Made by a program: the position numbers and the translations under genes. DNA of 64,000 nt from Desulfobacterales bacterium (GTDB lineage Bacteria > Desulfobacterota > Desulfobacteria > Desulfobacterales > Desulfosalsimonadaceae): NCBI GenBank assembly GCA_034520365.1, contig JAXHNP010000003.1:186001-250000 (forward strand), written 5' to 3'. Below the pieces are notes generated by a model. The model saw only the letters and a list, made by a program, of their open reading frames with translations, did not search any database and had not been told where the DNA came from. How positions within the stretch are numbered: position 1 is the first letter of the stretch; each line of letters begins with the position of its first letter. Positions 1 through 64,000 of this stretch are shown piece after piece.

Positions 1-1989
1 GATCACCCGAAAGACGATCACAACGCCGATCACCCAGCCCACATAGCCGGTGATGGTGGTGATGGAATCCTTAAGCCCCGGCTCAAGCTCCCGATGGGCC
101 AGAACCTGCTCTTTTAAGACCGCCTTCCAGACAGTTATAACGGTATGGGTCAATAAAATGACCAGTACCGCAATCGTCAGATCCAGCAGGCTGATCTGGA
201 AGCCGCCGAGTTTAATCTTATAATTGACCGTATAGAAAAAATCCGCCAGGTAACCGCCCCGGGCGCCCCACGCCATGGGAACGCCCAGTATAAGCAGCAC
301 AAACAGGCCGACCTTGCTCAGCCGAATCAGAAACTTGCGGATGGGCATGGGTTTTTCCGCGCCCGGCTCCAGATCCTCTTCCGCTGCTCTGGATTCCCCG
401 TCGGGAGAAACCTCCTTGACCACCATATAAAGCACGCCGATCCAGAATAATGTGGCAGCCGATTTGATGAGCGAGCCATACCAGAAGGTGGCCATGGCCC
501 CATAGCCGAAAAGCTCGAAGAAAAGCCCCACCAGCACGATTAGATAGCCAAGCGCCGGCAGCAGGGGTTTGATATAGTGGAACCACGGGTATTCGTAAAG
601 CTGAGAGTCTTTTGAATAGAACCGGAATCGGTGCCAGAAGAAAAGACTCCATACCAGCAGGGCCAGTTCAAACACAATCCGGATTAACAACAGCAGTACG
701 CAGTTCATGCACAAGCCGGCCGCCAACAGGTAATAGGCCACCCCGAAACCCAGAATCCCATAGAGGAGAATCCTCAGATAAAAGCATAGAAACCGTAAAA
801 ACGGGGATTCTGTATCCGACCAGAGCACTTTCAGGAAATTGATCCCCCATCGGATAAACAGCAGCAATACCAGTAAACCCGCTAAAATGCGCAAAAACCC
901 GAATAAGGGGGTAAACTCATAGGCCGGCTTGACCGGAAAAAACCAGATAAACAGGATGGCGCCCAAAAGAAATAATGACCGGCGGATCAGGCGGATAGTC
1001 AGATACTGCCAGAACCTGCCGGCCTCCTGCAGGCTGTCCCGCAATCGGGTAAAAAACCGGCGGCAGAACCACAGGATAAGCTCAAGGGCGGCCAGGAGAA
1101 AAAAATAGGTCAGCACAAACAGGGTATAAGCCTTCTTATCCCCGACCCGAAGATCCAGCCAGTAGTCAAAAGAAACAAACTCTTTAAGCTTTCCCCTGAT
1201 CTGGTCAACTTCAAAGCGAATCTGCTCCATCCCGAGCTGGGCAATGGGATTGACGCTTCGCTGTAACAGGCGCTGCTGCTGGCGTTTAGCTATCCGCTTT
1301 TCAAACTCCTCGGCCACTGTTTGATACTCTGATCTGATCTGCCGGGTTCGCTCCAGCAGGCCGTCATAGATCAATTCAATATCATTTAGGATTTCTATTT
1401 GTGCGGACACTGCCTCTGTCAGCTCGGCTATTTGCTGCCGGATTCTGTCCAGAAGCTCAGAGCGCTTTTCCTCCTTCTGGATTTCGGCTTTTTGATTTTC
1501 ATAAGAGGCCAATTTATCCCGGGTTTTGGAAAGGATTGCCCGGATTTGGGCCAGCCGGTCCTCAATCTCGCCCACCCGCTCCGTGAGACGACTCAGTGTC
1601 ACCTGATGCTGATTGTTCGCCTCCCAAAAGTCATACGATTCAATTGTGGGCAAAGCCAGGATGTTGCGATGGGCGCTTAACTGAATACGGTAGGCATCCA
1701 GCTGCTCGCGGCAGAGCTGTTCAAACTCCTTGGCCCCGGAGAGCCGATTCAAGTACTGATTGAGCTGCTTTTTTTCGGCTTCCAGGCTCTCACTGATGGA
1801 CTTATCCAGCAGCTGATACGGATCAGCCGCTCCGGAGGGCACTTCCCCCGCGGGATGGCTCTCCTGGGCGCCGGCCGCCGGAAGCATGGCCATCTGGATG
1901 AGAAAAAACAGACATAGAAGCCGAATCAGCCCCTTAAGATGCACCGATCTTTGATCTACTCCGCGCCGGGCGCCGCTGTATGCCGCCAT
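1..1989 (-). CDS. MscS-family mechanosensitive channel, large type (C-terminus cut by window)
   Basis: The frame is open without a stop from an ATG at 1989 to base 1, giving 663 residues; the missing part lies outside the window. The N-terminus has basic residues, a hydrophobic stretch and AAGAQ, which looks like a cleavable signal peptide ending near residue 42. Residues about 50-270 are charged and predicted to be coiled coil (periplasmic). Several membrane segments follow, with a break rich in acidic residues (about 540-555). The last residues, GLKDSITTITGYVGWVIG, are the start of the MscS core helices. This order (signal peptide, coiled-coil domain, many helices, MscS core) is that of MscK/MscM-like osmotic channels. 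The pore and cytoplasmic vestibule cannot be checked here. GTG at residue 16 is an alternative start. Confidence 0.8.
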   Translation of the reverse strand, partial: MAAYSGARRGVDQRSVHLKGLIRLLCLFFLIQMAMLPAAGAQESHPAGEVPSGAADPYQLLDKSISESLEAEKKQLNQYLNRLSGAKEFEQLCREQLDAYRIQLSAHRNILALPTIESYDFWEANNQHQVTLSRLTERVGEIEDRLAQIRAILSKTRDKLASYENQKAEIQKEEKRSELLDRIRQQIAELTEAVSAQIEILNDIELIYDGLLERTRQIRSEYQTVAEEFEKRIAKRQQQRLLQRSVNPIAQLGMEQIRFEVDQIRGKLKEFVSFDYWLDLRVGDKKAYTLFVLTYFFLLAALELILWFCRRFFTRLRDSLQEAGRFWQYLTIRLIRRSLFLLGAILFIWFFPVKPAYEFTPLFGFLRILAGLLVLLLFIRWGINFLKVLWSDTESPFLRFLCFYLRILLYGILGFGVAYYLLAAGLCMNCVLLLLIRIVFELALLVWSLFFWHRFRFYSKDSQLYEYPWFHYIKPLLPALGYLIVLVGLFFELFGYGAMATFWYGSLIKSAATLFWIGVLYMVVKEVSPDGESRAAEEDLEPGAEKPMPIRKFLIRLSKVGLFVLLILGVPMAWGARGGYLADFFYTVNYKIKLGGFQISLLDLTIAVLVILLTHTVITVWKAVLKEQVLAHRELEPGLKDSITTITGYVGWVIGVVIVFRVI

Positions 1990-2192
1990 ATTTTTCGGAT
2001 CACCGCTCAATTTTGTTGAATACCGGAATGGTTATCTTTATACTCTGCCACTTATTTTTTGGGAGGCCCTGCAGATCTAACATGAAATCAACCTGTTTTA
2101 CCATAATCGAATTGCATTTTAACCGCAAGGCGATTATCGTTTAGCGGAACAGTTTTTTGACCGGATACCAAAACTTCATAACATCAGGCAGC

Positions 2193-3926
2193 ATGGGATC
2201 ATTCAGCCTCTTAAAACCCTATTTCTATGAGCGCCGCCGGCTCATTTTCACGGGCATCATCTGCCTGATGATAGTGGATGTGCTGCAGCTGTTTATCCCC
2301 CGGGTCATTAAATGGGCGGTGGATGATTTAGCCGCCCTTTCCATCGATTATAGCCAACTATCCGTATATGCCGGAGAAATAATAATCATTGCGGTGTTTA
2401 TGGCAATCCTTCGGTTCGTCTGGCGGCGCTTTTTAATCGGCACCTCCCGCGTGGTGGAGGAAGGCCTGAGAAACCGGCTGTTTGCCCATATCCAGACGCT
2501 TTCGGCCAGCTATTTCGACCAGGCCAAAACCGGGGACCTGATGGCGCACGCCACCAATGATATCAACAACATCCGCATGGCCGTGGGCATGGGCATGGTG
2601 GCATTTACCGATGCGGTCTTTTTGGGGCTTGCGGCCATCGGATTCATGGCCTACATCAATATCAAGCTCACCCTGTTCGCCCTGATCCCTATGCCGATCA
2701 TCATCTTTTTAACCCGCAAATTCGGTCAGAAAATGCACCGCCGGTATACCACGGTCCAGCAGAGTTTTTCAGATGTCACCGAAGTGGTGCGGGAAAGCTT
2801 TGCCGGCATCCGCATTGTCAAAGCCTACAACCTGGAAGAACCGGAATACCAGCGCCTTGACCGAAGTTCCCGCAACTACATCCGTGAGAATCTCAAGCTG
2901 GTCAGAATTACCGGCAGTTTTTTCCCCATGATGCTGCTTTTCACCAATATCAGCCTGACCATCGTCATCTTTCTGGGCGGCCGGCAGACCATTACCCAGG
3001 TGATCACCCCCGGGGATTTCGTGGCGTTTATCAACTACCTGAACCTGCTCATATGGCCCATGATGGCCATGGGCTGGGTGACCAATCTCATCCAGCGGGG
3101 GGCGGCCTCCCTGGACCGGATCAATAAAATCCTCGAGACCCGGCCGGCCGTCGTTGACGCCCCGGATGCCGAAGGGCTGAGCGATTTTCAGGGGGATATC
3201 GAATTTGAGCGGGTTTCGTTTGCCTATCATTCGGAAGCCTCCCCTGTCATCGATGATTTGTCCCTGCATGTGCCAAAGGGCCGGGTGATGGGCATTATCG
3301 GCCCCCAGGGCGGCGGCAAAACCACCCTTTTGAAACTCATCCCCCGGCTCTATGACGTGCAAACCGGCCGGATCACCATTGACGGAAAAGATATCCGCAA
3401 TATCAAACTCGGGGAGCTGCGCCGGCACATCGGCTTTGTCTCCCAGGAGCCCTTCCTGTTCTCCGGAACGATCCGGGAAAACGTGGCCTTTGGCAAGGCG
3501 GCCGATGATGACCAAATCCTTGAAGCCGTCCGCGCGGCGGCCCTGGATGAAACCATTGCCGAGATGCCCAACGGACTGGATACCATTGTCGGGGAAAAGG
3601 GGGTGATCCTCTCCGGCGGACAGAAACAGCGCATCGTCCTGGCCCGGGCCCTGATCCATGAAACCCCCGTTCTGCTGCTCGATGATCCCATCGGCCAGGT
3701 GGACACGGAAACCGCGGCCAGAATCATCCATACCCTGCGTTCTTTTGCCGGAGACCGTACCATCATCATCGCAAGCCACCGGATACCGGCGGTGCAGTTT
3801 GCCGAGCAGATCATCGTCCTTGACCAGGGCCGAATCATTGAATCCGGCACCCATGCCCAGTTGATCGAAAAGGGCGGCTATTACGCCAATACCTATCAGA
3901 TCCAAAGCCTGGAGGCGGCCGAATAG
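2193..3926 (+). CDS. ABC exporter half-transporter with degenerate ATPase site
   Basis: This is a fused membrane and ATP-binding half-transporter of 577 residues. Six membrane helices fill about residues 15-300. The Walker A is GPQGGGKT (about 370), the signature LSGGQ (about 472) and the Walker B LLLDDP (about 493), so the catalytic glutamate after the Walker B aspartate is replaced by aspartate. The H-loop histidine is kept (ASHRIP). In heterodimeric exporters of the TM287/288 and BmrCD kind, one partner has exactly this substitution. The next gene, 2 bp downstream, carries the canonical site, so the two should form one heterodimer. The ATG at 2193 is preceded by CAGG; a TTG 36 bp upstream is the other possible start. 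The substrate is unknown (drug or lipid exporter). Confidence 0.9.
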   Translation: MGSFSLLKPYFYERRRLIFTGIICLMIVDVLQLFIPRVIKWAVDDLAALSIDYSQLSVYAGEIIIIAVFMAILRFVWRRFLIGTSRVVEEGLRNRLFAHIQTLSASYFDQAKTGDLMAHATNDINNIRMAVGMGMVAFTDAVFLGLAAIGFMAYINIKLTLFALIPMPIIIFLTRKFGQKMHRRYTTVQQSFSDVTEVVRESFAGIRIVKAYNLEEPEYQRLDRSSRNYIRENLKLVRITGSFFPMMLLFTNISLTIVIFLGGRQTITQVITPGDFVAFINYLNLLIWPMMAMGWVTNLIQRGAASLDRINKILETRPAVVDAPDAEGLSDFQGDIEFERVSFAYHSEASPVIDDLSLHVPKGRVMGIIGPQGGGKTTLLKLIPRLYDVQTGRITIDGKDIRNIKLGELRRHIGFVSQEPFLFSGTIRENVAFGKAADDDQILEAVRAAALDETIAEMPNGLDTIVGEKGVILSGGQKQRIVLARALIHETPVLLLDDPIGQVDTETAARIIHTLRSFAGDRTIIIASHRIPAVQFAEQIIVLDQGRIIESGTHAQLIEKGGYYANTYQIQSLEAAE

Positions 3927-3928
3927 CC

Positions 3929-5896
3929 ATGCCGAAATCCGCGAATCCATCCTTTGATGAAAAAGATCCGGGTAAATCCCGGGATATTCGGCTGTTCCGA
4001 CGGCTTTATCCGTATATCCGGCCCTATCGGCGCCTGCTCTTTATCACCCTGGCGCTTATGATCCTGATCACCGCATTTGAACTGGCCATTCCCTATGTGA
4101 CCAAAATCGCCATAGACAACTATATTGTGCCCGACTACCGCCAGGAAGATCCGGCATCCCGGCAGGAGGTCAGCTATCTGCGGGTGGATCTCTCCGACCC
4201 CCGGGTTGAAGAAATTGTGGCCGCGTATCCGGAAAAATTTCAGGTCAACAAAGACATCGCCGCCATCAAATACCAGGACCTCTCCGAGCTGCCCTCCGAT
4301 ACCATTGCCCGGCTGAGAAAGCCGGATTTGACCGGCGTGGGGTATGCGGCCGCCGCCCTGCTCGTAATTATCTTTCTGAATTTCATTGTCAATTTCATCC
4401 AGGTTCTGGTGATGGAATATACGGGTCAGCAGGTCATGCATGATCTGCGGATGGCCCTTTTTGCCCATATCCAGGGCCTTACCGTCCGTTTTTTTACCCA
4501 CAATCCCGTGGGCCGGCTGGTGACCCGCGTTACAAACGACATCCAGAACATGCATGAAATGTTTACCTCGGTGCTGATTTTTGTCATGAAGGATATTTTC
4601 CTGATCGCCGGCATCACCATTATGCTGTTTGCCATCGACTGGCAGCTCTCCCTGGTGGTGTATGCCATATTCCCGTTTGTCTTCTACGCGGCCGCCAAAT
4701 TCGCCGGCACGGCCCGGCAGGCCTTCCGTACCCTGCGCATCAAGATCGCGGAAATAAACTCCCATTTTTCGGAAACCATCGGGGGGATGGCGGTGATCCA
4801 GCTATTTCGGCATGAGGGGGCGAATTTTGAATCATTCAAGCGCCTGAACCATGAATACTACAGTGCCGGGATGCAGCAGATAACCATTTTTGCCGTATTC
4901 ATGCCCTTTATCGAACTGATGAGCTCGGTGGTTCTGGCCGTGGTCATCTTTTATGGCGGAGGCAGCATGATAGCCGACCGGATCACTTTAGGCACCCTGG
5001 TGGTGTTTATCTCGTATCTGCGCATGTTCTTCCGGCCCATCCGGGATATTGCGGAAAAATACAACATCACCCTGAATGCCCTGTCCTCTGCGGAACGGAT
5101 ATTTCTGATTTTGGGGGAAACCGACCGGCTGCCCGAACCCGCCCCCGGAAGCGGGAAGCCCATGCCGGATCAAATCACCGAGATCACCCTGGAGCAGGTC
5201 AGCTTCTCCTACATATCGGGCGAACCGGTTTTAACGGATATATCGCTCAATATCCAGGCCGGTGAAACCATTGCCGTGGTCGGGCCCACCGGGGCTGGAA
5301 AAACATCCCTGATCAACCTGATCACCCGGTTCTATGATCCGGATCAAGGAAGCATCCGCATCAACGGCACAGATATCCGCCAGTTCCGTATCGCGGACGT
5401 GCGCTCAAAAATCGCCCTGGTCCAGCAGGATCCGTTTCTGTTCTCCGCCACTCTCCGGGAAAACATTTTTCCGGATCAGCCGGATGTAAGTGAAGCAGAA
5501 ATCGAGCCGATTCTTGACAACGCCAACTGCCGGCGCTTTATCCGCCGCCTGCCCGACGGCATCGACACCCGGCTCTCCGAAGGCGGCACATCACTTTCCA
5601 GCGGTCAGCGGCAGCTTATTTCCATTGCCCGGGCGCTTGCCCAGAATCCGGAGCTCATCATTTTTGATGAGGCCACCTCCTATATTGACTCGGAAACCGA
5701 GCAGGAGATCCAGACCGCCCTTTTAAACCTCATGGAAAACCGTACCGCCATTATCATCGCCCATCGGCTGAGCACCGCCCGGATTGCCGACCGGATCGCG
5801 GTGGTCAACCACGGCCGGATCATCGAAGTGGGATCACATGACGCCTTAATCCGCCAAAACGGCTTCTATCACCGGCTCTATCATCTTCAGGGGTAA
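3929..5896 (+). CDS. ABC exporter half-transporter with canonical ATPase site
   Basis: The 655-residue partner of the preceding gene. It has a consensus Walker A GPTGAGKT (about 451), signature LSSGQ (about 554), Walker B LIIFDEA with the catalytic glutamate (about 577), and H-loop AHRLS. Between the first two membrane helices there is an extra hydrophilic segment of about 65 residues (63-130) that would lie outside the membrane. BmrD-type subunits have a comparable extracellular insertion. It is separated from the first half-transporter by 2 bp and is surely co-translated with it. A mobile element has inserted directly at its stop codon (target duplication from 5891), leaving the reading frame intact. 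Confidence 0.9.
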   Translation: MPKSANPSFDEKDPGKSRDIRLFRRLYPYIRPYRRLLFITLALMILITAFELAIPYVTKIAIDNYIVPDYRQEDPASRQEVSYLRVDLSDPRVEEIVAAYPEKFQVNKDIAAIKYQDLSELPSDTIARLRKPDLTGVGYAAAALLVIIFLNFIVNFIQVLVMEYTGQQVMHDLRMALFAHIQGLTVRFFTHNPVGRLVTRVTNDIQNMHEMFTSVLIFVMKDIFLIAGITIMLFAIDWQLSLVVYAIFPFVFYAAAKFAGTARQAFRTLRIKIAEINSHFSETIGGMAVIQLFRHEGANFESFKRLNHEYYSAGMQQITIFAVFMPFIELMSSVVLAVVIFYGGGSMIADRITLGTLVVFISYLRMFFRPIRDIAEKYNITLNALSSAERIFLILGETDRLPEPAPGSGKPMPDQITEITLEQVSFSYISGEPVLTDISLNIQAGETIAVVGPTGAGKTSLINLITRFYDPDQGSIRINGTDIRQFRIADVRSKIALVQQDPFLFSATLRENIFPDQPDVSEAEIEPILDNANCRRFIRRLPDGIDTRLSEGGTSLSSGQRQLISIARALAQNPELIIFDEATSYIDSETEQEIQTALLNLMENRTAIIIAHRLSTARIADRIAVVNHGRIIEVGSHDALIRQNGFYHRLYHLQG

Positions 5897-5971
5897 ACGC
5901 CCACGGCTAATTTGTTCTGTATCCAAATCGAAATCGCTATCGGGATCGGGATCGAAACAAAAATATGACCC

Positions 5972-6036
5972 TTGGACGCGAAAAACTGGACGTCTATCGC
6001 CTTTGGCACGTGAAAAACCGGACGTCTATCGCCTTT
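5972..6036 (+). repeat. Imperfect ~32-bp tandem duplication at the gene's 5' end
   Basis: TTGGACGCGAAAAACTGGAC (from 5972) and TTGGCACGTGAAAAACCGGAC-type sequence (from 6003) are two copies, both followed by GTCTATCGCCTTT, offset 31-32 bp. Because 32 is not a multiple of 3 the original ATG frame is lost. The copies differ at a few positions, so this is not a very recent perfect duplication. Confidence 0.75.
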
Positions 6037-6461
6037 CAATAGGCTACGTTGCATGGGTTTACGAGAAGGCCGACAGCCTGAACGGAGTCCATCGGCCCGC
6101 CCGGGATCAATGGCTTCGGGCCAGCCAGTCGATACCGCTCAATATCGCCGAAGGTAATGGCAAGACCGCGGAAGCCGACCGAAGGCGTTATTTCGAAATC
6201 GCTCGTGGCTCCGCGCTTGAGTGCGCGGCGATTCAAGATGTGCTGGTTGTCGGCAAGGCGCTGGACAAGATGGAAAGCCGGAACCGCAAGGATGAACTCG
6301 ACCGTATGGCCGCGATGCTCAGCCGTCTCGGCGGAAGAGGATACCAAGTTCGAGAGGATCAGGAAGTCTACAGCATCGATTTCGATCCCGATAGCGATTT
6401 CGATCCCGATTTCGATCCCGATTTCGATCCCGATAGCGAAAAAAACGAATCCCAACCTTAG
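6003..6461 (+). CDS. Four-helix-bundle protein (23S rRNA intervening-sequence/S23 type)
   Basis: The only gene inside the TIR element. The core SIPLNIAEGNGK followed by FEIARGSALECAAIQD is the hallmark of the four-helix-bundle family found in 23S rRNA intervening sequences and related to the Avd accessory protein of diversity-generating retroelements. The molecular function of the family is unclear. The C-terminus is a run of DFDPD repeats coded by the tandem DNA array of the element. The N-terminus is disturbed: an ATG at 5965 (reading MTLGREKLDVYR) runs into a stop at 6040-6042 because about 32 bp are duplicated. The rest is open only from TTG at 6003, inside the second copy. The protein is either made from this weak start or the gene is freshly broken. 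Confidence 0.7.
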   Translation: MAREKPDVYRLSIGYVAWVYEKADSLNGVHRPARDQWLRASQSIPLNIAEGNGKTAEADRRRYFEIARGSALECAAIQDVLVVGKALDKMESRNRKDELDRMAAMLSRLGGRGYQVREDQEVYSIDFDPDSDFDPDFDPDFDPDSEKNESQP

Positions 6462-6546
6462 GCGTTAACAGGACCGGGGGTATGGATTTTGCGGTTAGAA
6501 CAAATTAGCCGTGGGGTAAACGCCAATTCTGCTTGTCAAAGCCGGA

Positions 6547-6575
6547 TTGACATGCTAAAGGATAAAATTTAATAT
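6547..6575 (+). promoter_or_regulatory. Sigma70-type promoter of fhs
   Basis: TTGACA (6547-6552), a 17-bp spacer and TAATAT (6570-6575) lie 66 bp before the fhs start. The promoter begins only 22 bp after the duplicated target site of the upstream element. Confidence 0.7.
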
Positions 6576-6640
6576 CAATGATCCATACCATAGCGTACCA
6601 ATATAATATGTTAACCCCAAATTAAAAGGAGAGCAGAAAC

Positions 6641-8404
6641 ATGGCATACGATGTAAGCAAAATGGCCGACTGGCAGGTTTCCGAAGCGGCGGAGCAGAAC
6701 ATGCCCATGCCCGAGGATTGGCAGGACAAACTGGGGCTGAGCCGGGAAGAGATGATTCCCATGGGCCGGCTGTCCAAGATCGATTTCCTGAACGTCATGA
6801 ACCGGATGAAAGACAAACCGGACGGGAAATACATCGAGGTCACCGCCATCACGCCCACCCCGCTCGGAGAGGGCAAATCCACCACATCCGTGGGCCTCAT
6901 GGAGGGCCTGGGCAAGCGCGGCAAAAACGTGGGCGGCGCCCTGCGCCAGCCTTCCGGCGGGCCGACCATGAACATCAAGGGCTCTGCCGCCGGCGGCGGC
7001 AATGCCATCCTGATCCCCATGACCGAGTTTTCCCTGGGTCTGACCGGCGACATCAACGACATCATGAACGCCCACAACCTGGCCATGGTCGCTTTGACCG
7101 CCCGGATGCAGCACGAGCGCAACTACGGCCCGGAAAAGGTTGAAAAGCTCTCCGGCATCCCGGCGCTGAATATCGACCCCACCCGCGTGGAAATGAACTG
7201 GATCATGGACTACTGCGCCCAGGCGCTTCGCAAGATCGTCATCGGGCTCGGCGGAAGGGCCAACGGCTATACCATGGAATCCGGCTTCAACATCGCGGTC
7301 AGCTCCGAGTGCATGGCCATTCTCGCCATAGCCAGGGACCTGGCCGATCTCCGGGAAAGATTGAGCAACATCACGGTGGGCTTTGACATCTCCGGCAACC
7401 GGGTCACCACCGGCGACCTGCAGGTCGGCGGCGCCATGACCGCCTGGATGCGAAACACCATCAACCCCACGCTGATGTGCACCGCCGAATATCAGCCCTG
7501 CTTCGTGCACGCCGGCCCGTTTGCCAACATCGCCGTGGGCCAGTCCTCAATCATCGCCGACCGCATGGGCCTGAAGATGTTTGACTACCATGTGACCGAA
7601 TCCGGCTTTGCCGCTGACATCGGCTTTGAGAAATTCTGGAACGTCAAGTGCCGCAACTCCGGCTTAAAACCCCATGTTTCCGTGCTAACGGCCACTATCC
7701 GGGCCCTGAAGATGCACGGCGGCGGCCCCCGGGTCGTTCCGGGACGTCCGCTTCCCGAAGAATACACCAAGGAGAACCTGGACCTGCTGGAAAAAGGCAT
7801 TGATAACATGGTCCACATGATCGGCGTGATCCGAAAATCCGGCATGAACCCTGTTGTCTGCGTCAACTGCTTCCCCACTGACACCAAGGCGGAAATCGAG
7901 CTGGTCAAAAAACACGCTGAGGCAGCCGGCGCCCGCTGCGCCCCCTCCACCCATTTCATGGACGGCGGCGACGGCGCTCTGGAAATCGCGGATGCCGTCA
8001 TCGACGCCTGCGAGGAAGAGTCCAACTTCGAATTCCTCTATCCCATGGACAAGAGCCTGCGCGAGCGCGTGGACACCATCGCCCGCGAGGTTTACGGCGC
8101 AGACGGCGTGGACTGGCTGCCGGATGCGGAAAAGAAGCTCGATATGCTCGATTCCGATCCCCAGTTCAAGGACTATTCCACGATGATGGCCAAGACGCAC
8201 TTAAGTCTGTCCCACGAGCCCACCTGGAAGGGCGTGCCCAAGGGATGGAGACTGCCGGTGCGCGACATTTACATTTACTCCGGTGCCAAGTTCCTGGTCC
8301 CGGTGGCCGGCGCTATTCCGTTTATGCCCGGCACCAGCTCCAGCCCGGCCTATACCAAGGTCGATGTGGACACGGAAACCGGCAAGGTCTCGGGTCTGTT
8401 CTAA
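6641..8404 (+). CDS. fhs: Formate-tetrahydrofolate ligase
   Basis: This cytoplasmic enzyme makes 10-formyl-tetrahydrofolate from formate, tetrahydrofolate and ATP, the entry of the methyl branch of the acetyl-CoA (Wood-Ljungdahl) pathway and of folate one-carbon metabolism. The 587-residue protein has the ATP-binding segment [13 protein letters not shown] (about 75-87), followed by [19 protein letters not shown] and the family blocks [11 protein letters not shown] and [10 protein letters not shown] near the C-terminus. AAGGAGAG precedes the ATG by a good distance. It has its own promoter and a strong terminator, so it is a single-gene unit. In sulfate reducers this enzyme commonly works in the oxidative or reductive acetyl-CoA pathway; the other pathway genes are not in this window. 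Confidence 0.97.
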
Positions 8405-8431
8405 GACTTTCCGGATTACTGAAACAGACAC

Positions 8432-8472
8432 AAAAAGCCCCGGCGGTCATCGACCGTCCGGGGCTTTTTTAT
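8432..8472 (+). terminator. Rho-independent terminator of fhs
   Basis: AAAAGCCCCGG..GGTC, a short loop, GACC..CCGGGGCTTTTTT forms a long GC-rich stem with an oligo-T tail 27 bp after the fhs stop. Confidence 0.92.
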
Positions 8473-8491
8473 TTTTGAATGCGCTGTTAAT

Positions 8492-8584
8492 GCGGGCTAA
8501 AGCCCGCCCCTACATTAGGTCAATTTAAAAGCACCTGCACAGATAGCCTTCCCATTTGAAAAGGCGGGCTAAAGCCCGCCCCTG
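8492..8584 (+). repeat. Two copies of a GGCGGGCT-AA-AGCCCGCC palindrome
   Basis: GCGGGCTAAAGCCCGCCCC occurs at 8492-8510 and 8563-8582. Each is a near-perfect palindrome able to form a hairpin. They fill part of the 360-bp gene-free stretch between fhs and speB. No gene is seen here. Confidence 0.8.
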
Positions 8585-8644
8585 CCGCCGCTACGGCATT
8601 TTCGCAGAAAGCAACTCAAAGATCTCCTTTAAAATCCGTCCATA

Positions 8645-8751
8645 CTGTCATTTCGAGCGGCAGCGAGAAATCTTTGCAATAAGATTCCTCGTCGCTGGCG
8701 CTCCTCGGAATGACAGTGTGTGAGCGTCGCTGGCGCTCCTCGGAATGACAG
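8645..8751 (+). repeat. Dispersed hairpin repeat, TGTCATTTCGAG family
   Basis: The left arm CTGTCATTTCGAGCGGCAGC (from 8645) pairs with GCTCCTCGGAATGACAG (to 8716); the right arm is repeated once more at 8724-8751. The same family is found at 10257-10361. This is a non-coding dispersed repeat. Confidence 0.8.
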
Positions 8752-8765
8752 TGGCGGAAAATGGA

Positions 8766-9635
8766 TTACTTGACGCAGTAAACAAACAGCTTGGTGGCGA
8801 GCTTGGCGGCGGTAAATTCGGATACCACCGAGCCTTCCACCTTGGCCAGCTCATTGATATCCGCGGCCACCACGTTTTTCTCCGCCCCCACCCGCTTGAT
8901 AAGCTCCACCACCTGCCGGTAGGTCAGGCCGCCCGGCACGGGGGTCCCGGTCCCCGGCATAATCCCCGGATCCAGCCCGTCTAAATCAATACTCAGATAG
9001 ACATTCTCCGGCAGGGCGTAGACCACGTCATCCATCCAGGAATTGTCCGCGGGATTCAAATTATGGGCGTAAAACGGGTATAAATGATGGGCCTTGATAT
9101 AGTCAAACTCCTCGGGGCAGAAAGACCGAATGCCCACCTGCACAAAGGGAAGCCTTAAATCCTCACCGATCCGGCGCATGACACAGGCGTGGTTGTATGG
9201 GCTGCCGTTCCATTCGCTTCGCAGATCCAGATGCGCGTCAATCTGCAGAACCCCCGCATCCGGATATTGATCCGCCACCGCCCGCGTCAGGCCGATGGTA
9301 ATGGCATGATCGCCGCCAACGGATAAGAGAAATTTTTTCCGATGCAAATGCCTGCCGGCAGATTCGGCGATCTCTTTTACCGCCTGCTCCGGCTCCCGGC
9401 CCGGGGCCAGCCGCTCAAGGGTATGAATGCCCAGTTCCCGCCAGTCCACCAGGGTTTCCTCATCCAGGCATTCAAGCTCCACGGAGGCGCTCAACAGATG
9501 ATAGGGCCCCTCGCCTGCGCCGGCGCCGTAGGAGGGCGCCACTTCATAATAAATCGGCAGCACCATCACCCGGGCATCTTCAATATCCGTGTAAATTGCT
9601 TCACCGCCAAATGGTATAAATGTGTCTGGTATCAT
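8766..9635 (-). CDS. speB: Agmatinase (ureohydrolase family)
   Basis: It hydrolyses agmatine to putrescine and urea with a binuclear manganese centre. The metal-binding motifs of the family are all visible: GGDH (about residue 107), QIDAHLDLR (about 131) and SIDLDGLDP (about 215). The length, 289 residues, is normal. The start chosen is the ATG that overlaps the stop of the upstream gene (ATGA, 4-bp overlap), which points to translational coupling. A TTG further upstream would put the start inside the preceding gene. With the arginine decarboxylase it forms a complete arginine-to-putrescine route. Guanidinobutyrase is a possible alternative specificity, but the partner gene argues for agmatine. 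Confidence 0.92.
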
Positions 9636-10177
9636 TTTACAAATATCGCTGCTGCTAAGACGGTTGTCCAAAGATTGCCCTCCGCACCGAGGGCGGCCTG
9701 GCTGATATGCCGGGAATGAATGATTTTTCCGGACATTTTGTAAATATCCCGGCGTTCATCATAGTCCTTGTCCGGATCGAATTCAATGCCCAATGTGGTG
9801 GCCAGCATGGAGGCGGCAATATCTTCGGCAAACTCGCCGGCTTCGGTTTCGGTCTGCCCGTAGCCGTGATGCTCGGACAGGTATCCGTAGCGCTCATTAC
9901 CTTCGGGCAGGGCCAGGCCGATGCTTGCCACCAAGCGGCGGCCGGGCTCGCGGCTTTCCTCCCTGGCCATAACACAGTGGGTAATCTCGCCGGCCTCAAG
10001 CTTTGCCAGACCTTTTTCCTTATCCAGAATTTTACAGCCCGGCGGGAATATGGAAGACACCTGAACCAGGTTCAAATGCGCAATGCCGGCCTCCCGCAGG
10101 GCATTCTCAAACGAGGCGAGCTGGGCCTTATCCCGCCCCACCCCTTTGGTAAAAAATATATATCGTGGCACATACAT
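9632..10177 (-). CDS. pdaD: Pyruvoyl-dependent arginine decarboxylase
   Basis: It decarboxylates arginine to agmatine with a self-generated pyruvoyl group instead of pyridoxal phosphate. The 181-residue proenzyme carries VSSIFPPGC (about residues 40-48); cleavage between the two serines creates the pyruvoyl-bearing chain. Glutamate-rich and glycine-rich blocks typical of the PvlArgDC family follow. The ATG at 10177 has AGGA upstream. It is the first gene of a two-gene operon with agmatinase, 4-bp overlap. The window also holds a cyanophycin island about 30 kb away, which would release arginine. Confidence 0.93.
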
Positions 10178-10256
10178 GGTTCCTGCTTCCTTTCTACACA
10201 ATCATGCCAAAGATAAACAAGCGCCAAAGCCATTAACCCACTCCCATATGCACGGT

Positions 10257-10361
10257 CTGTCATTTCGAGCGCCAGCGAGAAATCTTCAATTGAGCGCCAG
10301 CGAGAAATCTTCAATTGCAATTTTTAAGATTTCTCGTCGCTCTCGCTCCTCGAAATGACAG
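10257..10361 (+). repeat. Dispersed hairpin repeat, TGTCATTTCGAG family
   Basis: The left arm CTGTCATTTCGAGCGCCAGC (from 10257) pairs with GCTCCTCGAAATGACAG (to 10361). A stretch of about 24 bp with GAGCGCCAGCGAGAAATCTT is tandemly doubled inside (10268 and 10292). It lies just upstream of the arginine decarboxylase gene, in a 537-bp stretch without genes. Confidence 0.8.
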
Positions 10362-10457
10362 CAGCGGCAAGCTAAAGTTAATGACATTGAAACAAGCGCC
10401 TTTATTAGTTTGTATCAAGGGGATTTGTCAAATAAAAAACAAGCCGGTGCCGGGCAT

Positions 10458-10610
10458 GGCAAATTTGTTTTATCTGTGTTCAGGCGGGCGCAGTGGCCCG
10501 CCCTACGCGGGTTAATGCCGAAATTGCGTAGGGTCGGCCACCGTGCCGACCTCCATGCGAAAAACCCCATTGATTATGGATTTTATCGTCAGAACAAATT
10601 CATCGTGAAA
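10458..10610 (+). mobile_element. Non-coding MITE-like element (same ends as the 5.9-kb element)
   Basis: The 10-bp direct repeat TGCCGGGCAT flanks it (10448-10457 and 10611-10620). The left end contains AAATTTGTTTTATCTG and the right end contains TATGGATTTTATCGTCAGAACAAATT, closely matching the right end of the gene-carrying element (TATGGATTTTGCGGTTAGAACAAATT). The interior has two hairpins (GGCGGGC..GCCCGCC and GGTCGGCC..GCCGACC type) around a spacer. It has no coding capacity. Confidence 0.6.
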
Positions 10611-10714
10611 TGCCGGGCATCAAACTTGAAAATTGTTCAATTGAGGTGTTATGTTTATATTAACCATTTACACAAAATGTTATCAACCCATTCATGCCGA
10701 ACAGGCCGGGAAAT

Positions 10715-11002
10715 ATGAATATCAAACTAAACTTGAGCCGCCATTGCATAGAGACCGAAATGAAGCGGCAGTATAACAAAACCATTTCGGATTACTTCAA
10801 AAAAAAGGCGGGCGATGACAAGCAGGCCCTGGAAACCCGGATCGATCTCTTGCAGCAGGGACTGGAAACATTTGACTTCAACCGCCTGCGCACCCAGTAT
10901 GCGGAGCTCCGGGGCGAGGCGCCGGCAGCGGTCGAGTTGACTGCAACCGCCGGGCAAAAACCGCAGCTTCTGATTAACGGAAAGGCTATCGATGCGAATT
11001 AA
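10715..11002 (+). CDS. Small hypothetical protein
   Basis: This 95-residue protein is not recognised. It begins MNIKLNLSRHCIETEMKRQY, is mostly charged and probably helical, with no signal peptide or membrane segment. It is preceded by GGGA and overlaps the next gene by 11 bp, so the two are likely translated together. The ATG at 10715 was chosen over an upstream one (10694) because of the spacing to GGGA. Confidence 0.6.
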   Translation: MNIKLNLSRHCIETEMKRQYNKTISDYFKKKAGDDKQALETRIDLLQQGLETFDFNRLRTQYAELRGEAPAAVELTATAGQKPQLLINGKAIDAN

Positions 11003-11504
11003 TATCACCCGATATTACCGGCATTCCAATCAATCCCCGTATGGCCCGGGCGGCGGCGGCAACCCGCTTATCTTCTGGCTGCTGGTCAGATGGCTCTGCC
11101 TGACCGGGGCCATTATGCTGACGGAATATATGGTAGCCGGTATCCAGGTGGCGGGATTTGGCCATGCCCTGGGCGCGGCCATGGTGCTGGGCGTGTTAAA
11201 CATCATCCTGCGGCCGATTCTCTTTATCCTCACCCTGCCGATCACCATCATGACGCTGGGGCTTTTTACCTTTCTCATCAATGCCCTGATGTTAAAAATG
11301 GCCTCCGGCCTGATGCCGGGATTCTCGGTGATCGGTTTCTGGTCGGCGATATTCGGGGCGCTTATTATCAGCGTGATCAACTGGCTCTTGAATGCGATAA
11401 TCAAGGATTCCACCGGCGGGGGCCCGGGTGGGCGAGGCGGGCCGGGGGCGCGCAAAAGCGAGGAATACATTGATATGAAAAAACAGGACGACCGCTGGGA
11501 ATGA
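10992..11504 (+). CDS. Phage holin 4_2/DUF360 (YvlD-like) membrane protein
   Basis: This is a small inner-membrane protein of 170 residues with four hydrophobic helices, including the family block LGVLNIILRPILFILTLP and TLGLFTFLINALML. After a glycine-rich linker it ends in a charged tail. The family (PF04020) is widespread and of unknown function despite its holin label. The start overlaps the end of the preceding small gene. The downstream gene is convergent, with only 3 bp between the stops. Confidence 0.85.
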   Translation: MRINITRYYRHSNQSPYGPGGGGNPLIFWLLVRWLCLTGAIMLTEYMVAGIQVAGFGHALGAAMVLGVLNIILRPILFILTLPITIMTLGLFTFLINALMLKMASGLMPGFSVIGFWSAIFGALIISVINWLLNAIIKDSTGGGPGGRGGPGARKSEEYIDMKKQDDRWE

Positions 11505-11507
11505 TTT

Positions 11508-12842
11508 TTAAAAAAAATACGAGCAGGCCAATACCGCAAACATGACACCCGCCACATCCGCGGTCAGCGCCGCGGCCATGGTGTGCCGGATCCGGCGGAC
11601 CTGAACCGCGCCGAAATATACGGCGATTACGTAAAACGTGGTCTCCGTGGAACCCTGCATCGTGCTGACCAGATACCCCACATAGCTGTCCGGGCCGACG
11701 CCGGGGTCCTGAATAATTGATGCCATGATCCCATAGGCGCCGGAGCCGGAGAGCGGCCGCAGAAGCGCCATGGGCAGGGCTTCGGCCGGAAGCCCCACCT
11801 TTGCCGTAAAATCGCCCAAAAACCCCACCATGGCCTCCATGGCGCCGCTGGCCCGAAACATCCCCACGGCCACCAGAATCGCCACCAGATAGGGAATGAT
11901 TTTGACCGCCACCTGAAAACCATCCTTGGCCCCTTCCACAAATACTTCGTAGATGCGCACCCCCCGGATCAGGCCGAAAAGCAGAAATCCCATTATCAAA
12001 GACGGGATAATCCAGGGAGAAATGATCTTCCCGTAGATAATGGTAAGCGGAATCAGGCAGACAAGCCCGCCCATGGCGAGTGCGCTCACCCACAGGGGAT
12101 AACCGGAATCCCCTTCGTACGCCGCCGCCCAATCCGCATCCGCCTCGTCATCTGTATTCTCATTACCTGAAGCCGATTCTTCAACCGCTTCTGCATGGGG
12201 ATACGTCCCCGCTCCTACCTGCTGGAGCGGATCCGGCGAGGCGAACCTTGAGTAAAGCTTGGCCGCAATTACCGCGATAATGGTTGAGCCCATGGTGGCA
12301 AACAGGGTGGTGGGCAGAATGGCCGCCGGTTCCATGGACCCGGCCGATGCCCGCAGCGCGATCACGCCGGTGGGCAGCAGGGTGATATTGGAGGTATTAA
12401 TGGCCAGAAACAGGGCCATGGAGTTGGTGGCCGTGCCTTTTTCCGTGTTTAGCTTATCCAGTTCCTGCATGGCCCGGATGCCGAACGGGGTGGCGGCATT
12501 GCCCAGCCCCAGGGCATTGGCCGACATATTGAGAATCATCGCGCCCATGGCCGGATGCTCCGGCGGCACCTCCGGAAACAGGCGGGTCATCAGGGGCCGG
12601 ATCAGCCGGGAGATAATGCGCAGCATCCCGCCCTCCTCGGCCACCTTCATCAGCCCCAGAAAAAGCGTCATCACGCCGATCAGCCCGATGGCCAGCTCCA
12701 CCGCCCCGCCCGCCGAATCCACTACGGCCTGGGACAGCGCCTGGATGGGCGTGGTATCGGCATCCGCCATGCCGCCGGTTACCTGGTGGAACGCGGCAAA
12801 CACAAAGGCGATGCTTACGATGGCAAAAAAAACGACATTCAT
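11508..12842 (-). CDS. Fused SpmA-SpmB nucleoside-recognition membrane protein
   Basis: The 444-residue membrane protein joins two domains that are separate SpmA and SpmB proteins in Bacillus. The first half holds GAMILNMSANALGLGNAATPF and LFLAINTSNITLLP; the second half, after an acidic linker at about 215-240, holds SGSGAYGIM and STMQGSTETTFYV, the two signature blocks. In Bacillus these proteins act in spore-core dehydration, but fused forms are common in non-sporulating bacteria, where the role is unknown. It lies 7 bp after a DNA methyltransferase gene and is probably the last gene of a three-gene operon. Confidence 0.88.
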   Translation of the reverse strand: MNVVFFAIVSIAFVFAAFHQVTGGMADADTTPIQALSQAVVDSAGGAVELAIGLIGVMTLFLGLMKVAEEGGMLRIISRLIRPLMTRLFPEVPPEHPAMGAMILNMSANALGLGNAATPFGIRAMQELDKLNTEKGTATNSMALFLAINTSNITLLPTGVIALRASAGSMEPAAILPTTLFATMGSTIIAVIAAKLYSRFASPDPLQQVGAGTYPHAEAVEESASGNENTDDEADADWAAAYEGDSGYPLWVSALAMGGLVCLIPLTIIYGKIISPWIIPSLIMGFLLFGLIRGVRIYEVFVEGAKDGFQVAVKIIPYLVAILVAVGMFRASGAMEAMVGFLGDFTAKVGLPAEALPMALLRPLSGSGAYGIMASIIQDPGVGPDSYVGYLVSTMQGSTETTFYVIAVYFGAVQVRRIRHTMAAALTADVAGVMFAVLACSYFF

Positions 12843-12849
12843 GGGATAA

Positions 12850-13998
12850 TCAGAATAATTCCTGCTGTTTGGGGCTTTTCGGTTCGGCGGTTTCTGCCGC
12901 CGGCTCCGCTATTGGTTCGGCCGTCTTTGCCGGCTGATACATATCATCTTCTAAAGGCGCAGTTTTGTATGAGACGGCAAATCGATCCCTGCCCTCGCTG
13001 TCCACCTGCTGCGGGCGGTGAAAAAAGATCTCTTTCTCCTGGTTCGTCACCACCGGAAACCCGTATGCGCTGCTCTCGTGCTTGATCGCCTTTCCTGAAG
13101 CCAGCCGGTCTTTAACAAAATCCCTGTGCCGGGCCAGGCGGTCGGTGATCACCTGATTGCCGAAAGGCACCATTTGATCCACGGTTCTGCGGATCTCCTC
13201 AACAAACTCGCTCTCCAGCTCAAACCCGATGGAATTTCGGGCCGCAACCATTGCGGCGATCATGGTGGTACCCGCCCCCAGGAACGGGTCCAGAACGGTG
13301 TCGCCGGCCACGGAATACATATTGATAAGCCGGTAGGCGAGCTCAAACGGAAACGCGCCGCTTCTCTCCCGCACCTTCTTGTCCTGCATTGCCTGGCGCG
13401 CGCCTTTCAAATCCATCCATACGTCTGAGAACCACTGATTTCGCTCCTCCCAGAATAAAGCGCTTCTGCGCCTGTCCGCCTTTTCCGAAGGGATGTCAAA
13501 TTCGCGCTTATCGCCTTTTCTTAAGATCAGGACGTATTCATGCTCCAGGGTCACGTAGGCGCCGGCCGGCAGCATGCCGGAGCCCATAAACTTGTTCGGG
13601 GCATTGGTCTGCTTGCGCCATAAAACGGCCGGCAGCGGGCACAGGCCCTTACCGTATAGATAGGAAAGAATGCGGGCATGATTGGGATACAGCATGAACC
13701 GGCTGCCAATCGTGCGCGTGGCATCGCCGATGTTGATACAGGCAAAGCCACCCGGCTTTAATATGCGCACCACTTCATTCCACACCTTATCCAGCACCTG
13801 ATGCATCATCTCAAAGGCCTGGTCGCGGTTTTGATCTTTGAGAGCAGCGGCGACTTTTTGGCTCTGCGCGGCAAACGTGTCATCCCACATCTCGATCATG
13901 GGATACGGCGGGGAGGTGACGACCAGATCGATGCTCTGATCAGCCACCGCCTTCATCTTTTTTGAATCCGCAAAAAACAGCCGATGGTCAGTCTTCAT
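12850..13998 (-). CDS. Orphan site-specific DNA methyltransferase (beta group) with C-terminal clamp motif
   Basis: An adenine-N6 or cytosine-N4 methyltransferase of 382 residues. The catalytic motif TSPPYP (about 28-33) precedes the SAM-binding motif FLGAGTT (about 238), the order of the beta group. GGFACINIGD is also conserved in these enzymes. No restriction gene is adjacent, so it is likely a solitary regulatory or epigenetic enzyme. The C-terminal 60 residues are low in complexity and end QQELF at the extreme terminus, which fits the consensus of beta-sliding-clamp-binding peptides (QxxLF type); this is an inference. It sits between a LOG-family gene (14 bp) and the SpmAB gene (7 bp). 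Confidence 0.88.
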   Translation of the reverse strand: MKTDHRLFFADSKKMKAVADQSIDLVVTSPPYPMIEMWDDTFAAQSQKVAAALKDQNRDQAFEMMHQVLDKVWNEVVRILKPGGFACINIGDATRTIGSRFMLYPNHARILSYLYGKGLCPLPAVLWRKQTNAPNKFMGSGMLPAGAYVTLEHEYVLILRKGDKREFDIPSEKADRRRSALFWEERNQWFSDVWMDLKGARQAMQDKKVRERSGAFPFELAYRLINMYSVAGDTVLDPFLGAGTTMIAAMVAARNSIGFELESEFVEEIRRTVDQMVPFGNQVITDRLARHRDFVKDRLASGKAIKHESSAYGFPVVTNQEKEIFFHRPQQVDSEGRDRFAVSYKTAPLEDDMYQPAKTAEPIAEPAAETAEPKSPKQQELF

Positions 13999-14012
13999 GA
14001 ATCGATACTCTC

Positions 14013-14690
14013 TTAAGGTTCGGGGACCGTGTCCTTGACAATGGCGATGACCTCTTCCGGCGAATCCGCCATTTTCAGAATATCCAGATCCACCGGGGAT
14101 ATCATGGCATTTTCAAGGAGCTGGCACTTGATCCACTCGATCAGCCCGCACCAGTATGCGGAATCATAGAGGATTACCGGCAGGGGCTTAATCCGGCGGG
14201 TTTGAATAAGGGTGACCGCCTCAAACAGCTCATCCAGCGTACCGAATCCGCCCGGCATGATAATATAGGCCATGGCATATTTGACAAACATGACCTTGCG
14301 GATAAAAAAGTACTTGAATTCAAGCTTTACATTCGCATAGGGGTTGGGCTGCTGCTCCATGGGCAGCTGGATATTGAGCCCCACCGAGGCCCCGCCTTTT
14401 TGGGCCGCCCCCTTATTGCCGGCCTCCATAATGCCGCCGCCCCCGCCGGTGATAACGGCAAATCCGTTTTCCACCAGCATTTCCGCCATTCGCACCGCGG
14501 CCTGGTAGTGCGGACAGTCCGCGCCCATGCGGGCGGAACCGAATATGCTGACCGCCGGCCCCACATCATGCAGGGTATCCACGCCGTCGACGAATTCACC
14601 GATAATCCTGAACACCCGCCAGGATTCGCCGAGCTTGAACTCATCGATCAGATACTGATGCCTCTCAGGGGTTTTATTCATTTTATCCAT
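14013..14690 (-). CDS. TIGR00730-type Rossmann protein (LOG family phosphoribohydrolase)
   Basis: The protein carries GGGGGIMEAGNKGA and PGGFGTLDELFE, the two signature motifs of LOG proteins, which cleave the base from nucleoside 5'-monophosphates (cytokinin activation in plants; nucleotide salvage in bacteria). The ATG at 14690 is preceded by GGAAAG at a 7-nt spacing; an ATG at 14705 is also possible, and the frame stays open to 14801. It is the first gene of an operon with the methyltransferase and SpmAB genes. The substrate in this organism is unknown. Confidence 0.88.
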   Translation of the reverse strand: MDKMNKTPERHQYLIDEFKLGESWRVFRIIGEFVDGVDTLHDVGPAVSIFGSARMGADCPHYQAAVRMAEMLVENGFAVITGGGGGIMEAGNKGAAQKGGASVGLNIQLPMEQQPNPYANVKLEFKYFFIRKVMFVKYAMAYIIMPGGFGTLDELFEAVTLIQTRRIKPLPVILYDSAYWCGLIEWIKCQLLENAMISPVDLDILKMADSPEEVIAIVKDTVPEP

Positions 14691-14877
14691 TTTTTTACTT
14701 TCCATACATACGCGCCCCGGGCCGCTCTGGAAAACGGTCAGGTGGATTTGCCGTAAATAACGATGCTGTTTGGCATAGCGCCGCTTAACAAAAAAATCCA
14801 ATTATAAATCAATAAGTTGAAAATAAACCAGAACTGTTTTTGTTAGCAATCCCCTTAAATATTGTCAATGATTTAGT

Positions 14878-14907
14878 TTGACAAAAATGCCATCCGCATG
14901 GTATTTG
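14878..14907 (+). promoter_or_regulatory. Candidate promoter for the HPr-EI operon
   Basis: TTGACA (14878-14883) is a perfect -35 box; the -10 TATTTG (14902-14907) is weak and the spacer 18 bp. It lies about 35 bp before the HPr start. Confidence 0.4.
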
Positions 14908-14940
14908 TTACGAGTTATAGTCCTGAAAATAATCAAAAAT

Positions 14941-15222
14941 ATGAATGATTTAAAAAAGCAGCTCGCAAAAGATGTGACGATTACCAATGAACTCGGCCTT
15001 CATGCCAGGCCGGCGGCCATGATCGCCGAACTGGCAAGCCAAGCGCAATCCAATGTCTGGCTGACGAAAGATGATCAATGCGTGGACGCCTCGAGCATCA
15101 TCGACATCCTCTCACTGGCCTGCTTAGAGGGATCAACCGTCACCCTTCAAATTGAAGATCCGGCAGACGCGGAAATCTTGAACAAACTCTACGAGCTTTT
15201 TAAATCCGGATTCGGGGAGTAA
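14941..15222 (+). CDS. ptsH: HPr-type phosphocarrier protein
   Basis: The 93-residue HPr carries the phosphoryl group from Enzyme I on the histidine of LGLHARPAA. The regulatory serine region reads DASSIIDILSLA, so a serine is kept at the position of Ser46, but the preceding lysine of Bacillus HPr is replaced. The ATG at 14941 is preferred over an upstream TTG that coincides with the -35 box. The stop codon abuts the ATG of the Enzyme I gene. No sugar permease gene is in the window, so a regulatory role (nitrogen-type PTS or kinase signalling) is as likely as sugar uptake. Confidence 0.93.
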   Translation: MNDLKKQLAKDVTITNELGLHARPAAMIAELASQAQSNVWLTKDDQCVDASSIIDILSLACLEGSTVTLQIEDPADAEILNKLYELFKSGFGE

Positions 15223-16983
15223 ATGGCGCCCAGAGAGCATGAAATCATATTAAACGGCATTAGCGGATCACCGGGCATCTGCATCGGCAAAGCCTATTTG
15301 GTCGACCGCGAGGGCGTTGATGTAATCGAAAAATACTACATCAGCGAAGACCAGACCAAAGACGAAATCTCGCGGTTTAAAAATGCCGTCAAAAAGGCCA
15401 AAACCGAGCTGGCCCAGGTAATTGAGGGGCTTCCCGAGGACCTCAGACACCATTCCTATATCCTTGAAACCCACATGCTCCTGCATAAAGACAAAATGCT
15501 CTACGGCAAGGCCATCGAGATTATTGAAACCGAGAAGGTAAACGCCGAATGGGCATTAAAAGAGGCCACCTCCCGGGCCAAGGCCATGTTCGCCAATATA
15601 TCGGATCCGTATTTAAGAAGCCGGTCCACGGATGTTGAGCATGTCTCCGACTGCATCATGCGGAACCTCGTGGGCGCCCAGGATTTAAACATCTCCAATA
15701 TCGACAAGCGGGTGGTTCTGGTGGCCAATACCCTCTCGCCGGCCGAAACCAGCCAGATCCAGCTGGAGCGCATTAAGGGGTTTATCACCAACCGGGGCGG
15801 CAAAGCCTCGCATACCAGTATTATCGCCCGCACCCTTGAAATCCCGGCGGTCCTTGGTCTGGAAAATGCCACGGAAGTCATCGAAAACGATGATATTATC
15901 ATTGTTGACGGCAACAAGGGCGTGGTTATTGTTGATCCGGACGAGGAGACGCTCTTTCGGTATGAAGAACTGAGCAAGCAGTATGAAGCGCAAAAAGCCG
16001 ATGCCATCCGGACCAGCTATCAACCGGCAGTCAGCTCCGATGGCCTTCGGCTGGGCATTATGGGTAACATTGAGCAGCCCGAGGAAATTGTGGCGGTCAG
16101 GGATCACGGCGGCGACGGCATCGGCCTCTTTCGGACCGAATTTTTGTACCTGAACCGGTCCCAATACCCGGGGGAAGAAGAGCTGTTTGAGCAGTACAAG
16201 GAAGTGGTCGAGCTGATGGCCCCCAAGCCGGTGACCATCCGCACACTGGATATCAACGGGGATAAACAAATCTCCGCCGTGCCCACGCCGGATGAGGCCA
16301 ATCCCGCATTGGGCCTCAGGGCGATCCGGTTCTGCCTTAAAAAAACCGATGTTTTCAAGACTCAACTTCGGGCCATTTTACGGGCCGCCGCCCACGGCTA
16401 TGTGCGCCTGCTGCTGCCGATGATATCGAGCTGCGAGGAAGTTCGCGAAACACTTGATTTGCTGAATCAGGCAGCCGAGGAACTCGGCCGGGAAGGCTAT
16501 TCCTTTAACCGGGATATAGAAATCGGGGTGATGATTGAAGTGCCCTCTTCCGCGCTGATCGCAGACGCACTGGCCGAACTGGTGGACTTTTTCAGCGTCG
16601 GCACCAATGATCTCGTGCAGTATACCCTGGCCATTGACCGGGTCAACCGGCATGTGGCGGATCTCTATAACCCCCTGCACCCGGCGGTTATCCGGCTTCT
16701 CAAAATGGTGGCGGACACGGCGCATGAAAAAAACATCCGGGTCTACATTTGCGGGGAAATGGCCGCAGAAATGATCAACCTGCCGCTGCTGCTGGGGCTG
16801 GGATTTGAAGAACTGAGCATGGCGCCGCAGTCCATCCCCATGATCAAAAACATGATCCGTAAAATCAATGCGGCGGATGCGCAGAAATTTATTGAAAAGG
16901 TGTGCGCTCAGAAATCCGCCCTGGACACCATGCAGCTGATCCAGGAAACCTACGGCGACCTCTTGACTGAAAAGTTTGGCTAA
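15223..16983 (+). CDS. ptsI: Phosphoenolpyruvate-protein phosphotransferase (Enzyme I)
   Basis: The 586-residue Enzyme I transfers the phosphoryl group from PEP to HPr. The phosphorylated histidine lies in GGKASHTSIIAR (about residue 193). The PEP-binding barrel has GLFRTEFLYL, the arginine-bearing TIRTLDINGDK, VMIEVPSSA, SVGTNDLVQYTLAIDR and the active cysteine in YICGEMA. There is no N-terminal GAF domain, so it is the PtsI rather than the PtsP type. It starts directly at the stop of the HPr gene. Confidence 0.96.
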   Translation: MAPREHEIILNGISGSPGICIGKAYLVDREGVDVIEKYYISEDQTKDEISRFKNAVKKAKTELAQVIEGLPEDLRHHSYILETHMLLHKDKMLYGKAIEIIETEKVNAEWALKEATSRAKAMFANISDPYLRSRSTDVEHVSDCIMRNLVGAQDLNISNIDKRVVLVANTLSPAETSQIQLERIKGFITNRGGKASHTSIIARTLEIPAVLGLENATEVIENDDIIIVDGNKGVVIVDPDEETLFRYEELSKQYEAQKADAIRTSYQPAVSSDGLRLGIMGNIEQPEEIVAVRDHGGDGIGLFRTEFLYLNRSQYPGEEELFEQYKEVVELMAPKPVTIRTLDINGDKQISAVPTPDEANPALGLRAIRFCLKKTDVFKTQLRAILRAAAHGYVRLLLPMISSCEEVRETLDLLNQAAEELGREGYSFNRDIEIGVMIEVPSSALIADALAELVDFFSVGTNDLVQYTLAIDRVNRHVADLYNPLHPAVIRLLKMVADTAHEKNIRVYICGEMAAEMINLPLLLGLGFEELSMAPQSIPMIKNMIRKINAADAQKFIEKVCAQKSALDTMQLIQETYGDLLTEKFG

Positions 16984-17018
16984 AAATTAAAATCATATAA
17001 ATATAGACCGCAACCCCT

Positions 17019-17480
17019 ATGGATAATGAACATATCAAAATTATTGCAGAAAACCGAAAAGCCCGCCATGAATTCCATATCGATGACGAGATTGAAGCGG
17101 GTATGGTGCTTCGGGGAACCGAGGTCAAATCCCTGCGGGAAGGCCGGGCCAACTTAAAAGACGCTTACGCGAATATCAAAAACGGGGAACTCTATCTGTA
17201 TCAGGTGCATATCAGCCCCTACCCCTTTGCGTATTACGACAACCATGCGCCGCTGCGCCCCAGAAAACTCCTGCTGCATAAATCCGAATTAAAACGGCTT
17301 ATCGGCAAAGTCCGTGAAAAAGGCTTTACCCTGGTGCCCCTTCGGATCTATTTTAAAAACGGCAAGGCCAAAGTTAAAATCGCCCTGGCCCGCGGCAAGC
17401 GTAAATACGACAAGCGGGAGGCCATTAAAGAGCGCGATCTTAAAAGAGAGATGGACCGGGAAAAAAAATACCGCCACTAG
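17019..17480 (+). CDS. smpB: SsrA-binding protein SmpB
   Basis: The 153-residue partner of tmRNA in ribosome rescue. Family blocks are ENRKARHEFHIDDEIEAG, LRGTEVKSLREGRANLKDAY and the basic C-terminal tail, ending KKYRH, which enters the mRNA channel. It is followed 100 bp downstream by its RNA partner, ssrA, on the same strand but with a separate promoter. Confidence 0.97.
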   Translation: MDNEHIKIIAENRKARHEFHIDDEIEAGMVLRGTEVKSLREGRANLKDAYANIKNGELYLYQVHISPYPFAYYDNHAPLRPRKLLLHKSELKRLIGKVREKGFTLVPLRIYFKNGKAKVKIALARGKRKYDKREAIKERDLKREMDREKKYRH

Positions 17481-17506
17481 CCGCGCGCAAGCAATGCCGA
17501 CATGTG

Positions 17507-17535
17507 TTGACAAACCCGCAGCGCATCATTAATAT
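17507..17535 (+). promoter_or_regulatory. Sigma70-type promoter of ssrA
   Basis: TTGACA (17507-17512), a 17-bp spacer and TAATAT (17530-17535). Transcription would start near 17542 and leave a leader of nearly 40 nt to be removed before the mature 5' end. Confidence 0.8.
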
Positions 17536-17579
17536 ATAGGTGTAATTGATTAATCCTTTCATTGTTTCATGTCTTGTTT

Positions 17580-17935
17580 GGGGGCGAAACGGCTTCGACG
17601 GGGACACGGAAACAATGGTTGCATACCGAGGTCTGCTGGCTCGTAAAACTGGCAGCGTTTAAACACAAACGCAGACGACTATAACTACGCACTAGCTGCA
17701 TAGAGGCAGCTAGCGTCCTTCCGGGTCTTCTCCTGCAGACCCGGAGCTGGGCGTCGACTAGCAGGATAGTCGATCCTGATTGCCTGTATCAGGACCGACG
17801 AAATTTAACAGGCTAGCCGATCAAGCATCCAGCCTGAAGGAGACTTGAAAGGCGAAATTCAAAATTCAGGCTAAGTATGTAGACGCCATTGTGGAATGTT
17901 GCCGGACGCGGGTTCGACTCCCGCCGCCTCCACCA
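17580..17935 (+). ncRNA. ssrA: Transfer-messenger RNA (tmRNA)
   Basis: The 5' end GGGGGCGAAACGGCTTCGAC and the 3' end GGGTTCGACTCCCGCCGCC..TCCACCA pair as a tRNA-like acceptor stem (GGGGGCG with CGCCTCC), with encoded CCA. The tag frame begins at GCA 17671 and reads ADDYNYALAA followed by TAG (17701-17703), the expected alanine-rich degradation tag. The molecule is 356 nt. Its 3' end is a common integration site, and an accessory island starts immediately downstream, but I found no second copy of the 3' end. Confidence 0.97.
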
Positions 17936-17975
17936 TTTTTAATACGTTACAAGGCTGGATAATCTATCTTTCCAT

Positions 17976-18290
17976 TCAAGCAGCATTTAGCGGATTAATA
18001 GTCGACAGTTCTTTTTTAAAATCCTGCTCGGCTTTCCACAAATCTATTGCATGCTGGGCGGACAACCAAAATTCCGGAGAATTTCCAAATAGTCGGGACA
18101 GCTTTAACGCCATCAATGGTGAAACAGAACGTTTTTCCCTGAGAAGCTCGTTAATTGTTTGCCGGGATACGCCTAAAGCTCTAGCAAGTGAAGTCGCATT
18201 TAAATCATAATCCGGCAAATAATCTTCACGTAGCATTTCGCCAGGATGTGTAGGCTGTATTTCTCGCTTTATTGTATTATTAATCCCCAT
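17976..18290 (-). CDS. higA: HigA-family antitoxin (XRE helix-turn-helix)
   Basis: A 104-residue DNA-binding antitoxin. HPGEMLREDYLPDYDLNATSLARALGVSRQTINELLREKRSVSP is the standard HigA core (given here only as a guide: helix-turn-helix at about residues 27-52). The ATG at 18290 follows GGAG. The toxin gene upstream (18302-18537) is broken, so this is now an orphan antitoxin that could still repress its own promoter or neutralise related toxins. Confidence 0.9.
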   Translation of the reverse strand: MGINNTIKREIQPTHPGEMLREDYLPDYDLNATSLARALGVSRQTINELLREKRSVSPLMALKLSRLFGNSPEFWLSAQHAIDLWKAEQDFKKELSTINPLNAA

Positions 18291-18301
18291 TGCTTTTCTC
18301 C

Positions 18302-18537
18302 TCAATGGTAATCAGTTATTTCCACATCATACGCATCGCCTTCAAAGAAACGAAAACAAATCCGCCACTGGTCATTTATGGATATTGAGAATTGCCCTTC
18401 CCTGTCCCCTTTTAACATATGAAGGCGGTTGCTTGGCGGCGCCTTACGGCTCGTTTAATCAAAACAGCAGGCAATCGCTTGGATTTTCCGCTAACATAAA
18501 TTTTTTGGGGTTCTTTGTCAGCGAATGTTTTTATCAT
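18302..18537 (-). pseudogene. higB: Decayed HigB/RelE-type toxin
   Basis: From an ATG at 18537 the frame reads MIKTFADKEPQKIYVSGKSK and continues to LIKRAVRR, a normal HigB N-terminus, then runs to a stop. The C-terminal half is intact in another frame: PPSNRLHMLKGDREGQFSIS, then INDQWRICFRF and DVEITDYH, ending at 18302. About 20 residues between the halves are missing and the frame is shifted, so a deletion inside the gene has inactivated it. It is 11 bp upstream of higA, the usual toxin-first order. Confidence 0.75.
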
Positions 18538-18752
18538 GAATTCATTGTAATTTGTCACGTGACAATTGTCAACAATACAAATTTAACTATAGCGCCCAAT
18601 TTTGCCGATTTGCTTTCATTCTCGAAGGATTTTACAAGCCATCCCGCAAATATTGAATTCTTCTTGCCTTTTTACCTCGCCTATCTTATTTTACCTTAAA
18701 GTTTTATCCTAAAATAAAAATCAATCTTATTTTAAGTTTTGTCCCCAGGCCC

Positions 18753-19922
18753 ATGAAAAGAAAACTGCAAGGTCAATATGTTGACATATTTACAACAGGC
18801 GAAAAGGCAAAGGCCTTCATCCCTGCTCCGCTACCGCCGCGCCCGCCAATCAACTGGACGACGGAACTTCGAAGTAAGTTCGACCAGGCATTACTGGCGA
18901 TAGGGCGCCTGGACAGCGTTTCAACTCTCTTATCTGACACCTCCCTTTTCCTGTATATGTATGTCAGAAAAGAAGCGGTGCTTTCCTCCATGATCGAGGG
19001 GACCCAGGCCTCAATTTCAGATCTGCTGCTGTTTGAACTGGACCAGGAACCGGGCGTACCCCTGGATGACGTGCGCGAAGTCAGCAATTATGTGGCGGCC
19101 CTGGATTACGGTCGGAACCGCCTGGCGGGTGGGTTTCCAATATCCCTCAGGTTAATCAGGGAAATTCACAGGGTGCTGCTGACAAATAGACGAGGCAGCA
19201 ATAACGAAGCCGGTGAGTTCAGGCGCAGTCAGAACTGGATTGGCGGCACCCGCCCAGGGAATGCTGTTTTTGTTCCGCCGCCGGCAGAGCAGGTACTTGA
19301 GTGTATGGGCAAACTCGAACTATTCCTGCATGATCAGCCGGAAGCGACGCCGGTGCTGCTCAAGGCGGCACTGGCCCATTTGCAGTTTGAAACAATTCAC
19401 CCCTTCCTTGATGGCAACGGCCGGCTTGGGCGTCTCCTTATCACGCTGCTCCTATGCGAACATAAAGTATTGCAGGAGCCAATGCTTTATTTAAGCCTCT
19501 ATTTTAAAGCCCACCGCCAGTATTATTATGAGCTATTGGATGGCGTCCGATTATCTGGCGACTGGGAAGCATGGCTGGATTTCTTTGCTGAGGCAATTAT
19601 TGTGACGGCTGCCCAGGCTGTGGAAACGGCCCAACTGCTTGTCAATCTCTCAAATCAGAACCGCATGAAAATCAGTCGGATTGGTCGTGCGGCAAGCTCC
19701 GCCCTGGCCGTCCACCATGCATTGATGAAGCATCCAATTGCGACATCGGGCTGGTTGGTCGAGGAAACCGGGCTCACCCCGGCAACGGTCAATAAGTCCC
19801 TGGATCATTTAGTGCGTATTGGCATTGTGCGGGAACTAACCGAGCGGAAACGAAACCGGCTGTTCAGCTATACCGATTACGTTGAGGTTATGAATCGGGG
19901 AACTGAGCTCCCTGATACGTGA
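18753..19922 (+). CDS. Fic-domain protein adenylyltransferase
   Basis: A 389-residue Fic protein, which transfers AMP from ATP to a hydroxyl group of a target protein. The active motif HPFLDGNGRLGR is complete (about residues 215-226). The N-terminal inhibitory helix has SSMIEG (about 76-81), matching (S/T)xxxE(G/N), so activity is probably autoinhibited (class II). A C-terminal winged-helix-like segment (GWLVEETGLTPATVNKSLD) follows. The start has no strong ribosome-binding site and is preceded by AT-rich repeats (TCTTATTTTA at 18682 and 18723). A fragment of a closely related gene lies at 25061-25149. Confidence 0.92.
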   Translation: MKRKLQGQYVDIFTTGEKAKAFIPAPLPPRPPINWTTELRSKFDQALLAIGRLDSVSTLLSDTSLFLYMYVRKEAVLSSMIEGTQASISDLLLFELDQEPGVPLDDVREVSNYVAALDYGRNRLAGGFPISLRLIREIHRVLLTNRRGSNNEAGEFRRSQNWIGGTRPGNAVFVPPPAEQVLECMGKLELFLHDQPEATPVLLKAALAHLQFETIHPFLDGNGRLGRLLITLLLCEHKVLQEPMLYLSLYFKAHRQYYYELLDGVRLSGDWEAWLDFFAEAIIVTAAQAVETAQLLVNLSNQNRMKISRIGRAASSALAVHHALMKHPIATSGWLVEETGLTPATVNKSLDHLVRIGIVRELTERKRNRLFSYTDYVEVMNRGTELPDT

Positions 19923-20046
19923 TGCAGGGGGCTAATGCACAAATCTGTTCTCAGCCCGTTTTTCTGCTGAGCCCAATATCACTTCAATGCCTCATTAGAT
20001 ATCCGCTTAATTTTAAACACCTGTGCCGCTGTTTCTTAAAAGCTTG

Positions 20047-20094
20047 TTGACATTAAGGATGATGCCAGTTATTCATAATTCGCGAATCGCGAAT
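20047..20094 (+). promoter_or_regulatory. Promoter and palindromic operator of the 20125 regulator
   Basis: TTGACA at 20047-20052 is followed by a weak -10 (TATTCA, 20070-20075). The 17-nt palindrome ATTCGCGA-A-TCGCGAAT (20078-20094) lies at the expected transcription start, 31 bp before the gene. Autoregulation by the encoded helix-turn-helix protein is the simplest reading. Confidence 0.5.
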
Positions 20095-20124
20095 AGAAAA
20101 CAAAAAACTTATGGATCAAGAACA

Positions 20125-20640
20125 ATGCTTTTAAAACCCCAAGACATTGTCGTCATGCTCAAGCTTGTTGCGATAAAAGAGGCGCAGTGGACGTATAATC
20201 AACTGTCAGTGGACCTCGGCATGAGCCCGTCAGAAGTACATGCGGCTGTTAAACGCGCATTAAGGGGGCACCTGGCAGCTTCCATTAACGACAATATTCA
20301 AGTCAACCGAAGTGCTCTCGAAGAATTTATTATTCACGGCATAAAATATGTCTTCGTTCCGGAACGAGGCGAAATGACGCGCGGCATGCCAACGATTTAT
20401 GCAGTGGACCCGTTAAAGGCCCTTCTTTCCGGAACGGATGAGCCGCAACCCGTATGGCCGGATCCGATGGGCGAAGCGCGGGGTTCATCCTTTTCCCCAT
20501 TGTATAAATCCGTCCCCAAAGCCGCCAGAAATGATAAAGCGTTATATGAACTCCTTGTACTGGTTGATGCAATCAGGGGCGGACGGGCAAGAGAGCGGGA
20601 ACTGGCAACCAAAGAAATCAAACGCAGGCTCAGCAAATGA
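20125..20640 (+). CDS. Winged-helix DNA-binding protein, unknown target
   Basis: A 171-residue protein. Residues about 5-60 (QWTYNQLSVDLGMSPSEVHA) form a helix-turn-helix; the remainder, with VPERGEMTRGMPTIYAVDPL, is a conserved block I have seen named only as a hypothetical protein. The start is the ATG at 20125, after GGATC and a 17-nt palindrome. It is convergent with the AbiE-like toxin gene (11 bp between the stops). Confidence 0.7.
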   Translation: MLLKPQDIVVMLKLVAIKEAQWTYNQLSVDLGMSPSEVHAAVKRALRGHLAASINDNIQVNRSALEEFIIHGIKYVFVPERGEMTRGMPTIYAVDPLKALLSGTDEPQPVWPDPMGEARGSSFSPLYKSVPKAARNDKALYELLVLVDAIRGGRARERELATKEIKRRLSK

Positions 20641-20651
20641 CGGCCATAAAA

Positions 20652-21242
20652 TCACATCCGAACGCGGAACACGTCGTTTTTGTGCTTCTTCAAATCCTTG
20701 CTGTCGATTCTGCCGCCGTCATTTTTGATCTGCCATAAATCCAGGTAGGCTTTTGCTTTCAGCGGAATCAAATATTCCTGCAATATCAGGGGAAGACCGT
20801 CTACCAGAGATTTGCCGCTGATAATGAAATCATAATAGTCATCATCCAACAGGATGGCGGACAGGCTTGAGGCCTGCTCATCTATCGGAATCGGCGTCAG
20901 GTGGCTGTCCGGTGACAACTCCAGGATATCCGGTTCTCTGGCAAACAGTTCCAGCATATACGGGAAGGTCTCGTCTTTTGGCGCATCAAACCGATAAAAC
21001 AACGATTTGCCCGTGCTTTTCTGCTTGTTTTGGTATTGCCCTTCTTTGACAAACTCCCAGAAAAGACTGCCGAATCCCGCATCCACCGCCTCAACAACCA
21101 AAACAATATCCAGATCCCGGGTGGCTCTGAAATCAAGCCCCATCCGGCTCATGGCAATGTCGCAGGCGGTCCCCCCGATCATAACGTATTTATCCGAATG
21201 GTCCTTGAAATAATCCCGGAACCGGTTGATGCCCCTTACCAT
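20652..21242 (-). CDS. AbiEii-like nucleotidyltransferase toxin
   Basis: A 196-residue protein with the nucleotidyltransferase fold: IGGTACDIAM, then the metal-binding pair in TRDLDIVL (about residues 42-49), and a C-terminal LKAKAYLDL block with the lysine typical of AbiEii/AbiGii proteins. Family members are toxins of type IV toxin-antitoxin and phage abortive-infection systems; some transfer nucleotides to tRNA. Its start overlaps the end of the upstream regulator by 7 bp, the order AbiEi-AbiEii expected for such pairs. Confidence 0.8.
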   Translation of the reverse strand: MVRGINRFRDYFKDHSDKYVMIGGTACDIAMSRMGLDFRATRDLDIVLVVEAVDAGFGSLFWEFVKEGQYQNKQKSTGKSLFYRFDAPKDETFPYMLELFAREPDILELSPDSHLTPIPIDEQASSLSAILLDDDYYDFIISGKSLVDGLPLILQEYLIPLKAKAYLDLWQIKNDGGRIDSKDLKKHKNDVFRVRM

Positions 21243-22219
21243 TGCACTTTCTTCTCCATCATTTCCTCTAAGGCTGATTCAATCCGTTCATCTTCTGTTT
21301 CCTGTAAGCTTAAATACAGGGACAAAGGATCTACTGTCTTTATGTTTGCAAGCATTTTCGGATCATAACGCCAAATTTCCAACTGAAAGTCCGCCTCCTC
21401 GGGATATGGGGAAATCGTAACAGGCATTATATCTTGGACAACCTTCCAATTTTTTGATGAAATGGCATATATCGGCTGTTTGGGAGGCGTCAGCATGGAA
21501 TATTTGGCCAGTGCAGACTCCCCGGCTATCAGCAAGTCGATGTTTTTAGAACCATTTATCCACAATCTTTTTCTTACCGGCGTTTTCAAGTAATCAAATG
21601 CTGCCTCCCATAGTTGGCGAGGGTTTTTATCAAATTGCGCCACCCGCCGCTTACCCTCTAAAGACACATCAGCCAGACCCGCTGCTTCGATTTCATCAAT
21701 TGCGCGCGACATCGTCATCGTTGAATAATCCAATCTATCCGCCAATTCCTTGGGCGTCACGGCATCCACGTCCGGATTCAACAGGACGTAAAGCACCACA
21801 ACCTGGGCCGCAGGGCCTAATCTTTCAGTCTTTGACCGGGCCTTAATAAAATGTTCTTTTAAATCAATGGCCAGATCCGGCAGATACATCTGGTTGTCCG
21901 GAATGATAAATGGGGCCTTATATGCAATCAAGCGTTGCCGATTAAAGGAGGAAATGCTTCCCCCGAGAAAAATAGCCTGTAATTGAAGCTTTTCGCTAAC
22001 TAGGTGGATATGTTTCTGTATTTTGGCCGGGGTCAGGTCATCACCGTTTTTTGCAGCCAGCGCAACAAATTCTTTTCCCAGCAGATTGAGTGCATAAAAG
22101 TCATAGTGATCGTGGAGAAAAAAAGGGAGCGAGCCGGTTTTTTTGTGCTTTGAAAAGGCCACCTGGATGCCTAAAGCATCATTTAAATAACGTTTGCAGC
22201 GTTTAAGGAGATCTCTCAT
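21236..22219 (-). CDS. AbiEi-like winged-helix antitoxin/regulator
   Basis: A 327-residue protein with a winged helix in the middle (TPKELADRLDYSTMTMSRAI, about residues 160-180) rather than at the N-terminus, and a C-terminal domain that would contact the toxin-side function. The start is ATG 22219, preceded by GGGG. A 19-bp inverted repeat just upstream (22237-22297) is a strong candidate for its operator; AbiEi proteins of known systems repress their operon through inverted repeats. It is assigned as antitoxin by position and by its partner, not by close sequence match. Confidence 0.7.
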   Translation of the reverse strand: MRDLLKRCKRYLNDALGIQVAFSKHKKTGSLPFFLHDHYDFYALNLLGKEFVALAAKNGDDLTPAKIQKHIHLVSEKLQLQAIFLGGSISSFNRQRLIAYKAPFIIPDNQMYLPDLAIDLKEHFIKARSKTERLGPAAQVVVLYVLLNPDVDAVTPKELADRLDYSTMTMSRAIDEIEAAGLADVSLEGKRRVAQFDKNPRQLWEAAFDYLKTPVRKRLWINGSKNIDLLIAGESALAKYSMLTPPKQPIYAISSKNWKVVQDIMPVTISPYPEEADFQLEIWRYDPKMLANIKTVDPLSLYLSLQETEDERIESALEEMMEKKVQW

Positions 22220-22236
22220 GGTTAAGCCCCTATTTA

Positions 22237-22297
22237 TAGTAACATTTTTTTTGCACGCTAACATAAGTTGCGTTACTATGCAAAAAATATGTTACTA
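22237..22297 (-). promoter_or_regulatory. Large inverted repeat, operator of the AbiE-like operon
   Basis: TAGTAACATTTTTTTTGCA (22237-22255) and TGCAAAAAATATGTTACTA (22279-22297) are inverted repeats matching at 18 of 19 positions, 23 bp apart, 18-78 bp upstream of the antitoxin start. The spacer holds another GTTACTA. Confidence 0.7.
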
Positions 22298-22410
22298 AAT
22301 TGTTTAAAACAATTTGCATGAAAGATACATCGGAACTTGTGAATTTCTTCTAAGTAACTTCACGGGTATTAGGTTTTGGGTATTAGGTATTAGGTTAATG
22401 AAATCAAGAA

Positions 22411-22515
22411 TTTATGGTCGGCACGGTGGCCGACCCTACGATGAATCGGGTTTTCCCCATTCGTAGGGCGGGCCACCGTGCCCGCCTGAAAAATAGACAG
22501 AACAAATTTACCGTG
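22411..22515 (-). repeat. Truncated MITE-like element (same family as 10458)
   Basis: On the minus strand it starts CACGGTAAATTTGTTCTG (22515 to 22498), continues TTCAGGCGGGC and a GGCGGGC..GCCCGCC hairpin, a spacer, then a GGTCGGCC..GCCGACC hairpin. These parts and their order match the element at 10458-10610. The other end is missing. It lies in a gene-free stretch of about 370 bp (22220-22588) which otherwise holds the AbiE operator and simple TATTAGGT repeats. Confidence 0.6.
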
Positions 22516-22588
22516 CCTCAGTGCCTTTAAAGTTATTTTTAAGCTCGGTCCCGGGCGTGAGCCCGGGGGGGAATACTTCCAAAGAAAA

Positions 22589-22743
22589 ATGACCCAAATC
22601 CAATTGGCAAAAATACTTAACTCAAGTCAGTCAAGGGTGGCGAAAATAGAGAAAGGAGTCCGACCGTTTCACTGGACCTTTTGATCAAATCATTATTGGC
22701 GGTGGGAGCAACCCAAAAAAATATCGCTGACGCACTATTGTAA
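22589..22743 (+). pseudogene. Frameshifted XRE-family antitoxin remnant
   Basis: From ATG 22589 the frame gives MTQIQLAKILNSSQSRVAKI, the DNA-recognition part of small HigA-like antitoxins, and soon stops. In a second frame SPTVSLDLLIKSLLAVGAT, ending at the TAA at 22741, is the usual continuation of the same family. One small indel near 22656 separates the two. The N-terminus and the toxin partner are missing. Confidence 0.65.
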
Positions 22744-22744
22744 C

Positions 22745-22804
22745 TATGACCTAAATTGAGCGTTTCAAATTTTTAAAAAAATGAATCGCTCAATTCAGGT
22801 CATA
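22745..22804 (+). repeat. Inverted repeat TGACCTAAATTGAGCG, with a third copy at 23933
   Basis: TATGACCTAAATTGAGCG (22745-22762) and CGCTCAATTCAGGTCATA (22787-22804) match in inverted orientation with one mismatch. CTCAATTTAGGTCA at 23933-23946 is a perfect 14-bp inverted partner of 22747-22760. The C_GCAxxG gene lies between the outer pair. They may be ends of a lost insertion sequence; no transposase is visible. Confidence 0.6.
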
Positions 22805-23875
22805 TATAAAGGTTTTGGTTGAGCCCTCTGTTGTTTTCAATAGCCCTTGCGGCTATATCGGCAGAGAGGCGAATAAGATTTTTACATGTTTCGGAAGCTT
22901 CGATATATTGGTTAAAGGTTTCTATAGAATCGAAATGCTGCCCCGTAATTTGGCTGCATTCAATGGAACCAGCGGTTTTTTTGAATTGATTCACCATCTC
23001 TTTTCCAATGGAAAACGAGTCAATTGAATTGCCCGGCGTTTTTTTTATTAAATTAATGTGGCCGGTGAAAAACTTTTTCACGTTGGAAGTGTAACCCATA
23101 TGCCGAAGATTAAATCCATGAATCAGATTAATGGCCAGGATCGATCCCGCCACAGCCCCGCAAAGACCACCACTTAGGCCAATACCGCCATCGAAAACAA
23201 GGGACAGTCTTTCAAGTCGATCATTTCCGACCCCTGTTTTTTTACGAACCAGCGAAAGAACGTCCCGGGCGCAGTGACAGGAAGGGGGGCAACCATCATG
23301 GCTATTAATATCGGTGTCGGAGAGTCTGTTGTTATGATTCAATGTCAGGTAATTCATTGCGCCGCCTGCCATTAACATGCACCTGATAATTTTACGGGCG
23401 GAAAAAAAATATTTCAGCTGCCCGGTCACACTGTGAAAATCAACTTTATTTCTTTCCCGGCATTGAGTTGTGCTGTAGGTGTCATGAAACCAATCCATAT
23501 AGCTGCCTACGGATTTAAGGACGGCGGCTTCCGCACAACTGCCATTGTTTTTCAAATGATGATCGTTCATTAACGCAATGCCAAGCGCTCCCCCTGATGC
23601 TATGCCGCAGGTGGAGCCATTTGCCACGCAGCCGCCTTCCAGGCCGGTCGCGGCCATCAATACAATATCATCTTTTTCATGGACTGCATCCTGCACTCCT
23701 TCAAGTGTTGCCAGCGATCAGTTCAACGCCCATAAAAGTCTGAAACTGTTTTTCAGTTTCTGAAGATTCTGTTTGAAAAGCAACATTGGCGGATTTCTCC
23801 AATTTATTCTCGCTAAAGTTTTGATAAAAATGAATCTAAATCGTTCGGTGGTTTGTTTTTGACCTTCATTTTCAT
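22800..23875 (-). pseudogene. Duplicated C_GCAxxG_C_C-type redox protein, frameshifted
   Basis: The long intact part (22800-23696, 298 residues from a GTG) contains two copies of the putative redox module: GSTCGIASGGALGIAL and, later, GGLCGAVAGSILAINL, each preceded by a cysteine-bearing helix (CHCARDVLSLV for the second) and followed by a cysteine block (TTQCRERNKVDF, SIECSQITG). Upstream, a perfect ribosome-binding site AAGGAGGTG precedes ATG 23875, but that frame stops after 20 codons. Two frame changes (near 23815 and 23705) are needed to join it to the module through SENKLEKSANVAF. The gene is therefore probably inactive or makes only a shortened protein. Proteins of this family are thought to bind metals or do thiol chemistry; the function is not established. 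Confidence 0.65.
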
Positions 23876-23966
23876 TGAACACCTCCTTGTGGATTATATT
23901 ATTCCACTCTAAAAAAAGTGTCCACTAAATCCCTCAATTTAGGTCAAAATCAGGCCATGTCGCTAA

Positions 23967-24074
23967 GAAGACGACCACCTGTTCATCGGCCAGCGCGGCC
24001 CGTGGTCTTCACAGGCGGTGCAGCAGGTGGAGCGGTATTGTGAGGAGAAGGAGCGCAGAAAAACCGAGAATTGA
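23967..24074 (+). pseudogene. Tyrosine-recombinase-like C-terminal fragment
   Basis: The frame EDDHLFIGQRGPWSSQAVQQ, then VERYCEEKERR, to a TGA at 24072, resembles the part of phage-type integrases just before the last catalytic residues (the stretch that usually reads LFxxxRGxxLSxxAV). An in-frame stop directly precedes it, and the catalytic residues are absent. If right, it is the trace of an integrase in this island. Confidence 0.35.
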
Positions 24075-24076
24075 AA

Positions 24077-24811
24077 TTATTGTTGCTTTTGTTTTTCAAC
24101 CGCTGCCCGATGCTTTTTATCCCCTTCTTTTCCTTTTTTTCGTTTATCCAGTTCCTTAATCAGGCCGATCCGACCGTAAGCGATGAGAACATCATTTGGC
24201 GCGATTTGGGTGCTGCCGATGGGGGTTCCGATATATCTGCCATTCGGCTTTTTGACGCCCAGTATTAATACGCCCTCTTCACTCAGGCGCGACTCCTGAA
24301 GGGATTGGCCGGAGAGCCAGTCCTCCGCCTGAACCTTGATCTCCGCAAGCCGATATTCCCCGGCCAAATGCAGCAGGCTGGCATAATCAGTGACATCCAA
24401 TCTTGTAAACCGCTTAAGTGCTTTGTCAATGACGGTTGAAAGCTTTTGATCGACCCATTTGCTGTATGCAAAGCTCCACAGGACGACCAAACCCGTAACC
24501 AGAACAATAATCCGCAGCGTTAAACTGGAGCCTTCACCGGTGTGAACAAACGTGAGGATGAGGCTGGAGACCGCGGTGACAATGCCTGCATTTCCCAGAA
24601 GCATCAGAATCAATACAATTCTGCGGCGAATGGGATGATTCACCACCATTTCGGATTCATTGGTGGTGAAGCCTGAGCCGGTGAATGCGGATCGCGCCTG
24701 AAACCTCGCAGCCTCCCGGGATATCCCCGTGTGGGTGAGCGCAATAGAGGCAACCCGGGTGACGATGATGGAGAGCAACACAACAAGCAGTAATGAAATA
24801 ATAGCGATCAT
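24077..24811 (-). CDS. Membrane protein with TrkA-C (RCK_C) domain
   Basis: A 244-residue protein with an N-terminal membrane anchor (residues 1-22), a cytoplasmic loop (REAARFQARSAFTGSGFTTNE), two more membrane helices (about 67-115) and a C-terminal regulator domain whose end reads GTPIGSTQIAPNDVLIAYGR, the TrkA-C signature. Such domains bind ligands and gate cation transport; here no pore domain is visible. It is a stand-alone gene. The last residues are lysine-rich. Confidence 0.75.
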   Translation of the reverse strand: MIAIISLLLVVLLSIIVTRVASIALTHTGISREAARFQARSAFTGSGFTTNESEMVVNHPIRRRIVLILMLLGNAGIVTAVSSLILTFVHTGEGSSLTLRIIVLVTGLVVLWSFAYSKWVDQKLSTVIDKALKRFTRLDVTDYASLLHLAGEYRLAEIKVQAEDWLSGQSLQESRLSEEGVLILGVKKPNGRYIGTPIGSTQIAPNDVLIAYGRIGLIKELDKRKKGKEGDKKHRAAVEKQKQQ

Positions 24812-24838
24812 GGGCGAAAATTAGCCTTTTGGAAATCA

Positions 24839-24885
24839 GGACAGCATACCCATTTATAATGGAAAAATCAGTAAACTGTCCCCGG
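24839..24885 (+). repeat. 31-bp direct repeat shared with 38143-38173
   Basis: The 31 bp from GGACAGCATACCCATTTATA at 24839 to 24869 recur at 38143-38173 with one difference. Here the copy is followed by CAGTAAACTGTCCCC, which forms an imperfect inverted pair with the GGACAG start. It is a dispersed non-coding repeat. Confidence 0.65.
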
Positions 24886-24960
24886 ATTTTTCCCCAAAAT
24901 TTTATCCCATAACTTGGACAAAATCGCTTCAAACTCCTGCTGGCTTTTATAAACCCCCAT
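24868..24960 (-). pseudogene. Truncated 5' end of an unrecognised gene
   Basis: A strong ribosome-binding site (GGGGGGAG) precedes ATG 24960. The frame MGVYKSQQEFEAILSKLWDK continues for 30 codons and ends in a GGGGACAGTTTACTGA repeat. The N-terminus resembles small SCP2-like proteins only loosely. The repeat seems to have replaced the rest of the gene. Confidence 0.3.
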
Positions 24961-25060
24961 AAATTCTCCCCCCTTCATTGGCAGAAATATTGGTTGCAAA
25001 TTTTATGAAAAGCCTCTTGTAAAGATCAAGGCAGGAATGGGACTTTGCTCTTAAGGACGC

Positions 25061-25149
25061 CGGAACTTCGAAACAAGTTCGACCGGGCATTACTGGCACT
25101 AAGGCGTCTGGACAGCGTTTCAACGCTTTTATCTGACACCTCACTTTCA
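25061..25149 (+). pseudogene. Fragment of a Fic gene
   Basis: The stretch matches 18862-18950 of the intact Fic gene nearly base by base: CGGAACTTCGAA, then GTTCGACC, GGCATTACTGGC, CTGGACAGCGTTTCAAC and TTATCTGACACCTC occur in both in the same order and spacing, with scattered substitutions. In the intact gene this is the helix before the inhibitory motif. Only about 89 bp remain. Confidence 0.85.
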
Positions 25150-25155
25150 AAACGA

Positions 25156-25515
25156 TTACAATCTGAATTCAACTCTAAATTCGGTAGCTTTTACGATCGG
25201 CTTAACAGCTCGTTGTTTCTTTCTTAGTTCCACAATCCCATATCGAGACATTGTATTTAAAGTGCGTGAAAGGTTGCTGCTCTTCCTTCCGGATATCATT
25301 TCAAGCTCTTTGAGAGAATTTGGTTTTTGTTCAGCAATAATTTTCAAAAGTGCCTGATTTTCATTGCTCAGTATCTGCGCCATTGATTTAACGGATTCAA
25401 ACCAGATCTTGGGCTCACTTTTTTTGGGTTTATATTCTCCCTTTGCAATTGCGATGGTTCTTTTTTTATATTGATCTCTGGGCATAATCCCAATTCTTAA
25501 TACTTTATTCGGCAT
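25156..25515 (-). CDS. MarR-like helix-turn-helix regulator (antitoxin type)
   Basis: A 119-residue protein with a C-terminal winged helix: NSLKELEMISGRKSSNLSRT and MSRYGIVELRK (about residues 65-100). Small proteins of this build often are antitoxins or repressors paired with a toxin gene upstream. No partner is seen: the 500 bp upstream hold only remnants. A promoter with a built-in palindrome (25564-25591) precedes it, suggesting autoregulation. Confidence 0.75.
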   Translation of the reverse strand: MPNKVLRIGIMPRDQYKKRTIAIAKGEYKPKKSEPKIWFESVKSMAQILSNENQALLKIIAEQKPNSLKELEMISGRKSSNLSRTLNTMSRYGIVELRKKQRAVKPIVKATEFRVEFRL

Positions 25516-25563
25516 AATGAGGCGTCCTCGCTGGAATATTTATCGTTTTTCATTTAGCAATAT

Positions 25564-25591
25564 AATTATCATCTGTTGATAATTTTGTCAA
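25564..25591 (-). promoter_or_regulatory. Promoter with overlapping palindromic operator
   Basis: On the minus strand TTGACA (25591-25586) is followed by the palindrome AATTATCA-ACAGA-TGATAATT (25584-25564), which contains a -10-like TAATTA at 17 bp from the -35. The palindrome thus lies between and over the promoter boxes of the 25515 regulator. Confidence 0.6.
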
Positions 25592-25749
25592 GGCAAAGCC
25601 CTATCAATAATTGTTTAAAAAAAGATTCTTACAGAAAGGGATAATTTTTGTCTGCAAGCAGTTTGTTAAAGAAATTATCAGAAAAGTCTTAATGGATCAA
25701 AAGCAGTTAAGCTGCGGCCGGCCAGACCAGAAGAGCGCCGCAAAAACGA

Positions 25750-25931
25750 ATGGAATATGCCCAGACCGAATGGGATATCCTCCATGGCATCATTATGGCC
25801 TATCGGGAAAGCGATATTCCGGTTGCCCGGGGCTATTTATAATGAAGGATCTTTTAAATGTATGGGCCGCAGAAATGCCGGATGAAGCGTTAAAAAAAGA
25901 AGCAGAGGCATTTATGTTCGGGTTGCGATAA
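25750..25931 (+). other. Two small unrecognised frames in a gene-poor stretch
   Basis: MEYAQTEWDILHGIIMAYRE (25750-25842, 30 codons) and MKDLLNVWAAEMPDEALKKE (25842-25931, 29 codons) overlap as TAATG. They look protein-like but match nothing I recognise and are probably pieces of a decayed gene. The rest of 25592-26031 shows nothing further. Confidence 0.25.
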
Positions 25932-26031
25932 AGGAACTGTCATCCTGGATGGGTATCCCACAAACGCCTGGAAGTGCGGGTCGGCTTTCGGCTCCACAAG
26001 GCAACCGGGGAGCCCTGCCGCTGCCTGGACC

Positions 26032-27453
26032 TTACTTCCGTTTGAGCATATTCTCAGCGGTGTTGATTTCGATAAATGAGGCCCCGTAATCGGAGCCGAA
26101 ATTGCCGGCCAGCACCGTAATCAGGTTGTCACCGTTGAAATGGCCTTCCCGCAGCAGCCGGATCAGGGCGGTCTGGAGAAACTCGTGGGAGGTCAGGTCC
26201 GTTTCCATGAAATTGGCATGGACCCCATAGGAAATTGCCAGTTCGCGCTTGACGCGCTGGTCGTAGCACTGGGCGAAAACCGGGTTCAGCCCGCGATAGG
26301 CGGCCAGGCTCCGGATGGTTCGGCCGCTGATGGTGTCGGCAATGAGCGCCCGCGTATTAAGTCGCATGGAAGCTTTTACAGCGGCTTTGGCCAGGTAGCT
26401 GGTGATCGTGTTTTCAGTTTCATAGGGGGTGTTGAGAAAGGTATTCCGGCTTGATTCAATTTCATCGGCGATGGTGGCCATCATCTGGATGGATTCCAGG
26501 GGGTACTTGCCGCTGGCGGTTTCCCCGGAGAGCATCACCGCGTCAGTGCCGTCCAGGCAGGCATTGGCCACATCCGATACCTCGGCGCGGGTGGGACGGG
26601 GGGAGTGGATCATGGACTGGAGCATCTGGGTGGCGATAATTACGGGCTTGCGGCGCTCGATGCATTTTTTGACCAGGTTTTTCTGGATGAGCGGAATCTG
26701 CTGGGCGGGGATTTCAATAGCCAGATCCCCCCTGGCGATCATGGCGCCGTAAGCATGGTCCAGGATTTCATCAATATTGTCCACTCCTTCCCGGTTTTCA
26801 ATCTTGGCGATAATCTTTATCCGGCTGTTTTTCGCGTCCAGGATTTCCTGGATGGCAAGAACGTCTTCCTTTCTGCGCACAAAGGAGTGTGCGATGAATT
26901 CGACACTCCTGTCCGCGGCAAACTTGACGAATTCGATGTCTTTGGCGCTGAGCGACGGCAGGTTTCTGATTTTCACACCGGGCAGATTGATGCTTTTGCG
27001 CCCCCGGATTAACCCGTCGTTTCGGACTTCACATGTCAATCCGTGCGGATCCCTGGTGAGCACGGATAGTTCGATATCCCCGTCATCGATCAGTATCCGG
27101 TCACCCGGGGAGAGTTCTTCGGCAAAACCGTCGTAATTGACGCAAACGCACTCGGGCGTGGTTTCGCCGTCTTTGTCCCCCCTGAAACAGATCGTCTCCC
27201 CGGTCCGGACCGGGATGTCATTCGCGCATTCGGTTGTGCGCATCTCGGGGCCCTTGGTATCGATCATTATGGGAATGCGGTCTGACACGGCCCGGACATT
27301 GTCGATGATGAGAGAAGCTTCCTTCATATTCAGGTGGGCCGTATTCATCCGAACCGCATCCATGCCCGCCTCATAGAGTTTCTTAAGGAACGGCGGATCG
27401 CATTGTTTGCTTGAAATGGTGGCAATAATTTTTGTTTTTTTCATCTGTGACAC
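26032..27453 (-). CDS. pyk: Pyruvate kinase
   Basis: It makes pyruvate and ATP from phosphoenolpyruvate and ADP at the end of glycolysis. The 473-residue protein has the catalytic and metal-binding blocks IIAKIENREGVDNIDEI, GAMIARGDLAIEIP and SRPTRAE-type SPRPTRAEVSDVANAC followed by DAVMLSGETASGKYP. The C-terminal allosteric domain is present; there is no extra PEP-utiliser domain. The substrate-binding motif has drifted slightly from the common MVARGDLGVE. The GTG at 27453 has GGAG 8 nt upstream; an ATG three codons later is the alternative. It stands alone. Confidence 0.93.
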   Translation of the reverse strand: MSQMKKTKIIATISSKQCDPPFLKKLYEAGMDAVRMNTAHLNMKEASLIIDNVRAVSDRIPIMIDTKGPEMRTTECANDIPVRTGETICFRGDKDGETTPECVCVNYDGFAEELSPGDRILIDDGDIELSVLTRDPHGLTCEVRNDGLIRGRKSINLPGVKIRNLPSLSAKDIEFVKFAADRSVEFIAHSFVRRKEDVLAIQEILDAKNSRIKIIAKIENREGVDNIDEILDHAYGAMIARGDLAIEIPAQQIPLIQKNLVKKCIERRKPVIIATQMLQSMIHSPRPTRAEVSDVANACLDGTDAVMLSGETASGKYPLESIQMMATIADEIESSRNTFLNTPYETENTITSYLAKAAVKASMRLNTRALIADTISGRTIRSLAAYRGLNPVFAQCYDQRVKRELAISYGVHANFMETDLTSHEFLQTALIRLLREGHFNGDNLITVLAGNFGSDYGASFIEINTAENMLKRK

Positions 27454-27843
27454 TTTTGCGGCTCCGGTTGGTTGAATCGGGTTTAATGGTTTTGCTCAAG
27501 TTCATCAAATTTGATTTTGCCATCCATTATGGAAGCCTAAAGGCTTCCGCTACATTGTCTCTGCTATTAAGATAACTCATTGGTATTTTTATAATAATGG
27601 CATCACCCAGTGTAGGGGCAAGCTTCAGGTCGCCTTTATGTGCATATGAACATTTTCGAAATTTGAAGAAGTCTGTTTAAACAACCCGCACACCCCGAGA
27701 CGGTTTTCGCGGTGCATGCCGATGACTAATCACTATAGACGGATCGGGATGTTTGTTCAACGCATTTCAAATGTCATATGCCTCAAGAAATATTGGCATC
27801 CGGCCGCAAATTGAGGATGTTTTGGGCCCATTCGACCTCCCTG
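27454..27843. other. Gene-free stretch with a short palindrome
   Basis: The 390 bp between pyk and uup contain GGAAGCCTAAAGGCTTCC (27530-27547), a small palindrome, and no coding frame I trust. No clear terminator is seen for either flanking gene. Confidence 0.5.
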
Positions 27844-29754
27844 TCAACGACGCTCCAGCGCCTCCCACCGATCATAGGCGTATTCGATCGCCTTTTCCAG
27901 TTCCTCTATGCGGAATTTGACCCGCGCGATTTCGTCCTTGTCGGTTTTGTAGAATTCCGGATCGGCCATTCGGGCATAGAGGGCGTCATGCTCGGCTTCC
28001 ATCTCCTCGATTTTCGCCGGCAGGGCTTCGAGTTCATGCTTTTCCTTGTAGCCGAGTTTCGGCGGCCGGCTGGCCTTGGGTTTGGCGGAGGGGGGGGGCT
28101 TTGCCGCCGCCTTTTCGGTTTTGGCGGCCGGCATGTCTTCTTCCCGCTTTTTGCGCTGAATCAGCCAGTCGTCGTAGCCGCCCGCATACTCGATCACTTT
28201 CCCATCCCCCTCGAAAACGATGGTGCTGGTAACCACGTTGTTTAAAAACGCCCGGTCGTGGCTGACCAGCAGCACGGTGCCCTTGAAATGAAACAGCATG
28301 TCTTCGAGCAGGTCCAGGGTCTCAATATCTAAATCATTGGTGGGTTCGTCCATGACAAGGACGTTGGCCGGCCGGGTAAACAGGCGCGCGAGCAGCAGCC
28401 GGTTTTTTTCCCCGCCGGAGAGGATATGCACGGGGGTGCGGCATCGTTCGGCCGTAAACAGAAAGTCCTTGAGGTAGCTGATCACGTGCCGCTTTTCCCC
28501 GTTGAAGATGATAAAGTCATTGCCTTCGCCGATGTTTTCGAAAACGCTCCGGTTTTCGTCCAGGCCGGCCCTGAGCTGATCGAAACTGGCCACCTGCAGC
28601 CCGGTGCCATGCCGGACGCGGCCGTCATCCGGTGCCGCCTGTTTCAGCAGAATGTTTAACAGCGTGGTCTTGCCCGCCCCGTTGGGGCCGATGATGCCGA
28701 CGCGGTCGCCGCGCATGGTCACGGTTGAAAAATCGGAAATCAGGGGGATGCGGCCTTGAGAGCCGTCAACGGCCGCGTGGATTGAGCGGGCTTCGATGAC
28801 CAGCTTGCCGGTTTTCTCCGCCTGCTGGACCTGCAGATTGACGTTGCCCATGTCCCGGCGCCGCGCCCGCCGGGCCTCCCGCATTTTCTGAAGCGCCCGC
28901 ACCCGCCCCTCGTTTCTTTTCCGGCGGGCTTTTAGTCCCTGCCGGACCCAGGATTCTTCCTTGGCGAGCTTTTTGTCAAACTCCGCCCGCTGCTTTTCCT
29001 CAGCTTCCATGGCCGCCTGCCGGCGCTCGAGGTAGGTTTCATAGTCGCAGTCATAGGCCACCAGGCGGCCCCGGTCCAATTCCATGATGCGGTTGGCGAG
29101 ATTTTTTAAAAACGCGCGGTCGTGGGTGATAAACCACAGGGTTTTAATGTTTTTGCCGATAAACGCTTCCATCCATTCAATGGCGGCCACGTCGAGGTGG
29201 TTGGTGGGTTCGTCGAGAAGCAGCACGTCCGGGTCCTGCGCCAAGGCCCGGGCAAACAGGACCCGCCGCTTCATGCCTGCTGAAAGTGTGGCAAAAGGGG
29301 CTTCCGGTTCGAGCTGGGTACGCGTCAGCACGCTCTCGATATGCCGCTGCAACTCCCAGCCGCCGTCGGCTTCGAGCCGGTGCTGGAGCGCCGTCTGGTT
29401 GGCGGCAACATCGCCGTCAGCTTCCGGCAGGGCGTTTTGGTTCAGCCGGCGGATTTCGGCGATGGCCTCCCCATTTTCGCCGAGGCCGCCGGCCACCACG
29501 TCGAAAATGGTACCGTCAAATCCCGGCGGCACGTCCTGGGCAAGCTCGGCCACAGTCACCCCTTGCTGCCGCCAGACTTCGCCGCTGTCCGGTGACATTT
29601 CGCCCTGCAGCAGCTTGAACAGGCTCGATTTGCCCGCGCCGTTGCGACCCAGGAGGCAGACCCGCTGTCCTTTTTCAATATGAAAGGTGACGCCGTCGAT
29701 CAAAGGGGTTCCGCCGAACCCCCATGAGACGTCTTTCATTCCGATCAATGCCAT
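27844..29754 (-). CDS. uup: ABC-F family ATPase (Uup-like)
   Basis: A soluble protein of 636 residues with two ABC domains and no membrane part. Walker A motifs are GRNGAGKSS (about 36) and GPNGAGKTT (about 352); signatures LSAGMKRR and LSGGEKNR; Walker B LLLDEPTNHLD and LVMDEPTNDLD. The linker between the domains is arginine-rich and helical (about 240-310), and the C-terminal 100 residues form a coiled coil, which marks the Uup subgroup. ABC-F proteins act on ribosomes or on DNA structures. It is a single gene on its strand. Confidence 0.93.
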   Translation of the reverse strand: MALIGMKDVSWGFGGTPLIDGVTFHIEKGQRVCLLGRNGAGKSSLFKLLQGEMSPDSGEVWRQQGVTVAELAQDVPPGFDGTIFDVVAGGLGENGEAIAEIRRLNQNALPEADGDVAANQTALQHRLEADGGWELQRHIESVLTRTQLEPEAPFATLSAGMKRRVLFARALAQDPDVLLLDEPTNHLDVAAIEWMEAFIGKNIKTLWFITHDRAFLKNLANRIMELDRGRLVAYDCDYETYLERRQAAMEAEEKQRAEFDKKLAKEESWVRQGLKARRKRNEGRVRALQKMREARRARRRDMGNVNLQVQQAEKTGKLVIEARSIHAAVDGSQGRIPLISDFSTVTMRGDRVGIIGPNGAGKTTLLNILLKQAAPDDGRVRHGTGLQVASFDQLRAGLDENRSVFENIGEGNDFIIFNGEKRHVISYLKDFLFTAERCRTPVHILSGGEKNRLLLARLFTRPANVLVMDEPTNDLDIETLDLLEDMLFHFKGTVLLVSHDRAFLNNVVTSTIVFEGDGKVIEYAGGYDDWLIQRKKREEDMPAAKTEKAAAKPPPSAKPKASRPPKLGYKEKHELEALPAKIEEMEAEHDALYARMADPEFYKTDKDEIARVKFRIEELEKAIEYAYDRWEALERR

Positions 29755-29911
29755 TATTTGAAATGTCCGTGATTATGATTTGAATTGTTTTGCATTTATC
29801 CCGTTTCGCATCATAAGAGATTAAAGTTATCAATTAACATAATATATATAAAATGCTAAAAGACTTTTACTGATTGTTCAATTGATATGCTTGTTACGGA
29901 GGGACTCATTT

Positions 29912-32146
29912 ATGGACCAGCAAAGTTTTGCGTTTCAGCCGGAGTTGCGTCAAAACGCGAAGACCGTATTGGAACGGCGTTATCTGAAACGAGATTTAGA
30001 CGGAAAAATTCTTGAAAAACCCGCTGATATGTTCAAGCGGGTGGCTGACACCGTGGCTTCAGCGGACCTTAAATTTGACGAGGCGGCCGATACGGCCGGG
30101 CTTGCCGAACAATTTTACACGATAATGGCCGGCCTCGAATTTCTGCCAAACTCGCCCACCCTCATGAATGCGGGGCGGGAACTGGGCCAGCTGTCCGCCT
30201 GCTTTGTGCTGCCGGTAGGCGATTCAATGGAAGAAATCTTCGATGCGGTCAAGCATACGGCATTGATTCACAAATCAGGCGGCGGAACGGGCTTTTCTTT
30301 TTCAAGGCTTCGGCCGGCCAACGATGTGGTTAAAAGCACCACCGGGGTCTCCAGCGGCCCCCTCTCATTCATGAAGGTGTTTGACATGGCCACTGAAACC
30401 ATAAAACAGGGCGGTACCCGGCGGGGGGCAAACATGGCCATCCTCCGTGTCGATCACCCGGATATCATGGATTTTATCACGTGCAAGACGGACAAAGAAC
30501 AACTCAATAATTTCAATATTTCTGTTGGGCTCACCGAAGTTTTCATGGAAGCTGTAAAAAGCGAGGAAAATTATAATCTCATAAATCCAAGAGACGGCGA
30601 AATCGTGGGCACCCTGAATGCGCGCGTTGTATTCGAAAAAATCGTGGCCCAGGCCTGGGAAAACGGAGAACCGGGCATCGTGTTTCTGGATCGCTTGAAT
30701 CGCAATAACCCAACGCCCCATATCGGAGAAATCGAATCAACCAATCCCTGCGGCGAACAGCCGCTCCTCCCATACGAATCCTGTAACCTGGGCTCGATCA
30801 ATCTCGGAAAGATGGTCAGAGACGGGGCAATTGACTGGGAGCGCCTGAAAACGGTTATCCAAACCGGCGTGCGCTTTCTGGATAACGTGGTCGAGGTCAA
30901 TCGCTATCCCCTGCCTGAAATTGCCCGAATGACCATGGGAAACCGTAAAATCGGCCTGGGTGTCATGGGCTGGGCTGATATGCTCATCCAGCTGCAAATG
31001 CCATACGATACGGAAGAAGCCATTGAACTGGCTGAGAAATTGATGAAATTCATTAATGATGAAGCCCATGCGGCCTCCCAACAGCTGGCCGAGCAGCGGG
31101 GGGCCTTTCCGAATTTCTCAGGCTCTGTTTTTGAAAAAAGAGGCGATGCCCCGATCCGAAATGCCACTGTCACCACCATCGCCCCCACAGGCACCCTTTC
31201 CATTATCGCCAATTCCTCATCCGGCGTTGAACCGCTTTTCGCTGTCTCTTATATCCGCCAGGTCATGGATGATGATGTGTTGGTCGAGGTCCATCCCCTT
31301 TTTGAAAAAATAGCAAAGGCGCAGGGCTTTTATAGCCCCGAGCTTATGGAGAAGATCGCTGTTAGCGGCGGGGTGAGGGATAACGCCGAAATTCCCGAGG
31401 ATATCCGGCAAATTTTTGCCACGGCGCATGACATATCACCGGAAATGCACATCCGAATGCAGGCGGCGTTTCAAAAACATACGGATAATGCTGTCAGCAA
31501 AACCGTTAATTTTTCAAAGAAAGCAACCATGGACGACGTGGGCAGCGTCTATGAGTTGGCCTGGCAGCTTGGATGCAAGGGGGTCACCATTTACCGGGAT
31601 GGGTCCCGCGACAAGCAGGTTTTATCAACCGGATCAATGGCAAGCGAGGCTAAGCCGACAGAGGAAGAAAAACAAAATCTTATACAGCGCCCCAAACGAA
31701 AGCGCCCCAAAATTCTCAAGGGGTGGACCCATCAAATGCAAACCGGATGCGGCCCCATTTATATCACCATCAATGAGGATCATGAGGGTCTTTTTGAACT
31801 TTTTACCACCATGGGAAAGGCCGGCGGGTGTGCGGCCTCCCAGAGTGAAGCAATCGGCCGAATGGTTTCATTGGCCTGGAGAAGCGGTATTGAAGCCCGC
31901 TACATCATTGGTCAGCTTAAAGGTATCTCCTGCCATTCCCCGGCTGGTTTTGGAAAAAACAAGGTGCTCTCTTGTGCTGATGCAGTGGCCAAAGCGATTG
32001 AGGAGCACATGGCCGCCAACGGCTATGGGGTGGTCCAGAAAAATTTTACCCCGGTCAAGGGGGCCTGCCCTGATTGCGGCGGCATGATGGTTCATGAAGG
32101 GGGATGCAGCGTCTGCAAGGTCTGCGGTTATAGCGACTGTGCATAG
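29912..32146 (+). CDS. nrdJ: Adenosylcobalamin-dependent ribonucleotide reductase (class II)
   Basis: It reduces ribonucleotides to deoxyribonucleotides with a cobalamin radical and needs no oxygen, as expected of an anaerobe. The 744-residue protein has LPNSPTLMNAG, LSACFVLPV, GGGTGFSFSRLRP, the active block NPCGEQPLLPYESCNLGSIN and TIAPTGTLSIIA. The C-terminus has a zinc ribbon (CPDCGG and CKVCGYSDC), whose cysteines may also serve in re-reduction. The ATG at 29912 follows GGAGGGA. No cobalamin riboswitch could be recognised in the 157 bp upstream, which are very AT-rich. Confidence 0.96.
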   Translation: MDQQSFAFQPELRQNAKTVLERRYLKRDLDGKILEKPADMFKRVADTVASADLKFDEAADTAGLAEQFYTIMAGLEFLPNSPTLMNAGRELGQLSACFVLPVGDSMEEIFDAVKHTALIHKSGGGTGFSFSRLRPANDVVKSTTGVSSGPLSFMKVFDMATETIKQGGTRRGANMAILRVDHPDIMDFITCKTDKEQLNNFNISVGLTEVFMEAVKSEENYNLINPRDGEIVGTLNARVVFEKIVAQAWENGEPGIVFLDRLNRNNPTPHIGEIESTNPCGEQPLLPYESCNLGSINLGKMVRDGAIDWERLKTVIQTGVRFLDNVVEVNRYPLPEIARMTMGNRKIGLGVMGWADMLIQLQMPYDTEEAIELAEKLMKFINDEAHAASQQLAEQRGAFPNFSGSVFEKRGDAPIRNATVTTIAPTGTLSIIANSSSGVEPLFAVSYIRQVMDDDVLVEVHPLFEKIAKAQGFYSPELMEKIAVSGGVRDNAEIPEDIRQIFATAHDISPEMHIRMQAAFQKHTDNAVSKTVNFSKKATMDDVGSVYELAWQLGCKGVTIYRDGSRDKQVLSTGSMASEAKPTEEEKQNLIQRPKRKRPKILKGWTHQMQTGCGPIYITINEDHEGLFELFTTMGKAGGCAASQSEAIGRMVSLAWRSGIEARYIIGQLKGISCHSPAGFGKNKVLSCADAVAKAIEEHMAANGYGVVQKNFTPVKGACPDCGGMMVHEGGCSVCKVCGYSDCA

Positions 32147-32200
32147 ATTTTACAGCCTTGATCCTTGACCATTGCTGTTTTTCACAGATATATTCCGCTC

Positions 32201-35179
32201 ATGGACTATGATCAATTATTAAAGAAATATAAGCTTCTGCTGACCGAAAATCAGCTTTTGAGAGATGAAAATGAAAGCTTGAAAAGGCTGACCCGCGCCA
32301 GCAATATTCAGACGTCAGAAAGTAAAAAGACAATATGCGTCGACAGAAGCGGATCTGATAAGGAAATAACGGACAACTTTCTGGCTCCCACCGTCAACAA
32401 TCTTTCTGATTCTGCCGATAAAATAAGACTTTTTATGTCGCTTTTTAAGGGGCGGGATGACGTATATGCCAGGAGATGGAAAAACAAAAATAAGGGCACT
32501 TCCGGCTATTCGCCCGTCTGTTTAAACCAGTGGCAGCCCGGATTGTGCGGCAAGCCAAAAATACCCTGTTCAAAATGCGCCAACCGATCGTATGCGCCTC
32601 TGGATGAAACTGTCATAGAAGACCATTTGAGAGGCCATGTTATCGTCGGGATATATCCTTTGCTTTCAGATGAGACATGTCATTTTCTGGCGATCGATTT
32701 TGATGAAGGCGACTGGCAAAAGGATATTTTGATTGTAAGGGATGTTTGTGCGGAACACGATATTCCGGTTGCTGTTGAACGATCCCGATCAGGTGACGGC
32801 GGGCATATGTGGTTCTTTTTTGAGGATCGGCTTCCTGCGTCTCTGGCAAGAAAATTCGGTGCCGCCCTGCTCACCTTTTCGATGAACAGGCGGCATGAAA
32901 TCAAATTCAGGTCCTATGATCGGTTTTTTCCCAGCCAGGACACAATGCCAAAAGGCGGTTTGGGGAATCTGATTGCGCTGCCTCTTCAAAAAGCTGCGAG
33001 AAAAGAAAGAAACAGTGAATTTGTTGATGAAAACTTTCAATCCTATGACGACCAATGGGCTTTTTTGTCCGGCATTGAGAGACTTTCTCAAGCGCGGGTT
33101 GAAAACCTCATATCCAAACTGTGCCAAGGTGATGAACTGGGCGTATTGAAAGCCGACGAAGAAGAAGCGCAAAAACCCTGGGAAACACCACCCAAAGTCA
33201 TATTGAATAAAAATGATTTCCCACGGCAAATTGAAGTTGTGAAAGCCAATATGCTGTACATTCCCAAGGCGGACATCTCCCAAAGGGCGCTGAATCGCCT
33301 GAAAAGATTGGCATCCTTTAAAAATCCGCAGTTCTATAAGAAGCAGGCCATGAGAATGTCAACTTATGGACACCCTCGTGTTATTTCCTGCGCTGATGAG
33401 AGATCGGGCTATCTTTGTCTGCCCCGCGGCTGTGAAGCTGAATTGAAAGCGATGCTTGATGAATATAAGATTGATGTTCGTTTTACGGACAAAACCAACA
33501 GCGGCAGTCCCATTGACGTGACTTTCAAAGGCCGATTGAGAGATGAACAGGTATTGGCCGTTGATCAACTGTTGAGTCATGAGATGGGAATTCTGTCAGG
33601 CACAACCGCTTTTGGCAAGACCGTTGCGGCGATCAAACTCATTGCCGAAAAGAAAGTCAATACCTTGATCCTGGTTGATAAAGTCAATCTGCTGAAACAG
33701 TGGGAGAAGCGTTTATTAGAATTCTTAAGCATCAATGAGGCTTTGCCGGAACCGGAACCTTCGGCAAAGAAAAAAAGCGGGAGAAAGAAAAAGAGAAGCC
33801 TCATCGGACAACTGGGCGGCGGCAAGAACACCTTAACCGGAATAGTGGATATCGCAGTCATGCAATCTGTCAGCCGACCGGAAGACGTGCATGAATGTAT
33901 AAAAAATTACGGGATGCTCATTGCTGATGAATGCCACCATGCATCCGCCTTTACTTATGAAAAAATTCTTAAAGCCGCGAATGCCAAATACATCTATGGC
34001 TTAACCGCGACACCCACCAGAAAAGACGGCCACCACCCGATTCTGTTCATGCAATGCGGTCCCATTCGCTTTCGGGACAATGCCAAAAAACAAGCCCAAA
34101 AAAGACCCTTTGAGCATTTCATCGTTCCAAGGTTTACATCCTTTAGAATGCCATTGGATAATGACGGGAAAGACTTGACCATTCAAGAGCTGTATTCTGA
34201 GATTGCAGAAAATGAAATCCGCAATCAATTCATCATTGAAGATGTGCTAAGCTGCTATAATGATGGCAGAAACTGCCTTGTTTTGACATTAAGAACGGCA
34301 CATGTTGAGCTTTTGTCCGAAAAATTAAGGGAAAAAGTCCCTGATGTCGTCAAGCTCACTGGGAAAATGGGGAAAAAGGCAATTAAAGCGGCTTTCCAAC
34401 AAATTGCCGATATGCCGGTGGATAAGAATCTCATTTTGGTGGCCACAGGGCACTATATCGGGGAGGGTTTCGACGAAGCGCGTCTTGATACATTATTTTT
34501 AGCCATGCCCATATCATGGAAAGGCACACTGCAACAATATGCCGGAAGGCTTCACCGGTTGTTTGCAAATAAAAAAGAAGTGCAGATCTATGATTATGTA
34601 GACATACACGTGAAGATGCTTGAAAAGATGTACCAGAAACGCCTCACCGGCTATGCTTCCATGGGATATATGGCAAAAGGCGGAGAATTCCAATCAGATT
34701 CTCCGGATATTATTTATGACAATGACAACTTCATGCCGATTTTCAGCAACGACATTGTTAATGCCAAGAAGGAAATCGTCATTGTCAGTCCCTTTGTGCG
34801 CAAAAGAAGAACATTACAAATGCTTCAATATCTTAAAACCGCATCCGGCAAAAAAGCCGGCGTGATCGTTGTGACAAGACCCAAAACGGATTTCAAGGAA
34901 AAGGACCAGGCAGCTTTGGATAATGCCCTGGATCTTTTGCAACAGAATGATATCAGGATTGCTTTTAAATCAAACATCCATCAAAAATTTGCCATAATGG
35001 ATCAAAGCATCATCTGGTATGGCAGCATCAATCTTTTAAGTTACGGCAATGCTCAGGAAAGCATGATGCGAATCGAGAGCCCGAATATTGCAAATGAGCT
35101 GATAAAAAAGATCGGGGCGGCGGAAATGAATCAATTGACAATTCAGATGGATATATCTATATTGAAAGGAAATTGGTAA
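32201..35179 (+). CDS. TOTE-type primase-helicase-PLD protein
   Basis: A 992-residue, three-module protein. A short coiled coil (1-40) leads into a zinc-knuckle and archaeo-eukaryotic primase domain: CGKPKIPCSKCANRS, the catalytic AIDFDEGDW (about 164) and GGHMWFFFE, then PKGGLGNLIALPLQ. Next is a superfamily 2 helicase: GTTAFGKT (about 467), LIADECHH (about 576), LTATPTRKD and QYAGRLHR (about 778). At the C-terminus is a phospholipase-D-type nuclease with HQKFAIMDQSIIWYGSINLL (about 925-945). This order is that of proteins in TOTE conflict systems, thought to act in defence or element-element conflict. It stands alone except for a toxin-antitoxin pair downstream. The start ATG has no clear ribosome-binding site. 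Confidence 0.85.
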   Translation: MDYDQLLKKYKLLLTENQLLRDENESLKRLTRASNIQTSESKKTICVDRSGSDKEITDNFLAPTVNNLSDSADKIRLFMSLFKGRDDVYARRWKNKNKGTSGYSPVCLNQWQPGLCGKPKIPCSKCANRSYAPLDETVIEDHLRGHVIVGIYPLLSDETCHFLAIDFDEGDWQKDILIVRDVCAEHDIPVAVERSRSGDGGHMWFFFEDRLPASLARKFGAALLTFSMNRRHEIKFRSYDRFFPSQDTMPKGGLGNLIALPLQKAARKERNSEFVDENFQSYDDQWAFLSGIERLSQARVENLISKLCQGDELGVLKADEEEAQKPWETPPKVILNKNDFPRQIEVVKANMLYIPKADISQRALNRLKRLASFKNPQFYKKQAMRMSTYGHPRVISCADERSGYLCLPRGCEAELKAMLDEYKIDVRFTDKTNSGSPIDVTFKGRLRDEQVLAVDQLLSHEMGILSGTTAFGKTVAAIKLIAEKKVNTLILVDKVNLLKQWEKRLLEFLSINEALPEPEPSAKKKSGRKKKRSLIGQLGGGKNTLTGIVDIAVMQSVSRPEDVHECIKNYGMLIADECHHASAFTYEKILKAANAKYIYGLTATPTRKDGHHPILFMQCGPIRFRDNAKKQAQKRPFEHFIVPRFTSFRMPLDNDGKDLTIQELYSEIAENEIRNQFIIEDVLSCYNDGRNCLVLTLRTAHVELLSEKLREKVPDVVKLTGKMGKKAIKAAFQQIADMPVDKNLILVATGHYIGEGFDEARLDTLFLAMPISWKGTLQQYAGRLHRLFANKKEVQIYDYVDIHVKMLEKMYQKRLTGYASMGYMAKGGEFQSDSPDIIYDNDNFMPIFSNDIVNAKKEIVIVSPFVRKRRTLQMLQYLKTASGKKAGVIVVTRPKTDFKEKDQAALDNALDLLQQNDIRIAFKSNIHQKFAIMDQSIIWYGSINLLSYGNAQESMMRIESPNIANELIKKIGAAEMNQLTIQMDISILKGNW

Positions 35180-35234
35180 CAGAACTGAAAACCTCTTTGA
35201 ATTTTCTTACCCGCAAACTGCAGGAATCTGAACA

Positions 35235-35525
35235 ATGGATAAGCGCGATATTTTAACCGCCATCAGCGAATTTCATAACCAGACAAAAGATACATACCGA
35301 ATAAAAAAGATAGGTATATTCGGATCTTATGCAAGAAATACAATAAACAGAGAAAGCGATGTAGATATTGTCGTGGTTCTTGATGACCAGGATTTATTCA
35401 ACCTTATCGGAATTAAACAAGACCTTGAAGATAGACTCAAACGACATGTCGATGTTGTGAGCTACAGAAACAGAATGAATCCCTACCTTCGGAAAAAAAT
35501 CGATAATGAGGCGGTCTATGTATGA
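35235..35525 (+). CDS. mntA: MntA-type minimal nucleotidyltransferase antitoxin
   Basis: A 96-residue protein with FGSYARNTINRESDVDIVVV, the GSx10DxD motif of MNT nucleotidyltransferases. In characterised pairs this enzyme adds AMP units to a tyrosine of the HepT toxin and so blocks its RNase activity. It overlaps the following hepT by 8 bp. It is 55 bp after the primase-helicase gene and could be co-transcribed with it. Confidence 0.9.
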   Translation: MDKRDILTAISEFHNQTKDTYRIKKIGIFGSYARNTINRESDVDIVVVLDDQDLFNLIGIKQDLEDRLKRHVDVVSYRNRMNPYLRKKIDNEAVYV

Positions 35526-35901
35526 CCCTGGATTGGTCACTGAAATTTTATCGCAGATTCTAAAGGCCACACAAAAAGTTTTACGTCGCTTTGAACCAAT
35601 CCAATCACCGAGTGATTTTGTTTTATCCGAATCCGGCCTTGAAAAATTCGACGCTATCTGTATGCAGCTGATTGCTATTGGAGAAGGACTAAAAAATCTC
35701 GATAAAGTCACTGACAAAAAACTTCTGCCCAATTATCCTCAAATTGACTGGACAAAGGCCAAGGCGCTCCGCGACATTATCAGCCATCATTATTTTGATG
35801 TAAATGAAGAAGCAATTTTCATTGTCTGCGATAAGCACATGAAAAATCTTGAGTGCACTATAGAACGAATAATTGAGGATTTGGAAGTTAATTCCCCTTG
35901 A
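35518..35901 (+). CDS. hepT: HepT-type HEPN ribonuclease toxin
   Basis: A 127-residue all-helical HEPN protein with RDIISHHYFDV, the Rx4HxY motif whose arginine and histidine form the RNase site and whose tyrosine is the AMP-acceptor. The ATG at 35518 is preceded by GAGG and is preferred over an ATG at 35506. It forms a toxin-antitoxin pair with the upstream mntA, in the reverse of the order hepT-mntA seen in some hosts. Confidence 0.9.
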   Translation: MYDPGLVTEILSQILKATQKVLRRFEPIQSPSDFVLSESGLEKFDAICMQLIAIGEGLKNLDKVTDKKLLPNYPQIDWTKAKALRDIISHHYFDVNEEAIFIVCDKHMKNLECTIERIIEDLEVNSP

Positions 35902-35934
35902 AATCAGGTGCCTTCTCAGGCCGCCTTCCCGTTC

Positions 35935-36123
35935 TCACCTTAACCCGAAAAGCTCTGCCGCGTTATCGTAGAGTATCCGGTTCGCAAGGGGCTTGTCGTT
36001 CCTGCAGGCAAGCTTCACGGATTTTATAGATGGCCCTTGATTGCCGAAAGGCCAGTCCGAACCAAAGAGAACCCTGTCAGGACACTGCCTGATTATCTTC
36101 CGGGCCTGCGGACAGACTGCTTT
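35935..36123 (-). pseudogene. Amidohydrolase-family C-terminal fragment
   Basis: The frame reads CPDRVLFGSDWPFGNQGPSI and ends ANRILYDNAAELFGLR, the typical end of amidohydrolase-2 (TIM-barrel) enzymes, with the metal-ligand aspartate in GSDWP. A stop precedes it at 36124. Its start overlaps the end of the TetR gene in another frame, so a deletion seems to have joined the two genes. Confidence 0.75.
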
Positions 36124-36694
36124 TTATGACATCCCGCACTCTGCCCGCTGTATCCCAGACCTCCTGCCGGTCAAATGCGTCTGGATCGATCATCCATTGC
36201 AGAGCCAGCCCTTCTATAACAGCCACTACCATCATGGAAAGCGGGCCGCTTTGCTCCCCTGCCCCGGCCTGTGCAAACATGTCGCCTATATTTGCCCGGT
36301 AGGCGTCAAGCAGGCGGCGCAGGGGCGCGCTCACCCCCCGGCGCTCGAAGCCCATCTGCACCAGGTTATAAAAAACCCTGTTCAGCCGTCTGTCAAAGAC
36401 AAAGGCCTCCACGAGAGAGTGGAGCATCTTTTCCAGATTGTCGCCGCTGCCTTCTTTTCCGGATTCCAGAAAACTTTGAAATTTTTCCTGGTAAAGGGCG
36501 GTGAGTGCCTCCACCAGGGCGTTTACGATGTCGTCCTTTTTTTCAAAATAATAGTGGATGACCCCGTGGGGCATGCCCGCCCTGGCGGCAATGCGCTTTA
36601 TGGTTATATTTTCGTGCCCGTTTTCCGCCAGGCAGTCAAACAGCGCCCAGGCGATCTGCTCCCGCTTCTGGGGGGCTTGGGATTTTCTGGCCAT
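36077..36694 (-). CDS. TetR-family transcriptional regulator
   Basis: A 205-residue repressor: the helix-turn-helix is ITIKRIAARAGMPHGVIHYYF (positions about 30-50), followed by a helical ligand-binding domain. The last residues (about 190-205) are read over the amidohydrolase remnant, so the natural C-terminus may have been replaced by a deletion. A palindrome just upstream (36718-36745) should be its operator. The genes it once controlled may be lost; the divergent neighbour is the AAA_14 ATPase. Confidence 0.88.
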   Translation of the reverse strand: MARKSQAPQKREQIAWALFDCLAENGHENITIKRIAARAGMPHGVIHYYFEKKDDIVNALVEALTALYQEKFQSFLESGKEGSGDNLEKMLHSLVEAFVFDRRLNRVFYNLVQMGFERRGVSAPLRRLLDAYRANIGDMFAQAGAGEQSGPLSMMVVAVIEGLALQWMIDPDAFDRQEVWDTAGRVRDVIKSSLSAGPEDNQAVS

Positions 36695-36717
36695 GATTAC
36701 CTTTGCTGACTCAATTA

Positions 36718-36745
36718 TTTTTAGTTTGGTTGACCAACCTAAAAA
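36718..36745. promoter_or_regulatory. TetR operator palindrome
   Basis: TTTTTAGTTTGGT-TG-ACCAACCTAAAAA: two 13-bp arms matching at 12 positions, 24 bp upstream of the TetR start, in the place and form expected for a TetR-family operator. Confidence 0.75.
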
Positions 36746-36854
36746 TAATTAAATAATCGTTCCCGGTCAAGTTTTTTATTTGGCCTGCCGGCTTTTCTTA
36801 ACTGGATTCTTGCCGGTATTTTAGCCGGCCCTTAAAAAGCAGCCACTATAAATC

Positions 36855-36893
36855 TATGCATAATTTGTAATTTCAATTGACAAATTATGCATA
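36855..36893. repeat. Perfect 14-bp inverted repeat before the AAA_14 gene
   Basis: TATGCATAATTTGT (36855-36868) and ACAAATTATGCATA (36880-36893) are perfectly inverted with an 11-bp spacer, 20 bp before the ATPase start. It may be an operator. The AT-only sequence differs from the surrounding DNA. Confidence 0.7.
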
Positions 36894-36912
36894 ACTTTAT
36901 AATTTGACCCAC

Positions 36913-38094
36913 ATGATACCCCGCACCCTGCAAAGCAAATTAAACGAACTCTCGAGCTATTACCCTTCAGTAGTGGTTACGGGGCCGCGCCAGTCGGGCA
37001 AAACCACCTTGTGTCAAATGACATTTCCAAACAAACCCTACGTTTCACTGGAAGCATTGGATATACGAGAATTTGCAATCAAGGATCCCAGGGGATTTCT
37101 TGCAGAACATGCCGACGGAGCTATAATAGATGAGATCCAACAAGCCCCTGACCTGCTGAGCTATCTTCAAAGTGATATAGATGCACGCCCTGAACCCGGC
37201 CGATTTATTATGACCGGATCGCAGCATTTCAGCCTGTCACAATCAATTTCCCAGTCCCTTGCCGGGCGCTGCGGCATATTAGCCCTCTTGCCGCCCAGTT
37301 ATAAAGAACTTCAAGCATTTCCGAATTCACCGGAAGATTTGTTTACCACTCTCTGGCAAGGGGCTTATCCCAGAATTTACGATCAGAATATCCCGGCCCA
37401 TCAGTGGTTGGCCGATTACACCACCACATACATCCAACGCGACGCTCGCCAGGTGGTGAATATCGGGGACCTTCAGGTCTTTTCGGGTTTCCTTAAACTC
37501 TGCTCAGGACGTAGCGCCCAGGAAATCAATCTATCGGCGCTTGGAAGTGATGCCGGTATTTCTCACAACACGATCCGTTCCTGGCTATCTGTTCTGGAAA
37601 CCAGCTATATTGTTCACCGGCTGCCCGCCTGGCACGCGAATATCCGAAAACAGGTCGTCAAGGCGTCCAAACTGCATTTCTTTGACAGCGGACTGACATG
37701 TTATCTTCTTGGCATCCGAGAGCCTGAGCAGCTTCGCCATCACCCGTTGAGGGGAGCGATTTTCGAAAGCTGGGTTGTGTCCGAAATTTTTAAAACCTGT
37801 GTGCACACTGGTGGTCAGCCACGCATTTTTCACTACCGGGAGACACGAGGCGTTGAAATCGACATGCTCATTGAACAGGCTGGCGGCATGGATGCTGTAG
37901 AAATCAAATCCGGGGCTACCGTATCGGAAGATTTCTTCAAGAATCTTGAGCTTTTTTCGGAGCGCCTAAAAAGCCCGGCAGCAAATGCCTCTGTCAGAAA
38001 GCACGTTGTCTATGGGGGTGATGCAAACCAGAAACGATCCAAAGCGCATATCATCTCATGGCGCGATGTCCACCATTTAACGTCCGGTTCCTGA
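36913..38094 (+). CDS. AAA_14/DUF4143 ATPase
   Basis: A 393-residue protein of a very common accessory family. The P-loop is VVVTGPRQSGKTTL (about 20-33) and the Walker B AIIDEIQQAPDLL (about 72-84). The C-terminal DUF4143 half ends in a nuclease-like fold with RGVEIDMLI and AVEIKSG, resembling PD-(D/E)xK residues. The function is unknown; members spread between genomes singly, often with repeat-rich upstream regions as here. The start is the ATG at 36913. Confidence 0.9.
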   Translation: MIPRTLQSKLNELSSYYPSVVVTGPRQSGKTTLCQMTFPNKPYVSLEALDIREFAIKDPRGFLAEHADGAIIDEIQQAPDLLSYLQSDIDARPEPGRFIMTGSQHFSLSQSISQSLAGRCGILALLPPSYKELQAFPNSPEDLFTTLWQGAYPRIYDQNIPAHQWLADYTTTYIQRDARQVVNIGDLQVFSGFLKLCSGRSAQEINLSALGSDAGISHNTIRSWLSVLETSYIVHRLPAWHANIRKQVVKASKLHFFDSGLTCYLLGIREPEQLRHHPLRGAIFESWVVSEIFKTCVHTGGQPRIFHYRETRGVEIDMLIEQAGGMDAVEIKSGATVSEDFFKNLELFSERLKSPAANASVRKHVVYGGDANQKRSKAHIISWRDVHHLTSGS

Positions 38095-38142
38095 GGTTTT
38101 TTAATCATCAAATTGTGGATGTTTTGGGTTCACAAATCCGGG

Positions 38143-38173
38143 GGACAGCACACCCATTTATAATGGAAAAATC
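38143..38173 (+). repeat. 31-bp direct repeat shared with 24839-24869
   Basis: This copy, GGACAGCACACCCATTTATA and onwards, differs at one base from that at 24839. It lies between the ATPase and the end of the first cyanophycin-island gene, marking a possible island border. Confidence 0.65.
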
Positions 38174-38178
38174 CATAT

Positions 38179-40200
38179 TTAAAGCAGATCGCGCAATATG
38201 CGTTCGTCCCAGCTCCGGCTGAAGATACGGCTATCGCCTTCCCAGGCGTCGAGTTCGGCCCGGATATGGAAATAAGTTGGGTCGGATGTCAGAAGGGTGC
38301 GGGCAACCGTCCGCACTTCCCACTCGCCCCGTTTAAATCGCCGCACCCACCGTGTCTCTCCCCGAAGCGAGGCGTAATTGTCGTCGGCGAAAACGTAGTT
38401 TTCCTCGACTTTCGCAGCGATCTCAAGGTCGATGTCATCCAGGCGGTATACCCCCTCGTCGTTGATGACTTCGAGCCGGGATTCGTCTTTGGCCAGGTTG
38501 CGGATCACTGTCCAGGACTGCCGGGTGGGCTGGATAAGAGACTTTCGTGGCGGCGGGGCGCCCTCGGGCGGTCCGAACGGCCGGAGCTCTTCGTCTTTCG
38601 GATCTTTTTTTCGCACAGGCAGGAGCAGCCGGCTGGTTTTCGTGTATATGGTGATCCGCGCCGGTTCGGGCGAAGGCCACGCCAGGGGCCAGTAAACCGT
38701 GGAAACCGCCAGGCGGATGCGGTTGCCGGCAGGGAATTTCTGGGCGATATCGTTTAGCTGCAACCGGATCCGGTAGCGTTTTCCGGGCTCCAGGGGCTGC
38801 GGATTGTCATGCCCGTTCCTGTGGGTCAGGTTGAGCAGGCCGTAGGTCACCCGGGTGGCCTTGTCGTCCGGCAGGATGTCGGACAGGCGCACGGCGATCA
38901 TGGCCACGGGTTTGTTTGCGGAAAGCTCCAGATCCGCCACAGGCGGACCCAGGATCTCCATGTCTGCTTCGAGCGGATCGGAGTCAAAGACCAGCGCGCC
39001 GCCGTCCTCATCGCGCTGGTCGTGGGGAAGGTCCGGCGGCGCGGCATAGGAGCACCATTTGCCCGCAAAAAGGCCCACGCTAAGCGGAGACTGAACCGAC
39101 AAGGGAATGCTTTCCCCGGTTTTTTCCTCCGGGCCGAGCCAGACAAACCCCAGATGAAGCACCTGCGTGGATATGTTTTTGCCCGGCCACGCGGTCTCCG
39201 CAACCCAGCGGCCCGGCCGGTAGTCGTAGTCCGTGGTCGGCGGCACGCTCTCCTGCATCCAGGCCCGGAGCATAGGCTCTTCCATGATCCCGGTCTCCTC
39301 TCCCTTGAGCCAGGTGTCCCACCAGCGAATCGCTTCCTGCAGAAAGCCGATGGCCGGGCCGGGATGGCCCATGTGCGGATACAGGTGGCTCCACGGACCG
39401 ATGAGCCCCTTGCGGGGAACGTCCAGGTTGGCCAAGAGTCGGAAAACCGCGTTGGAATACCCGTCAGCCCAGCCGCTCACGGCCATCACCGGACATTGGA
39501 TGGCGCTGTAGTCTTCACAGACCGAACCGTGCTTCCAGAAACCGTCGCGCCGCTGGTGCTTTAGCCACCCGGCCAGCCACAAGCCGTTTTTTTCAAGCCG
39601 CTCCATCCACATGTCCCGCCATGACTCTCCTACCAGCAGCGGATCGGGCGGACAGGCGTTGTGGCTGAACATGGTCGACGCCCAGGACAGATTGTCGCCC
39701 AGGAGGCATCCGCCCATGTGATGCACATCATCCGCGTACCGGTCATCCGTGGAGCAGACCGTGATGACGGCCTTCAGTTCGGGCGGCTGCAGGGCGGCGA
39801 TCTGCAGCGCGTTGAATCCGCCCCAGGAGATGCCCATCATGCCGACCGACCCGGTGCACCAGGGCTGGTTTGCAATCCATCGGATGACCTCCACGCCGTC
39901 GTCGAGCTCCTGCTGAAGGTATTCATCGCGCAGAATTCCTTCGGATTCTCCGGAACCGCGCAAATCGACGCGAACGCAGGCATAGCCGTGGCCGGCCATG
40001 TAGGTATGGGTCCGCTCGTCGCGCTCGGCGGTCAGATCGTTTTTGCGGTAGGGAATGTATTCCAGGATCGCGGGGACCGGGTGCTGCAGCGCATCTTCCG
40101 GCAGCCGGATACGGGCGGCCAGGCGGCACCCGTCGGACAGGGGGATCCATTCGTTTATTATCTCCCGGACCGGCCGGGGAAAAGAATCGACAGTTTTCAC
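38179..40200 (-). CDS. CocE/NonD-family serine hydrolase, copy A
   Basis: A 673-residue alpha/beta hydrolase of the X-Pro-dipeptidyl-peptidase S15 (CocE) type. The catalytic triad can be placed: Ser125 in GISWGGF, Asp246 in SGWADGY and His272 in GPWSH. A helical cap and C-terminal jelly-roll domain (from about 390, VQSPLSVGLFAGKWCS) follow as in CocE. No signal peptide, so it acts in the cytoplasm. It is the last gene of a three-gene run with an ATP-grasp enzyme and an ornithine cyclodeaminase-like enzyme (50 and 45 bp gaps). A close paralog lies at 42962. In a cyanophycin island a peptidase or amidase role on the polymer's breakdown products is a fair inference; the substrate is not known. 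GTG start with GGAAGG upstream. Confidence 0.85.
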   Translation of the reverse strand: MKTVDSFPRPVREIINEWIPLSDGCRLAARIRLPEDALQHPVPAILEYIPYRKNDLTAERDERTHTYMAGHGYACVRVDLRGSGESEGILRDEYLQQELDDGVEVIRWIANQPWCTGSVGMMGISWGGFNALQIAALQPPELKAVITVCSTDDRYADDVHHMGGCLLGDNLSWASTMFSHNACPPDPLLVGESWRDMWMERLEKNGLWLAGWLKHQRRDGFWKHGSVCEDYSAIQCPVMAVSGWADGYSNAVFRLLANLDVPRKGLIGPWSHLYPHMGHPGPAIGFLQEAIRWWDTWLKGEETGIMEEPMLRAWMQESVPPTTDYDYRPGRWVAETAWPGKNISTQVLHLGFVWLGPEEKTGESIPLSVQSPLSVGLFAGKWCSYAAPPDLPHDQRDEDGGALVFDSDPLEADMEILGPPVADLELSANKPVAMIAVRLSDILPDDKATRVTYGLLNLTHRNGHDNPQPLEPGKRYRIRLQLNDIAQKFPAGNRIRLAVSTVYWPLAWPSPEPARITIYTKTSRLLLPVRKKDPKDEELRPFGPPEGAPPPRKSLIQPTRQSWTVIRNLAKDESRLEVINDEGVYRLDDIDLEIAAKVEENYVFADDNYASLRGETRWVRRFKRGEWEVRTVARTLLTSDPTYFHIRAELDAWEGDSRIFSRSWDERILRDLL

Positions 40201-40250
40201 GCAAACCTTCCTCTGGTGCGCTGGTTATTGAAAAAAAACAGGCAAGCGGT

Positions 40251-41549
40251 TCAGATCGGAGCAAATTCGAAAGGCAGCATCTCCGTGCAACGCACGTACG
40301 TATCAAGAAGCGCTTTTCGATCCCGGCCGCCGATGAACAGGTGGCAGATGGCATAGCTGTAGCTGTCCTGCTCCAGCAGATCGGAGAGCTTCATTCCTTC
40401 TTTAATCTGCGGGTGGACGACCGTCCCCGGATAGCGCTTTTCCACCCTTTTGATTTCCTCATCCGTTGGCACCCGGGTAACCCGGGCGTCGCCGGAGAAA
40501 ATGCGCCAGAAGAATTTCGCCGCACACGAAAATTGCCCCTTGCGGCGCGGGAAATCGGGTTTTTCCCCGCAGGCCACCCGTACCGTTGCCTGCTGGTTGG
40601 ACTGTCCGTCCACCTTTTCGAAAATATCACTATGCGACTGGGAAACCCGGGGATTGATTTCCAGAAGCCAGATTCTATCCTGCTCCAGGTTCCAGAAAAA
40701 TTCAATATTAAAGGCGCAGTTGTCCAGCCCGGTATGAGCGATGACCGTTTTTGCAATGGCCACCATTTGTCCCTGAACTGCATCCGGCAGCACCGACGGG
40801 TATTCGTATCGGAAAAAACTGATGCCGTTTTCGTAGCGCAGTGAATCGACAAAACCCAGCGGCTGGATGTCTCCGTCCAGTACATATCCCTCCAGGGTGC
40901 ACTGCCAGCCGTTGATGATGCTTTCGGCCAGGAAGAAATGGCTTTCAACATCGGTTATCGACTCTGGAAGCTTTGCCTGTTGCAAAATATAGGTAAACGG
41001 TTCGGAAATCAGATGAATCTGGCTTCGGACCTGCACTATCGCCTCTTCAAACTGCTTTTGGTTTTCGATATAAAAACCCAGCATGGAGCCGCAGGCCTTA
41101 ATCGGTTTGATCCAGAAGGGTTCTTTCAGGCCGATATTTTCCCAGGCACTGTCGTCAAATGGGTCAAAAACCTGAAACCGGGGAATGTGCTGGGGGATTA
41201 CCTCCTTTTGCACCAGACGGCCCCAGTACTTGTGCTCGCACTTCAGGAGACTCTCCAGTGTGGGGCCGCGCTTGCCAAGCCGGGCGCAGAGTAAAGGAAG
41301 CATGGTGCTCACCGGAAAGTCCAGGTAAGCACCGATGCCGTCGATGGTTTTACCGGATTCGGTTTCCCACCGGCGAAGCTGCGCTTCGGCGCGCGCCAGC
41401 ATGTCCTTGACGGGGAAATCGTAGGTCTCCAGAATTTCGTCCGGATCCAGGACGCCGTAAAAGACGTAGCGTTCGGCATTGCGGATGGATTTGAGCCGGG
41501 CCAGGTCCGAATCGGTCAGCCCGATCAGAAAGACGTGTTTATGGGGCAT
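40251..41549 (-). CDS. ATP-grasp ligase of unknown specificity, copy A
   Basis: A 432-residue ATP-grasp enzyme. An N-terminal Rossmann-like domain (KHVFLIGLTDSDLARL) is followed by the ATP-binding domain: FWIKPIKACGSMLGF holds the ATP lysine, ECTLEGY-type CTLEGYVLDGD follows, and IWLLEINPRVSQSHSDIF (about 300-317) carries the Mg-binding glutamate and asparagine. ATP-grasp enzymes join a carboxylate to an amine through an acyl phosphate. A paralog with the same blocks lies at 46040, beside cyanophycinase. It is in a run with copy A of the CocE hydrolase. Which peptide or amide is made is unknown; arginine or aspartate derivatives are the obvious candidates from context. Confidence 0.82.
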   Translation of the reverse strand: MPHKHVFLIGLTDSDLARLKSIRNAERYVFYGVLDPDEILETYDFPVKDMLARAEAQLRRWETESGKTIDGIGAYLDFPVSTMLPLLCARLGKRGPTLESLLKCEHKYWGRLVQKEVIPQHIPRFQVFDPFDDSAWENIGLKEPFWIKPIKACGSMLGFYIENQKQFEEAIVQVRSQIHLISEPFTYILQQAKLPESITDVESHFFLAESIINGWQCTLEGYVLDGDIQPLGFVDSLRYENGISFFRYEYPSVLPDAVQGQMVAIAKTVIAHTGLDNCAFNIEFFWNLEQDRIWLLEINPRVSQSHSDIFEKVDGQSNQQATVRVACGEKPDFPRRKGQFSCAAKFFWRIFSGDARVTRVPTDEEIKRVEKRYPGTVVHPQIKEGMKLSDLLEQDSYSYAICHLFIGGRDRKALLDTYVRCTEMLPFEFAPI

Positions 41550-41594
41550 GGATTTTTTTCTCCGGGTGCATGAAAGGGAATTTTCTTTGTGGGA

Positions 41595-42692
41595 TCATTG
41601 TTTTTTGAAGTTGTTCCACAGGTTGACCATAAAATCCTGGACGTTGGTCAAAATGGCCACTGCCTGGGCGGAGCCGCGATTGGCCAACTTGTCCGCGCTG
41701 AATTCGGTCATGTCCACGATATAGAGATAAACGGGCCGGATCGTCCGGTCGTCCATGACGTGGTAGCTGGGTATCATGTTACCGAATGCGATGGCGTGAA
41801 GCTGCGTGGCCATGGCGATCACGGTTGTCGATTTGCGGGCATGAAAGCGCATGGCGTCCTGGGACCGATACGCATCCGGAATCACTTCCGGCAGCGGGCC
41901 GTCATCCCGAATGGATCCGGCAAGGACATATGGCACATGGTGCTTTTCGCAGGCATACATGATGCCGTCGGTCAGGTTCAGCTCTTCTATGGCCTTTGCG
42001 ATGGAGCCTCTCCTGCGTACTTCGTTCAGTAGATCCAGATGATTGTAATGGCCCATGGGCAGCAGGTGCTGGGAATAGATGTCCTGGCCCAGGGCGGTGC
42101 GAAAATAGGCGGCTTCCAGGTCATGGGTGGCCAGGGCGTTTCCGGCCAGCAGGGCGTGGCAGTACCCGCTCTCGATCATCCCCTGCATAGCCTCTCGGCT
42201 GTCCTTGTCAAAGGCAACCGCCGGGCCCAGAACCCAGCTGATATAGCCGTTGTCCCGGTCGTGCTGCAAAATCCGGTACAAATCGTCGTAAGACCGGGAA
42301 AAGGGGGTTTCCCGGGTTCCCCGGGTCCGGAAGGAGAACTTGTCGGTCGTTTGTCCGCCGGGCGGGTCAAAACCGCTCGTATGGACATAGATGCCTTCCT
42401 CGCCGTTTTCCGTGCGTCCAATTGCCACCAAGTCACCCTGCCGGACATTTCTGGGCTCAATCACATCCAGAGCTTCGTCCCGCAGAACCAGAACCGCATC
42501 CATCCGGCTTTCCGGGGCCAGAAGCCACGATCCGCCGCCCATGTGGACATATTCCGGGTAGTTCGATGTCCCGTGAAAATCTGCCGGAACCACGCCGTCT
42601 GTGATAGCGGGTTTGAACCGGGCGGCCGGTGCATTTTTCAGCTCCGGACAGGAGAAGTCCGGCGGGGTATAGGCGGGTAAGATCGTTTGCAT
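41595..42692 (-). CDS. TIGR00300-type ornithine cyclodeaminase-like enzyme
   Basis: A 365-residue protein. HYNHLDLLNEVRRRGSIAKA, ITSGIMYE-like DGIMYACEKHHVPYVLAGSIR and the block DDGPLPEVI, then ATQLHAIAFGNMIPS and ANRGSAQAVAIL, match the family of archaeal-type ornithine cyclodeaminases and the C-terminal part of cyanobacterial AgrE/ArgZ. Family members convert ornithine to proline and ammonia; a nickel-pincer cofactor has been linked to the group. It starts the run ending with the CocE and ATP-grasp genes. It would drain ornithine obtained from polymer-derived arginine into proline. AGGA precedes the ATG. Confidence 0.78.
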   Translation of the reverse strand: MQTILPAYTPPDFSCPELKNAPAARFKPAITDGVVPADFHGTSNYPEYVHMGGGSWLLAPESRMDAVLVLRDEALDVIEPRNVRQGDLVAIGRTENGEEGIYVHTSGFDPPGGQTTDKFSFRTRGTRETPFSRSYDDLYRILQHDRDNGYISWVLGPAVAFDKDSREAMQGMIESGYCHALLAGNALATHDLEAAYFRTALGQDIYSQHLLPMGHYNHLDLLNEVRRRGSIAKAIEELNLTDGIMYACEKHHVPYVLAGSIRDDGPLPEVIPDAYRSQDAMRFHARKSTTVIAMATQLHAIAFGNMIPSYHVMDDRTIRPVYLYIVDMTEFSADKLANRGSAQAVAILTNVQDFMVNLWNNFKKQ

Positions 42693-42961
42693 GGTGTTTT
42701 TCCTGTTATACTAGTTTTAAGGAAATTATCCATCCGGCACGGACGGGCCCTGCACAGGAAATTGCCGGCGTCATTGCCAAATGAATGCAGTAGATGCGCA
42801 AACCAGGATAAACCAGGATAAATCTTGTTTTATTCCCGGTTTGCCATTATACTATTAATAATAAACAAACGTGGCGGAACCTGCAAACTTTTCAGCCATA
42901 TTTTATGGCCATGTCGCCATTTTCAGCAAGTCTTTGCAACCCGTTCCAGGATGGACAACCC

Positions 42962-45019
42962 ATGAAAACAATTACCGATTTTCCCTGCCCGGTCCGGGAA
43001 GTGGAGCACGCGTGGATTCCCCTGTCCGACGGCACCCGCCTGGCGGCCCGGCTTTGGATTCCGGAGGCAGCTGATCAACAGCCCGTGCCGGCCATTTTGG
43101 AGTACATCCCCTATCGCAAGCGCGATTTTGAAGCCGTTGGAGATGCCATTACCCACGGATATTTCGCCGGCCATGGATATGCCTGCGTCCGGGTCGATCT
43201 GCGCGGCGCCGGGGAGTCTGAGGGCGTGCTTCGGGACGAATACCTCCCCCTGGAGCAGCAGGACGGCCTGGAAGTGCTCCGGTGGATCGCTGCCCAGCCC
43301 TGGTGCAGCGGAAAGATCGGTATGATCGGCATCTCCTGGGGCGGATTCAACGGCCTTCAGATCGCCGCCCTGCAGCCGCCGGAGCTGAAGGCCGTCATTA
43401 CGGTGTGCTCGACGGACGATCGCTATGCCGATGACGTTCATTATATGGGCGGATGCCTCCTGGGCGACAATTTGTCCTGGGCGTCGACCATGTTTGCCTA
43501 CAATGCGTGCCCGCCCGATCCGCTGCTGGCAGGAGAGTCGTGGCGGGACATGTGGATGGAACGGCTTGAAAAAAGCGGGTTGTGGCTGGCCGAGTGGCTT
43601 TCCCACCAGCGGCGTGACGACTACTGGCGCCACGGCTCCGTATGCGAGAATTTTGCGGCCATCCAGTGCCCGGTCATGGCGGTCAGCGGATGGGCCGACG
43701 GGTATTCCAATGCGGTATTCCGGCTGCTGGCCGGACTCAAAACACCGCGCAAAGGGCTTATCGGTCCCTGGAGCCACAAGTACCCCCAATTCGGCGTACC
43801 CGGCCCGGCCATCGGGTTTCTCCAGGAAGCCCTGCGCTGGTGGGATACCTGGCTGAAAGGAGAAGAGACCGGGGTCATGGAAGAGCCTATGCTTCGTGTC
43901 TGGATGCAGGACAGCGTTGCGCCCTCCACCCGCTACAAAAAGCGCCCCGGCCGCTGGGTGGCCGAAACGTCCTGGCCATCTGAACGGATCGCCGCAAGGC
44001 AGTTTTACCTGGACGGCGCACACCTGCTTTCGGAAGATGCAGCGGCGGCCTCCCCTTACTCATCCCCGGATACAGCCGCGCCGGAACCGGCTGCCATGAC
44101 CATCCAGTCTCCGCTCAGCGTGGGGTTGTATGCCGGCAAATGGTGCTCCTATGCCGCGCCGCCGGATCTTCCCCACGACCAGCGCGAAGAAGATGGCGGC
44201 TCCCTGGTATTCGAAACCCTGCCGCTTGAGGAGCCATTGGAAATTCTGGGCGCACCGGTTCTTCACCTCGAGCTTTCCGCCAGCCGGCCCATGGGCATGG
44301 TCGCCGCCCGGCTCTCCGACGTGGCCCCGGATGACAAGGCCACGCGCATTACCTACGGGATGCTCAACCTCTGCCACCGAAACGGGCACGACAAGCCCGA
44401 ACATCTGGTGCCGGGCCGGACATATACGGTGTCGTTTCCGCTAAACCATATCGCCCAGCACTTTGCGGCCGGCAACCGCCTGCGCCTCTCCATATCCACC
44501 TCCTACTGGCCCCTGGCCTGGCCGCCGCCCCGTCCGGTGCGGCTTACGATCCATACCGGCGCAAGCCGCATTACGCTTCCCGGGCGCAAGCCGCAGGAAG
44601 GTGACAAGGAGCTTCGCCCGTTTGCCGGTCCCGAAGGCGCCCCGCCGCCGGCCATGACCCGCCTGGCGCCACAGCACCTCAAATGGCGGGTGGTCCGCGA
44701 TCTCGGTGACGACCTTTCCACCCTCGAAGTGATCAAGGACGAGGGGGTGTTCCGGTTTGATGACATCGATTGGACGGTCGGCAGCAAAACCCTGGAATGG
44801 TACTCCTACCAGGGCGATGATTTTGACTCGGTCCGGGGAGAGACCCTCTGGCAGCGCAGCTTTACCCGGGGCGACTGGGGTGTGCGGACTACCACCCGCA
44901 CCGTACTGACATCCACCGAGAGCCATTTTGTCCTGCATGCCGAACTCGATGCCTGGGAAAACGACGAGCGGGTATTTTCCCGCAACTGGAAATACGAGAT
45001 CCCCCGGGATCACGTATAA
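42962..45019 (+). CDS. CocE/NonD-family serine hydrolase, copy B
   Basis: A 685-residue paralog of the gene at 38179. Both share the same opening (PVREV/PVREI, then WIPLSDG) and triad: Ser125 in GISWGGF, Asp in SGWADGY and His in GPWSH. Copy B differs by a longer segment before the jelly-roll domain (about residues 345-370) and by its own C-terminal sequence. The ATG at 42962 has AGGATGG upstream. It is the first gene of a plus-strand pair with the isoaspartyl peptidase, divergent from the ornithine cyclodeaminase gene. The paired arrangement suggests different substrates for A and B. Confidence 0.85.
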   Translation: MKTITDFPCPVREVEHAWIPLSDGTRLAARLWIPEAADQQPVPAILEYIPYRKRDFEAVGDAITHGYFAGHGYACVRVDLRGAGESEGVLRDEYLPLEQQDGLEVLRWIAAQPWCSGKIGMIGISWGGFNGLQIAALQPPELKAVITVCSTDDRYADDVHYMGGCLLGDNLSWASTMFAYNACPPDPLLAGESWRDMWMERLEKSGLWLAEWLSHQRRDDYWRHGSVCENFAAIQCPVMAVSGWADGYSNAVFRLLAGLKTPRKGLIGPWSHKYPQFGVPGPAIGFLQEALRWWDTWLKGEETGVMEEPMLRVWMQDSVAPSTRYKKRPGRWVAETSWPSERIAARQFYLDGAHLLSEDAAAASPYSSPDTAAPEPAAMTIQSPLSVGLYAGKWCSYAAPPDLPHDQREEDGGSLVFETLPLEEPLEILGAPVLHLELSASRPMGMVAARLSDVAPDDKATRITYGMLNLCHRNGHDKPEHLVPGRTYTVSFPLNHIAQHFAAGNRLRLSISTSYWPLAWPPPRPVRLTIHTGASRITLPGRKPQEGDKELRPFAGPEGAPPPAMTRLAPQHLKWRVVRDLGDDLSTLEVIKDEGVFRFDDIDWTVGSKTLEWYSYQGDDFDSVRGETLWQRSFTRGDWGVRTTTRTVLTSTESHFVLHAELDAWENDERVFSRNWKYEIPRDHV

Positions 45020-45049
45020 TTGTGCGAAAATACCAACAGGAGCAGACCC

Positions 45050-45967
45050 GTGGCCGCAAAATACACCCTTTTGATCCATGCCGGCTGTGAAGGCATCACC
45101 CGGCAATATTACGGCCCCGAAGCCGAACAGGAGCATTTGTTGTTTCTGCGCAAAAGTCTTGCAGCGGGACGGGCGGTGCTGGACGTCGGCGGCCGGGGGT
45201 TGGATGCGGTCTGCGCCGCGGTCAAAGTCCTGGAAGACTGCCCTTTGTTCAACGCCGGACGCGGGTCCGTGTTTACCCATGGCGGAAAAATCGAGATGGA
45301 TGCATCCGTTATGCGCGGCGAGGACCTTGCCGCCGGGGCCGTGGCCGGGGTCACCGGCATCAAAAATCCGGTGCGCGCCGCGGCCTTTGTGCTGGAAAAA
45401 TCTCCCCATGTCCTGCTCATTGGCCCGGGTGCGGAGCGATTTGCCGAAATCCAGGGCCTGGAAACAGCGGATCCCGAGTATTTCCAAACCGCCAGGCGCC
45501 GGGAAGAATACCTTGCAGCCCAAAAGCCGGCCGGGGAGCAGTTCGGCACGGTGGGGGCGGTCTGCCTCGACAGGGCGGGAAACCTCTTTGCAGCTTCGTC
45601 CACGGGGGGGATCACCGGCAAGGAGTACGGCCGCGTTGGGGATTCGCCGGTGATCGGGGCGGGTGTTTACGCGGACAACGCTTCCTGCGCTGTCAGCTGC
45701 ACGGGCGAGGGGGAATTTTTTCTGCGCCGGGCGGCGGCCAAGCGGATCGCCGCCCTGGTGGAGTTCGGCGGGTTTTCCCTGGAAGCAGCCGCTGCGGCGG
45801 TCCTGGAAAACATCCGAACGCTCGGGGGAAAAGGCGGTCTCATTGCCGTGGATGCGGCCGGCCGGGCCGCCATCTCCTTTACCACCCGGGGGATGTTCCG
45901 CGGCCTGGCCCGGCAGGACGAAGCCGACCGGGTGGCTATGTTCGGCCCGCCGCTCAATTGGCAGTAG
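45050..45967 (+). CDS. Isoaspartyl peptidase/type 2 asparaginase (Ntn hydrolase)
   Basis: A 305-residue self-processing N-terminal-nucleophile hydrolase. Cleavage before Thr167 in EQFGT-VGAVCLD creates the catalytic threonine; FNAGRGSVFTHGGKIEMDAS and STGGITGKEYGRVGDSPV are the flanking family blocks. In cyanophycin breakdown, such enzymes split the beta-Asp-Arg dipeptide released by cyanophycinase into aspartate and arginine. The GTG at 45050 has GGAG 8 nt upstream and is preferred over TTG at 45020. It is 30 bp after the CocE gene B. Confidence 0.88.
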   Translation: MAAKYTLLIHAGCEGITRQYYGPEAEQEHLLFLRKSLAAGRAVLDVGGRGLDAVCAAVKVLEDCPLFNAGRGSVFTHGGKIEMDASVMRGEDLAAGAVAGVTGIKNPVRAAAFVLEKSPHVLLIGPGAERFAEIQGLETADPEYFQTARRREEYLAAQKPAGEQFGTVGAVCLDRAGNLFAASSTGGITGKEYGRVGDSPVIGAGVYADNASCAVSCTGEGEFFLRRAAAKRIAALVEFGGFSLEAAAAAVLENIRTLGGKGGLIAVDAAGRAAISFTTRGMFRGLARQDEADRVAMFGPPLNWQ

Positions 45968-46039
45968 GTCGGGCGCGCATGCGCGCCCCGAACAAAAACC
46001 AAAATAAGATAAATGAACCAGGAAATACCTGCATATCCG

Positions 46040-47467
46040 TCACGGCCTGGTCATATCCTGCACCCCGCCTGTCAACGGCGTGGACTCTTTCACCGGCAGC
46101 TCCACGGGAGAACTCAGCACCTGGATGGCGATCTGCGGGTCGGTTTCCGGCATAATCTGCTGGGCTTTTTCCGGCAAAAGCACCGGTATGGTAAGATCCT
46201 CGTAGGAAAACCGCAGCATCTCCCGAACCTTTCGGTATTTGTCCAGAAGCTCCTTCTGGCTGTCCGCGCCCAGGTAGATAAAGGCGGTGGCATAGCTGTA
46301 GCTGTCCTGCTCCGGAATCTCCGAGAGCCTCATCCCGACTTTGCCCTGGATATCGATCAGCATGCCCGGCACTTCTTCGTTGATTTGAAGGATATTTTCT
46401 TTGGTTGGGATCCCGGTGATCCGCTTGTCCTGGTATTCCCGAAGGAAAAATTTTCCGGACACCCGGAATTTCCCCTGCCGCTTCGGAAACGCAGGCTCCC
46501 GGTTGAGCGCCACGTCGAGCATGATCTGGTGGTTTGAGGCGCCGTCCACCTTCATGAAAAGATCGGAATGCGACTGGGGAATGCGGGTGTTGATCTCCAG
46601 AAACCAGATTTTGTCCCGTTTTTCATCCCAGAAAAATTCGAGGTTGAAGGCGGATTGGTCAAAACCGATGTATGTCATAACCTTTTCGGTGATTTCTGTC
46701 ATTTTTTTTCGCACGCGTCCGGGCAGCGCCGATGGGTACTGATACCGGGAAAAAGTGGTCCGGTTGGAATCCCGGATGGAATCGATAATGCCGTATGTAT
46801 GCACTGCACCGTTTCGGACGTAGCCTTCCAGGGTACACTGGTGCCCGGATATGATCTGCTCGGCCACGCAAAAGGAGGAATTCACCCGGGCCACTTCCTC
46901 GGGCAGCACCACCATGTCCAGCAGGTAGTCAAAAGGCTTGAATAACCCGATTTTCTCCCGCAGGATTCCGACAGCCCGTTTAAAGGCCCTTTTATTGTTG
47001 ATCCGGAATCCCAGCTGGGAGGCGGTGGATTTGACCGGCTTGATCCAGAAGGGAAAATCAAGGGAGATTTTTTCAAGGGCGTTGTCGTCAAACGGGTCGA
47101 ACGTGCAAAATCGGGGGATGTGCTCGGGTATGACCTGTTTTTGCTCCAGGCGGCTCCAGTACTTGTGTTCAGATTTCAGGACGCTTTCGAGACTCGGGCC
47201 GGGAACATTGAACTTTGCGCACAGAATCGGTGTCATGGTGCTTACCGGGAAATCCGTGTATCCGACAATGGCGTCAACCGGGCCGTCAAAGTTTTGCAGC
47301 TCCTTCTCGGCCAGCGCCAGCATGTCGGCCAGCCGGTACTGGCCGCTGTCGATTAAGTCATGAATATCAAGTAAGCCGATAAAGTTGCATTCATCGGCAT
47401 GTTTAAGGGATTGCAGCATCTGCAGGTTGAAATCATCAAGGCCGATAATAAATACGTTTTTCTTCAT
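46040..47467 (-). CDS. ATP-grasp ligase of unknown specificity, copy B
   Basis: A 475-residue paralog of the gene at 40251: the same N-terminal domain (KNVFIIGLDDFNLQML), FWIKPVKSTASQLGF, QCTLEGYVRNGA and IWFLEINTRIPQSHSDLF align block by block. Copy B has about 40 extra residues at the C-terminus. In the metal-binding motif EINTR replaces EINPR. It follows cyanophycinase by 38 bp on the same strand, so it should be co-expressed with polymer degradation. No ligase is known to be needed for that step, which makes the pairing notable. Confidence 0.82.
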   Translation of the reverse strand: MKKNVFIIGLDDFNLQMLQSLKHADECNFIGLLDIHDLIDSGQYRLADMLALAEKELQNFDGPVDAIVGYTDFPVSTMTPILCAKFNVPGPSLESVLKSEHKYWSRLEQKQVIPEHIPRFCTFDPFDDNALEKISLDFPFWIKPVKSTASQLGFRINNKRAFKRAVGILREKIGLFKPFDYLLDMVVLPEEVARVNSSFCVAEQIISGHQCTLEGYVRNGAVHTYGIIDSIRDSNRTTFSRYQYPSALPGRVRKKMTEITEKVMTYIGFDQSAFNLEFFWDEKRDKIWFLEINTRIPQSHSDLFMKVDGASNHQIMLDVALNREPAFPKRQGKFRVSGKFFLREYQDKRITGIPTKENILQINEEVPGMLIDIQGKVGMRLSEIPEQDSYSYATAFIYLGADSQKELLDKYRKVREMLRFSYEDLTIPVLLPEKAQQIMPETDPQIAIQVLSSPVELPVKESTPLTGGVQDMTRP

Positions 47468-47505
47468 TTTCTTCGAATTTTCTCCGATCCATTGTAAAAG
47501 ACTCG

Positions 47506-48369
47506 TCAGCCGGTCCGGTACGGAACCAGTTTCCGCTCGGACAGGTAAAATACATCACCGGGTACCAGAACATGCAAGCTTAAATTTTCTATGGAGATGA
47601 GCTCTCCTTCGCTGATGGAGGCCAAATTGGTGTGCCGGATGCCCGAGCCGTCCACCACGATGATCAGGCCTGAACCGACGGTCTCCTGGATGTCGCCCTT
47701 CCGGATCAGCAGGCCCGTGTCTTCGCCCAGCCCGATGCCCAGGTAGGACGGATTGGCGGCAACCGCCTGGAACAGGCGCCCGATCCGGCTGCGTTTTACA
47801 AAGTGGGTGTCGATAATCACTTTTTGAATAAACCCGAAACCGCTGCTCAGCTTGACCTCTCCCTTTCTCAGCGCCTCGTGGCTGCTCCCCTCGTAGATCA
47901 TGGTATCGGACATGGCCATGGCCCCGGCGCTGGTTCCGGCAATCACCACAGGCTCGTGGATATAGCGTTCATGGATGACATCCAGAAATTCCGTGCCGCC
48001 TAAAATCGTGGTCAGCCGCAGCTGGTTTCCGCCGGTGAACAGAAATCCTTCGGCTTCCCGGGCCCGCTGAACCATCTCTTCATGCAGCGCATCTTCCCGT
48101 TCCCGGATATCCATCACCCCGACGTTGTCAAACCCCAGGTTTTTAAATGCCTTGATGTACTGCTTCCCGGCTTTTTCCGGGATGCCCGATGCAGTGGGAA
48201 TGATTTCGATGCGATGGGTGGCGCCGGTTAGCGACTCACAGAACCTCGTAATAATGGCGGATTCAATTTCTGGAATCTCTCCGTTGCCGATTTCCTCTTT
48301 GCCGTTGGTTTCGGAAGGAAGATAGAGATCGCCGCCGATAATGAGTAAAATGCCTTTTGTTTTTTTCAT
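47506..48369 (-). CDS. cphB: Cyanophycinase
   Basis: A 287-residue serine peptidase of family S51 that cuts cyanophycin to beta-Asp-Arg dipeptides. The nucleophile is in VIAGTSAGAMAMSD; GGDLYLPS, IPTASGIPEKAGKQY and FTGGNQLRLTTILGGT are further family blocks. There is no signal peptide, so it is the intracellular type. The start is the ATG at 48369; the reading frame is open further upstream without better starts. It is divergent from cphA across 134 bp and precedes the ATP-grasp gene B. Confidence 0.94.
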   Translation of the reverse strand: MKKTKGILLIIGGDLYLPSETNGKEEIGNGEIPEIESAIITRFCESLTGATHRIEIIPTASGIPEKAGKQYIKAFKNLGFDNVGVMDIREREDALHEEMVQRAREAEGFLFTGGNQLRLTTILGGTEFLDVIHERYIHEPVVIAGTSAGAMAMSDTMIYEGSSHEALRKGEVKLSSGFGFIQKVIIDTHFVKRSRIGRLFQAVAANPSYLGIGLGEDTGLLIRKGDIQETVGSGLIIVVDGSGIRHTNLASISEGELISIENLSLHVLVPGDVFYLSERKLVPYRTG

Positions 48370-48503
48370 AAACTGATTATAATTACTTGTGTGGAGTAAG
48401 GCAAGAAAGTATTTTTTTATTTTTGGCCTTCCAAATGGCAGTTTAGGGGTTGAATTTGTATTAATCAATAAGGACAGTTGCAACAAAAGGAAAAGTCGTA
48501 ATC
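48370..48503. promoter_or_regulatory. Divergent cphB-cphA control region
   Basis: The 134 bp between the two start codons must hold both promoters. AAGGAAAAG lies about 10 nt before the cphA ATG. The region is AT-rich; I could not place consensus boxes or a palindrome with confidence. Arginine- or nitrogen-dependent control is plausible but not shown. Confidence 0.4.
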
Positions 48504-51176
48504 ATGAAAATTTTGGAAACAAGGGTCCTGCGCGGCCCTAATTACTGGTCCAATTGGCGGCACAACCTCATCGTCATGCGCGTTGACTTAGAAGAGATGG
48601 AACACTACCCCTCCAACACCATCCCCGGTTTTGCGGAGAGGCTTGAGAAGCTCCTTCCGTCCCTTTATGAGCACCGGTGCTCCCGGGGGTATGAAGGCGG
48701 CTTTCTGGAGCGATTGAAAGAGGGAACCTGGATGGGGCATGTAATGGAGCACGTGGCGCTGGAAATCCAGATCCTGGTCGGCATGCAGTGCGGGTTCGGG
48801 CGTACCCAGACCGATGTGCCGGAAGGGATCTACAATGTGGCCTTTGACTACGAAGTGGAGCCGGCGGGATTATATGCGGCGCAAGCCGCCTTTGACATTG
48901 TCCGGGCCATAATCGCCAAAGAGCCTTATGACGTGGAAAAGGACATCCTGCGCTTGCGCGAAATCCGGGAGGAGGAGCGGTTCGGGCCGAGCACCCAGTC
49001 GATTGTCGATGCGGCGAAAAAACGCAATATTCCGCTGCTTAGGCTCAATAATTACTCGCTGGTCCAGTTGGGCTGGGGGGTTTATCAGCAGCGGATTCAG
49101 GCCACCGTTACGGGCCGCACCAGCAGCATCGGGCTTGAAATCGCCTACGACAAGGAAGAAACCAAGAACATGCTCTACAACAACGCCTGCCCGGTTCCAT
49201 ACGGGTATGTGGTCTATTCCGTCGAGGAAATGGAAAAGGCCGTCTACCGGCTCGGCTTTCCCGTGGTCATTAAACCCGTGGACAGCCACCACGGCAAGGG
49301 CGCCACCATCAACATCCGGAACAAAGACGATGCGAAAACGGCCTTTGAAGCGGCCCGGTATCATTCCAGCCGGGTGATTGTCGAAAAATATATCCACGGA
49401 AACGACTATCGGCTGCTGGTGATCGACAACCGGTTCGTCGCAGCGGCCCGCCGCATTCCGGCCCATGTCACCGGCGACGGGAAATCCACTATCCGGGAGC
49501 TGATCGACGAAGTCAACAGCGACCCGCGCCGGGGGTACGGGCATGAAAAGATGCTGACCGAAATCACCGTGGACGCCATGACCCTGCGCCTTCTGGAGCA
49601 GGCGGGCTATACCGCGGAAACCGTGCTGCCGGAAGGAGAAATTTTCTACCTCAAGACAACGGCCAACCTGAGCACCGGCGGCGTCTCCGAGGATGTAACC
49701 GATACGGTGCATTCCTACAACATCTTCATGGCCGAGCGGGTAGCCCGGATTATCGGCATCGACATCTGCGGCATCGACGTGATTGCCCCGTCGCTTACCG
49801 AGCCCATCAGCGAAAACAAGGGGGCGATCATCGAAGTCAACGGCGCACCGGGATTTCGCATGCATCTTTCCCCAAACGCCGGCCAGCCGAGAAACGTGGC
49901 GGAACCGGTGCTGGACATGCTTTTCCCCGGCGGGCATCCGGCCCGGATTCCCATCATTTCTGTGACCGGCACCAACGGCAAGACGACCACGGTCCGCCTG
50001 ATCGCCCATATTATGCGAATGAGCGGCAAAAATATCGGCTGCACCACCACAGACGGCATCTACATCCAAAACCAGCTGCTATACAAAGGAGACTGTTCCG
50101 GTCCGGAAAGCGCCCGGTTTGTGCTGCGGGATCCCACGGTGGACTGCGCAGTTTTCGAAACCGCCCGCGGCGGAATCCTTCGCTCCGGCTTAGGCTATGA
50201 CATGGGCGATGTCGGTGTTGTCACTAACGTGACCTCGGACCACCTGGGTCTGAGCGGTATTCATTCCATAGAGCAGCTGACGCGGCTCAAATCAATCGTG
50301 GTGGAAAACATCGACCCGGCGGGATATGCGATTTTGAATGCCGATGACGAGCATGTATATTCCATGCGGGAAAATATTGGCTGCAATGCGGCTCTTTTCA
50401 GCATGGATCCGGACAATCCCCGGATATATGAGCACTGCGCCGCCGGCGGCCTTGCAGCCGTATACCTGGACGGGAGCATTGTCTTGCGCAAAGGGGACTG
50501 GGAAATTATCGTGGACAGGGTGATCAACATCCCCTTGACGTATTCCGGCAAGGCCGTCTTTCAAATTCAAAACGTCCTGGCCGCATGCCTGGCCGCCTTT
50601 GTCCGGGACGTGAAGACCGAGGATCTGCGCGCCGCCCTGCAGACGTTTTTTCCGTCATCAGCCCAGCTTCCCGGCCGGATGAATATTTTCGAATTGGAAG
50701 GCTTCCGGGTGCTCATCGACTATGCACATAATCCGGCGAGCATGGAAGCGATCGGCCGGTTTGTCGGCACGCTGGGCGTATCTTCCAGCGTGGGCATCGT
50801 GGCGGGAACCGGAGACCGGCGGGACGAGGATCTGCGGGCATATGGCCTGGTCGCAGCCCGGCACTTCGACCGGGTCATTGTCTGGGAGGACCACGACTAT
50901 GCACGGGGGCGCGATAGCCGCGAAATCATGGATCTGGTGATAGAAGGCGCCCGAAGCGTCCAGCCGGAAACCGACCCGCAGATAATATTTGACGAGGATG
51001 ACGCCGTCGACCACGCCCTCGGGCAAGCCGCCCCCGGTTCGATCATTTGCATTTTCACCGGCCGAATCGAAGAGATGACCGCCAAAATAAAAGCACTAAA
51101 GGAGCAGGAAGTGGATTTGACCATCACCCAGGCAGAAATCCCCAATATCGGATTTCAGTCGGAATATCGGCAGTAA
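48504..51176 (+). CDS. cphA: Cyanophycin synthetase
   Basis: The 890-residue enzyme polymerises aspartate and arginine to cyanophycin, adding each with ATP. Three parts are visible: an N-terminal domain (1-160) with GHVMEHVALEIQ (about 78); an ATP-grasp domain with VVIKPVDSHHGKGA (about 253) and IIEVNGAPGFRMH, which adds Asp; and a Mur-ligase-like domain with VTGTNGKTTT (about 489) and LIDYAHNPASMEAI (about 738), which adds Arg. Length and order fit CphA1. The N-terminal domain of some CphA1 enzymes is reported to trim polymer into primers; the HxxEH here would suit a metal site, but that is an inference. It is a single gene divergent from cphB. Confidence 0.96.
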   Translation: MKILETRVLRGPNYWSNWRHNLIVMRVDLEEMEHYPSNTIPGFAERLEKLLPSLYEHRCSRGYEGGFLERLKEGTWMGHVMEHVALEIQILVGMQCGFGRTQTDVPEGIYNVAFDYEVEPAGLYAAQAAFDIVRAIIAKEPYDVEKDILRLREIREEERFGPSTQSIVDAAKKRNIPLLRLNNYSLVQLGWGVYQQRIQATVTGRTSSIGLEIAYDKEETKNMLYNNACPVPYGYVVYSVEEMEKAVYRLGFPVVIKPVDSHHGKGATINIRNKDDAKTAFEAARYHSSRVIVEKYIHGNDYRLLVIDNRFVAAARRIPAHVTGDGKSTIRELIDEVNSDPRRGYGHEKMLTEITVDAMTLRLLEQAGYTAETVLPEGEIFYLKTTANLSTGGVSEDVTDTVHSYNIFMAERVARIIGIDICGIDVIAPSLTEPISENKGAIIEVNGAPGFRMHLSPNAGQPRNVAEPVLDMLFPGGHPARIPIISVTGTNGKTTTVRLIAHIMRMSGKNIGCTTTDGIYIQNQLLYKGDCSGPESARFVLRDPTVDCAVFETARGGILRSGLGYDMGDVGVVTNVTSDHLGLSGIHSIEQLTRLKSIVVENIDPAGYAILNADDEHVYSMRENIGCNAALFSMDPDNPRIYEHCAAGGLAAVYLDGSIVLRKGDWEIIVDRVINIPLTYSGKAVFQIQNVLAACLAAFVRDVKTEDLRAALQTFFPSSAQLPGRMNIFELEGFRVLIDYAHNPASMEAIGRFVGTLGVSSSVGIVAGTGDRRDEDLRAYGLVAARHFDRVIVWEDHDYARGRDSREIMDLVIEGARSVQPETDPQIIFDEDDAVDHALGQAAPGSIICIFTGRIEEMTAKIKALKEQEVDLTITQAEIPNIGFQSEYRQ

Positions 51177-51278
51177 CTCTTTTGGGCCGCTTCGGTAAAC
51201 GGTCGGCAAAATTTGCTTTCATAAAAATATAACCAATAAAAGGCGGCTTTACCATTATTTTAAAAAGAACAATGGTTT

Positions 51279-51410
51279 GTCTATCAAAAACCCCGGGAAC
51301 CCAAAGAGTTCTTCATGTTCGGGGAACGGGGCATGGTGAAAAAGCATCTTGACCATTTAATCCAGCAGGGGCGTGCCGCCCGTTCCGGAGACCATTATTA
51401 CCTGATATAG
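51279..51410 (+). pseudogene. MBL-fold hydrolase C-terminal fragment
   Basis: The frame reading VYQKPREPKEFFMFGERGMV, followed by KKHLDHLIQQGRA and ending GDHYYLI, is like the last 40 residues of MBL-fold (glyoxalase II-like) hydrolases. No upstream part exists. It fills part of the 343-bp gap between cphA and hypA, in which nothing else is seen. Confidence 0.5.
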
Positions 51411-51519
51411 ACGCCTGTAACTTCAATTTGCCTTTTGCCTGTCAAAACGATAGGGTAGGCAAAATGCCCTTTTCTGTGCTATACTATTTTTATGTCAATC
51501 GGTTTGGAAAGAAACAGCA

Positions 51520-51873
51520 ATGCATGAACTGCCGGTAACCGAACGTATACTCAATATTGTGCTCAAACACGCCGAGCGCAACCGGGTCAGCCAAATTGTC
51601 TCGATCACCCTGACCGTCGGCGAGCTGAGTGAACTCGAAGATGAATGGATACAGCATTATTTCGATTACCTGAGCAAGGATACGATCGCCGCCGGCGCAA
51701 AACTGAAAATTGAACGCACGCCGATCGTGATTCGCTGTAATGCCTGCGGCCGGAGCGAATCCGTCAGCAAAGCGCAGCTGGGCGAAGTGGTTTGTCCGCA
51801 ATGCGGGGCGAGTGCCGATTTTACCCTGGTCTCCGGCCGCGAGTACTATATCAAAGAAATGGAGGCCCAGTAA
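51520..51873 (+). CDS. hypA: Hydrogenase nickel-incorporation protein HypA
   Basis: A 117-residue nickel metallochaperone. The N-terminal MHELP provides the nickel ligands (His2, Glu3), and CNACG with CPQCG the structural zinc site. It delivers nickel to hydrogenase large subunits together with HypB, the next gene (TAATG overlap). No other hyp or hydrogenase gene is in the window. Confidence 0.95.
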   Translation: MHELPVTERILNIVLKHAERNRVSQIVSITLTVGELSELEDEWIQHYFDYLSKDTIAAGAKLKIERTPIVIRCNACGRSESVSKAQLGEVVCPQCGASADFTLVSGREYYIKEMEAQ

Positions 51874-52550
51874 TGGATAAGATCAAACTGATTGAGATTA
51901 AGGAAGACATTCAAGCAGACAATGCATTGGTGGCCCAGGAACTAAGGGATCGGCTGCTGCGGGAGCAGACCCTGATGATCAATCTCATGTCTTCCCCGGG
52001 CTCCGGAAAAACGAGTCTTTTGCTGCGCACCATTGAAGCCCTGAAAGATGAAATCAGCATCGGGGTCATTGAGGCCGACATCGATTCAGTGGTGGATTCC
52101 GAAAAAATCGCCGAAACCGGTATCCCCAGTGTTCAGCTGCGAACCGGCGGCTTCTGCCACCTGGATGCCACCATGGTAAAAAAGGGGCTGGATGGCCTGG
52201 ACAACCCATCCCTGGACCTGGTATTCATCGAAAACGTGGGCAACCTGGTCTGCCCGGCCGAGTTTGACACCGGGGCCATTAAAGATGCGATGATACTGAG
52301 CGTTCCGGAGGGTGATGACAAACCGCTTAAATACCCGCTGATGTTTACCAAGGCCAATGCGCTGGTGGTTAACAAAATTGATTATATGCAGCTCTCGGAT
52401 TTCGATACAACGCGTTTAAAATCCCATGTAAACCGGCTCAACCCGGATATAGCGCTTTTTGAAGTGTCCTGTAAGACCGGAGAGGGCATCAGCCAATGGA
52501 CGGACTGGCTGAAAAAAACCATAGCCGAGTTCAACGGCACGGCCGGATAA
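51873..52550 (+). CDS. hypB: Hydrogenase nickel-incorporation GTPase HypB
   Basis: A 225-residue GTPase with the P-loop SSPGSGKTSLL (about 40), EADIDSVVDSEKI, the metal-site residues GGFCHLDA and the guanine-specificity motif NKID. There is no histidine-rich N-terminal nickel store. It partners HypA. Because the nearby TIGR00300-type enzyme family may use a nickel-based cofactor, a service beyond hydrogenases is conceivable but unsupported. Confidence 0.95.
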   Translation: MDKIKLIEIKEDIQADNALVAQELRDRLLREQTLMINLMSSPGSGKTSLLLRTIEALKDEISIGVIEADIDSVVDSEKIAETGIPSVQLRTGGFCHLDATMVKKGLDGLDNPSLDLVFIENVGNLVCPAEFDTGAIKDAMILSVPEGDDKPLKYPLMFTKANALVVNKIDYMQLSDFDTTRLKSHVNRLNPDIALFEVSCKTGEGISQWTDWLKKTIAEFNGTAG

Positions 52551-52659
52551 GGGATAGAAAATACGTCGAATTTAAAGGTGTCGGCGGGGGTTGTCAGTGC
52601 AGCCCCTACATTGTTTGCATTTTCAATAGGATACTTGTTGTTCCGGACAGAAATTTACC

Positions 52660-52688
52660 TTGACAAACGGCTTGAGTTCATCTTTAAT
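52660..52688 (+). promoter_or_regulatory. Sigma70-type promoter of the GrpE-Hsp70 operon
   Basis: TTGACA (52660-52665), a 17-bp spacer and TTTAAT (52683-52688), 76 bp before the GrpE-like start. No CIRCE element or heat-shock sigma boxes are seen, so expression may be constitutive. Confidence 0.65.
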
Positions 52689-52764
52689 GCGCGGTAATAA
52701 TTATAGATTCTTGAGAATCCGACGCATCTTCGCCCAAAACCCGAATTAAGATCAGGGGCCTTGC

Positions 52765-53523
52765 ATGGATCAAAACAGCAATAATGACCGCAATGAATTG
52801 GAATTCGGCATCCATCTGGACAATCTGAGCGAATCCGAAACAGAATCCGACCGCCCTGCTGAAGCCACGGAACCGGCTGAGGCGGCGATCAGCCATACCG
52901 AATCGACGGAGCCGCACACCGCAGACACAACCGGAGCCAAAGATGCCCCGGATGCCCCTTATGAGCCCCCGGAAAAGGGTGTGGAACAACTGTTTCCGGC
53001 AATCAAGGGGATTGAGCAGCAGCTTGAAAATCTGGCCGACGCCTTTGAGAGCAAAATCAAATATGACGAGCACAAGAACAAGGTCATTGATGACCTGCAC
53101 CAATCCCTTCAGGATTATCGGAACGGGCTTCTTAAAAAATATTTGCAACGAATTTTTACCGATGTCATAAAAATCATTGATGATGCGCGGAAACTGATCG
53201 GTCACTATCGGGAGCAGCCCCTTTCCGAGGAAAACAATGCCAAACTGCTCCAGTATTTGGAAGATATGGCCCAGGAACTGGAAGATATGTTTGCCTGGGA
53301 AGGCGTGGAGGCGTTTACCACGGAAGGCGATACGCTTGAACCCACCCGCCAGCGCGTGGTGAATAAAATTGAAACCGATGATCCGTTAAAGGATAAAACG
53401 ATCGCCCAGCGGCTTCGCCCGGGGTATGAATGGGACGGCAAGGTGATCCGCCCGGAGATTGTTTCAATCTATATCTGCAATCGTGAATCCACGGCTGATA
53501 ATGCTGATAACAAGGAGATCTGA
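52765..53523 (+). CDS. Divergent GrpE-like nucleotide exchange factor
   Basis: A 252-residue protein. The first 75 residues are acidic and low in complexity; a long helix (about 80-130) leads to the block IAQRLRPGYEWDGKVIRPEIV, which matches the beta-wing end of GrpE (LxxGYxxxxxVIRPAxV). GrpE proteins release ADP from Hsp70. The gene overlaps the Hsp70 gene by one base (TGATG), which supports a dedicated pair. It is too divergent to be the housekeeping GrpE. Confidence 0.75.
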   Translation: MDQNSNNDRNELEFGIHLDNLSESETESDRPAEATEPAEAAISHTESTEPHTADTTGAKDAPDAPYEPPEKGVEQLFPAIKGIEQQLENLADAFESKIKYDEHKNKVIDDLHQSLQDYRNGLLKKYLQRIFTDVIKIIDDARKLIGHYREQPLSEENNAKLLQYLEDMAQELEDMFAWEGVEAFTTEGDTLEPTRQRVVNKIETDDPLKDKTIAQRLRPGYEWDGKVIRPEIVSIYICNRESTADNADNKEI

Positions 53524-55202
53524 TGGAGAAAAAAGGTAAACGCATTTTCGGAATCGACTTGGGCACCACCTATTCTTCCATTTCTTACGTGGATGAGTTC
53601 GGAAAGGCAGTGATCATTCCCAATGCCGAAAATGAACGGATTACGCCCTCGGTGGTATTTTTTGACGGGGATTCCGTTGTGGTCGGGGATGTGGCCAAGG
53701 AAAGCTCCAAACTATACCCCAATGAAGTGGTCAGCTTTGTCAAGCGGGCCATGGGCGAGCCGAATTTTGTATTTGAATACAATAATGAAGATTACCGGGC
53801 GGAAGAAATTTCCGCCTATATACTGAAAAAGCTGGCCCAGGATGCGGAGCAATATCTTGGCGAGAAAGTCACGGACGTGGTCATCACCTGTCCGGCCTAT
53901 TTCGGCATTAATGAGCGGGAGGCCACCCGGAAAGCCGGCGAGATCGCCGGATTCAATGTCCGTCAGATTATCAACGAACCCACGGCCGCGGCCATCGCCT
54001 ATGGCACGCTGGACACGCACGAAAGCCGCGTGGTGCTGGTCTATGACCTGGGCGGCGGCACATTTGACGTCACCATGATCGACATTCAAAAGGATTCGGT
54101 GGAGGTCGTCTGCACGGGCGGGGATCACAATCTGGGCGGCAAGGATTGGGATGATCGGATCGTCGCCTATATGGTGGAAAAGTACCAGGAAGAGACCCAG
54201 AGCCAGGAGGATATCCTGGAGGACCCGGACACCTGGCAGGACCTGCAGCTTTCGGCGGAAAAGGCCAAAAAGATATTAAGTCAGCGGAGCAAGACCCCGA
54301 TTTCGGTCACCCACGGGGGCGAGCGGGTAAAAATCGTTCTGGAACGGGAAAAATTCGAGGAAGTCACTGCGGACCTTCTGGAGCGGACCATTGATTTTAC
54401 CCGGGATATGCTAAGCGCCGCCCGGGATAAAGGCCATGAAAAATTTGACGAAATCATCCTGGTCGGCGGCTCCACCCGGATGCCCCAGATTCAGGAGCAG
54501 ATCAAGCAGGCATTCGAGGTTACCCCGAAGGTGTTTGATCCGGATGAGGCGGTGGCCAAGGGGGCGGCCATTTATGGCTGGAAACTCAGCCTAAACGACG
54601 GCCTGATCCAGCGCCTGGCGGAAAAGACCCAGAAATCGGTGGAGGAATTTGCCAATCTCTCGGAAATGATTGAAACCAAGCAGGTCAAACCGGAGGACTT
54701 CAAGGCTGCGGCCCAGCAAGTGGCCGATGATACCGGCTACACGCTGCCCACCATTCAAAGCGCCATGCTAAAGGTCAAAAATGTGACCAGCAAAAGCTTC
54801 GGCGTGGTCGCGCATAACCCGAAGAACGAAGAAATCATATTCAATCTGGTATTGCGAAATACGGCCGTTCCCATAAGCCGCAAAAAGAACTTCTTTACAG
54901 CGGTGGAAAACCAGCAGACCGTTCTCATCCGGATCATGGAGAGCGAAACCAGCAGCGTGGAAATTCCGCTGGACCATGCGGTTGAAATCAAAACCGCGGT
55001 ATTGAATCTCCCGCCCGAGCTGCCGGCGGATCTGCCGATTGAAATCACCTTCAGCTTAAACGAGGAAGGGCGCCTGCATATCACCGCCCTGGAAACCAGT
55101 GAAACCCGGCAGGTGGAGGTGGTGCTGGATACGGCCTCGGTCATTCAGGGTGAGGCTCTGGAAAAGGCCAAGGCCCGCTCCCAGAGCCTGGTGGTTCATT
55201 AA
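53523..55202 (+). CDS. Short Hsp70 (DnaK-like) without lid domain
   Basis: A 559-residue Hsp70. The ATPase domain is complete: GIDLGTTYSSI (10-20), VVITCPAYFG, NEPTAAAIAYG, YDLGGGTFDVT (about 175) and LVGGSTRMPQI. An unusual helical insert of about 60 residues (370-425, QKSVEEFANLSEMIETKQVK) separates it from a beta substrate-binding domain. The protein ends at ALEKAKARSQSLVVH, with no alpha-helical lid and no EEVD tail. It would bind substrates weakly or specifically. It lies in an operon with a GrpE-like gene and a J-like membrane protein. Confidence 0.9.
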   Translation: MEKKGKRIFGIDLGTTYSSISYVDEFGKAVIIPNAENERITPSVVFFDGDSVVVGDVAKESSKLYPNEVVSFVKRAMGEPNFVFEYNNEDYRAEEISAYILKKLAQDAEQYLGEKVTDVVITCPAYFGINEREATRKAGEIAGFNVRQIINEPTAAAIAYGTLDTHESRVVLVYDLGGGTFDVTMIDIQKDSVEVVCTGGDHNLGGKDWDDRIVAYMVEKYQEETQSQEDILEDPDTWQDLQLSAEKAKKILSQRSKTPISVTHGGERVKIVLEREKFEEVTADLLERTIDFTRDMLSAARDKGHEKFDEIILVGGSTRMPQIQEQIKQAFEVTPKVFDPDEAVAKGAAIYGWKLSLNDGLIQRLAEKTQKSVEEFANLSEMIETKQVKPEDFKAAAQQVADDTGYTLPTIQSAMLKVKNVTSKSFGVVAHNPKNEEIIFNLVLRNTAVPISRKKNFFTAVENQQTVLIRIMESETSSVEIPLDHAVEIKTAVLNLPPELPADLPIEITFSLNEEGRLHITALETSETRQVEVVLDTASVIQGEALEKAKARSQSLVVH

Positions 55203-55261
55203 CGCCGCCCGCCTGTCTTGCAGGCAGATTTAAAATTAAACCTAAACACTAGAAACATTTC

Positions 55262-57610
55262 ATGGAACGTGAAAATTTTTATATCCTGTTAGACCTCTCC
55301 ATCGAACCGCCGGAGACTGATCCTGAAGTTATCAAGCAGCGGATCAAAAAGAAACAGACGGAATGGAGCAAGCTGCGCAACCACCCCACCAAGGGACTCC
55401 AGGCCCAGAAAAACATCAGCCTGATCCCTGAGATGGAAAAAGTGATGCTGGACCCGCAGCTGCGGGCCGAAGAGCTGGAAGCCGCCAAACAGGTCATCAA
55501 GCAGGGAAAAGAAAGCAAATATCCGGAGATCGACCGGCACATCGACATCCTGATGGGCAAGGGCTTTCTCTCACAGGAAGAAGTGATCAAGCTGGCCACT
55601 GTGCATGGCCTGTCCCAAAACGAGATCCAGGACCGGATCAATGCCAAGAAACAGGAAAAATTCGGCCATATCGACCGGGCCATCAGCCTTCGCATGGATA
55701 AAGGCTATATCACCGAGGCGGAGATCGCCAAAATCGCCAAACGGCATTCCCTGAGCGAGGATGATCTCCGCCGCCGGGTCCGGTGCCCGATAAAAAAAGA
55801 CGACAAGGAACAAAACGACGTCAAGCCGCGCCACATTGATAAATCCCTTGAGAAAACCATCAATGATAACCTGAAAATCCTGGGCAAATCCTCACTCTAT
55901 GATTTTCTGGGGCTGCCGGAAAGCGCCGACCTTGAATCCCTGCACGCCCAGGCCAACCGGAAAAAGAAAGAACTGGCCAACATCAGCCGGAAAGATGCCA
56001 CAGTGACCGCCAGCAACACCCTGGCCGGGCATTGCATGACCATTTTCAAATCCGATGAAAGCCGGAATGCCTACGACATTTCACTGGCCCGCTCCCGGCT
56101 GGCCGCGCTTGACTCGGACATCGATATTGCCGCCACCAACGGCAAAGTCCGGCCGGAATACTATGATGTGCTGGTCCAGAAAGCCATGGAGTTCGGCATG
56201 GACCAGCAGGAAGCCAACTCCTATATCCAAAGCTACTGCAGCCGCAAAGGCTATAAAATTGACAAGGCCCCGAATAAACGCAAAAAACAGCTGATTATCG
56301 GCGGGGCTGCGGCCGCGGCAATCATCGTGGCGATTGTCGCGGGACTGTTTTTTTCGCACATGCATCAGACACAGGTTGAGGAAACCGAATTTCAGTCAAT
56401 GATGGCCAATGTCCGCCAGCAGCAGAATCCTGAGGAAAAACTGAAGCGGCTGGGTAATTATCTGGACGCCAATCCATCCAGTGAATACCTGGAAAGGGTT
56501 CGGCAGGAAATACAAAAGGTACAGGACCAGATCAAAAAACAACAATACGTTGCGGCCCTGGAAAAGGCGGAGCCGCACAAGGCCGCAGAAGAATATGAAA
56601 AAGCAACCGCGGTCTACGAGACATTTATTGAGCGCCATCCCAACAATCCCCACGTCAGTCAGGCCAAAAAACAAATCAGTAAAATGGAATCACTTGCCGA
56701 AGCGCGGGATTACGAGGCCTTGGAGTCCGTCATGGTCAACGGGGCGCCGGATGAGAAGATCGCCGCGGCCCGGGACTATATCGAGAAGCATCCGAACGGG
56801 ACGCATAGGGAAGAAATCGAGCAGCTGATCGATGACATGAGCAGCGAATATTTCATATTCGTCAAAAACCGGCTGAATGAATGCGAAAAAGCGGAAAACT
56901 GGGAAACATGCATCCGGCTATGCGAAACCTATATTGAATTGTATGATAACAGCCACACGGATCAGCTCAAGCAGTTGCTGCCCAAATATGAAAAACGTCA
57001 CAGGGATGAACAAATTCTTGCGAATCTAAAGGATAAGGCGGCACAAAAAGGGAATGATTTCAGCGCGGCCAGGCAGGTCTTTCTGGATTACTTAGAAGCC
57101 TATCCGGACACCACGGTAAAGGAAGACATTCGCCAGGAATTGGCCCGGCTTGACCAGCGCATCCGGGAAAAACACATAAACGATGCCAAGGAAAAAATCC
57201 GTTCCGATCTGAGCCAGGCCGATGACCGGTTTGTTGAAAAAACTGAAGGGGTCGTTCTGGATAAAGAAACCGGACTGATGTGGACCCTGGTGGATTCCGG
57301 CATTAGCCGGCCGGATCAGTGCCTTACCTATGACATGGCCCGGCAATACGTCAAAGACCTGTCAACCGGCGGATATTCGGACTGGCGGCTGCCCACGCCA
57401 AAAGAGCTGACCGAGATCTATAAAAAAGAGCCATTTTTCCCTTCCAATAAAAACAAATGGTACTGGAGTTCGGAGAATTACTCCCGCTATTCAGATGGAT
57501 GGCATAAGATCGTTGACACGGTGACCGGCCAAAACAAAACGAATGGGGAGGTTGTTCGCCGGGATGCTGCTGAATGCGGAACCGTTCGAGCAGTCAGAGC
57601 CCCCGATTAA
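55262..57610 (+). CDS. Membrane protein with J-domain-like modules and C-terminal DUF1566
   Basis: A 782-residue protein. The N-terminal 340 residues hold two helical repeats (RHIDILMGKGFLSQEEVIKL; HIDRAISLRMDKGYITEAEI) and a J-like segment (SLYDFLGLPESADLESLHAQ to SRNAYDISLARS) that lacks the HPD motif. One membrane helix (about 346-365) follows KRKKQ, so the N-terminus is cytoplasmic. The outer part has TPR-like helices (400-640) and ends in a DUF1566 domain (GLMWT, GYSDWRLPTPKEL, WYWSSEN, VRAVR). It lies 59 bp after the Hsp70 gene. It probably links the cytoplasmic Hsp70 to the periplasm. No such protein is known to me. Confidence 0.75.
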   Translation: MERENFYILLDLSIEPPETDPEVIKQRIKKKQTEWSKLRNHPTKGLQAQKNISLIPEMEKVMLDPQLRAEELEAAKQVIKQGKESKYPEIDRHIDILMGKGFLSQEEVIKLATVHGLSQNEIQDRINAKKQEKFGHIDRAISLRMDKGYITEAEIAKIAKRHSLSEDDLRRRVRCPIKKDDKEQNDVKPRHIDKSLEKTINDNLKILGKSSLYDFLGLPESADLESLHAQANRKKKELANISRKDATVTASNTLAGHCMTIFKSDESRNAYDISLARSRLAALDSDIDIAATNGKVRPEYYDVLVQKAMEFGMDQQEANSYIQSYCSRKGYKIDKAPNKRKKQLIIGGAAAAAIIVAIVAGLFFSHMHQTQVEETEFQSMMANVRQQQNPEEKLKRLGNYLDANPSSEYLERVRQEIQKVQDQIKKQQYVAALEKAEPHKAAEEYEKATAVYETFIERHPNNPHVSQAKKQISKMESLAEARDYEALESVMVNGAPDEKIAAARDYIEKHPNGTHREEIEQLIDDMSSEYFIFVKNRLNECEKAENWETCIRLCETYIELYDNSHTDQLKQLLPKYEKRHRDEQILANLKDKAAQKGNDFSAARQVFLDYLEAYPDTTVKEDIRQELARLDQRIREKHINDAKEKIRSDLSQADDRFVEKTEGVVLDKETGLMWTLVDSGISRPDQCLTYDMARQYVKDLSTGGYSDWRLPTPKELTEIYKKEPFFPSNKNKWYWSSENYSRYSDGWHKIVDTVTGQNKTNGEVVRRDAAECGTVRAVRAPD

Positions 57611-57632
57611 CAGGAAAGCTGCCCGGATTAGG

Positions 57633-58517
57633 CTATCCGTTGCCTGATTCGCGGTTTACCGCCTGCCATAGAAGCTCGATCAAGGGTTGCAGAAAATCGA
57701 TGGCCTGCCCTTCCCGGATCATCTTTAACTCCTCCATCTCATTGGCCGTATTGATTTTATCCGCCTCAACCCCGACTGTGGCCGCCAGCTCCTCCGCATC
57801 TATGGCGCTGCGATAGAGCCGGGTGAGCACCAGACGCACGTTGCTGGAGCGCGGCAGGGACAATTTGTCCAAGGCCTGCCGCAGGGTTTTGGCATCCACG
57901 GCTTCCAGCCGGCGCACCGCATCTTCAGGTTCAGGCGGCCCGGTTTCTTCGCTTTCCAGAAAATCCGTGAGATCGATCTGTGCTTCATCCGCCTGGGCTT
58001 CGGGCGTTTCTGCCTCAGCCGTCTCCTCTTCCTGAGGTTCAGCCGGCAATGTCTCTGGTTCATCCGGTTGAATTTCCGCATCCTCCTCAACCTCAACGGA
58101 AACCTCTGATACCTCATAGGCTTCCGGCTCAGCCGCCGCTTCAGCCGACCCTCCGATCAAAATGGTCTCCTGATAAGCCGGGGTTTCGGATAAATCTACA
58201 TGCGCATAATAAACATACGCCTCACCCATATCCTTGGTCAGCTTGAACCGATTGACTACAGCGATCTGGCGGGTGCTGTCTGAGAGCATTCGATAAATTT
58301 TTTCAATTTTTTCGCTGCGGGCCGCTTCCTCACCGAGGGTCGTTCGAACACGCGCCCGGACATGTGAGGGATTGGATTTAAGCGTATACACATCCACGTC
58401 ATGGCCGTTTTCCAACTTTATCCGAAAGCCGTTTTGAATGCCTTTTAAAATAAAGCCCTGGGCTCTTAGCGTCTCGATCAGGCTTCGCAGTTTGGGATCA
58501 ATTTTCGGCTTCTTCAT
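57633..58517 (-). CDS. Hypothetical protein with acidic linker
   Basis: A 294-residue soluble protein, not recognised. The first 130 residues appear folded (LRAQGFILKGIQNGFRIKLE), residues 130-205 are very acidic and rich in Glu, Pro and Ala, and the last 90 form a helical domain. It is convergent with the DUF1566 gene and 54 bp upstream of sppA on the opposite side, so it may be read after or before sppA on the minus strand (order sppA then this gene). Confidence 0.7.
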   Translation of the reverse strand: MKKPKIDPKLRSLIETLRAQGFILKGIQNGFRIKLENGHDVDVYTLKSNPSHVRARVRTTLGEEAARSEKIEKIYRMLSDSTRQIAVVNRFKLTKDMGEAYVYYAHVDLSETPAYQETILIGGSAEAAAEPEAYEVSEVSVEVEEDAEIQPDEPETLPAEPQEEETAEAETPEAQADEAQIDLTDFLESEETGPPEPEDAVRRLEAVDAKTLRQALDKLSLPRSSNVRLVLTRLYRSAIDAEELAATVGVEADKINTANEMEELKMIREGQAIDFLQPLIELLWQAVNRESGNG

Positions 58518-58571
58518 AAGCGAAACATCATCAACAGTGGGTTCAGACGGATGCCATGCGGATTTCGCCTG

Positions 58572-59561
58572 TTACTCAAAATCAATACCCGCCGGCCAGA
58601 GATAGTAAAAACCGGAGCGCCCCAATTTAGCAGATTGGGGAAGGCCCAGGTCAATTAAGGATTGCCCGCCCGCCTGAAAGCGGGTTTGCGTATTATAAAT
58701 ATTGTCATTGGGGTATTCGCTCCGGCGGTAGACCACGAGCTTTGCATCTTCCGGCAGACCCGCCATGGCCCGGGTTTTTTCGAATGCATCGTTCAAATAG
58801 CCGATTTCATCCACCAGCCCGATTTCAAGCGCCTCATCCGCCAGGAAAATCCGCGCGGTCTCAACTTCGGCCAGGGCCGAATCAGAGAAATCCCGATGCT
58901 TTTTAACCAAATCGACAAAACGGCTCCCCAAACTCTCAGCCAGTCCCTGAAAGATCTGCGCCTCTTCTTCAGAGGCCTCCCTGAAGGGAGAGCCCATATC
59001 CTTATGCGTACCCGAAGTATGGGTAATGACATCCACACCGATTTTCTCCATCAGGCCGTTTACTTTCGGCCGAAGGAAAATAACCCCCACCGAGCCCGTA
59101 ATTGATGTGGGATGGGCCATGATCATATCCGCCGGAAGCGCCATGTAATAGCCGCCGGAAGCGGCCACGTTCATCAATACGACGGAAACGGCTTTGCCGG
59201 TTTTCTCCTTAAACGCCTGGATCTCATGATATAAGACATCACTGGCTGTCACCGAGCCGCCCGGGGAATCGATCTTAAAGAGCACCGCCTTGATCTCCGG
59301 ATCTTCTGCCGCCATATTCAGTTGAGAGACGACCTCCTGGACCATGCTCGGTTCTGTCCGCAACAGGCCTTTATGCGAAAAGTCGGATATCATACCGTTT
59401 ACCGGAATCAAAAGCACCTTTGTATCCGCCCGGCCCTGTAAAGTAAACTCTTTCAAAGGATCCGTGGCATCCGTGAAAAGCTTGACTTGCGGGGACATAC
59501 AGCCTGCCGCGCAGACAAATAAAACCATTAAGATCAGAATTTTTTTCAAAATCACCTCCAT
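58572..59561 (-). CDS. sppA: Signal peptide peptidase SppA (36K type), lipoprotein
   Basis: A 329-residue serine-lysine peptidase that digests cleaved signal peptides at the inner membrane. The nucleophile is in NVAASGGYYMA; the lysine lies in SGTHKDMGSPFR. The N-terminus has a hydrophobic stretch ending in CAAGC, a lipobox, so the protein is probably lipid-anchored. The ATG at 59561 follows GGAGG; a TTG four codons on, itself preceded by GGAGGTGAT, is an alternative start. Confidence 0.93.
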   Translation of the reverse strand: MEVILKKILILMVLFVCAAGCMSPQVKLFTDATDPLKEFTLQGRADTKVLLIPVNGMISDFSHKGLLRTEPSMVQEVVSQLNMAAEDPEIKAVLFKIDSPGGSVTASDVLYHEIQAFKEKTGKAVSVVLMNVAASGGYYMALPADMIMAHPTSITGSVGVIFLRPKVNGLMEKIGVDVITHTSGTHKDMGSPFREASEEEAQIFQGLAESLGSRFVDLVKKHRDFSDSALAEVETARIFLADEALEIGLVDEIGYLNDAFEKTRAMAGLPEDAKLVVYRRSEYPNDNIYNTQTRFQAGGQSLIDLGLPQSAKLGRSGFYYLWPAGIDFE

Positions 59562-59695
59562 ACCCGCCTCCCCCGGCTGAAACAACGGCCCTTTTTAATG
59601 AATAAACCGGTTACACCCAAATTGCGTTTAGTTTTAATTTATACTACATTCAGAATAGTCATGTCCATATCCAAAATCGAATAGCGGAGCAAACC

Positions 59696-60781
59696 ATGCG
59701 CCTGCTCTTTCTTGAGCCCTTTTACGGGGGCTCGCATCGGGACTTTGCCGATAGCTTTATAAAACACACCAAGCATGATGCGGATCTGTATGCCCTGCCC
59801 GCCCGTTTCTGGAAATGGCGGATGCGGGGGGCCGCCCTGCACTTTATTCGTCAAATAAAAGAAATTTCCGCCTATGACGCCCTTATCTGCTCAGACTTAA
59901 TGGCTCTGACTGACTTTAAAGCCCTTTGCCCCGGCAAATGCCCGCCGGTAATGGTCTATTTTCACGAAAATCAGTTAACTTATCCGGTTCAGCCGGGAGA
60001 AGTCCGGGATGCGCATTTCGGATTTACGGATATAACCACGGCCCTTGCGGCTGACCGCGTGGTTTTTAATTCAAACACGCATTTTAATGATTTTTTTGAT
60101 CATCTGTCCGGATTTATCCGAATGATGCCGGATTACCGACCCGCCTGGGCCATTGAAAAAATCCGGGCCAAATCCGCTGTGTGTTATCCGGGCTGTGATT
60201 TCTCCATGGCGGCGGCACCAACGGGGCCGAAAACAGAAAACCCCCCGCTTGTGATCTGGAACCATCGATGGGAGTTTGATAAACAGCCGGACATCTTCTT
60301 CAGTGCGCTGGAAACAGTGGCGAAAAAAGGCATTGACTTCCGCCTTGCTGTGCTGGGGGAGTCATATGGCAGCATGCCCCCTGTATTTAAAAGCGTGGAA
60401 ACCCGATTTAATAAAAAATTGGTTCACTTCGGATATGTCAAGGACAAGGCCGCCTATTTTAAGTGGCTTAGGGCGGGAACAGTGGTGGTAAGCACGGCCA
60501 TTCAGGAAAATTTCGGCATCGCAATTGTTGAGGCCACACGTTTTGGGTGCCTCCCACTGGTGCCGAACCGCCTGGTCTACCCTGAACTCATTCCGGATGA
60601 AATGCACCATCTGTGCCTATACAACACGTTTGAGCAACTCACGGCCAAACTCTCGGGTATTCTAACGGCGCCCCAGGACTATGCAGCCATCCGCCGGCAG
60701 CTGGCCGGCAGCATGGCGAAATATGACTGGCGGGAGCGGATCTCCGAATTTGATCAAGCACTGGAAAAAATAGCCGGATAA
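59696..60781 (+). CDS. DUF3524 glycosyltransferase (tRNA-queuosine mannosyltransferase-like)
   Basis: A 361-residue GT-B type glycosyltransferase. The N-terminus LFLEPFYGGSHRDFADSF is the DUF3524 signature; the C-terminal half has the nucleotide-sugar blocks NHRWEFDKQPD and QENFGIAIVEATRFGCLPLV. Eukaryotic members mannosylate queuosine in tRNA-Asp, and bacterial members carry out similar tRNA glycosylation; the exact substrate here is inferred. GGAG precedes the ATG. It is a single gene followed by tRNA-Ala on the other strand. Confidence 0.88.
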   Translation: MRLLFLEPFYGGSHRDFADSFIKHTKHDADLYALPARFWKWRMRGAALHFIRQIKEISAYDALICSDLMALTDFKALCPGKCPPVMVYFHENQLTYPVQPGEVRDAHFGFTDITTALAADRVVFNSNTHFNDFFDHLSGFIRMMPDYRPAWAIEKIRAKSAVCYPGCDFSMAAAPTGPKTENPPLVIWNHRWEFDKQPDIFFSALETVAKKGIDFRLAVLGESYGSMPPVFKSVETRFNKKLVHFGYVKDKAAYFKWLRAGTVVVSTAIQENFGIAIVEATRFGCLPLVPNRLVYPELIPDEMHHLCLYNTFEQLTAKLSGILTAPQDYAAIRRQLAGSMAKYDWRERISEFDQALEKIAG

Positions 60782-60819
60782 ACGCGTCAAGATAACCCTG
60801 GCGGGTCAACGGCCAATAA

Positions 60820-60855
60820 AAACAAAAACCGGCCACCTTTTCAGACAGCCGGTTT
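60820..60855 (-). terminator. Terminator of tRNA-Ala (minus strand)
   Basis: On the minus strand AAACCGGC, a 14-nt loop and GCCGGTTTTTGTTTTT follow the tRNA 3' end by about 15 bp. Confidence 0.7.
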
Positions 60856-60869
60856 ATGAAAAACTTTTT

Positions 60870-60945
<76 letters not shown>

Positions 60946-60962
60946 GTTTGAAATAATCCCGG

Positions 60963-60991
60963 AATTTAATAAAACGTACGTGGGCTGTCAA
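60963..60991 (-). promoter_or_regulatory. Promoter of tRNA-Ala
   Basis: On the minus strand TTGACA (60991-60986), a 17-bp spacer and TAAATT (60968-60963), 17 bp before the mature tRNA. Confidence 0.65.
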
Positions 60992-61017
60992 GCCTTATTT
61001 TGAACCCCTATAATATA

Positions 61018-61046
61018 TTGACAAAAAATCAGATAGCCATTAGAAA
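61018..61046 (+). promoter_or_regulatory. Candidate promoter of ppiD
   Basis: TTGACA (61018-61023), a 17-bp spacer and a weak -10 TAGAAA (61041-61046), about 105 bp before the start codon. Confidence 0.45.
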
Positions 61047-61150
61047 TACAGGAAACCTACCCGGCCCTGGACTGCCGGGCGGGAACGTCTGAAACCTATC
61101 GAAATATCTAATCAAAATAAAAAAATTATATATAGTTGGGAGATTGTTAA

Positions 61151-63046
61151 ATGCTTAACAAAATGCGGGAAAGCGCCGGCTCTTGGATGATCAAAGTTCT
61201 TCTGGGCATTATTGTGCTGGCGTTTGTTTTCATGGGGGCCGGCAGCTTTAATTCGGGCCGGACTACCAAAGCCGCCAATGTCAACGGCGAACCGATTTCC
61301 ATTCGCGAATATCAACAGGCATACCAGCGAATGATTGAACGGCTCCGCCAGCAGTTCGGGGACCGGTTTAACAATGAGATGATTGAAATGTTCGATCTCA
61401 AGCAGCAGGCCATGAATCAGGTTATTGAAACCGAGCTTCTGCGGCAGACCGCCCGGAAATACAACCTTCAGGTGGTCCCTACTGAATTGGCCGAGACCAT
61501 CACCCGTATTCCGGCGTTTCAGAAAAACGGGCAATTCAATCAGCAGCAGTATAAAATGGTTTTAAATCAGAACCGCCTGTCTCCGGAGTCTTTTGAGGCC
61601 CTCCAGCGGGAATCCATGCTTATCCAGAAATTCCGTTCCATTGTGTCCAGCGGCATCCAGGTTTCCCCGGCCGAAGCCCGGCAATGGTACAACTGGAAAA
61701 ATGCAGAGATCAAAATCGATTATGCCCTGTTTAAGCCCGCCAATTTTTCTGATATCCCCATTGATGAGGCGGCAGTGAAAGCCTATTACGAGGCGCACAA
61801 GGAGCAATACAAAACCCAGCCCCAAATTAAGGCCAGATACCTCAAATTTTCGCCGGAGGATTATTTATCAAAGGTCGAGGTCTCAGAAGCGGAAATCGAG
61901 GCCTATTACCGCAATAACAAGAAAAAATATCAGCAGCCGGCAACCGTCCACGCCCGGCACATCCTCCTCAAACTCGATAAAACGGCCAGCCCGGAAGAGG
62001 TCGCCAAACGGCGGGAAAAAGCCGTGGAAATCATGGAAAAGGCCAGGTCGGGAAAAGATTTTGCCGGGTTGGCGCAAAAATACTCTGAAGGCCCGAGCAA
62101 GGAAAAAGGCGGGGATATCGGCACATTTGAACGCGGGGATATGGTCAAACCCTTCTCTGACAAGGCGTTTTCCATGGAACCCGGCGAAATCAGCGACCCC
62201 GTCCGGACCGAGTTCGGCTGGCACATCATAAAGGTCGAAGAAAAAACCGAAAAAAGCATCAACCCGCTGGCCGAAGTCAAGGATCAGATCCGCCAAACCC
62301 TTGCCATGGAAAAGGCCAAAAACAAGGCCTATGATGATGCGTTTTCCATGTACAACATCTCATTTGCCGGCGACGATCTGGTTAAGAACACCGAGTCCCG
62401 CGAGGACCTCTCGGTTCAGACGACCGATTTTTTCACGCGGGAGAAAGGCCCGGCCGGTGTTTCCGAATCCAAGGCCTTTGCCGAAGCCGCCTTTAAACTG
62501 CCTCTGATGGATGTCAGCGATGTCAAGGAACTGGGCAATGCATTTTTCCTGATACAGATCCTTGAAAAAAAGGAGGCACAAATCCCTGAATTTGAAACGG
62601 TTCGCGAGCAGGTAATCACGGACTGGAAAAAACAGGAGCGAAAAAAAGCGGCCAAAAATGCCGCCAAAGCATTCCTGACTGATGTCAAATCCGCAGATTC
62701 GATTCAAACCGCAGCAAGAGAGGCGGGCATTGAAATCCATACCACGGACTTTTTTACGCGCAACCAATCCATCCCTGAAATCGGCAGGGATCAGGCGCTG
62801 ATGGATGCGGCGTTTAACCTGTCGGCGTCAGAGCCGCTACCGGATACGCCGATAGATGGCCAAAAGGGTTTTTACATTATTGCGTTTGCTGATAAGCAGA
62901 TGCCGGATCCGGAAAACTTTGAAACAGAAAAAGAACAGGTGGTGCAACAGCTGCTGAACCAGAAAAAATCCCGCTACATGGATGCCTGGATCGCGCAGCT
63001 AAGGGAAAAAAGCGAAATCGAAATATCCGAACAGATAATAAACTAA
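61151..63046 (+). CDS. ppiD: PpiD-like peptidyl-prolyl isomerase chaperone
   Basis: A 631-residue periplasmic folding factor anchored by one N-terminal helix (MIKVLLGIIVLAFVFMGAG, residues 13-31). The SurA-N-like chaperone region (40-180) is followed by a parvulin domain (265-360) with VHARHILLKL, GGDIGTFERGDMVKPF and GWHIIKVEE. The C-terminal part repeats a second chaperone-like unit with TTDFFTR twice (about 420 and 540). It helps outer-membrane and secreted proteins to fold near the translocon. GGGAG precedes the ATG. Confidence 0.92.
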   Translation: MLNKMRESAGSWMIKVLLGIIVLAFVFMGAGSFNSGRTTKAANVNGEPISIREYQQAYQRMIERLRQQFGDRFNNEMIEMFDLKQQAMNQVIETELLRQTARKYNLQVVPTELAETITRIPAFQKNGQFNQQQYKMVLNQNRLSPESFEALQRESMLIQKFRSIVSSGIQVSPAEARQWYNWKNAEIKIDYALFKPANFSDIPIDEAAVKAYYEAHKEQYKTQPQIKARYLKFSPEDYLSKVEVSEAEIEAYYRNNKKKYQQPATVHARHILLKLDKTASPEEVAKRREKAVEIMEKARSGKDFAGLAQKYSEGPSKEKGGDIGTFERGDMVKPFSDKAFSMEPGEISDPVRTEFGWHIIKVEEKTEKSINPLAEVKDQIRQTLAMEKAKNKAYDDAFSMYNISFAGDDLVKNTESREDLSVQTTDFFTREKGPAGVSESKAFAEAAFKLPLMDVSDVKELGNAFFLIQILEKKEAQIPEFETVREQVITDWKKQERKKAAKNAAKAFLTDVKSADSIQTAAREAGIEIHTTDFFTRNQSIPEIGRDQALMDAAFNLSASEPLPDTPIDGQKGFYIIAFADKQMPDPENFETEKEQVVQQLLNQKKSRYMDAWIAQLREKSEIEISEQIIN

Positions 63047-63137
63047 GGGCCGCGGCCTAATCAACTCCAAGGCCACCCCCGCAACGTTAAAGGGGCACTG
63101 TTAACATCATTTAAATAGAGAACCCAGGAACTCGCCA

Positions 63138-63389
63138 ATGGCGAAAATATTCGGCAAAAAAGCCGCAAAGACTGGGAGTCAGATCAACAAGAATCTTCTG
63201 GTCAAACGATGTCCCGAGTGCTTCATCAATCTGCCCATGGATGCCAGAGAATGTTTCTCCTGCCACACCAAGGTAGGCAGGGCGGATAAACATGGCAAGG
63301 CCAGAAAACGGGGGATGTGGGTTTCCTATGTGACCTGCCTCATCGCATGGGCCATCTTTATCGGCTACCTGAAGTGGGCGTTTTTTTAA
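63138..63389 (+). CDS. Small zinc-ribbon membrane protein
   Basis: An 83-residue protein with a CPEC..CFSC zinc ribbon (residues 25-43), a basic stretch and one C-terminal membrane helix (about 60-80). It is unrecognised beyond this. It lies 91 bp after ppiD and may be co-transcribed. Its stop is 19 bp from the stop of the convergent DUF47 gene. Confidence 0.75.
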   Translation: MAKIFGKKAAKTGSQINKNLLVKRCPECFINLPMDARECFSCHTKVGRADKHGKARKRGMWVSYVTCLIAWAIFIGYLKWAFF

Positions 63390-63408
63390 GCTAAACGCCG
63401 CATTCACA

Positions 63409-64000
63409 TTATTTGGCAAGCATGGCCCGCATCATGTCGGAGGCGTTTTCCGCGTGGTCGGCGATACTGCCGATGGTCTCGGCCAGCCTCACCAGATGAA
63501 AAACCGAGATCGGATCGGTTTCGTTGGCAAAAATTTTCTCGATCAGGGCATGTTCGAGCTGGTCCGCATCATGTTCCATCTGGCGGAGATTGCGGATAAT
63601 TTCCTTCACTTTCCGGCGCTGCTTTTCTGAAAAAGTTTTAAAATATTTCCGTGCCTCGTCCACCATGTGGGCAAGCTCTTCGATGGGCTCGATCACCGCA
63701 TCCACGAGCAAAAACAGCTCTTTTTCCACGGCCTCCGGAATGCCCGCATCTGAACGGAATGAAAGCCACTTCAACGACTCATGGACCGCATCCAACACGC
63801 CATCCTGCTCCCTCAGATAGCGAAACAACTGAAATTTCTCTATGGGCAGCATCACGCCTTTGGGCAGATGCCCGCGTATCCGGCGCTTGATCTCATCCGC
63901 CTCGTGTTCGAACCGGATGACTTCCTGGTGATGCTCGTCAAAGGTGTCGCATCGCGTGGATGCATAGCATTCCATAGCCTGCTGAAAGGCCCAGGAACAT
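63409..64000 (-). CDS. TIGR00153/DUF47 PhoU-like protein (5' end outside window)
   Basis: The visible 196 residues are helical, with FEHEADEIKRRIRGHLPKG and MEHDADQLEHAL, the two acidic metal-binding repeats of the PhoU-like DUF47 family. These proteins usually accompany a Pit-type phosphate transporter, which would lie beyond the window. The frame stays open to base 64000; the first ATG inside is at 63975, but the family begins earlier, so the start is probably outside. Confidence 0.88.
   Translation of the reverse strand, partial: CSWAFQQAMECYASTRCDTFDEHHQEVIRFEHEADEIKRRIRGHLPKGVMLPIEKFQLFRYLREQDGVLDAVHESLKWLSFRSDAGIPEAVEKELFLLVDAVIEPIEELAHMVDEARKYFKTFSEKQRRKVKEIIRNLRQMEHDADQLEHALIEKIFANETDPISVFHLVRLAETIGSIADHAENASDMMRAMLAK

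Follow-up and report, generated by a model that had tools for sequence, protein, structure and literature searches.

Gene content and organization of the island

The first-pass annotation placed a cyanophycin synthetase gene (cphA), a cyanophycinase gene (cphB), an isoaspartyl peptidase-type gene and an ornithine cyclodeaminase-like gene, along with paired ATP-grasp and CocE paralogs, between positions 38179 and 51176 of the window (here, the whole 64,000-nucleotide stretch of DNA analysed). All eight genes were found there in the table of open reading frames (ORFs), and their identities were confirmed with Pfam and NCBIfam profiles. On the reverse strand, the gene for an NPN-dependent ornithine cyclodeaminase variant (odc, 41595..42692; NF052526, 590.3 bits against a cut-off of 440), that for the L-amino-acid-ligase-like ATP-grasp A (40251..41549; PF13535, 35.8 bits) and that for its partner CocE1 (38179..40200), an S15-type alpha/beta hydrolase of the CocE/NonD group (TIGR00976, PF02129, PF08530), follow one another with intergenic gaps of 45 and 50 bp. 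The gene for a second CocE/NonD hydrolase, CocE2 (42905..45019, forward strand), abuts iaaA (45020..45967, forward strand), which encodes an IaaA-type isoaspartyl peptidase (an Ntn hydrolase) and whose TTG start is uncertain. ATP-grasp B (46040..47467, reverse strand; PF13535, 36.1 bits), likewise L-amino-acid-ligase-like, is encoded directly downstream of cphB at a gap of 38 bp; the longest cphB ORF occupies 47506..48486 on the same strand, and translation probably begins at the Met near 48369. The last gene, cphA (48504..51176), is on the forward strand.

These gaps and strands suggest four transcription units: odc-graspA-cocE1, cocE2-iaaA, cphB-graspB, and cphA. In the first of these apparent operons the ornithine cyclodeaminase variant lies upstream of graspA, an adjacency that is also present in the near relative L024. 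The two ATP-grasps are 48% identical to each other, and the two CocE proteins 68%. The joint recurrence of these genes in other phyla indicates that their grouping in the island is more than chance.

The cyanophycin genes

Cyanophycin is viewed as a reserve of nitrogen. The island's synthetase is assigned to CphA1 by TIGR02068 (1219.5 bits against a cut-off of 850, covering positions 1-861 of the 862 in the model), and its nearest relative in the PDB, 7lg5, aligns with it over residues 1-856. The two are identical at all six positions checked (215, 267, 323, 394, 396, and 458), which PMC9427784 assigns to primer and Asp recognition or to catalysis. The N-domain motif Cx19HxxEH, present from residue 59 onward, is described in PMC9262961 as generating primers, making CphA primer-independent, and occurring in 83% of CphA1s. 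We found it in all 32 CphA sequences tested from ligase-linked loci (matches over 2300 bases); a pattern scan of 10 of the 11 ligase-less Rhodobacterales loci, as well as of L135 and L136, found no CphA carrying it. Only this N-site pattern is used here, those for the other CphA sites being too strict.

CphB passed TIGR02069 (228.1 against 126.6 bits) and is closest in the PDB to cyanophycinase 7uqv (6.3e-54). IaaA passed PF01112 (311.3 bits; gathering score, 27) and scored below the cut-off of the E. coli-type equivalog PRK10226 (288.6 against 567 bits). Judged from these profiles and alignments, the three genes make up a complete cyanophycin locus of the ordinary kind, to which a separate two-gene module is joined in duplicate.

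Predicted functions of the ATP-grasp and CocE proteins

Neither ATP-grasp reached the cut-off of any NCBIfam family. The first structural neighbor of the AlphaFold model of ATP-grasp B (pLDDT 84.4) was 3vot, an L-amino acid ligase (Z 32.8 over 386 residues, 3.2 Å), which also came first by Foldseek; YwfE, BacD, and RizA were among the matches below it (Z of 29.0, 28.9, and 28.7, respectively). Weighing against a ligase, the purine-type ATP-grasp 4dim (phosphoribosylglycinamide synthetase) was matched at Z 29.3, leaving 3vot only 3.5 Z higher. By sequence, 3vot ranked third in the PDB (1.8e-5, over most of the protein) after two urea amidolyase chains that matched over short stretches. Lys, Glu, Asn, and Arg positions were invariant in 35 aligned ATP-grasp sequences; we take the Lys to bind ATP and the other three to form the metal/catalytic site. 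The predicted structure is nearest to those of L-amino-acid (dipeptide) ligases. A Mesorhizobium ATP-grasp encoded near a CocE gene is only ~22% identical to the island ligases.

Both CocE proteins passed TIGR00976 (221.5 bits for CocE1 and 252.8 for CocE2; cut-off, 66.3), and both fell below the cut-off of the X-Pro dipeptidyl peptidase (PepX) model NF003780 (95.2 and 76.2 against 642 bits). The catalytic triad (Ser in GISWGG, Asp in SGWADGY, and His in GPW[SA]H) was unchanged across 14 aligned sequences. The CocE2 model, with a mean pLDDT of only 74.5, was nearest to cocaine esterases, followed by amino-acid ester hydrolases and PepX (Z of ~22, 19, and 18).

A two-gene module repeatedly linked to cyanophycin genes

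A scan of genome contigs, with queries from two relatives, yielded at least 548 confirmed ATP-grasp relatives, the best 80 of which form our locus set. Halomonadaceae account for 47 of these loci, and the remainder belong to Desulfobacterota, Rhodobacterales, Rhodovibrionaceae, Nitriliruptoraceae, Spirochaetota, Gemmatimonadota, and others. Over this set and additional loci, and excluding ATP-grasp matches shorter than 900 bases and five with fewer than 700 bases downstream, a CocE gene lay directly downstream on the same strand for 98 of 122 ATP-grasp copies and within 5 kb for 107; 15 had none within 5 kb.

Repeated linkage to cphA or cphB across unrelated genomes, which the first-pass annotation had named as the evidence to look for, was indeed found, at 30 of the 80 best loci and in four groups (Halomonadaceae, Rhodobacterales, Rhodovibrionaceae, and Desulfobacterota). 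The gene order differed among these groups: iadA-cphA-cphB divergent from grasp-cocE in 15 Halomonadaceae loci; cphB-cphA-grasp-cocE with iaaA divergent in eight Rhodobacterales loci; cphB-cphA-grasp in Ferruginivarius; and several orders in six Desulfobacterota loci (e.g., iaaA-cocE-cphB-grasp-cphA at L101). IaaA or IadA was present in 27 of 34 loci with both ligase and cph genes, a set that includes three further Rhodobacterales loci and L107.

At the other 50 of the 80 loci, some of them on short contigs, the DNA read contained no cph gene. Among 43 genomes with unlinked loci (L034 not included), 25 encoded CphA elsewhere and 18 had none. Where a Halomonadaceae CphA was distant from the ligase, cphB, cphA, and iadA lay together at all 20 loci examined (CphA being in two pieces at L144). 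On a tree of 104 ATP-grasps, which carries SH-aLRT support only and for which the translations of L104 and L110 were ended at the first stop, the cph-linkage label changed at least eight times, some of the unlinked labels reflecting short contigs. Neighbor clustering, an NCBIfam scan, and Pfam scans of chosen neighbors revealed no recurring third gene beside the standalone pairs. Single-case neighbors were a glutaminase gene at L169 and OpuAC and amidoligase genes at L107.

ATP-grasp and CocE constitute a separate two-gene module that has often been recruited to cyanophycin genes. The idea that these enzymes extend the cyanophycin pathway survives insofar as the linkage recurs, but not insofar as the pair is a module in its own right that also occurs without CphA. 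A location mostly away from cphA and cphB had been held to count against that idea, and such locations are frequent for both genes, the linkage nevertheless being recurrent.

Co-occurrence of the ligase and CphA

We compared the distributions of the ATP-grasp and CphA in several genome samples not drawn up by gene content, scoring the best 4, 7, or 15 CphA candidates per genome. Across 121 Halomonadaceae genomes, the ATP-grasp was present in 61 and CphA in 38, and all 38 had both, leaving 23 of the 61 ATP-grasp genomes without CphA; the two genes were at most ~1.3 kb apart in 15 of the 38. When the 19 genomes first reached via ATP-grasp loci were removed, all 26 CphA genomes still fell within the 42 ATP-grasp genomes of the remaining 102 (hypergeometric 1.3e-13, shared ancestry ignored).

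Elsewhere the distribution was different. Among 196 Rhodobacterales genomes, five encoded the ATP-grasp and 15 CphA; four of the five ATP-grasps lay beside cphA (each pair at most ~120 bp apart, one of them in the seed genome), and 11 of the 15 CphA genomes had no ligase. Without the seed genome, the counts were four, 14, and three with both (n=195). The 194 Pseudomonadales genomes included six with the ATP-grasp, three with CphA, and two with both (the center genome and one reached via a locus), so that one of three CphA genomes had no ligase and four of six ligase genomes had no CphA. In 198 genomes of the island's own phylum, CphA was found in three, two of them without the ligase, and a close ATP-grasp in two (the island's genome and G088), with one genome having both; one further, distant ATP-grasp relative (26%) came from the same family. 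G088 carries an ATP-grasp/CocE pair with no cph genes within the 20 kb read. Across 398 Pseudomonadota genomes, the ATP-grasp was found in ten.

The one-way co-occurrence, in which CphA is found only with the ligase and the ligase is also found alone, is limited to Halomonadaceae. There it points to a partner pathway of cyanophycin, and it is consistent with a solute system that came first, cyanophycin having joined it later as a reserve. Because CphA commonly occurs without the ligase outside this family, cyanophycin as such does not depend on the ligase; and since each is often found without the other, the tie between the module and cyanophycin is optional both ways.

Importer-linked relatives of CocE

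Relatives of CocE have a much wider distribution than the ATP-grasp/CocE pair. In a plasmid collection they occurred in 459 records, mostly from rhizobia, and ATP-grasp matches in 11. Distant ATP-grasp relatives (~32%) in Paraburkholderia and Sphingobium were counted against the reading proposed below. We examined the plasmid neighborhoods of 13 of the 25 CocE entries among the matches listed (459 records overall). ABC importer genes immediately adjoined CocE in ten of the 13 regions; the importer was 1 kb off, beyond a short ORF, on a Mesorhizobium amorphae plasmid and 3.6 kb distant on that of Mesorhizobium AR07, and in Ancylobacter two CocE genes were interleaved with a glycine betaine importer. 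The importer adjoining CocE in Roseivivax marinus was the only one of the 13 annotated for oligopeptides/dipeptides, and we take the gene layout of most of the others to be that of peptide ABC systems as well. No ATP-grasp match was found on any of the 13 plasmids, in a search that covered plasmid records.

A tree was built from a hand-picked subset of CocE proteins, from which the short L112 sequence and that of L198 (two matching pieces where no gene is annotated) were omitted. In it, the R. marinus CocE fell within the ligase-linked clade (98 SH-aLRT), beside cyanophycin-linked Rhodobacterales CocEs, as the sole member of that clade from the plasmid regions. Some CocE relatives lie beside betaine-type genes, which we counted against a peptide solute. 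The importer-linked relatives support a small peptide or amide, taken up from outside, as the candidate substrate.

A possible solute module with cyanophycin as its reserve

We tentatively propose, as a reading that is quite possible though short of probable, that the island combines a complete cyanophycin locus with two modules that would make and break a small peptide or amide, the product serving halophiles as an osmolyte or nitrogen pool with cyanophycin as its inert reserve. CphA1 would make cyanophycin, CphB would cut the polymer to beta-Asp-Arg, and IaaA would split the dipeptide. The ATP-grasp, being of L-amino-acid-ligase type, would join two small molecules, of which one or both are probably amino acids, and the CocE/S15-type serine hydrolase would split the product again. 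This product, a small peptide or amide, may contribute to osmotic balance or hold nitrogen in soluble form, and cyanophycin, where present, would be an osmotically inert reserve into which the product's amino acids could be moved and from which they could be drawn. A compatible solute is suggested because saline taxa predominate among the named loci, because ligase and hydrolase are paired, and because CocE has importer-linked relatives. The halophile pattern may be a sampling effect, as loci were picked by similarity and several of the names are silent on salinity (e.g., L025, L029, L031, and L100-L102). PMC1224877 counts a derivatised amino acid as well as a neutral dipeptide among halophile osmolytes and describes the enzymes of their synthesis as unexplored in 2005. 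A broader version, in which halophiles of several phyla share a new peptide-type osmolyte built by an L-amino-acid-ligase-like ATP-grasp and recycled by a dedicated CocE-type hydrolase, keep cyanophycin as a silent reserve, and lose some of the solute to neighbors (e.g., roseobacters) that scavenge it with an ABC importer and a hydrolase of this same type, seems rather unlikely.

Several other explanations tie the module more closely to the polymer. The first-pass annotation had suggested two possible roles for the additional ligases and hydrolases, namely capping or modification of beta-Asp-Arg and synthesis of a variant polymer. The apparent operons cphB-graspB and cocE2-iaaA, which mix module and cyanophycin genes, would accord with this, as would the presence of the ligase in all 38 Halomonadaceae CphA genomes; however, the pair occurs where there is no CphA at all (23 of 61 Halomonadaceae ligase genomes and, where the copy is unlinked, 18 of 43 genomes), and the island CphA, full-length like the solved CphA1 and with both the primer motif and the six G-domain residues noted in PMC9427784, gives such chemistry no support, so that we judge it distinctly unlikely. 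We assign a similarly low probability to CocE being an alternative isoaspartyl dipeptidase for beta-Asp-Arg. That role was suggested in PMC10206079 for a cocaine-esterase-like gene adjoining a CphA-cyanophycinase pair in one genome, and it would suit the abutting cocE2 and iaaA genes of the island, but IaaA or IadA is already present at most ligase-plus-cph loci, and CocE-ligase pairs also occur in genomes for which the CphA search gave none. That the ATP-grasp makes primers for CphA is highly improbable. Its dipeptide-ligase-like predicted fold and the lack of any ligase-less CphA in the Halomonadaceae sample would be expected, but neither the ligase copies of CphA-less genomes nor the CocE partner itself would be explained; moreover, with the primer-generating site described in PMC9262961 intact in the island CphA and in every ligase-linked CphA tested, and motif-less CphA found in the ten ligase-less Rhodobacterales loci, L135, and L136, the pattern is the opposite of that predicted. 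A capped or variant polymer, a substitute dipeptidase, and primer making all fit worse than a small peptide or amide.

Two further explanations concern the product itself. BacD and RizA are enzymes of antibiotic pathways, and their place among the nearest folds raises the idea that the pair makes a bioactive or signaling dipeptide (bacilysin- or rhizocticin-like), with the proximity to cyanophycin genes due only to shared nitrogen regulation. We think this unlikely: the neighbors clustered or scanned include no recurring tailoring or export gene, and the confinement of CphA to a subset of ligase-bearing Halomonadaceae would be unaccounted for. Alternatively, CocE may act on betaine-type esters or amides, with the ligase conjugating betaine to an amino acid. 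In Ancylobacter, CocE relatives adjoin glycine betaine ABC genes; in Fuscovulum the neighbor is a trimethylamine methyltransferase-like gene, and other relatives lie next to genes for Rieske or FAD oxidoreductases. At L107, OpuAC is found beside the cph and ligase genes. Against this, those betaine-linked CocEs that were included in the tree branch outside the ligase-linked clade, and the importers of most of the 13 plasmid regions have what we take to be a peptide-type layout, one being annotated so; a betaine conjugate therefore seems quite improbable.

If the module does make an osmolyte, nitrogen granules would be tied to salt adaptation, and two enzyme groups that have no family name of their own would gain a testable function. 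A small peptide or amide as the CocE substrate would also offer another reading of the cocaine-esterase-like gene of PMC10206079.

Comparison with known systems

Judged by titles and abstracts, the literature searched, which holds few subscription papers or preprints, contains no description of the ATP-grasp/CocE module. We found no report pairing cyanophycin with the term CocE, PMC10206079 using cocaine esterase instead, nor any on ATP-grasp and CocE in halophiles, and the literature searched yielded no description of a solute-to-granule switch between an osmolyte and cyanophycin. PMC10206079 nowhere uses the word "ligase" in its main text.

The CocE proteins resemble CocE/NonD hydrolases, alpha-amino acid ester hydrolases, and X-Pro dipeptidyl peptidases in their TIGR00976 match, predicted fold, and catalytic triad; they differ from cocaine esterase in that they are only ~23% identical to it and have a C-terminal beta-rich region (~residues 570-704) that lies outside the matches. 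Similarly, the ATP-grasps share a predicted fold and conserved ATP-grasp core residues with the L-amino acid ligases BL00235 (3vot), BacD/YwfE, and RizA, but show only 18% identity and reach the cut-off of no NCBIfam family.

In the NAGGN system, a dipeptide osmolyte is handled by a ligase together with a peptidase, and the ATP-grasp/CocE module would operate in a like manner. The model of N-acetylglutaminylglutamine synthetase, TIGR03103, was matched in the island by CphA alone, and well below its cut-off (185.1 against 569 bits). Clustering of cphA1, cphB, and iaaA/iadA genes is described in PMC10206079, and the island likewise has CphA1, CphB, and an IaaA-family gene; to this known cyanophycin locus it adds two ATP-grasp/CocE pairs and an NPN-dependent ornithine cyclodeaminase.

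Neighbours of the ATP-grasp and CocE genes

At two loci in relatives, further genes accompany the gene for the L-amino-acid-ligase-like ATP-grasp enzyme. At L169 (5613-7915, minus strand), the ATP-grasp ORF and a glutaminase ORF share one base, with a CocE gene lying upstream, an arrangement hinting at a glutamine-containing product. At L107, from a Rhodovibrio-like genome, an Amidoligase_2 gene and a gene for a glycine betaine-binding OpuAC protein (9178-11137, minus strand) lie between cphB and an ATP-grasp gene. In the window's own genome, a distant third ATP-grasp gene (L021, C6, 9465-10835, minus strand; 26% identical) adjoins an amidohydrolase gene.

Betaine-type genes also adjoin CocE relatives in two plasmid regions (L192 and L193), trimethylamine methyltransferase-like in Fuscovulum and glycine betaine ABC in Ancylobacter, so betaine derivatives may be substrates of some members. 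Within the window, CocE2 (42905-45019, plus strand) extends past the cocaine-esterase fold into a beta-rich C-terminal region (residues about 570-704), and PDB matches of the whole predicted model leave this region uncovered.

Surroundings of the island and CphA loci without an ATP-grasp gene

Upstream of the island, one fused gene (32165-35179, plus strand) joins three parts: an archaeo-eukaryotic primase of the type seen in TOTE conflict systems, a helicase of the ResIII type and a PLD domain. Shortly downstream of the island are a GrpE-like and then an HSP70-like gene (52765-55202, plus strand). A hypB-like nickel insertion gene (51792-52550, plus strand) lies about 9 kb from the ornithine cyclodeaminase gene, which is of the nickel-pincer-nucleotide type (41595-42692, minus strand).

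Some loci hold cphA without an ATP-grasp gene, and their CphA lacks the primer-generating N-domain motif Cx19HxxEH in 10 Rhodobacterales (L124-L133), in a member of the Pseudomonadales (L136) and in a member of the window's own phylum (L135). Except in L135, cphA is followed at these loci by a second CphA-like ORF.
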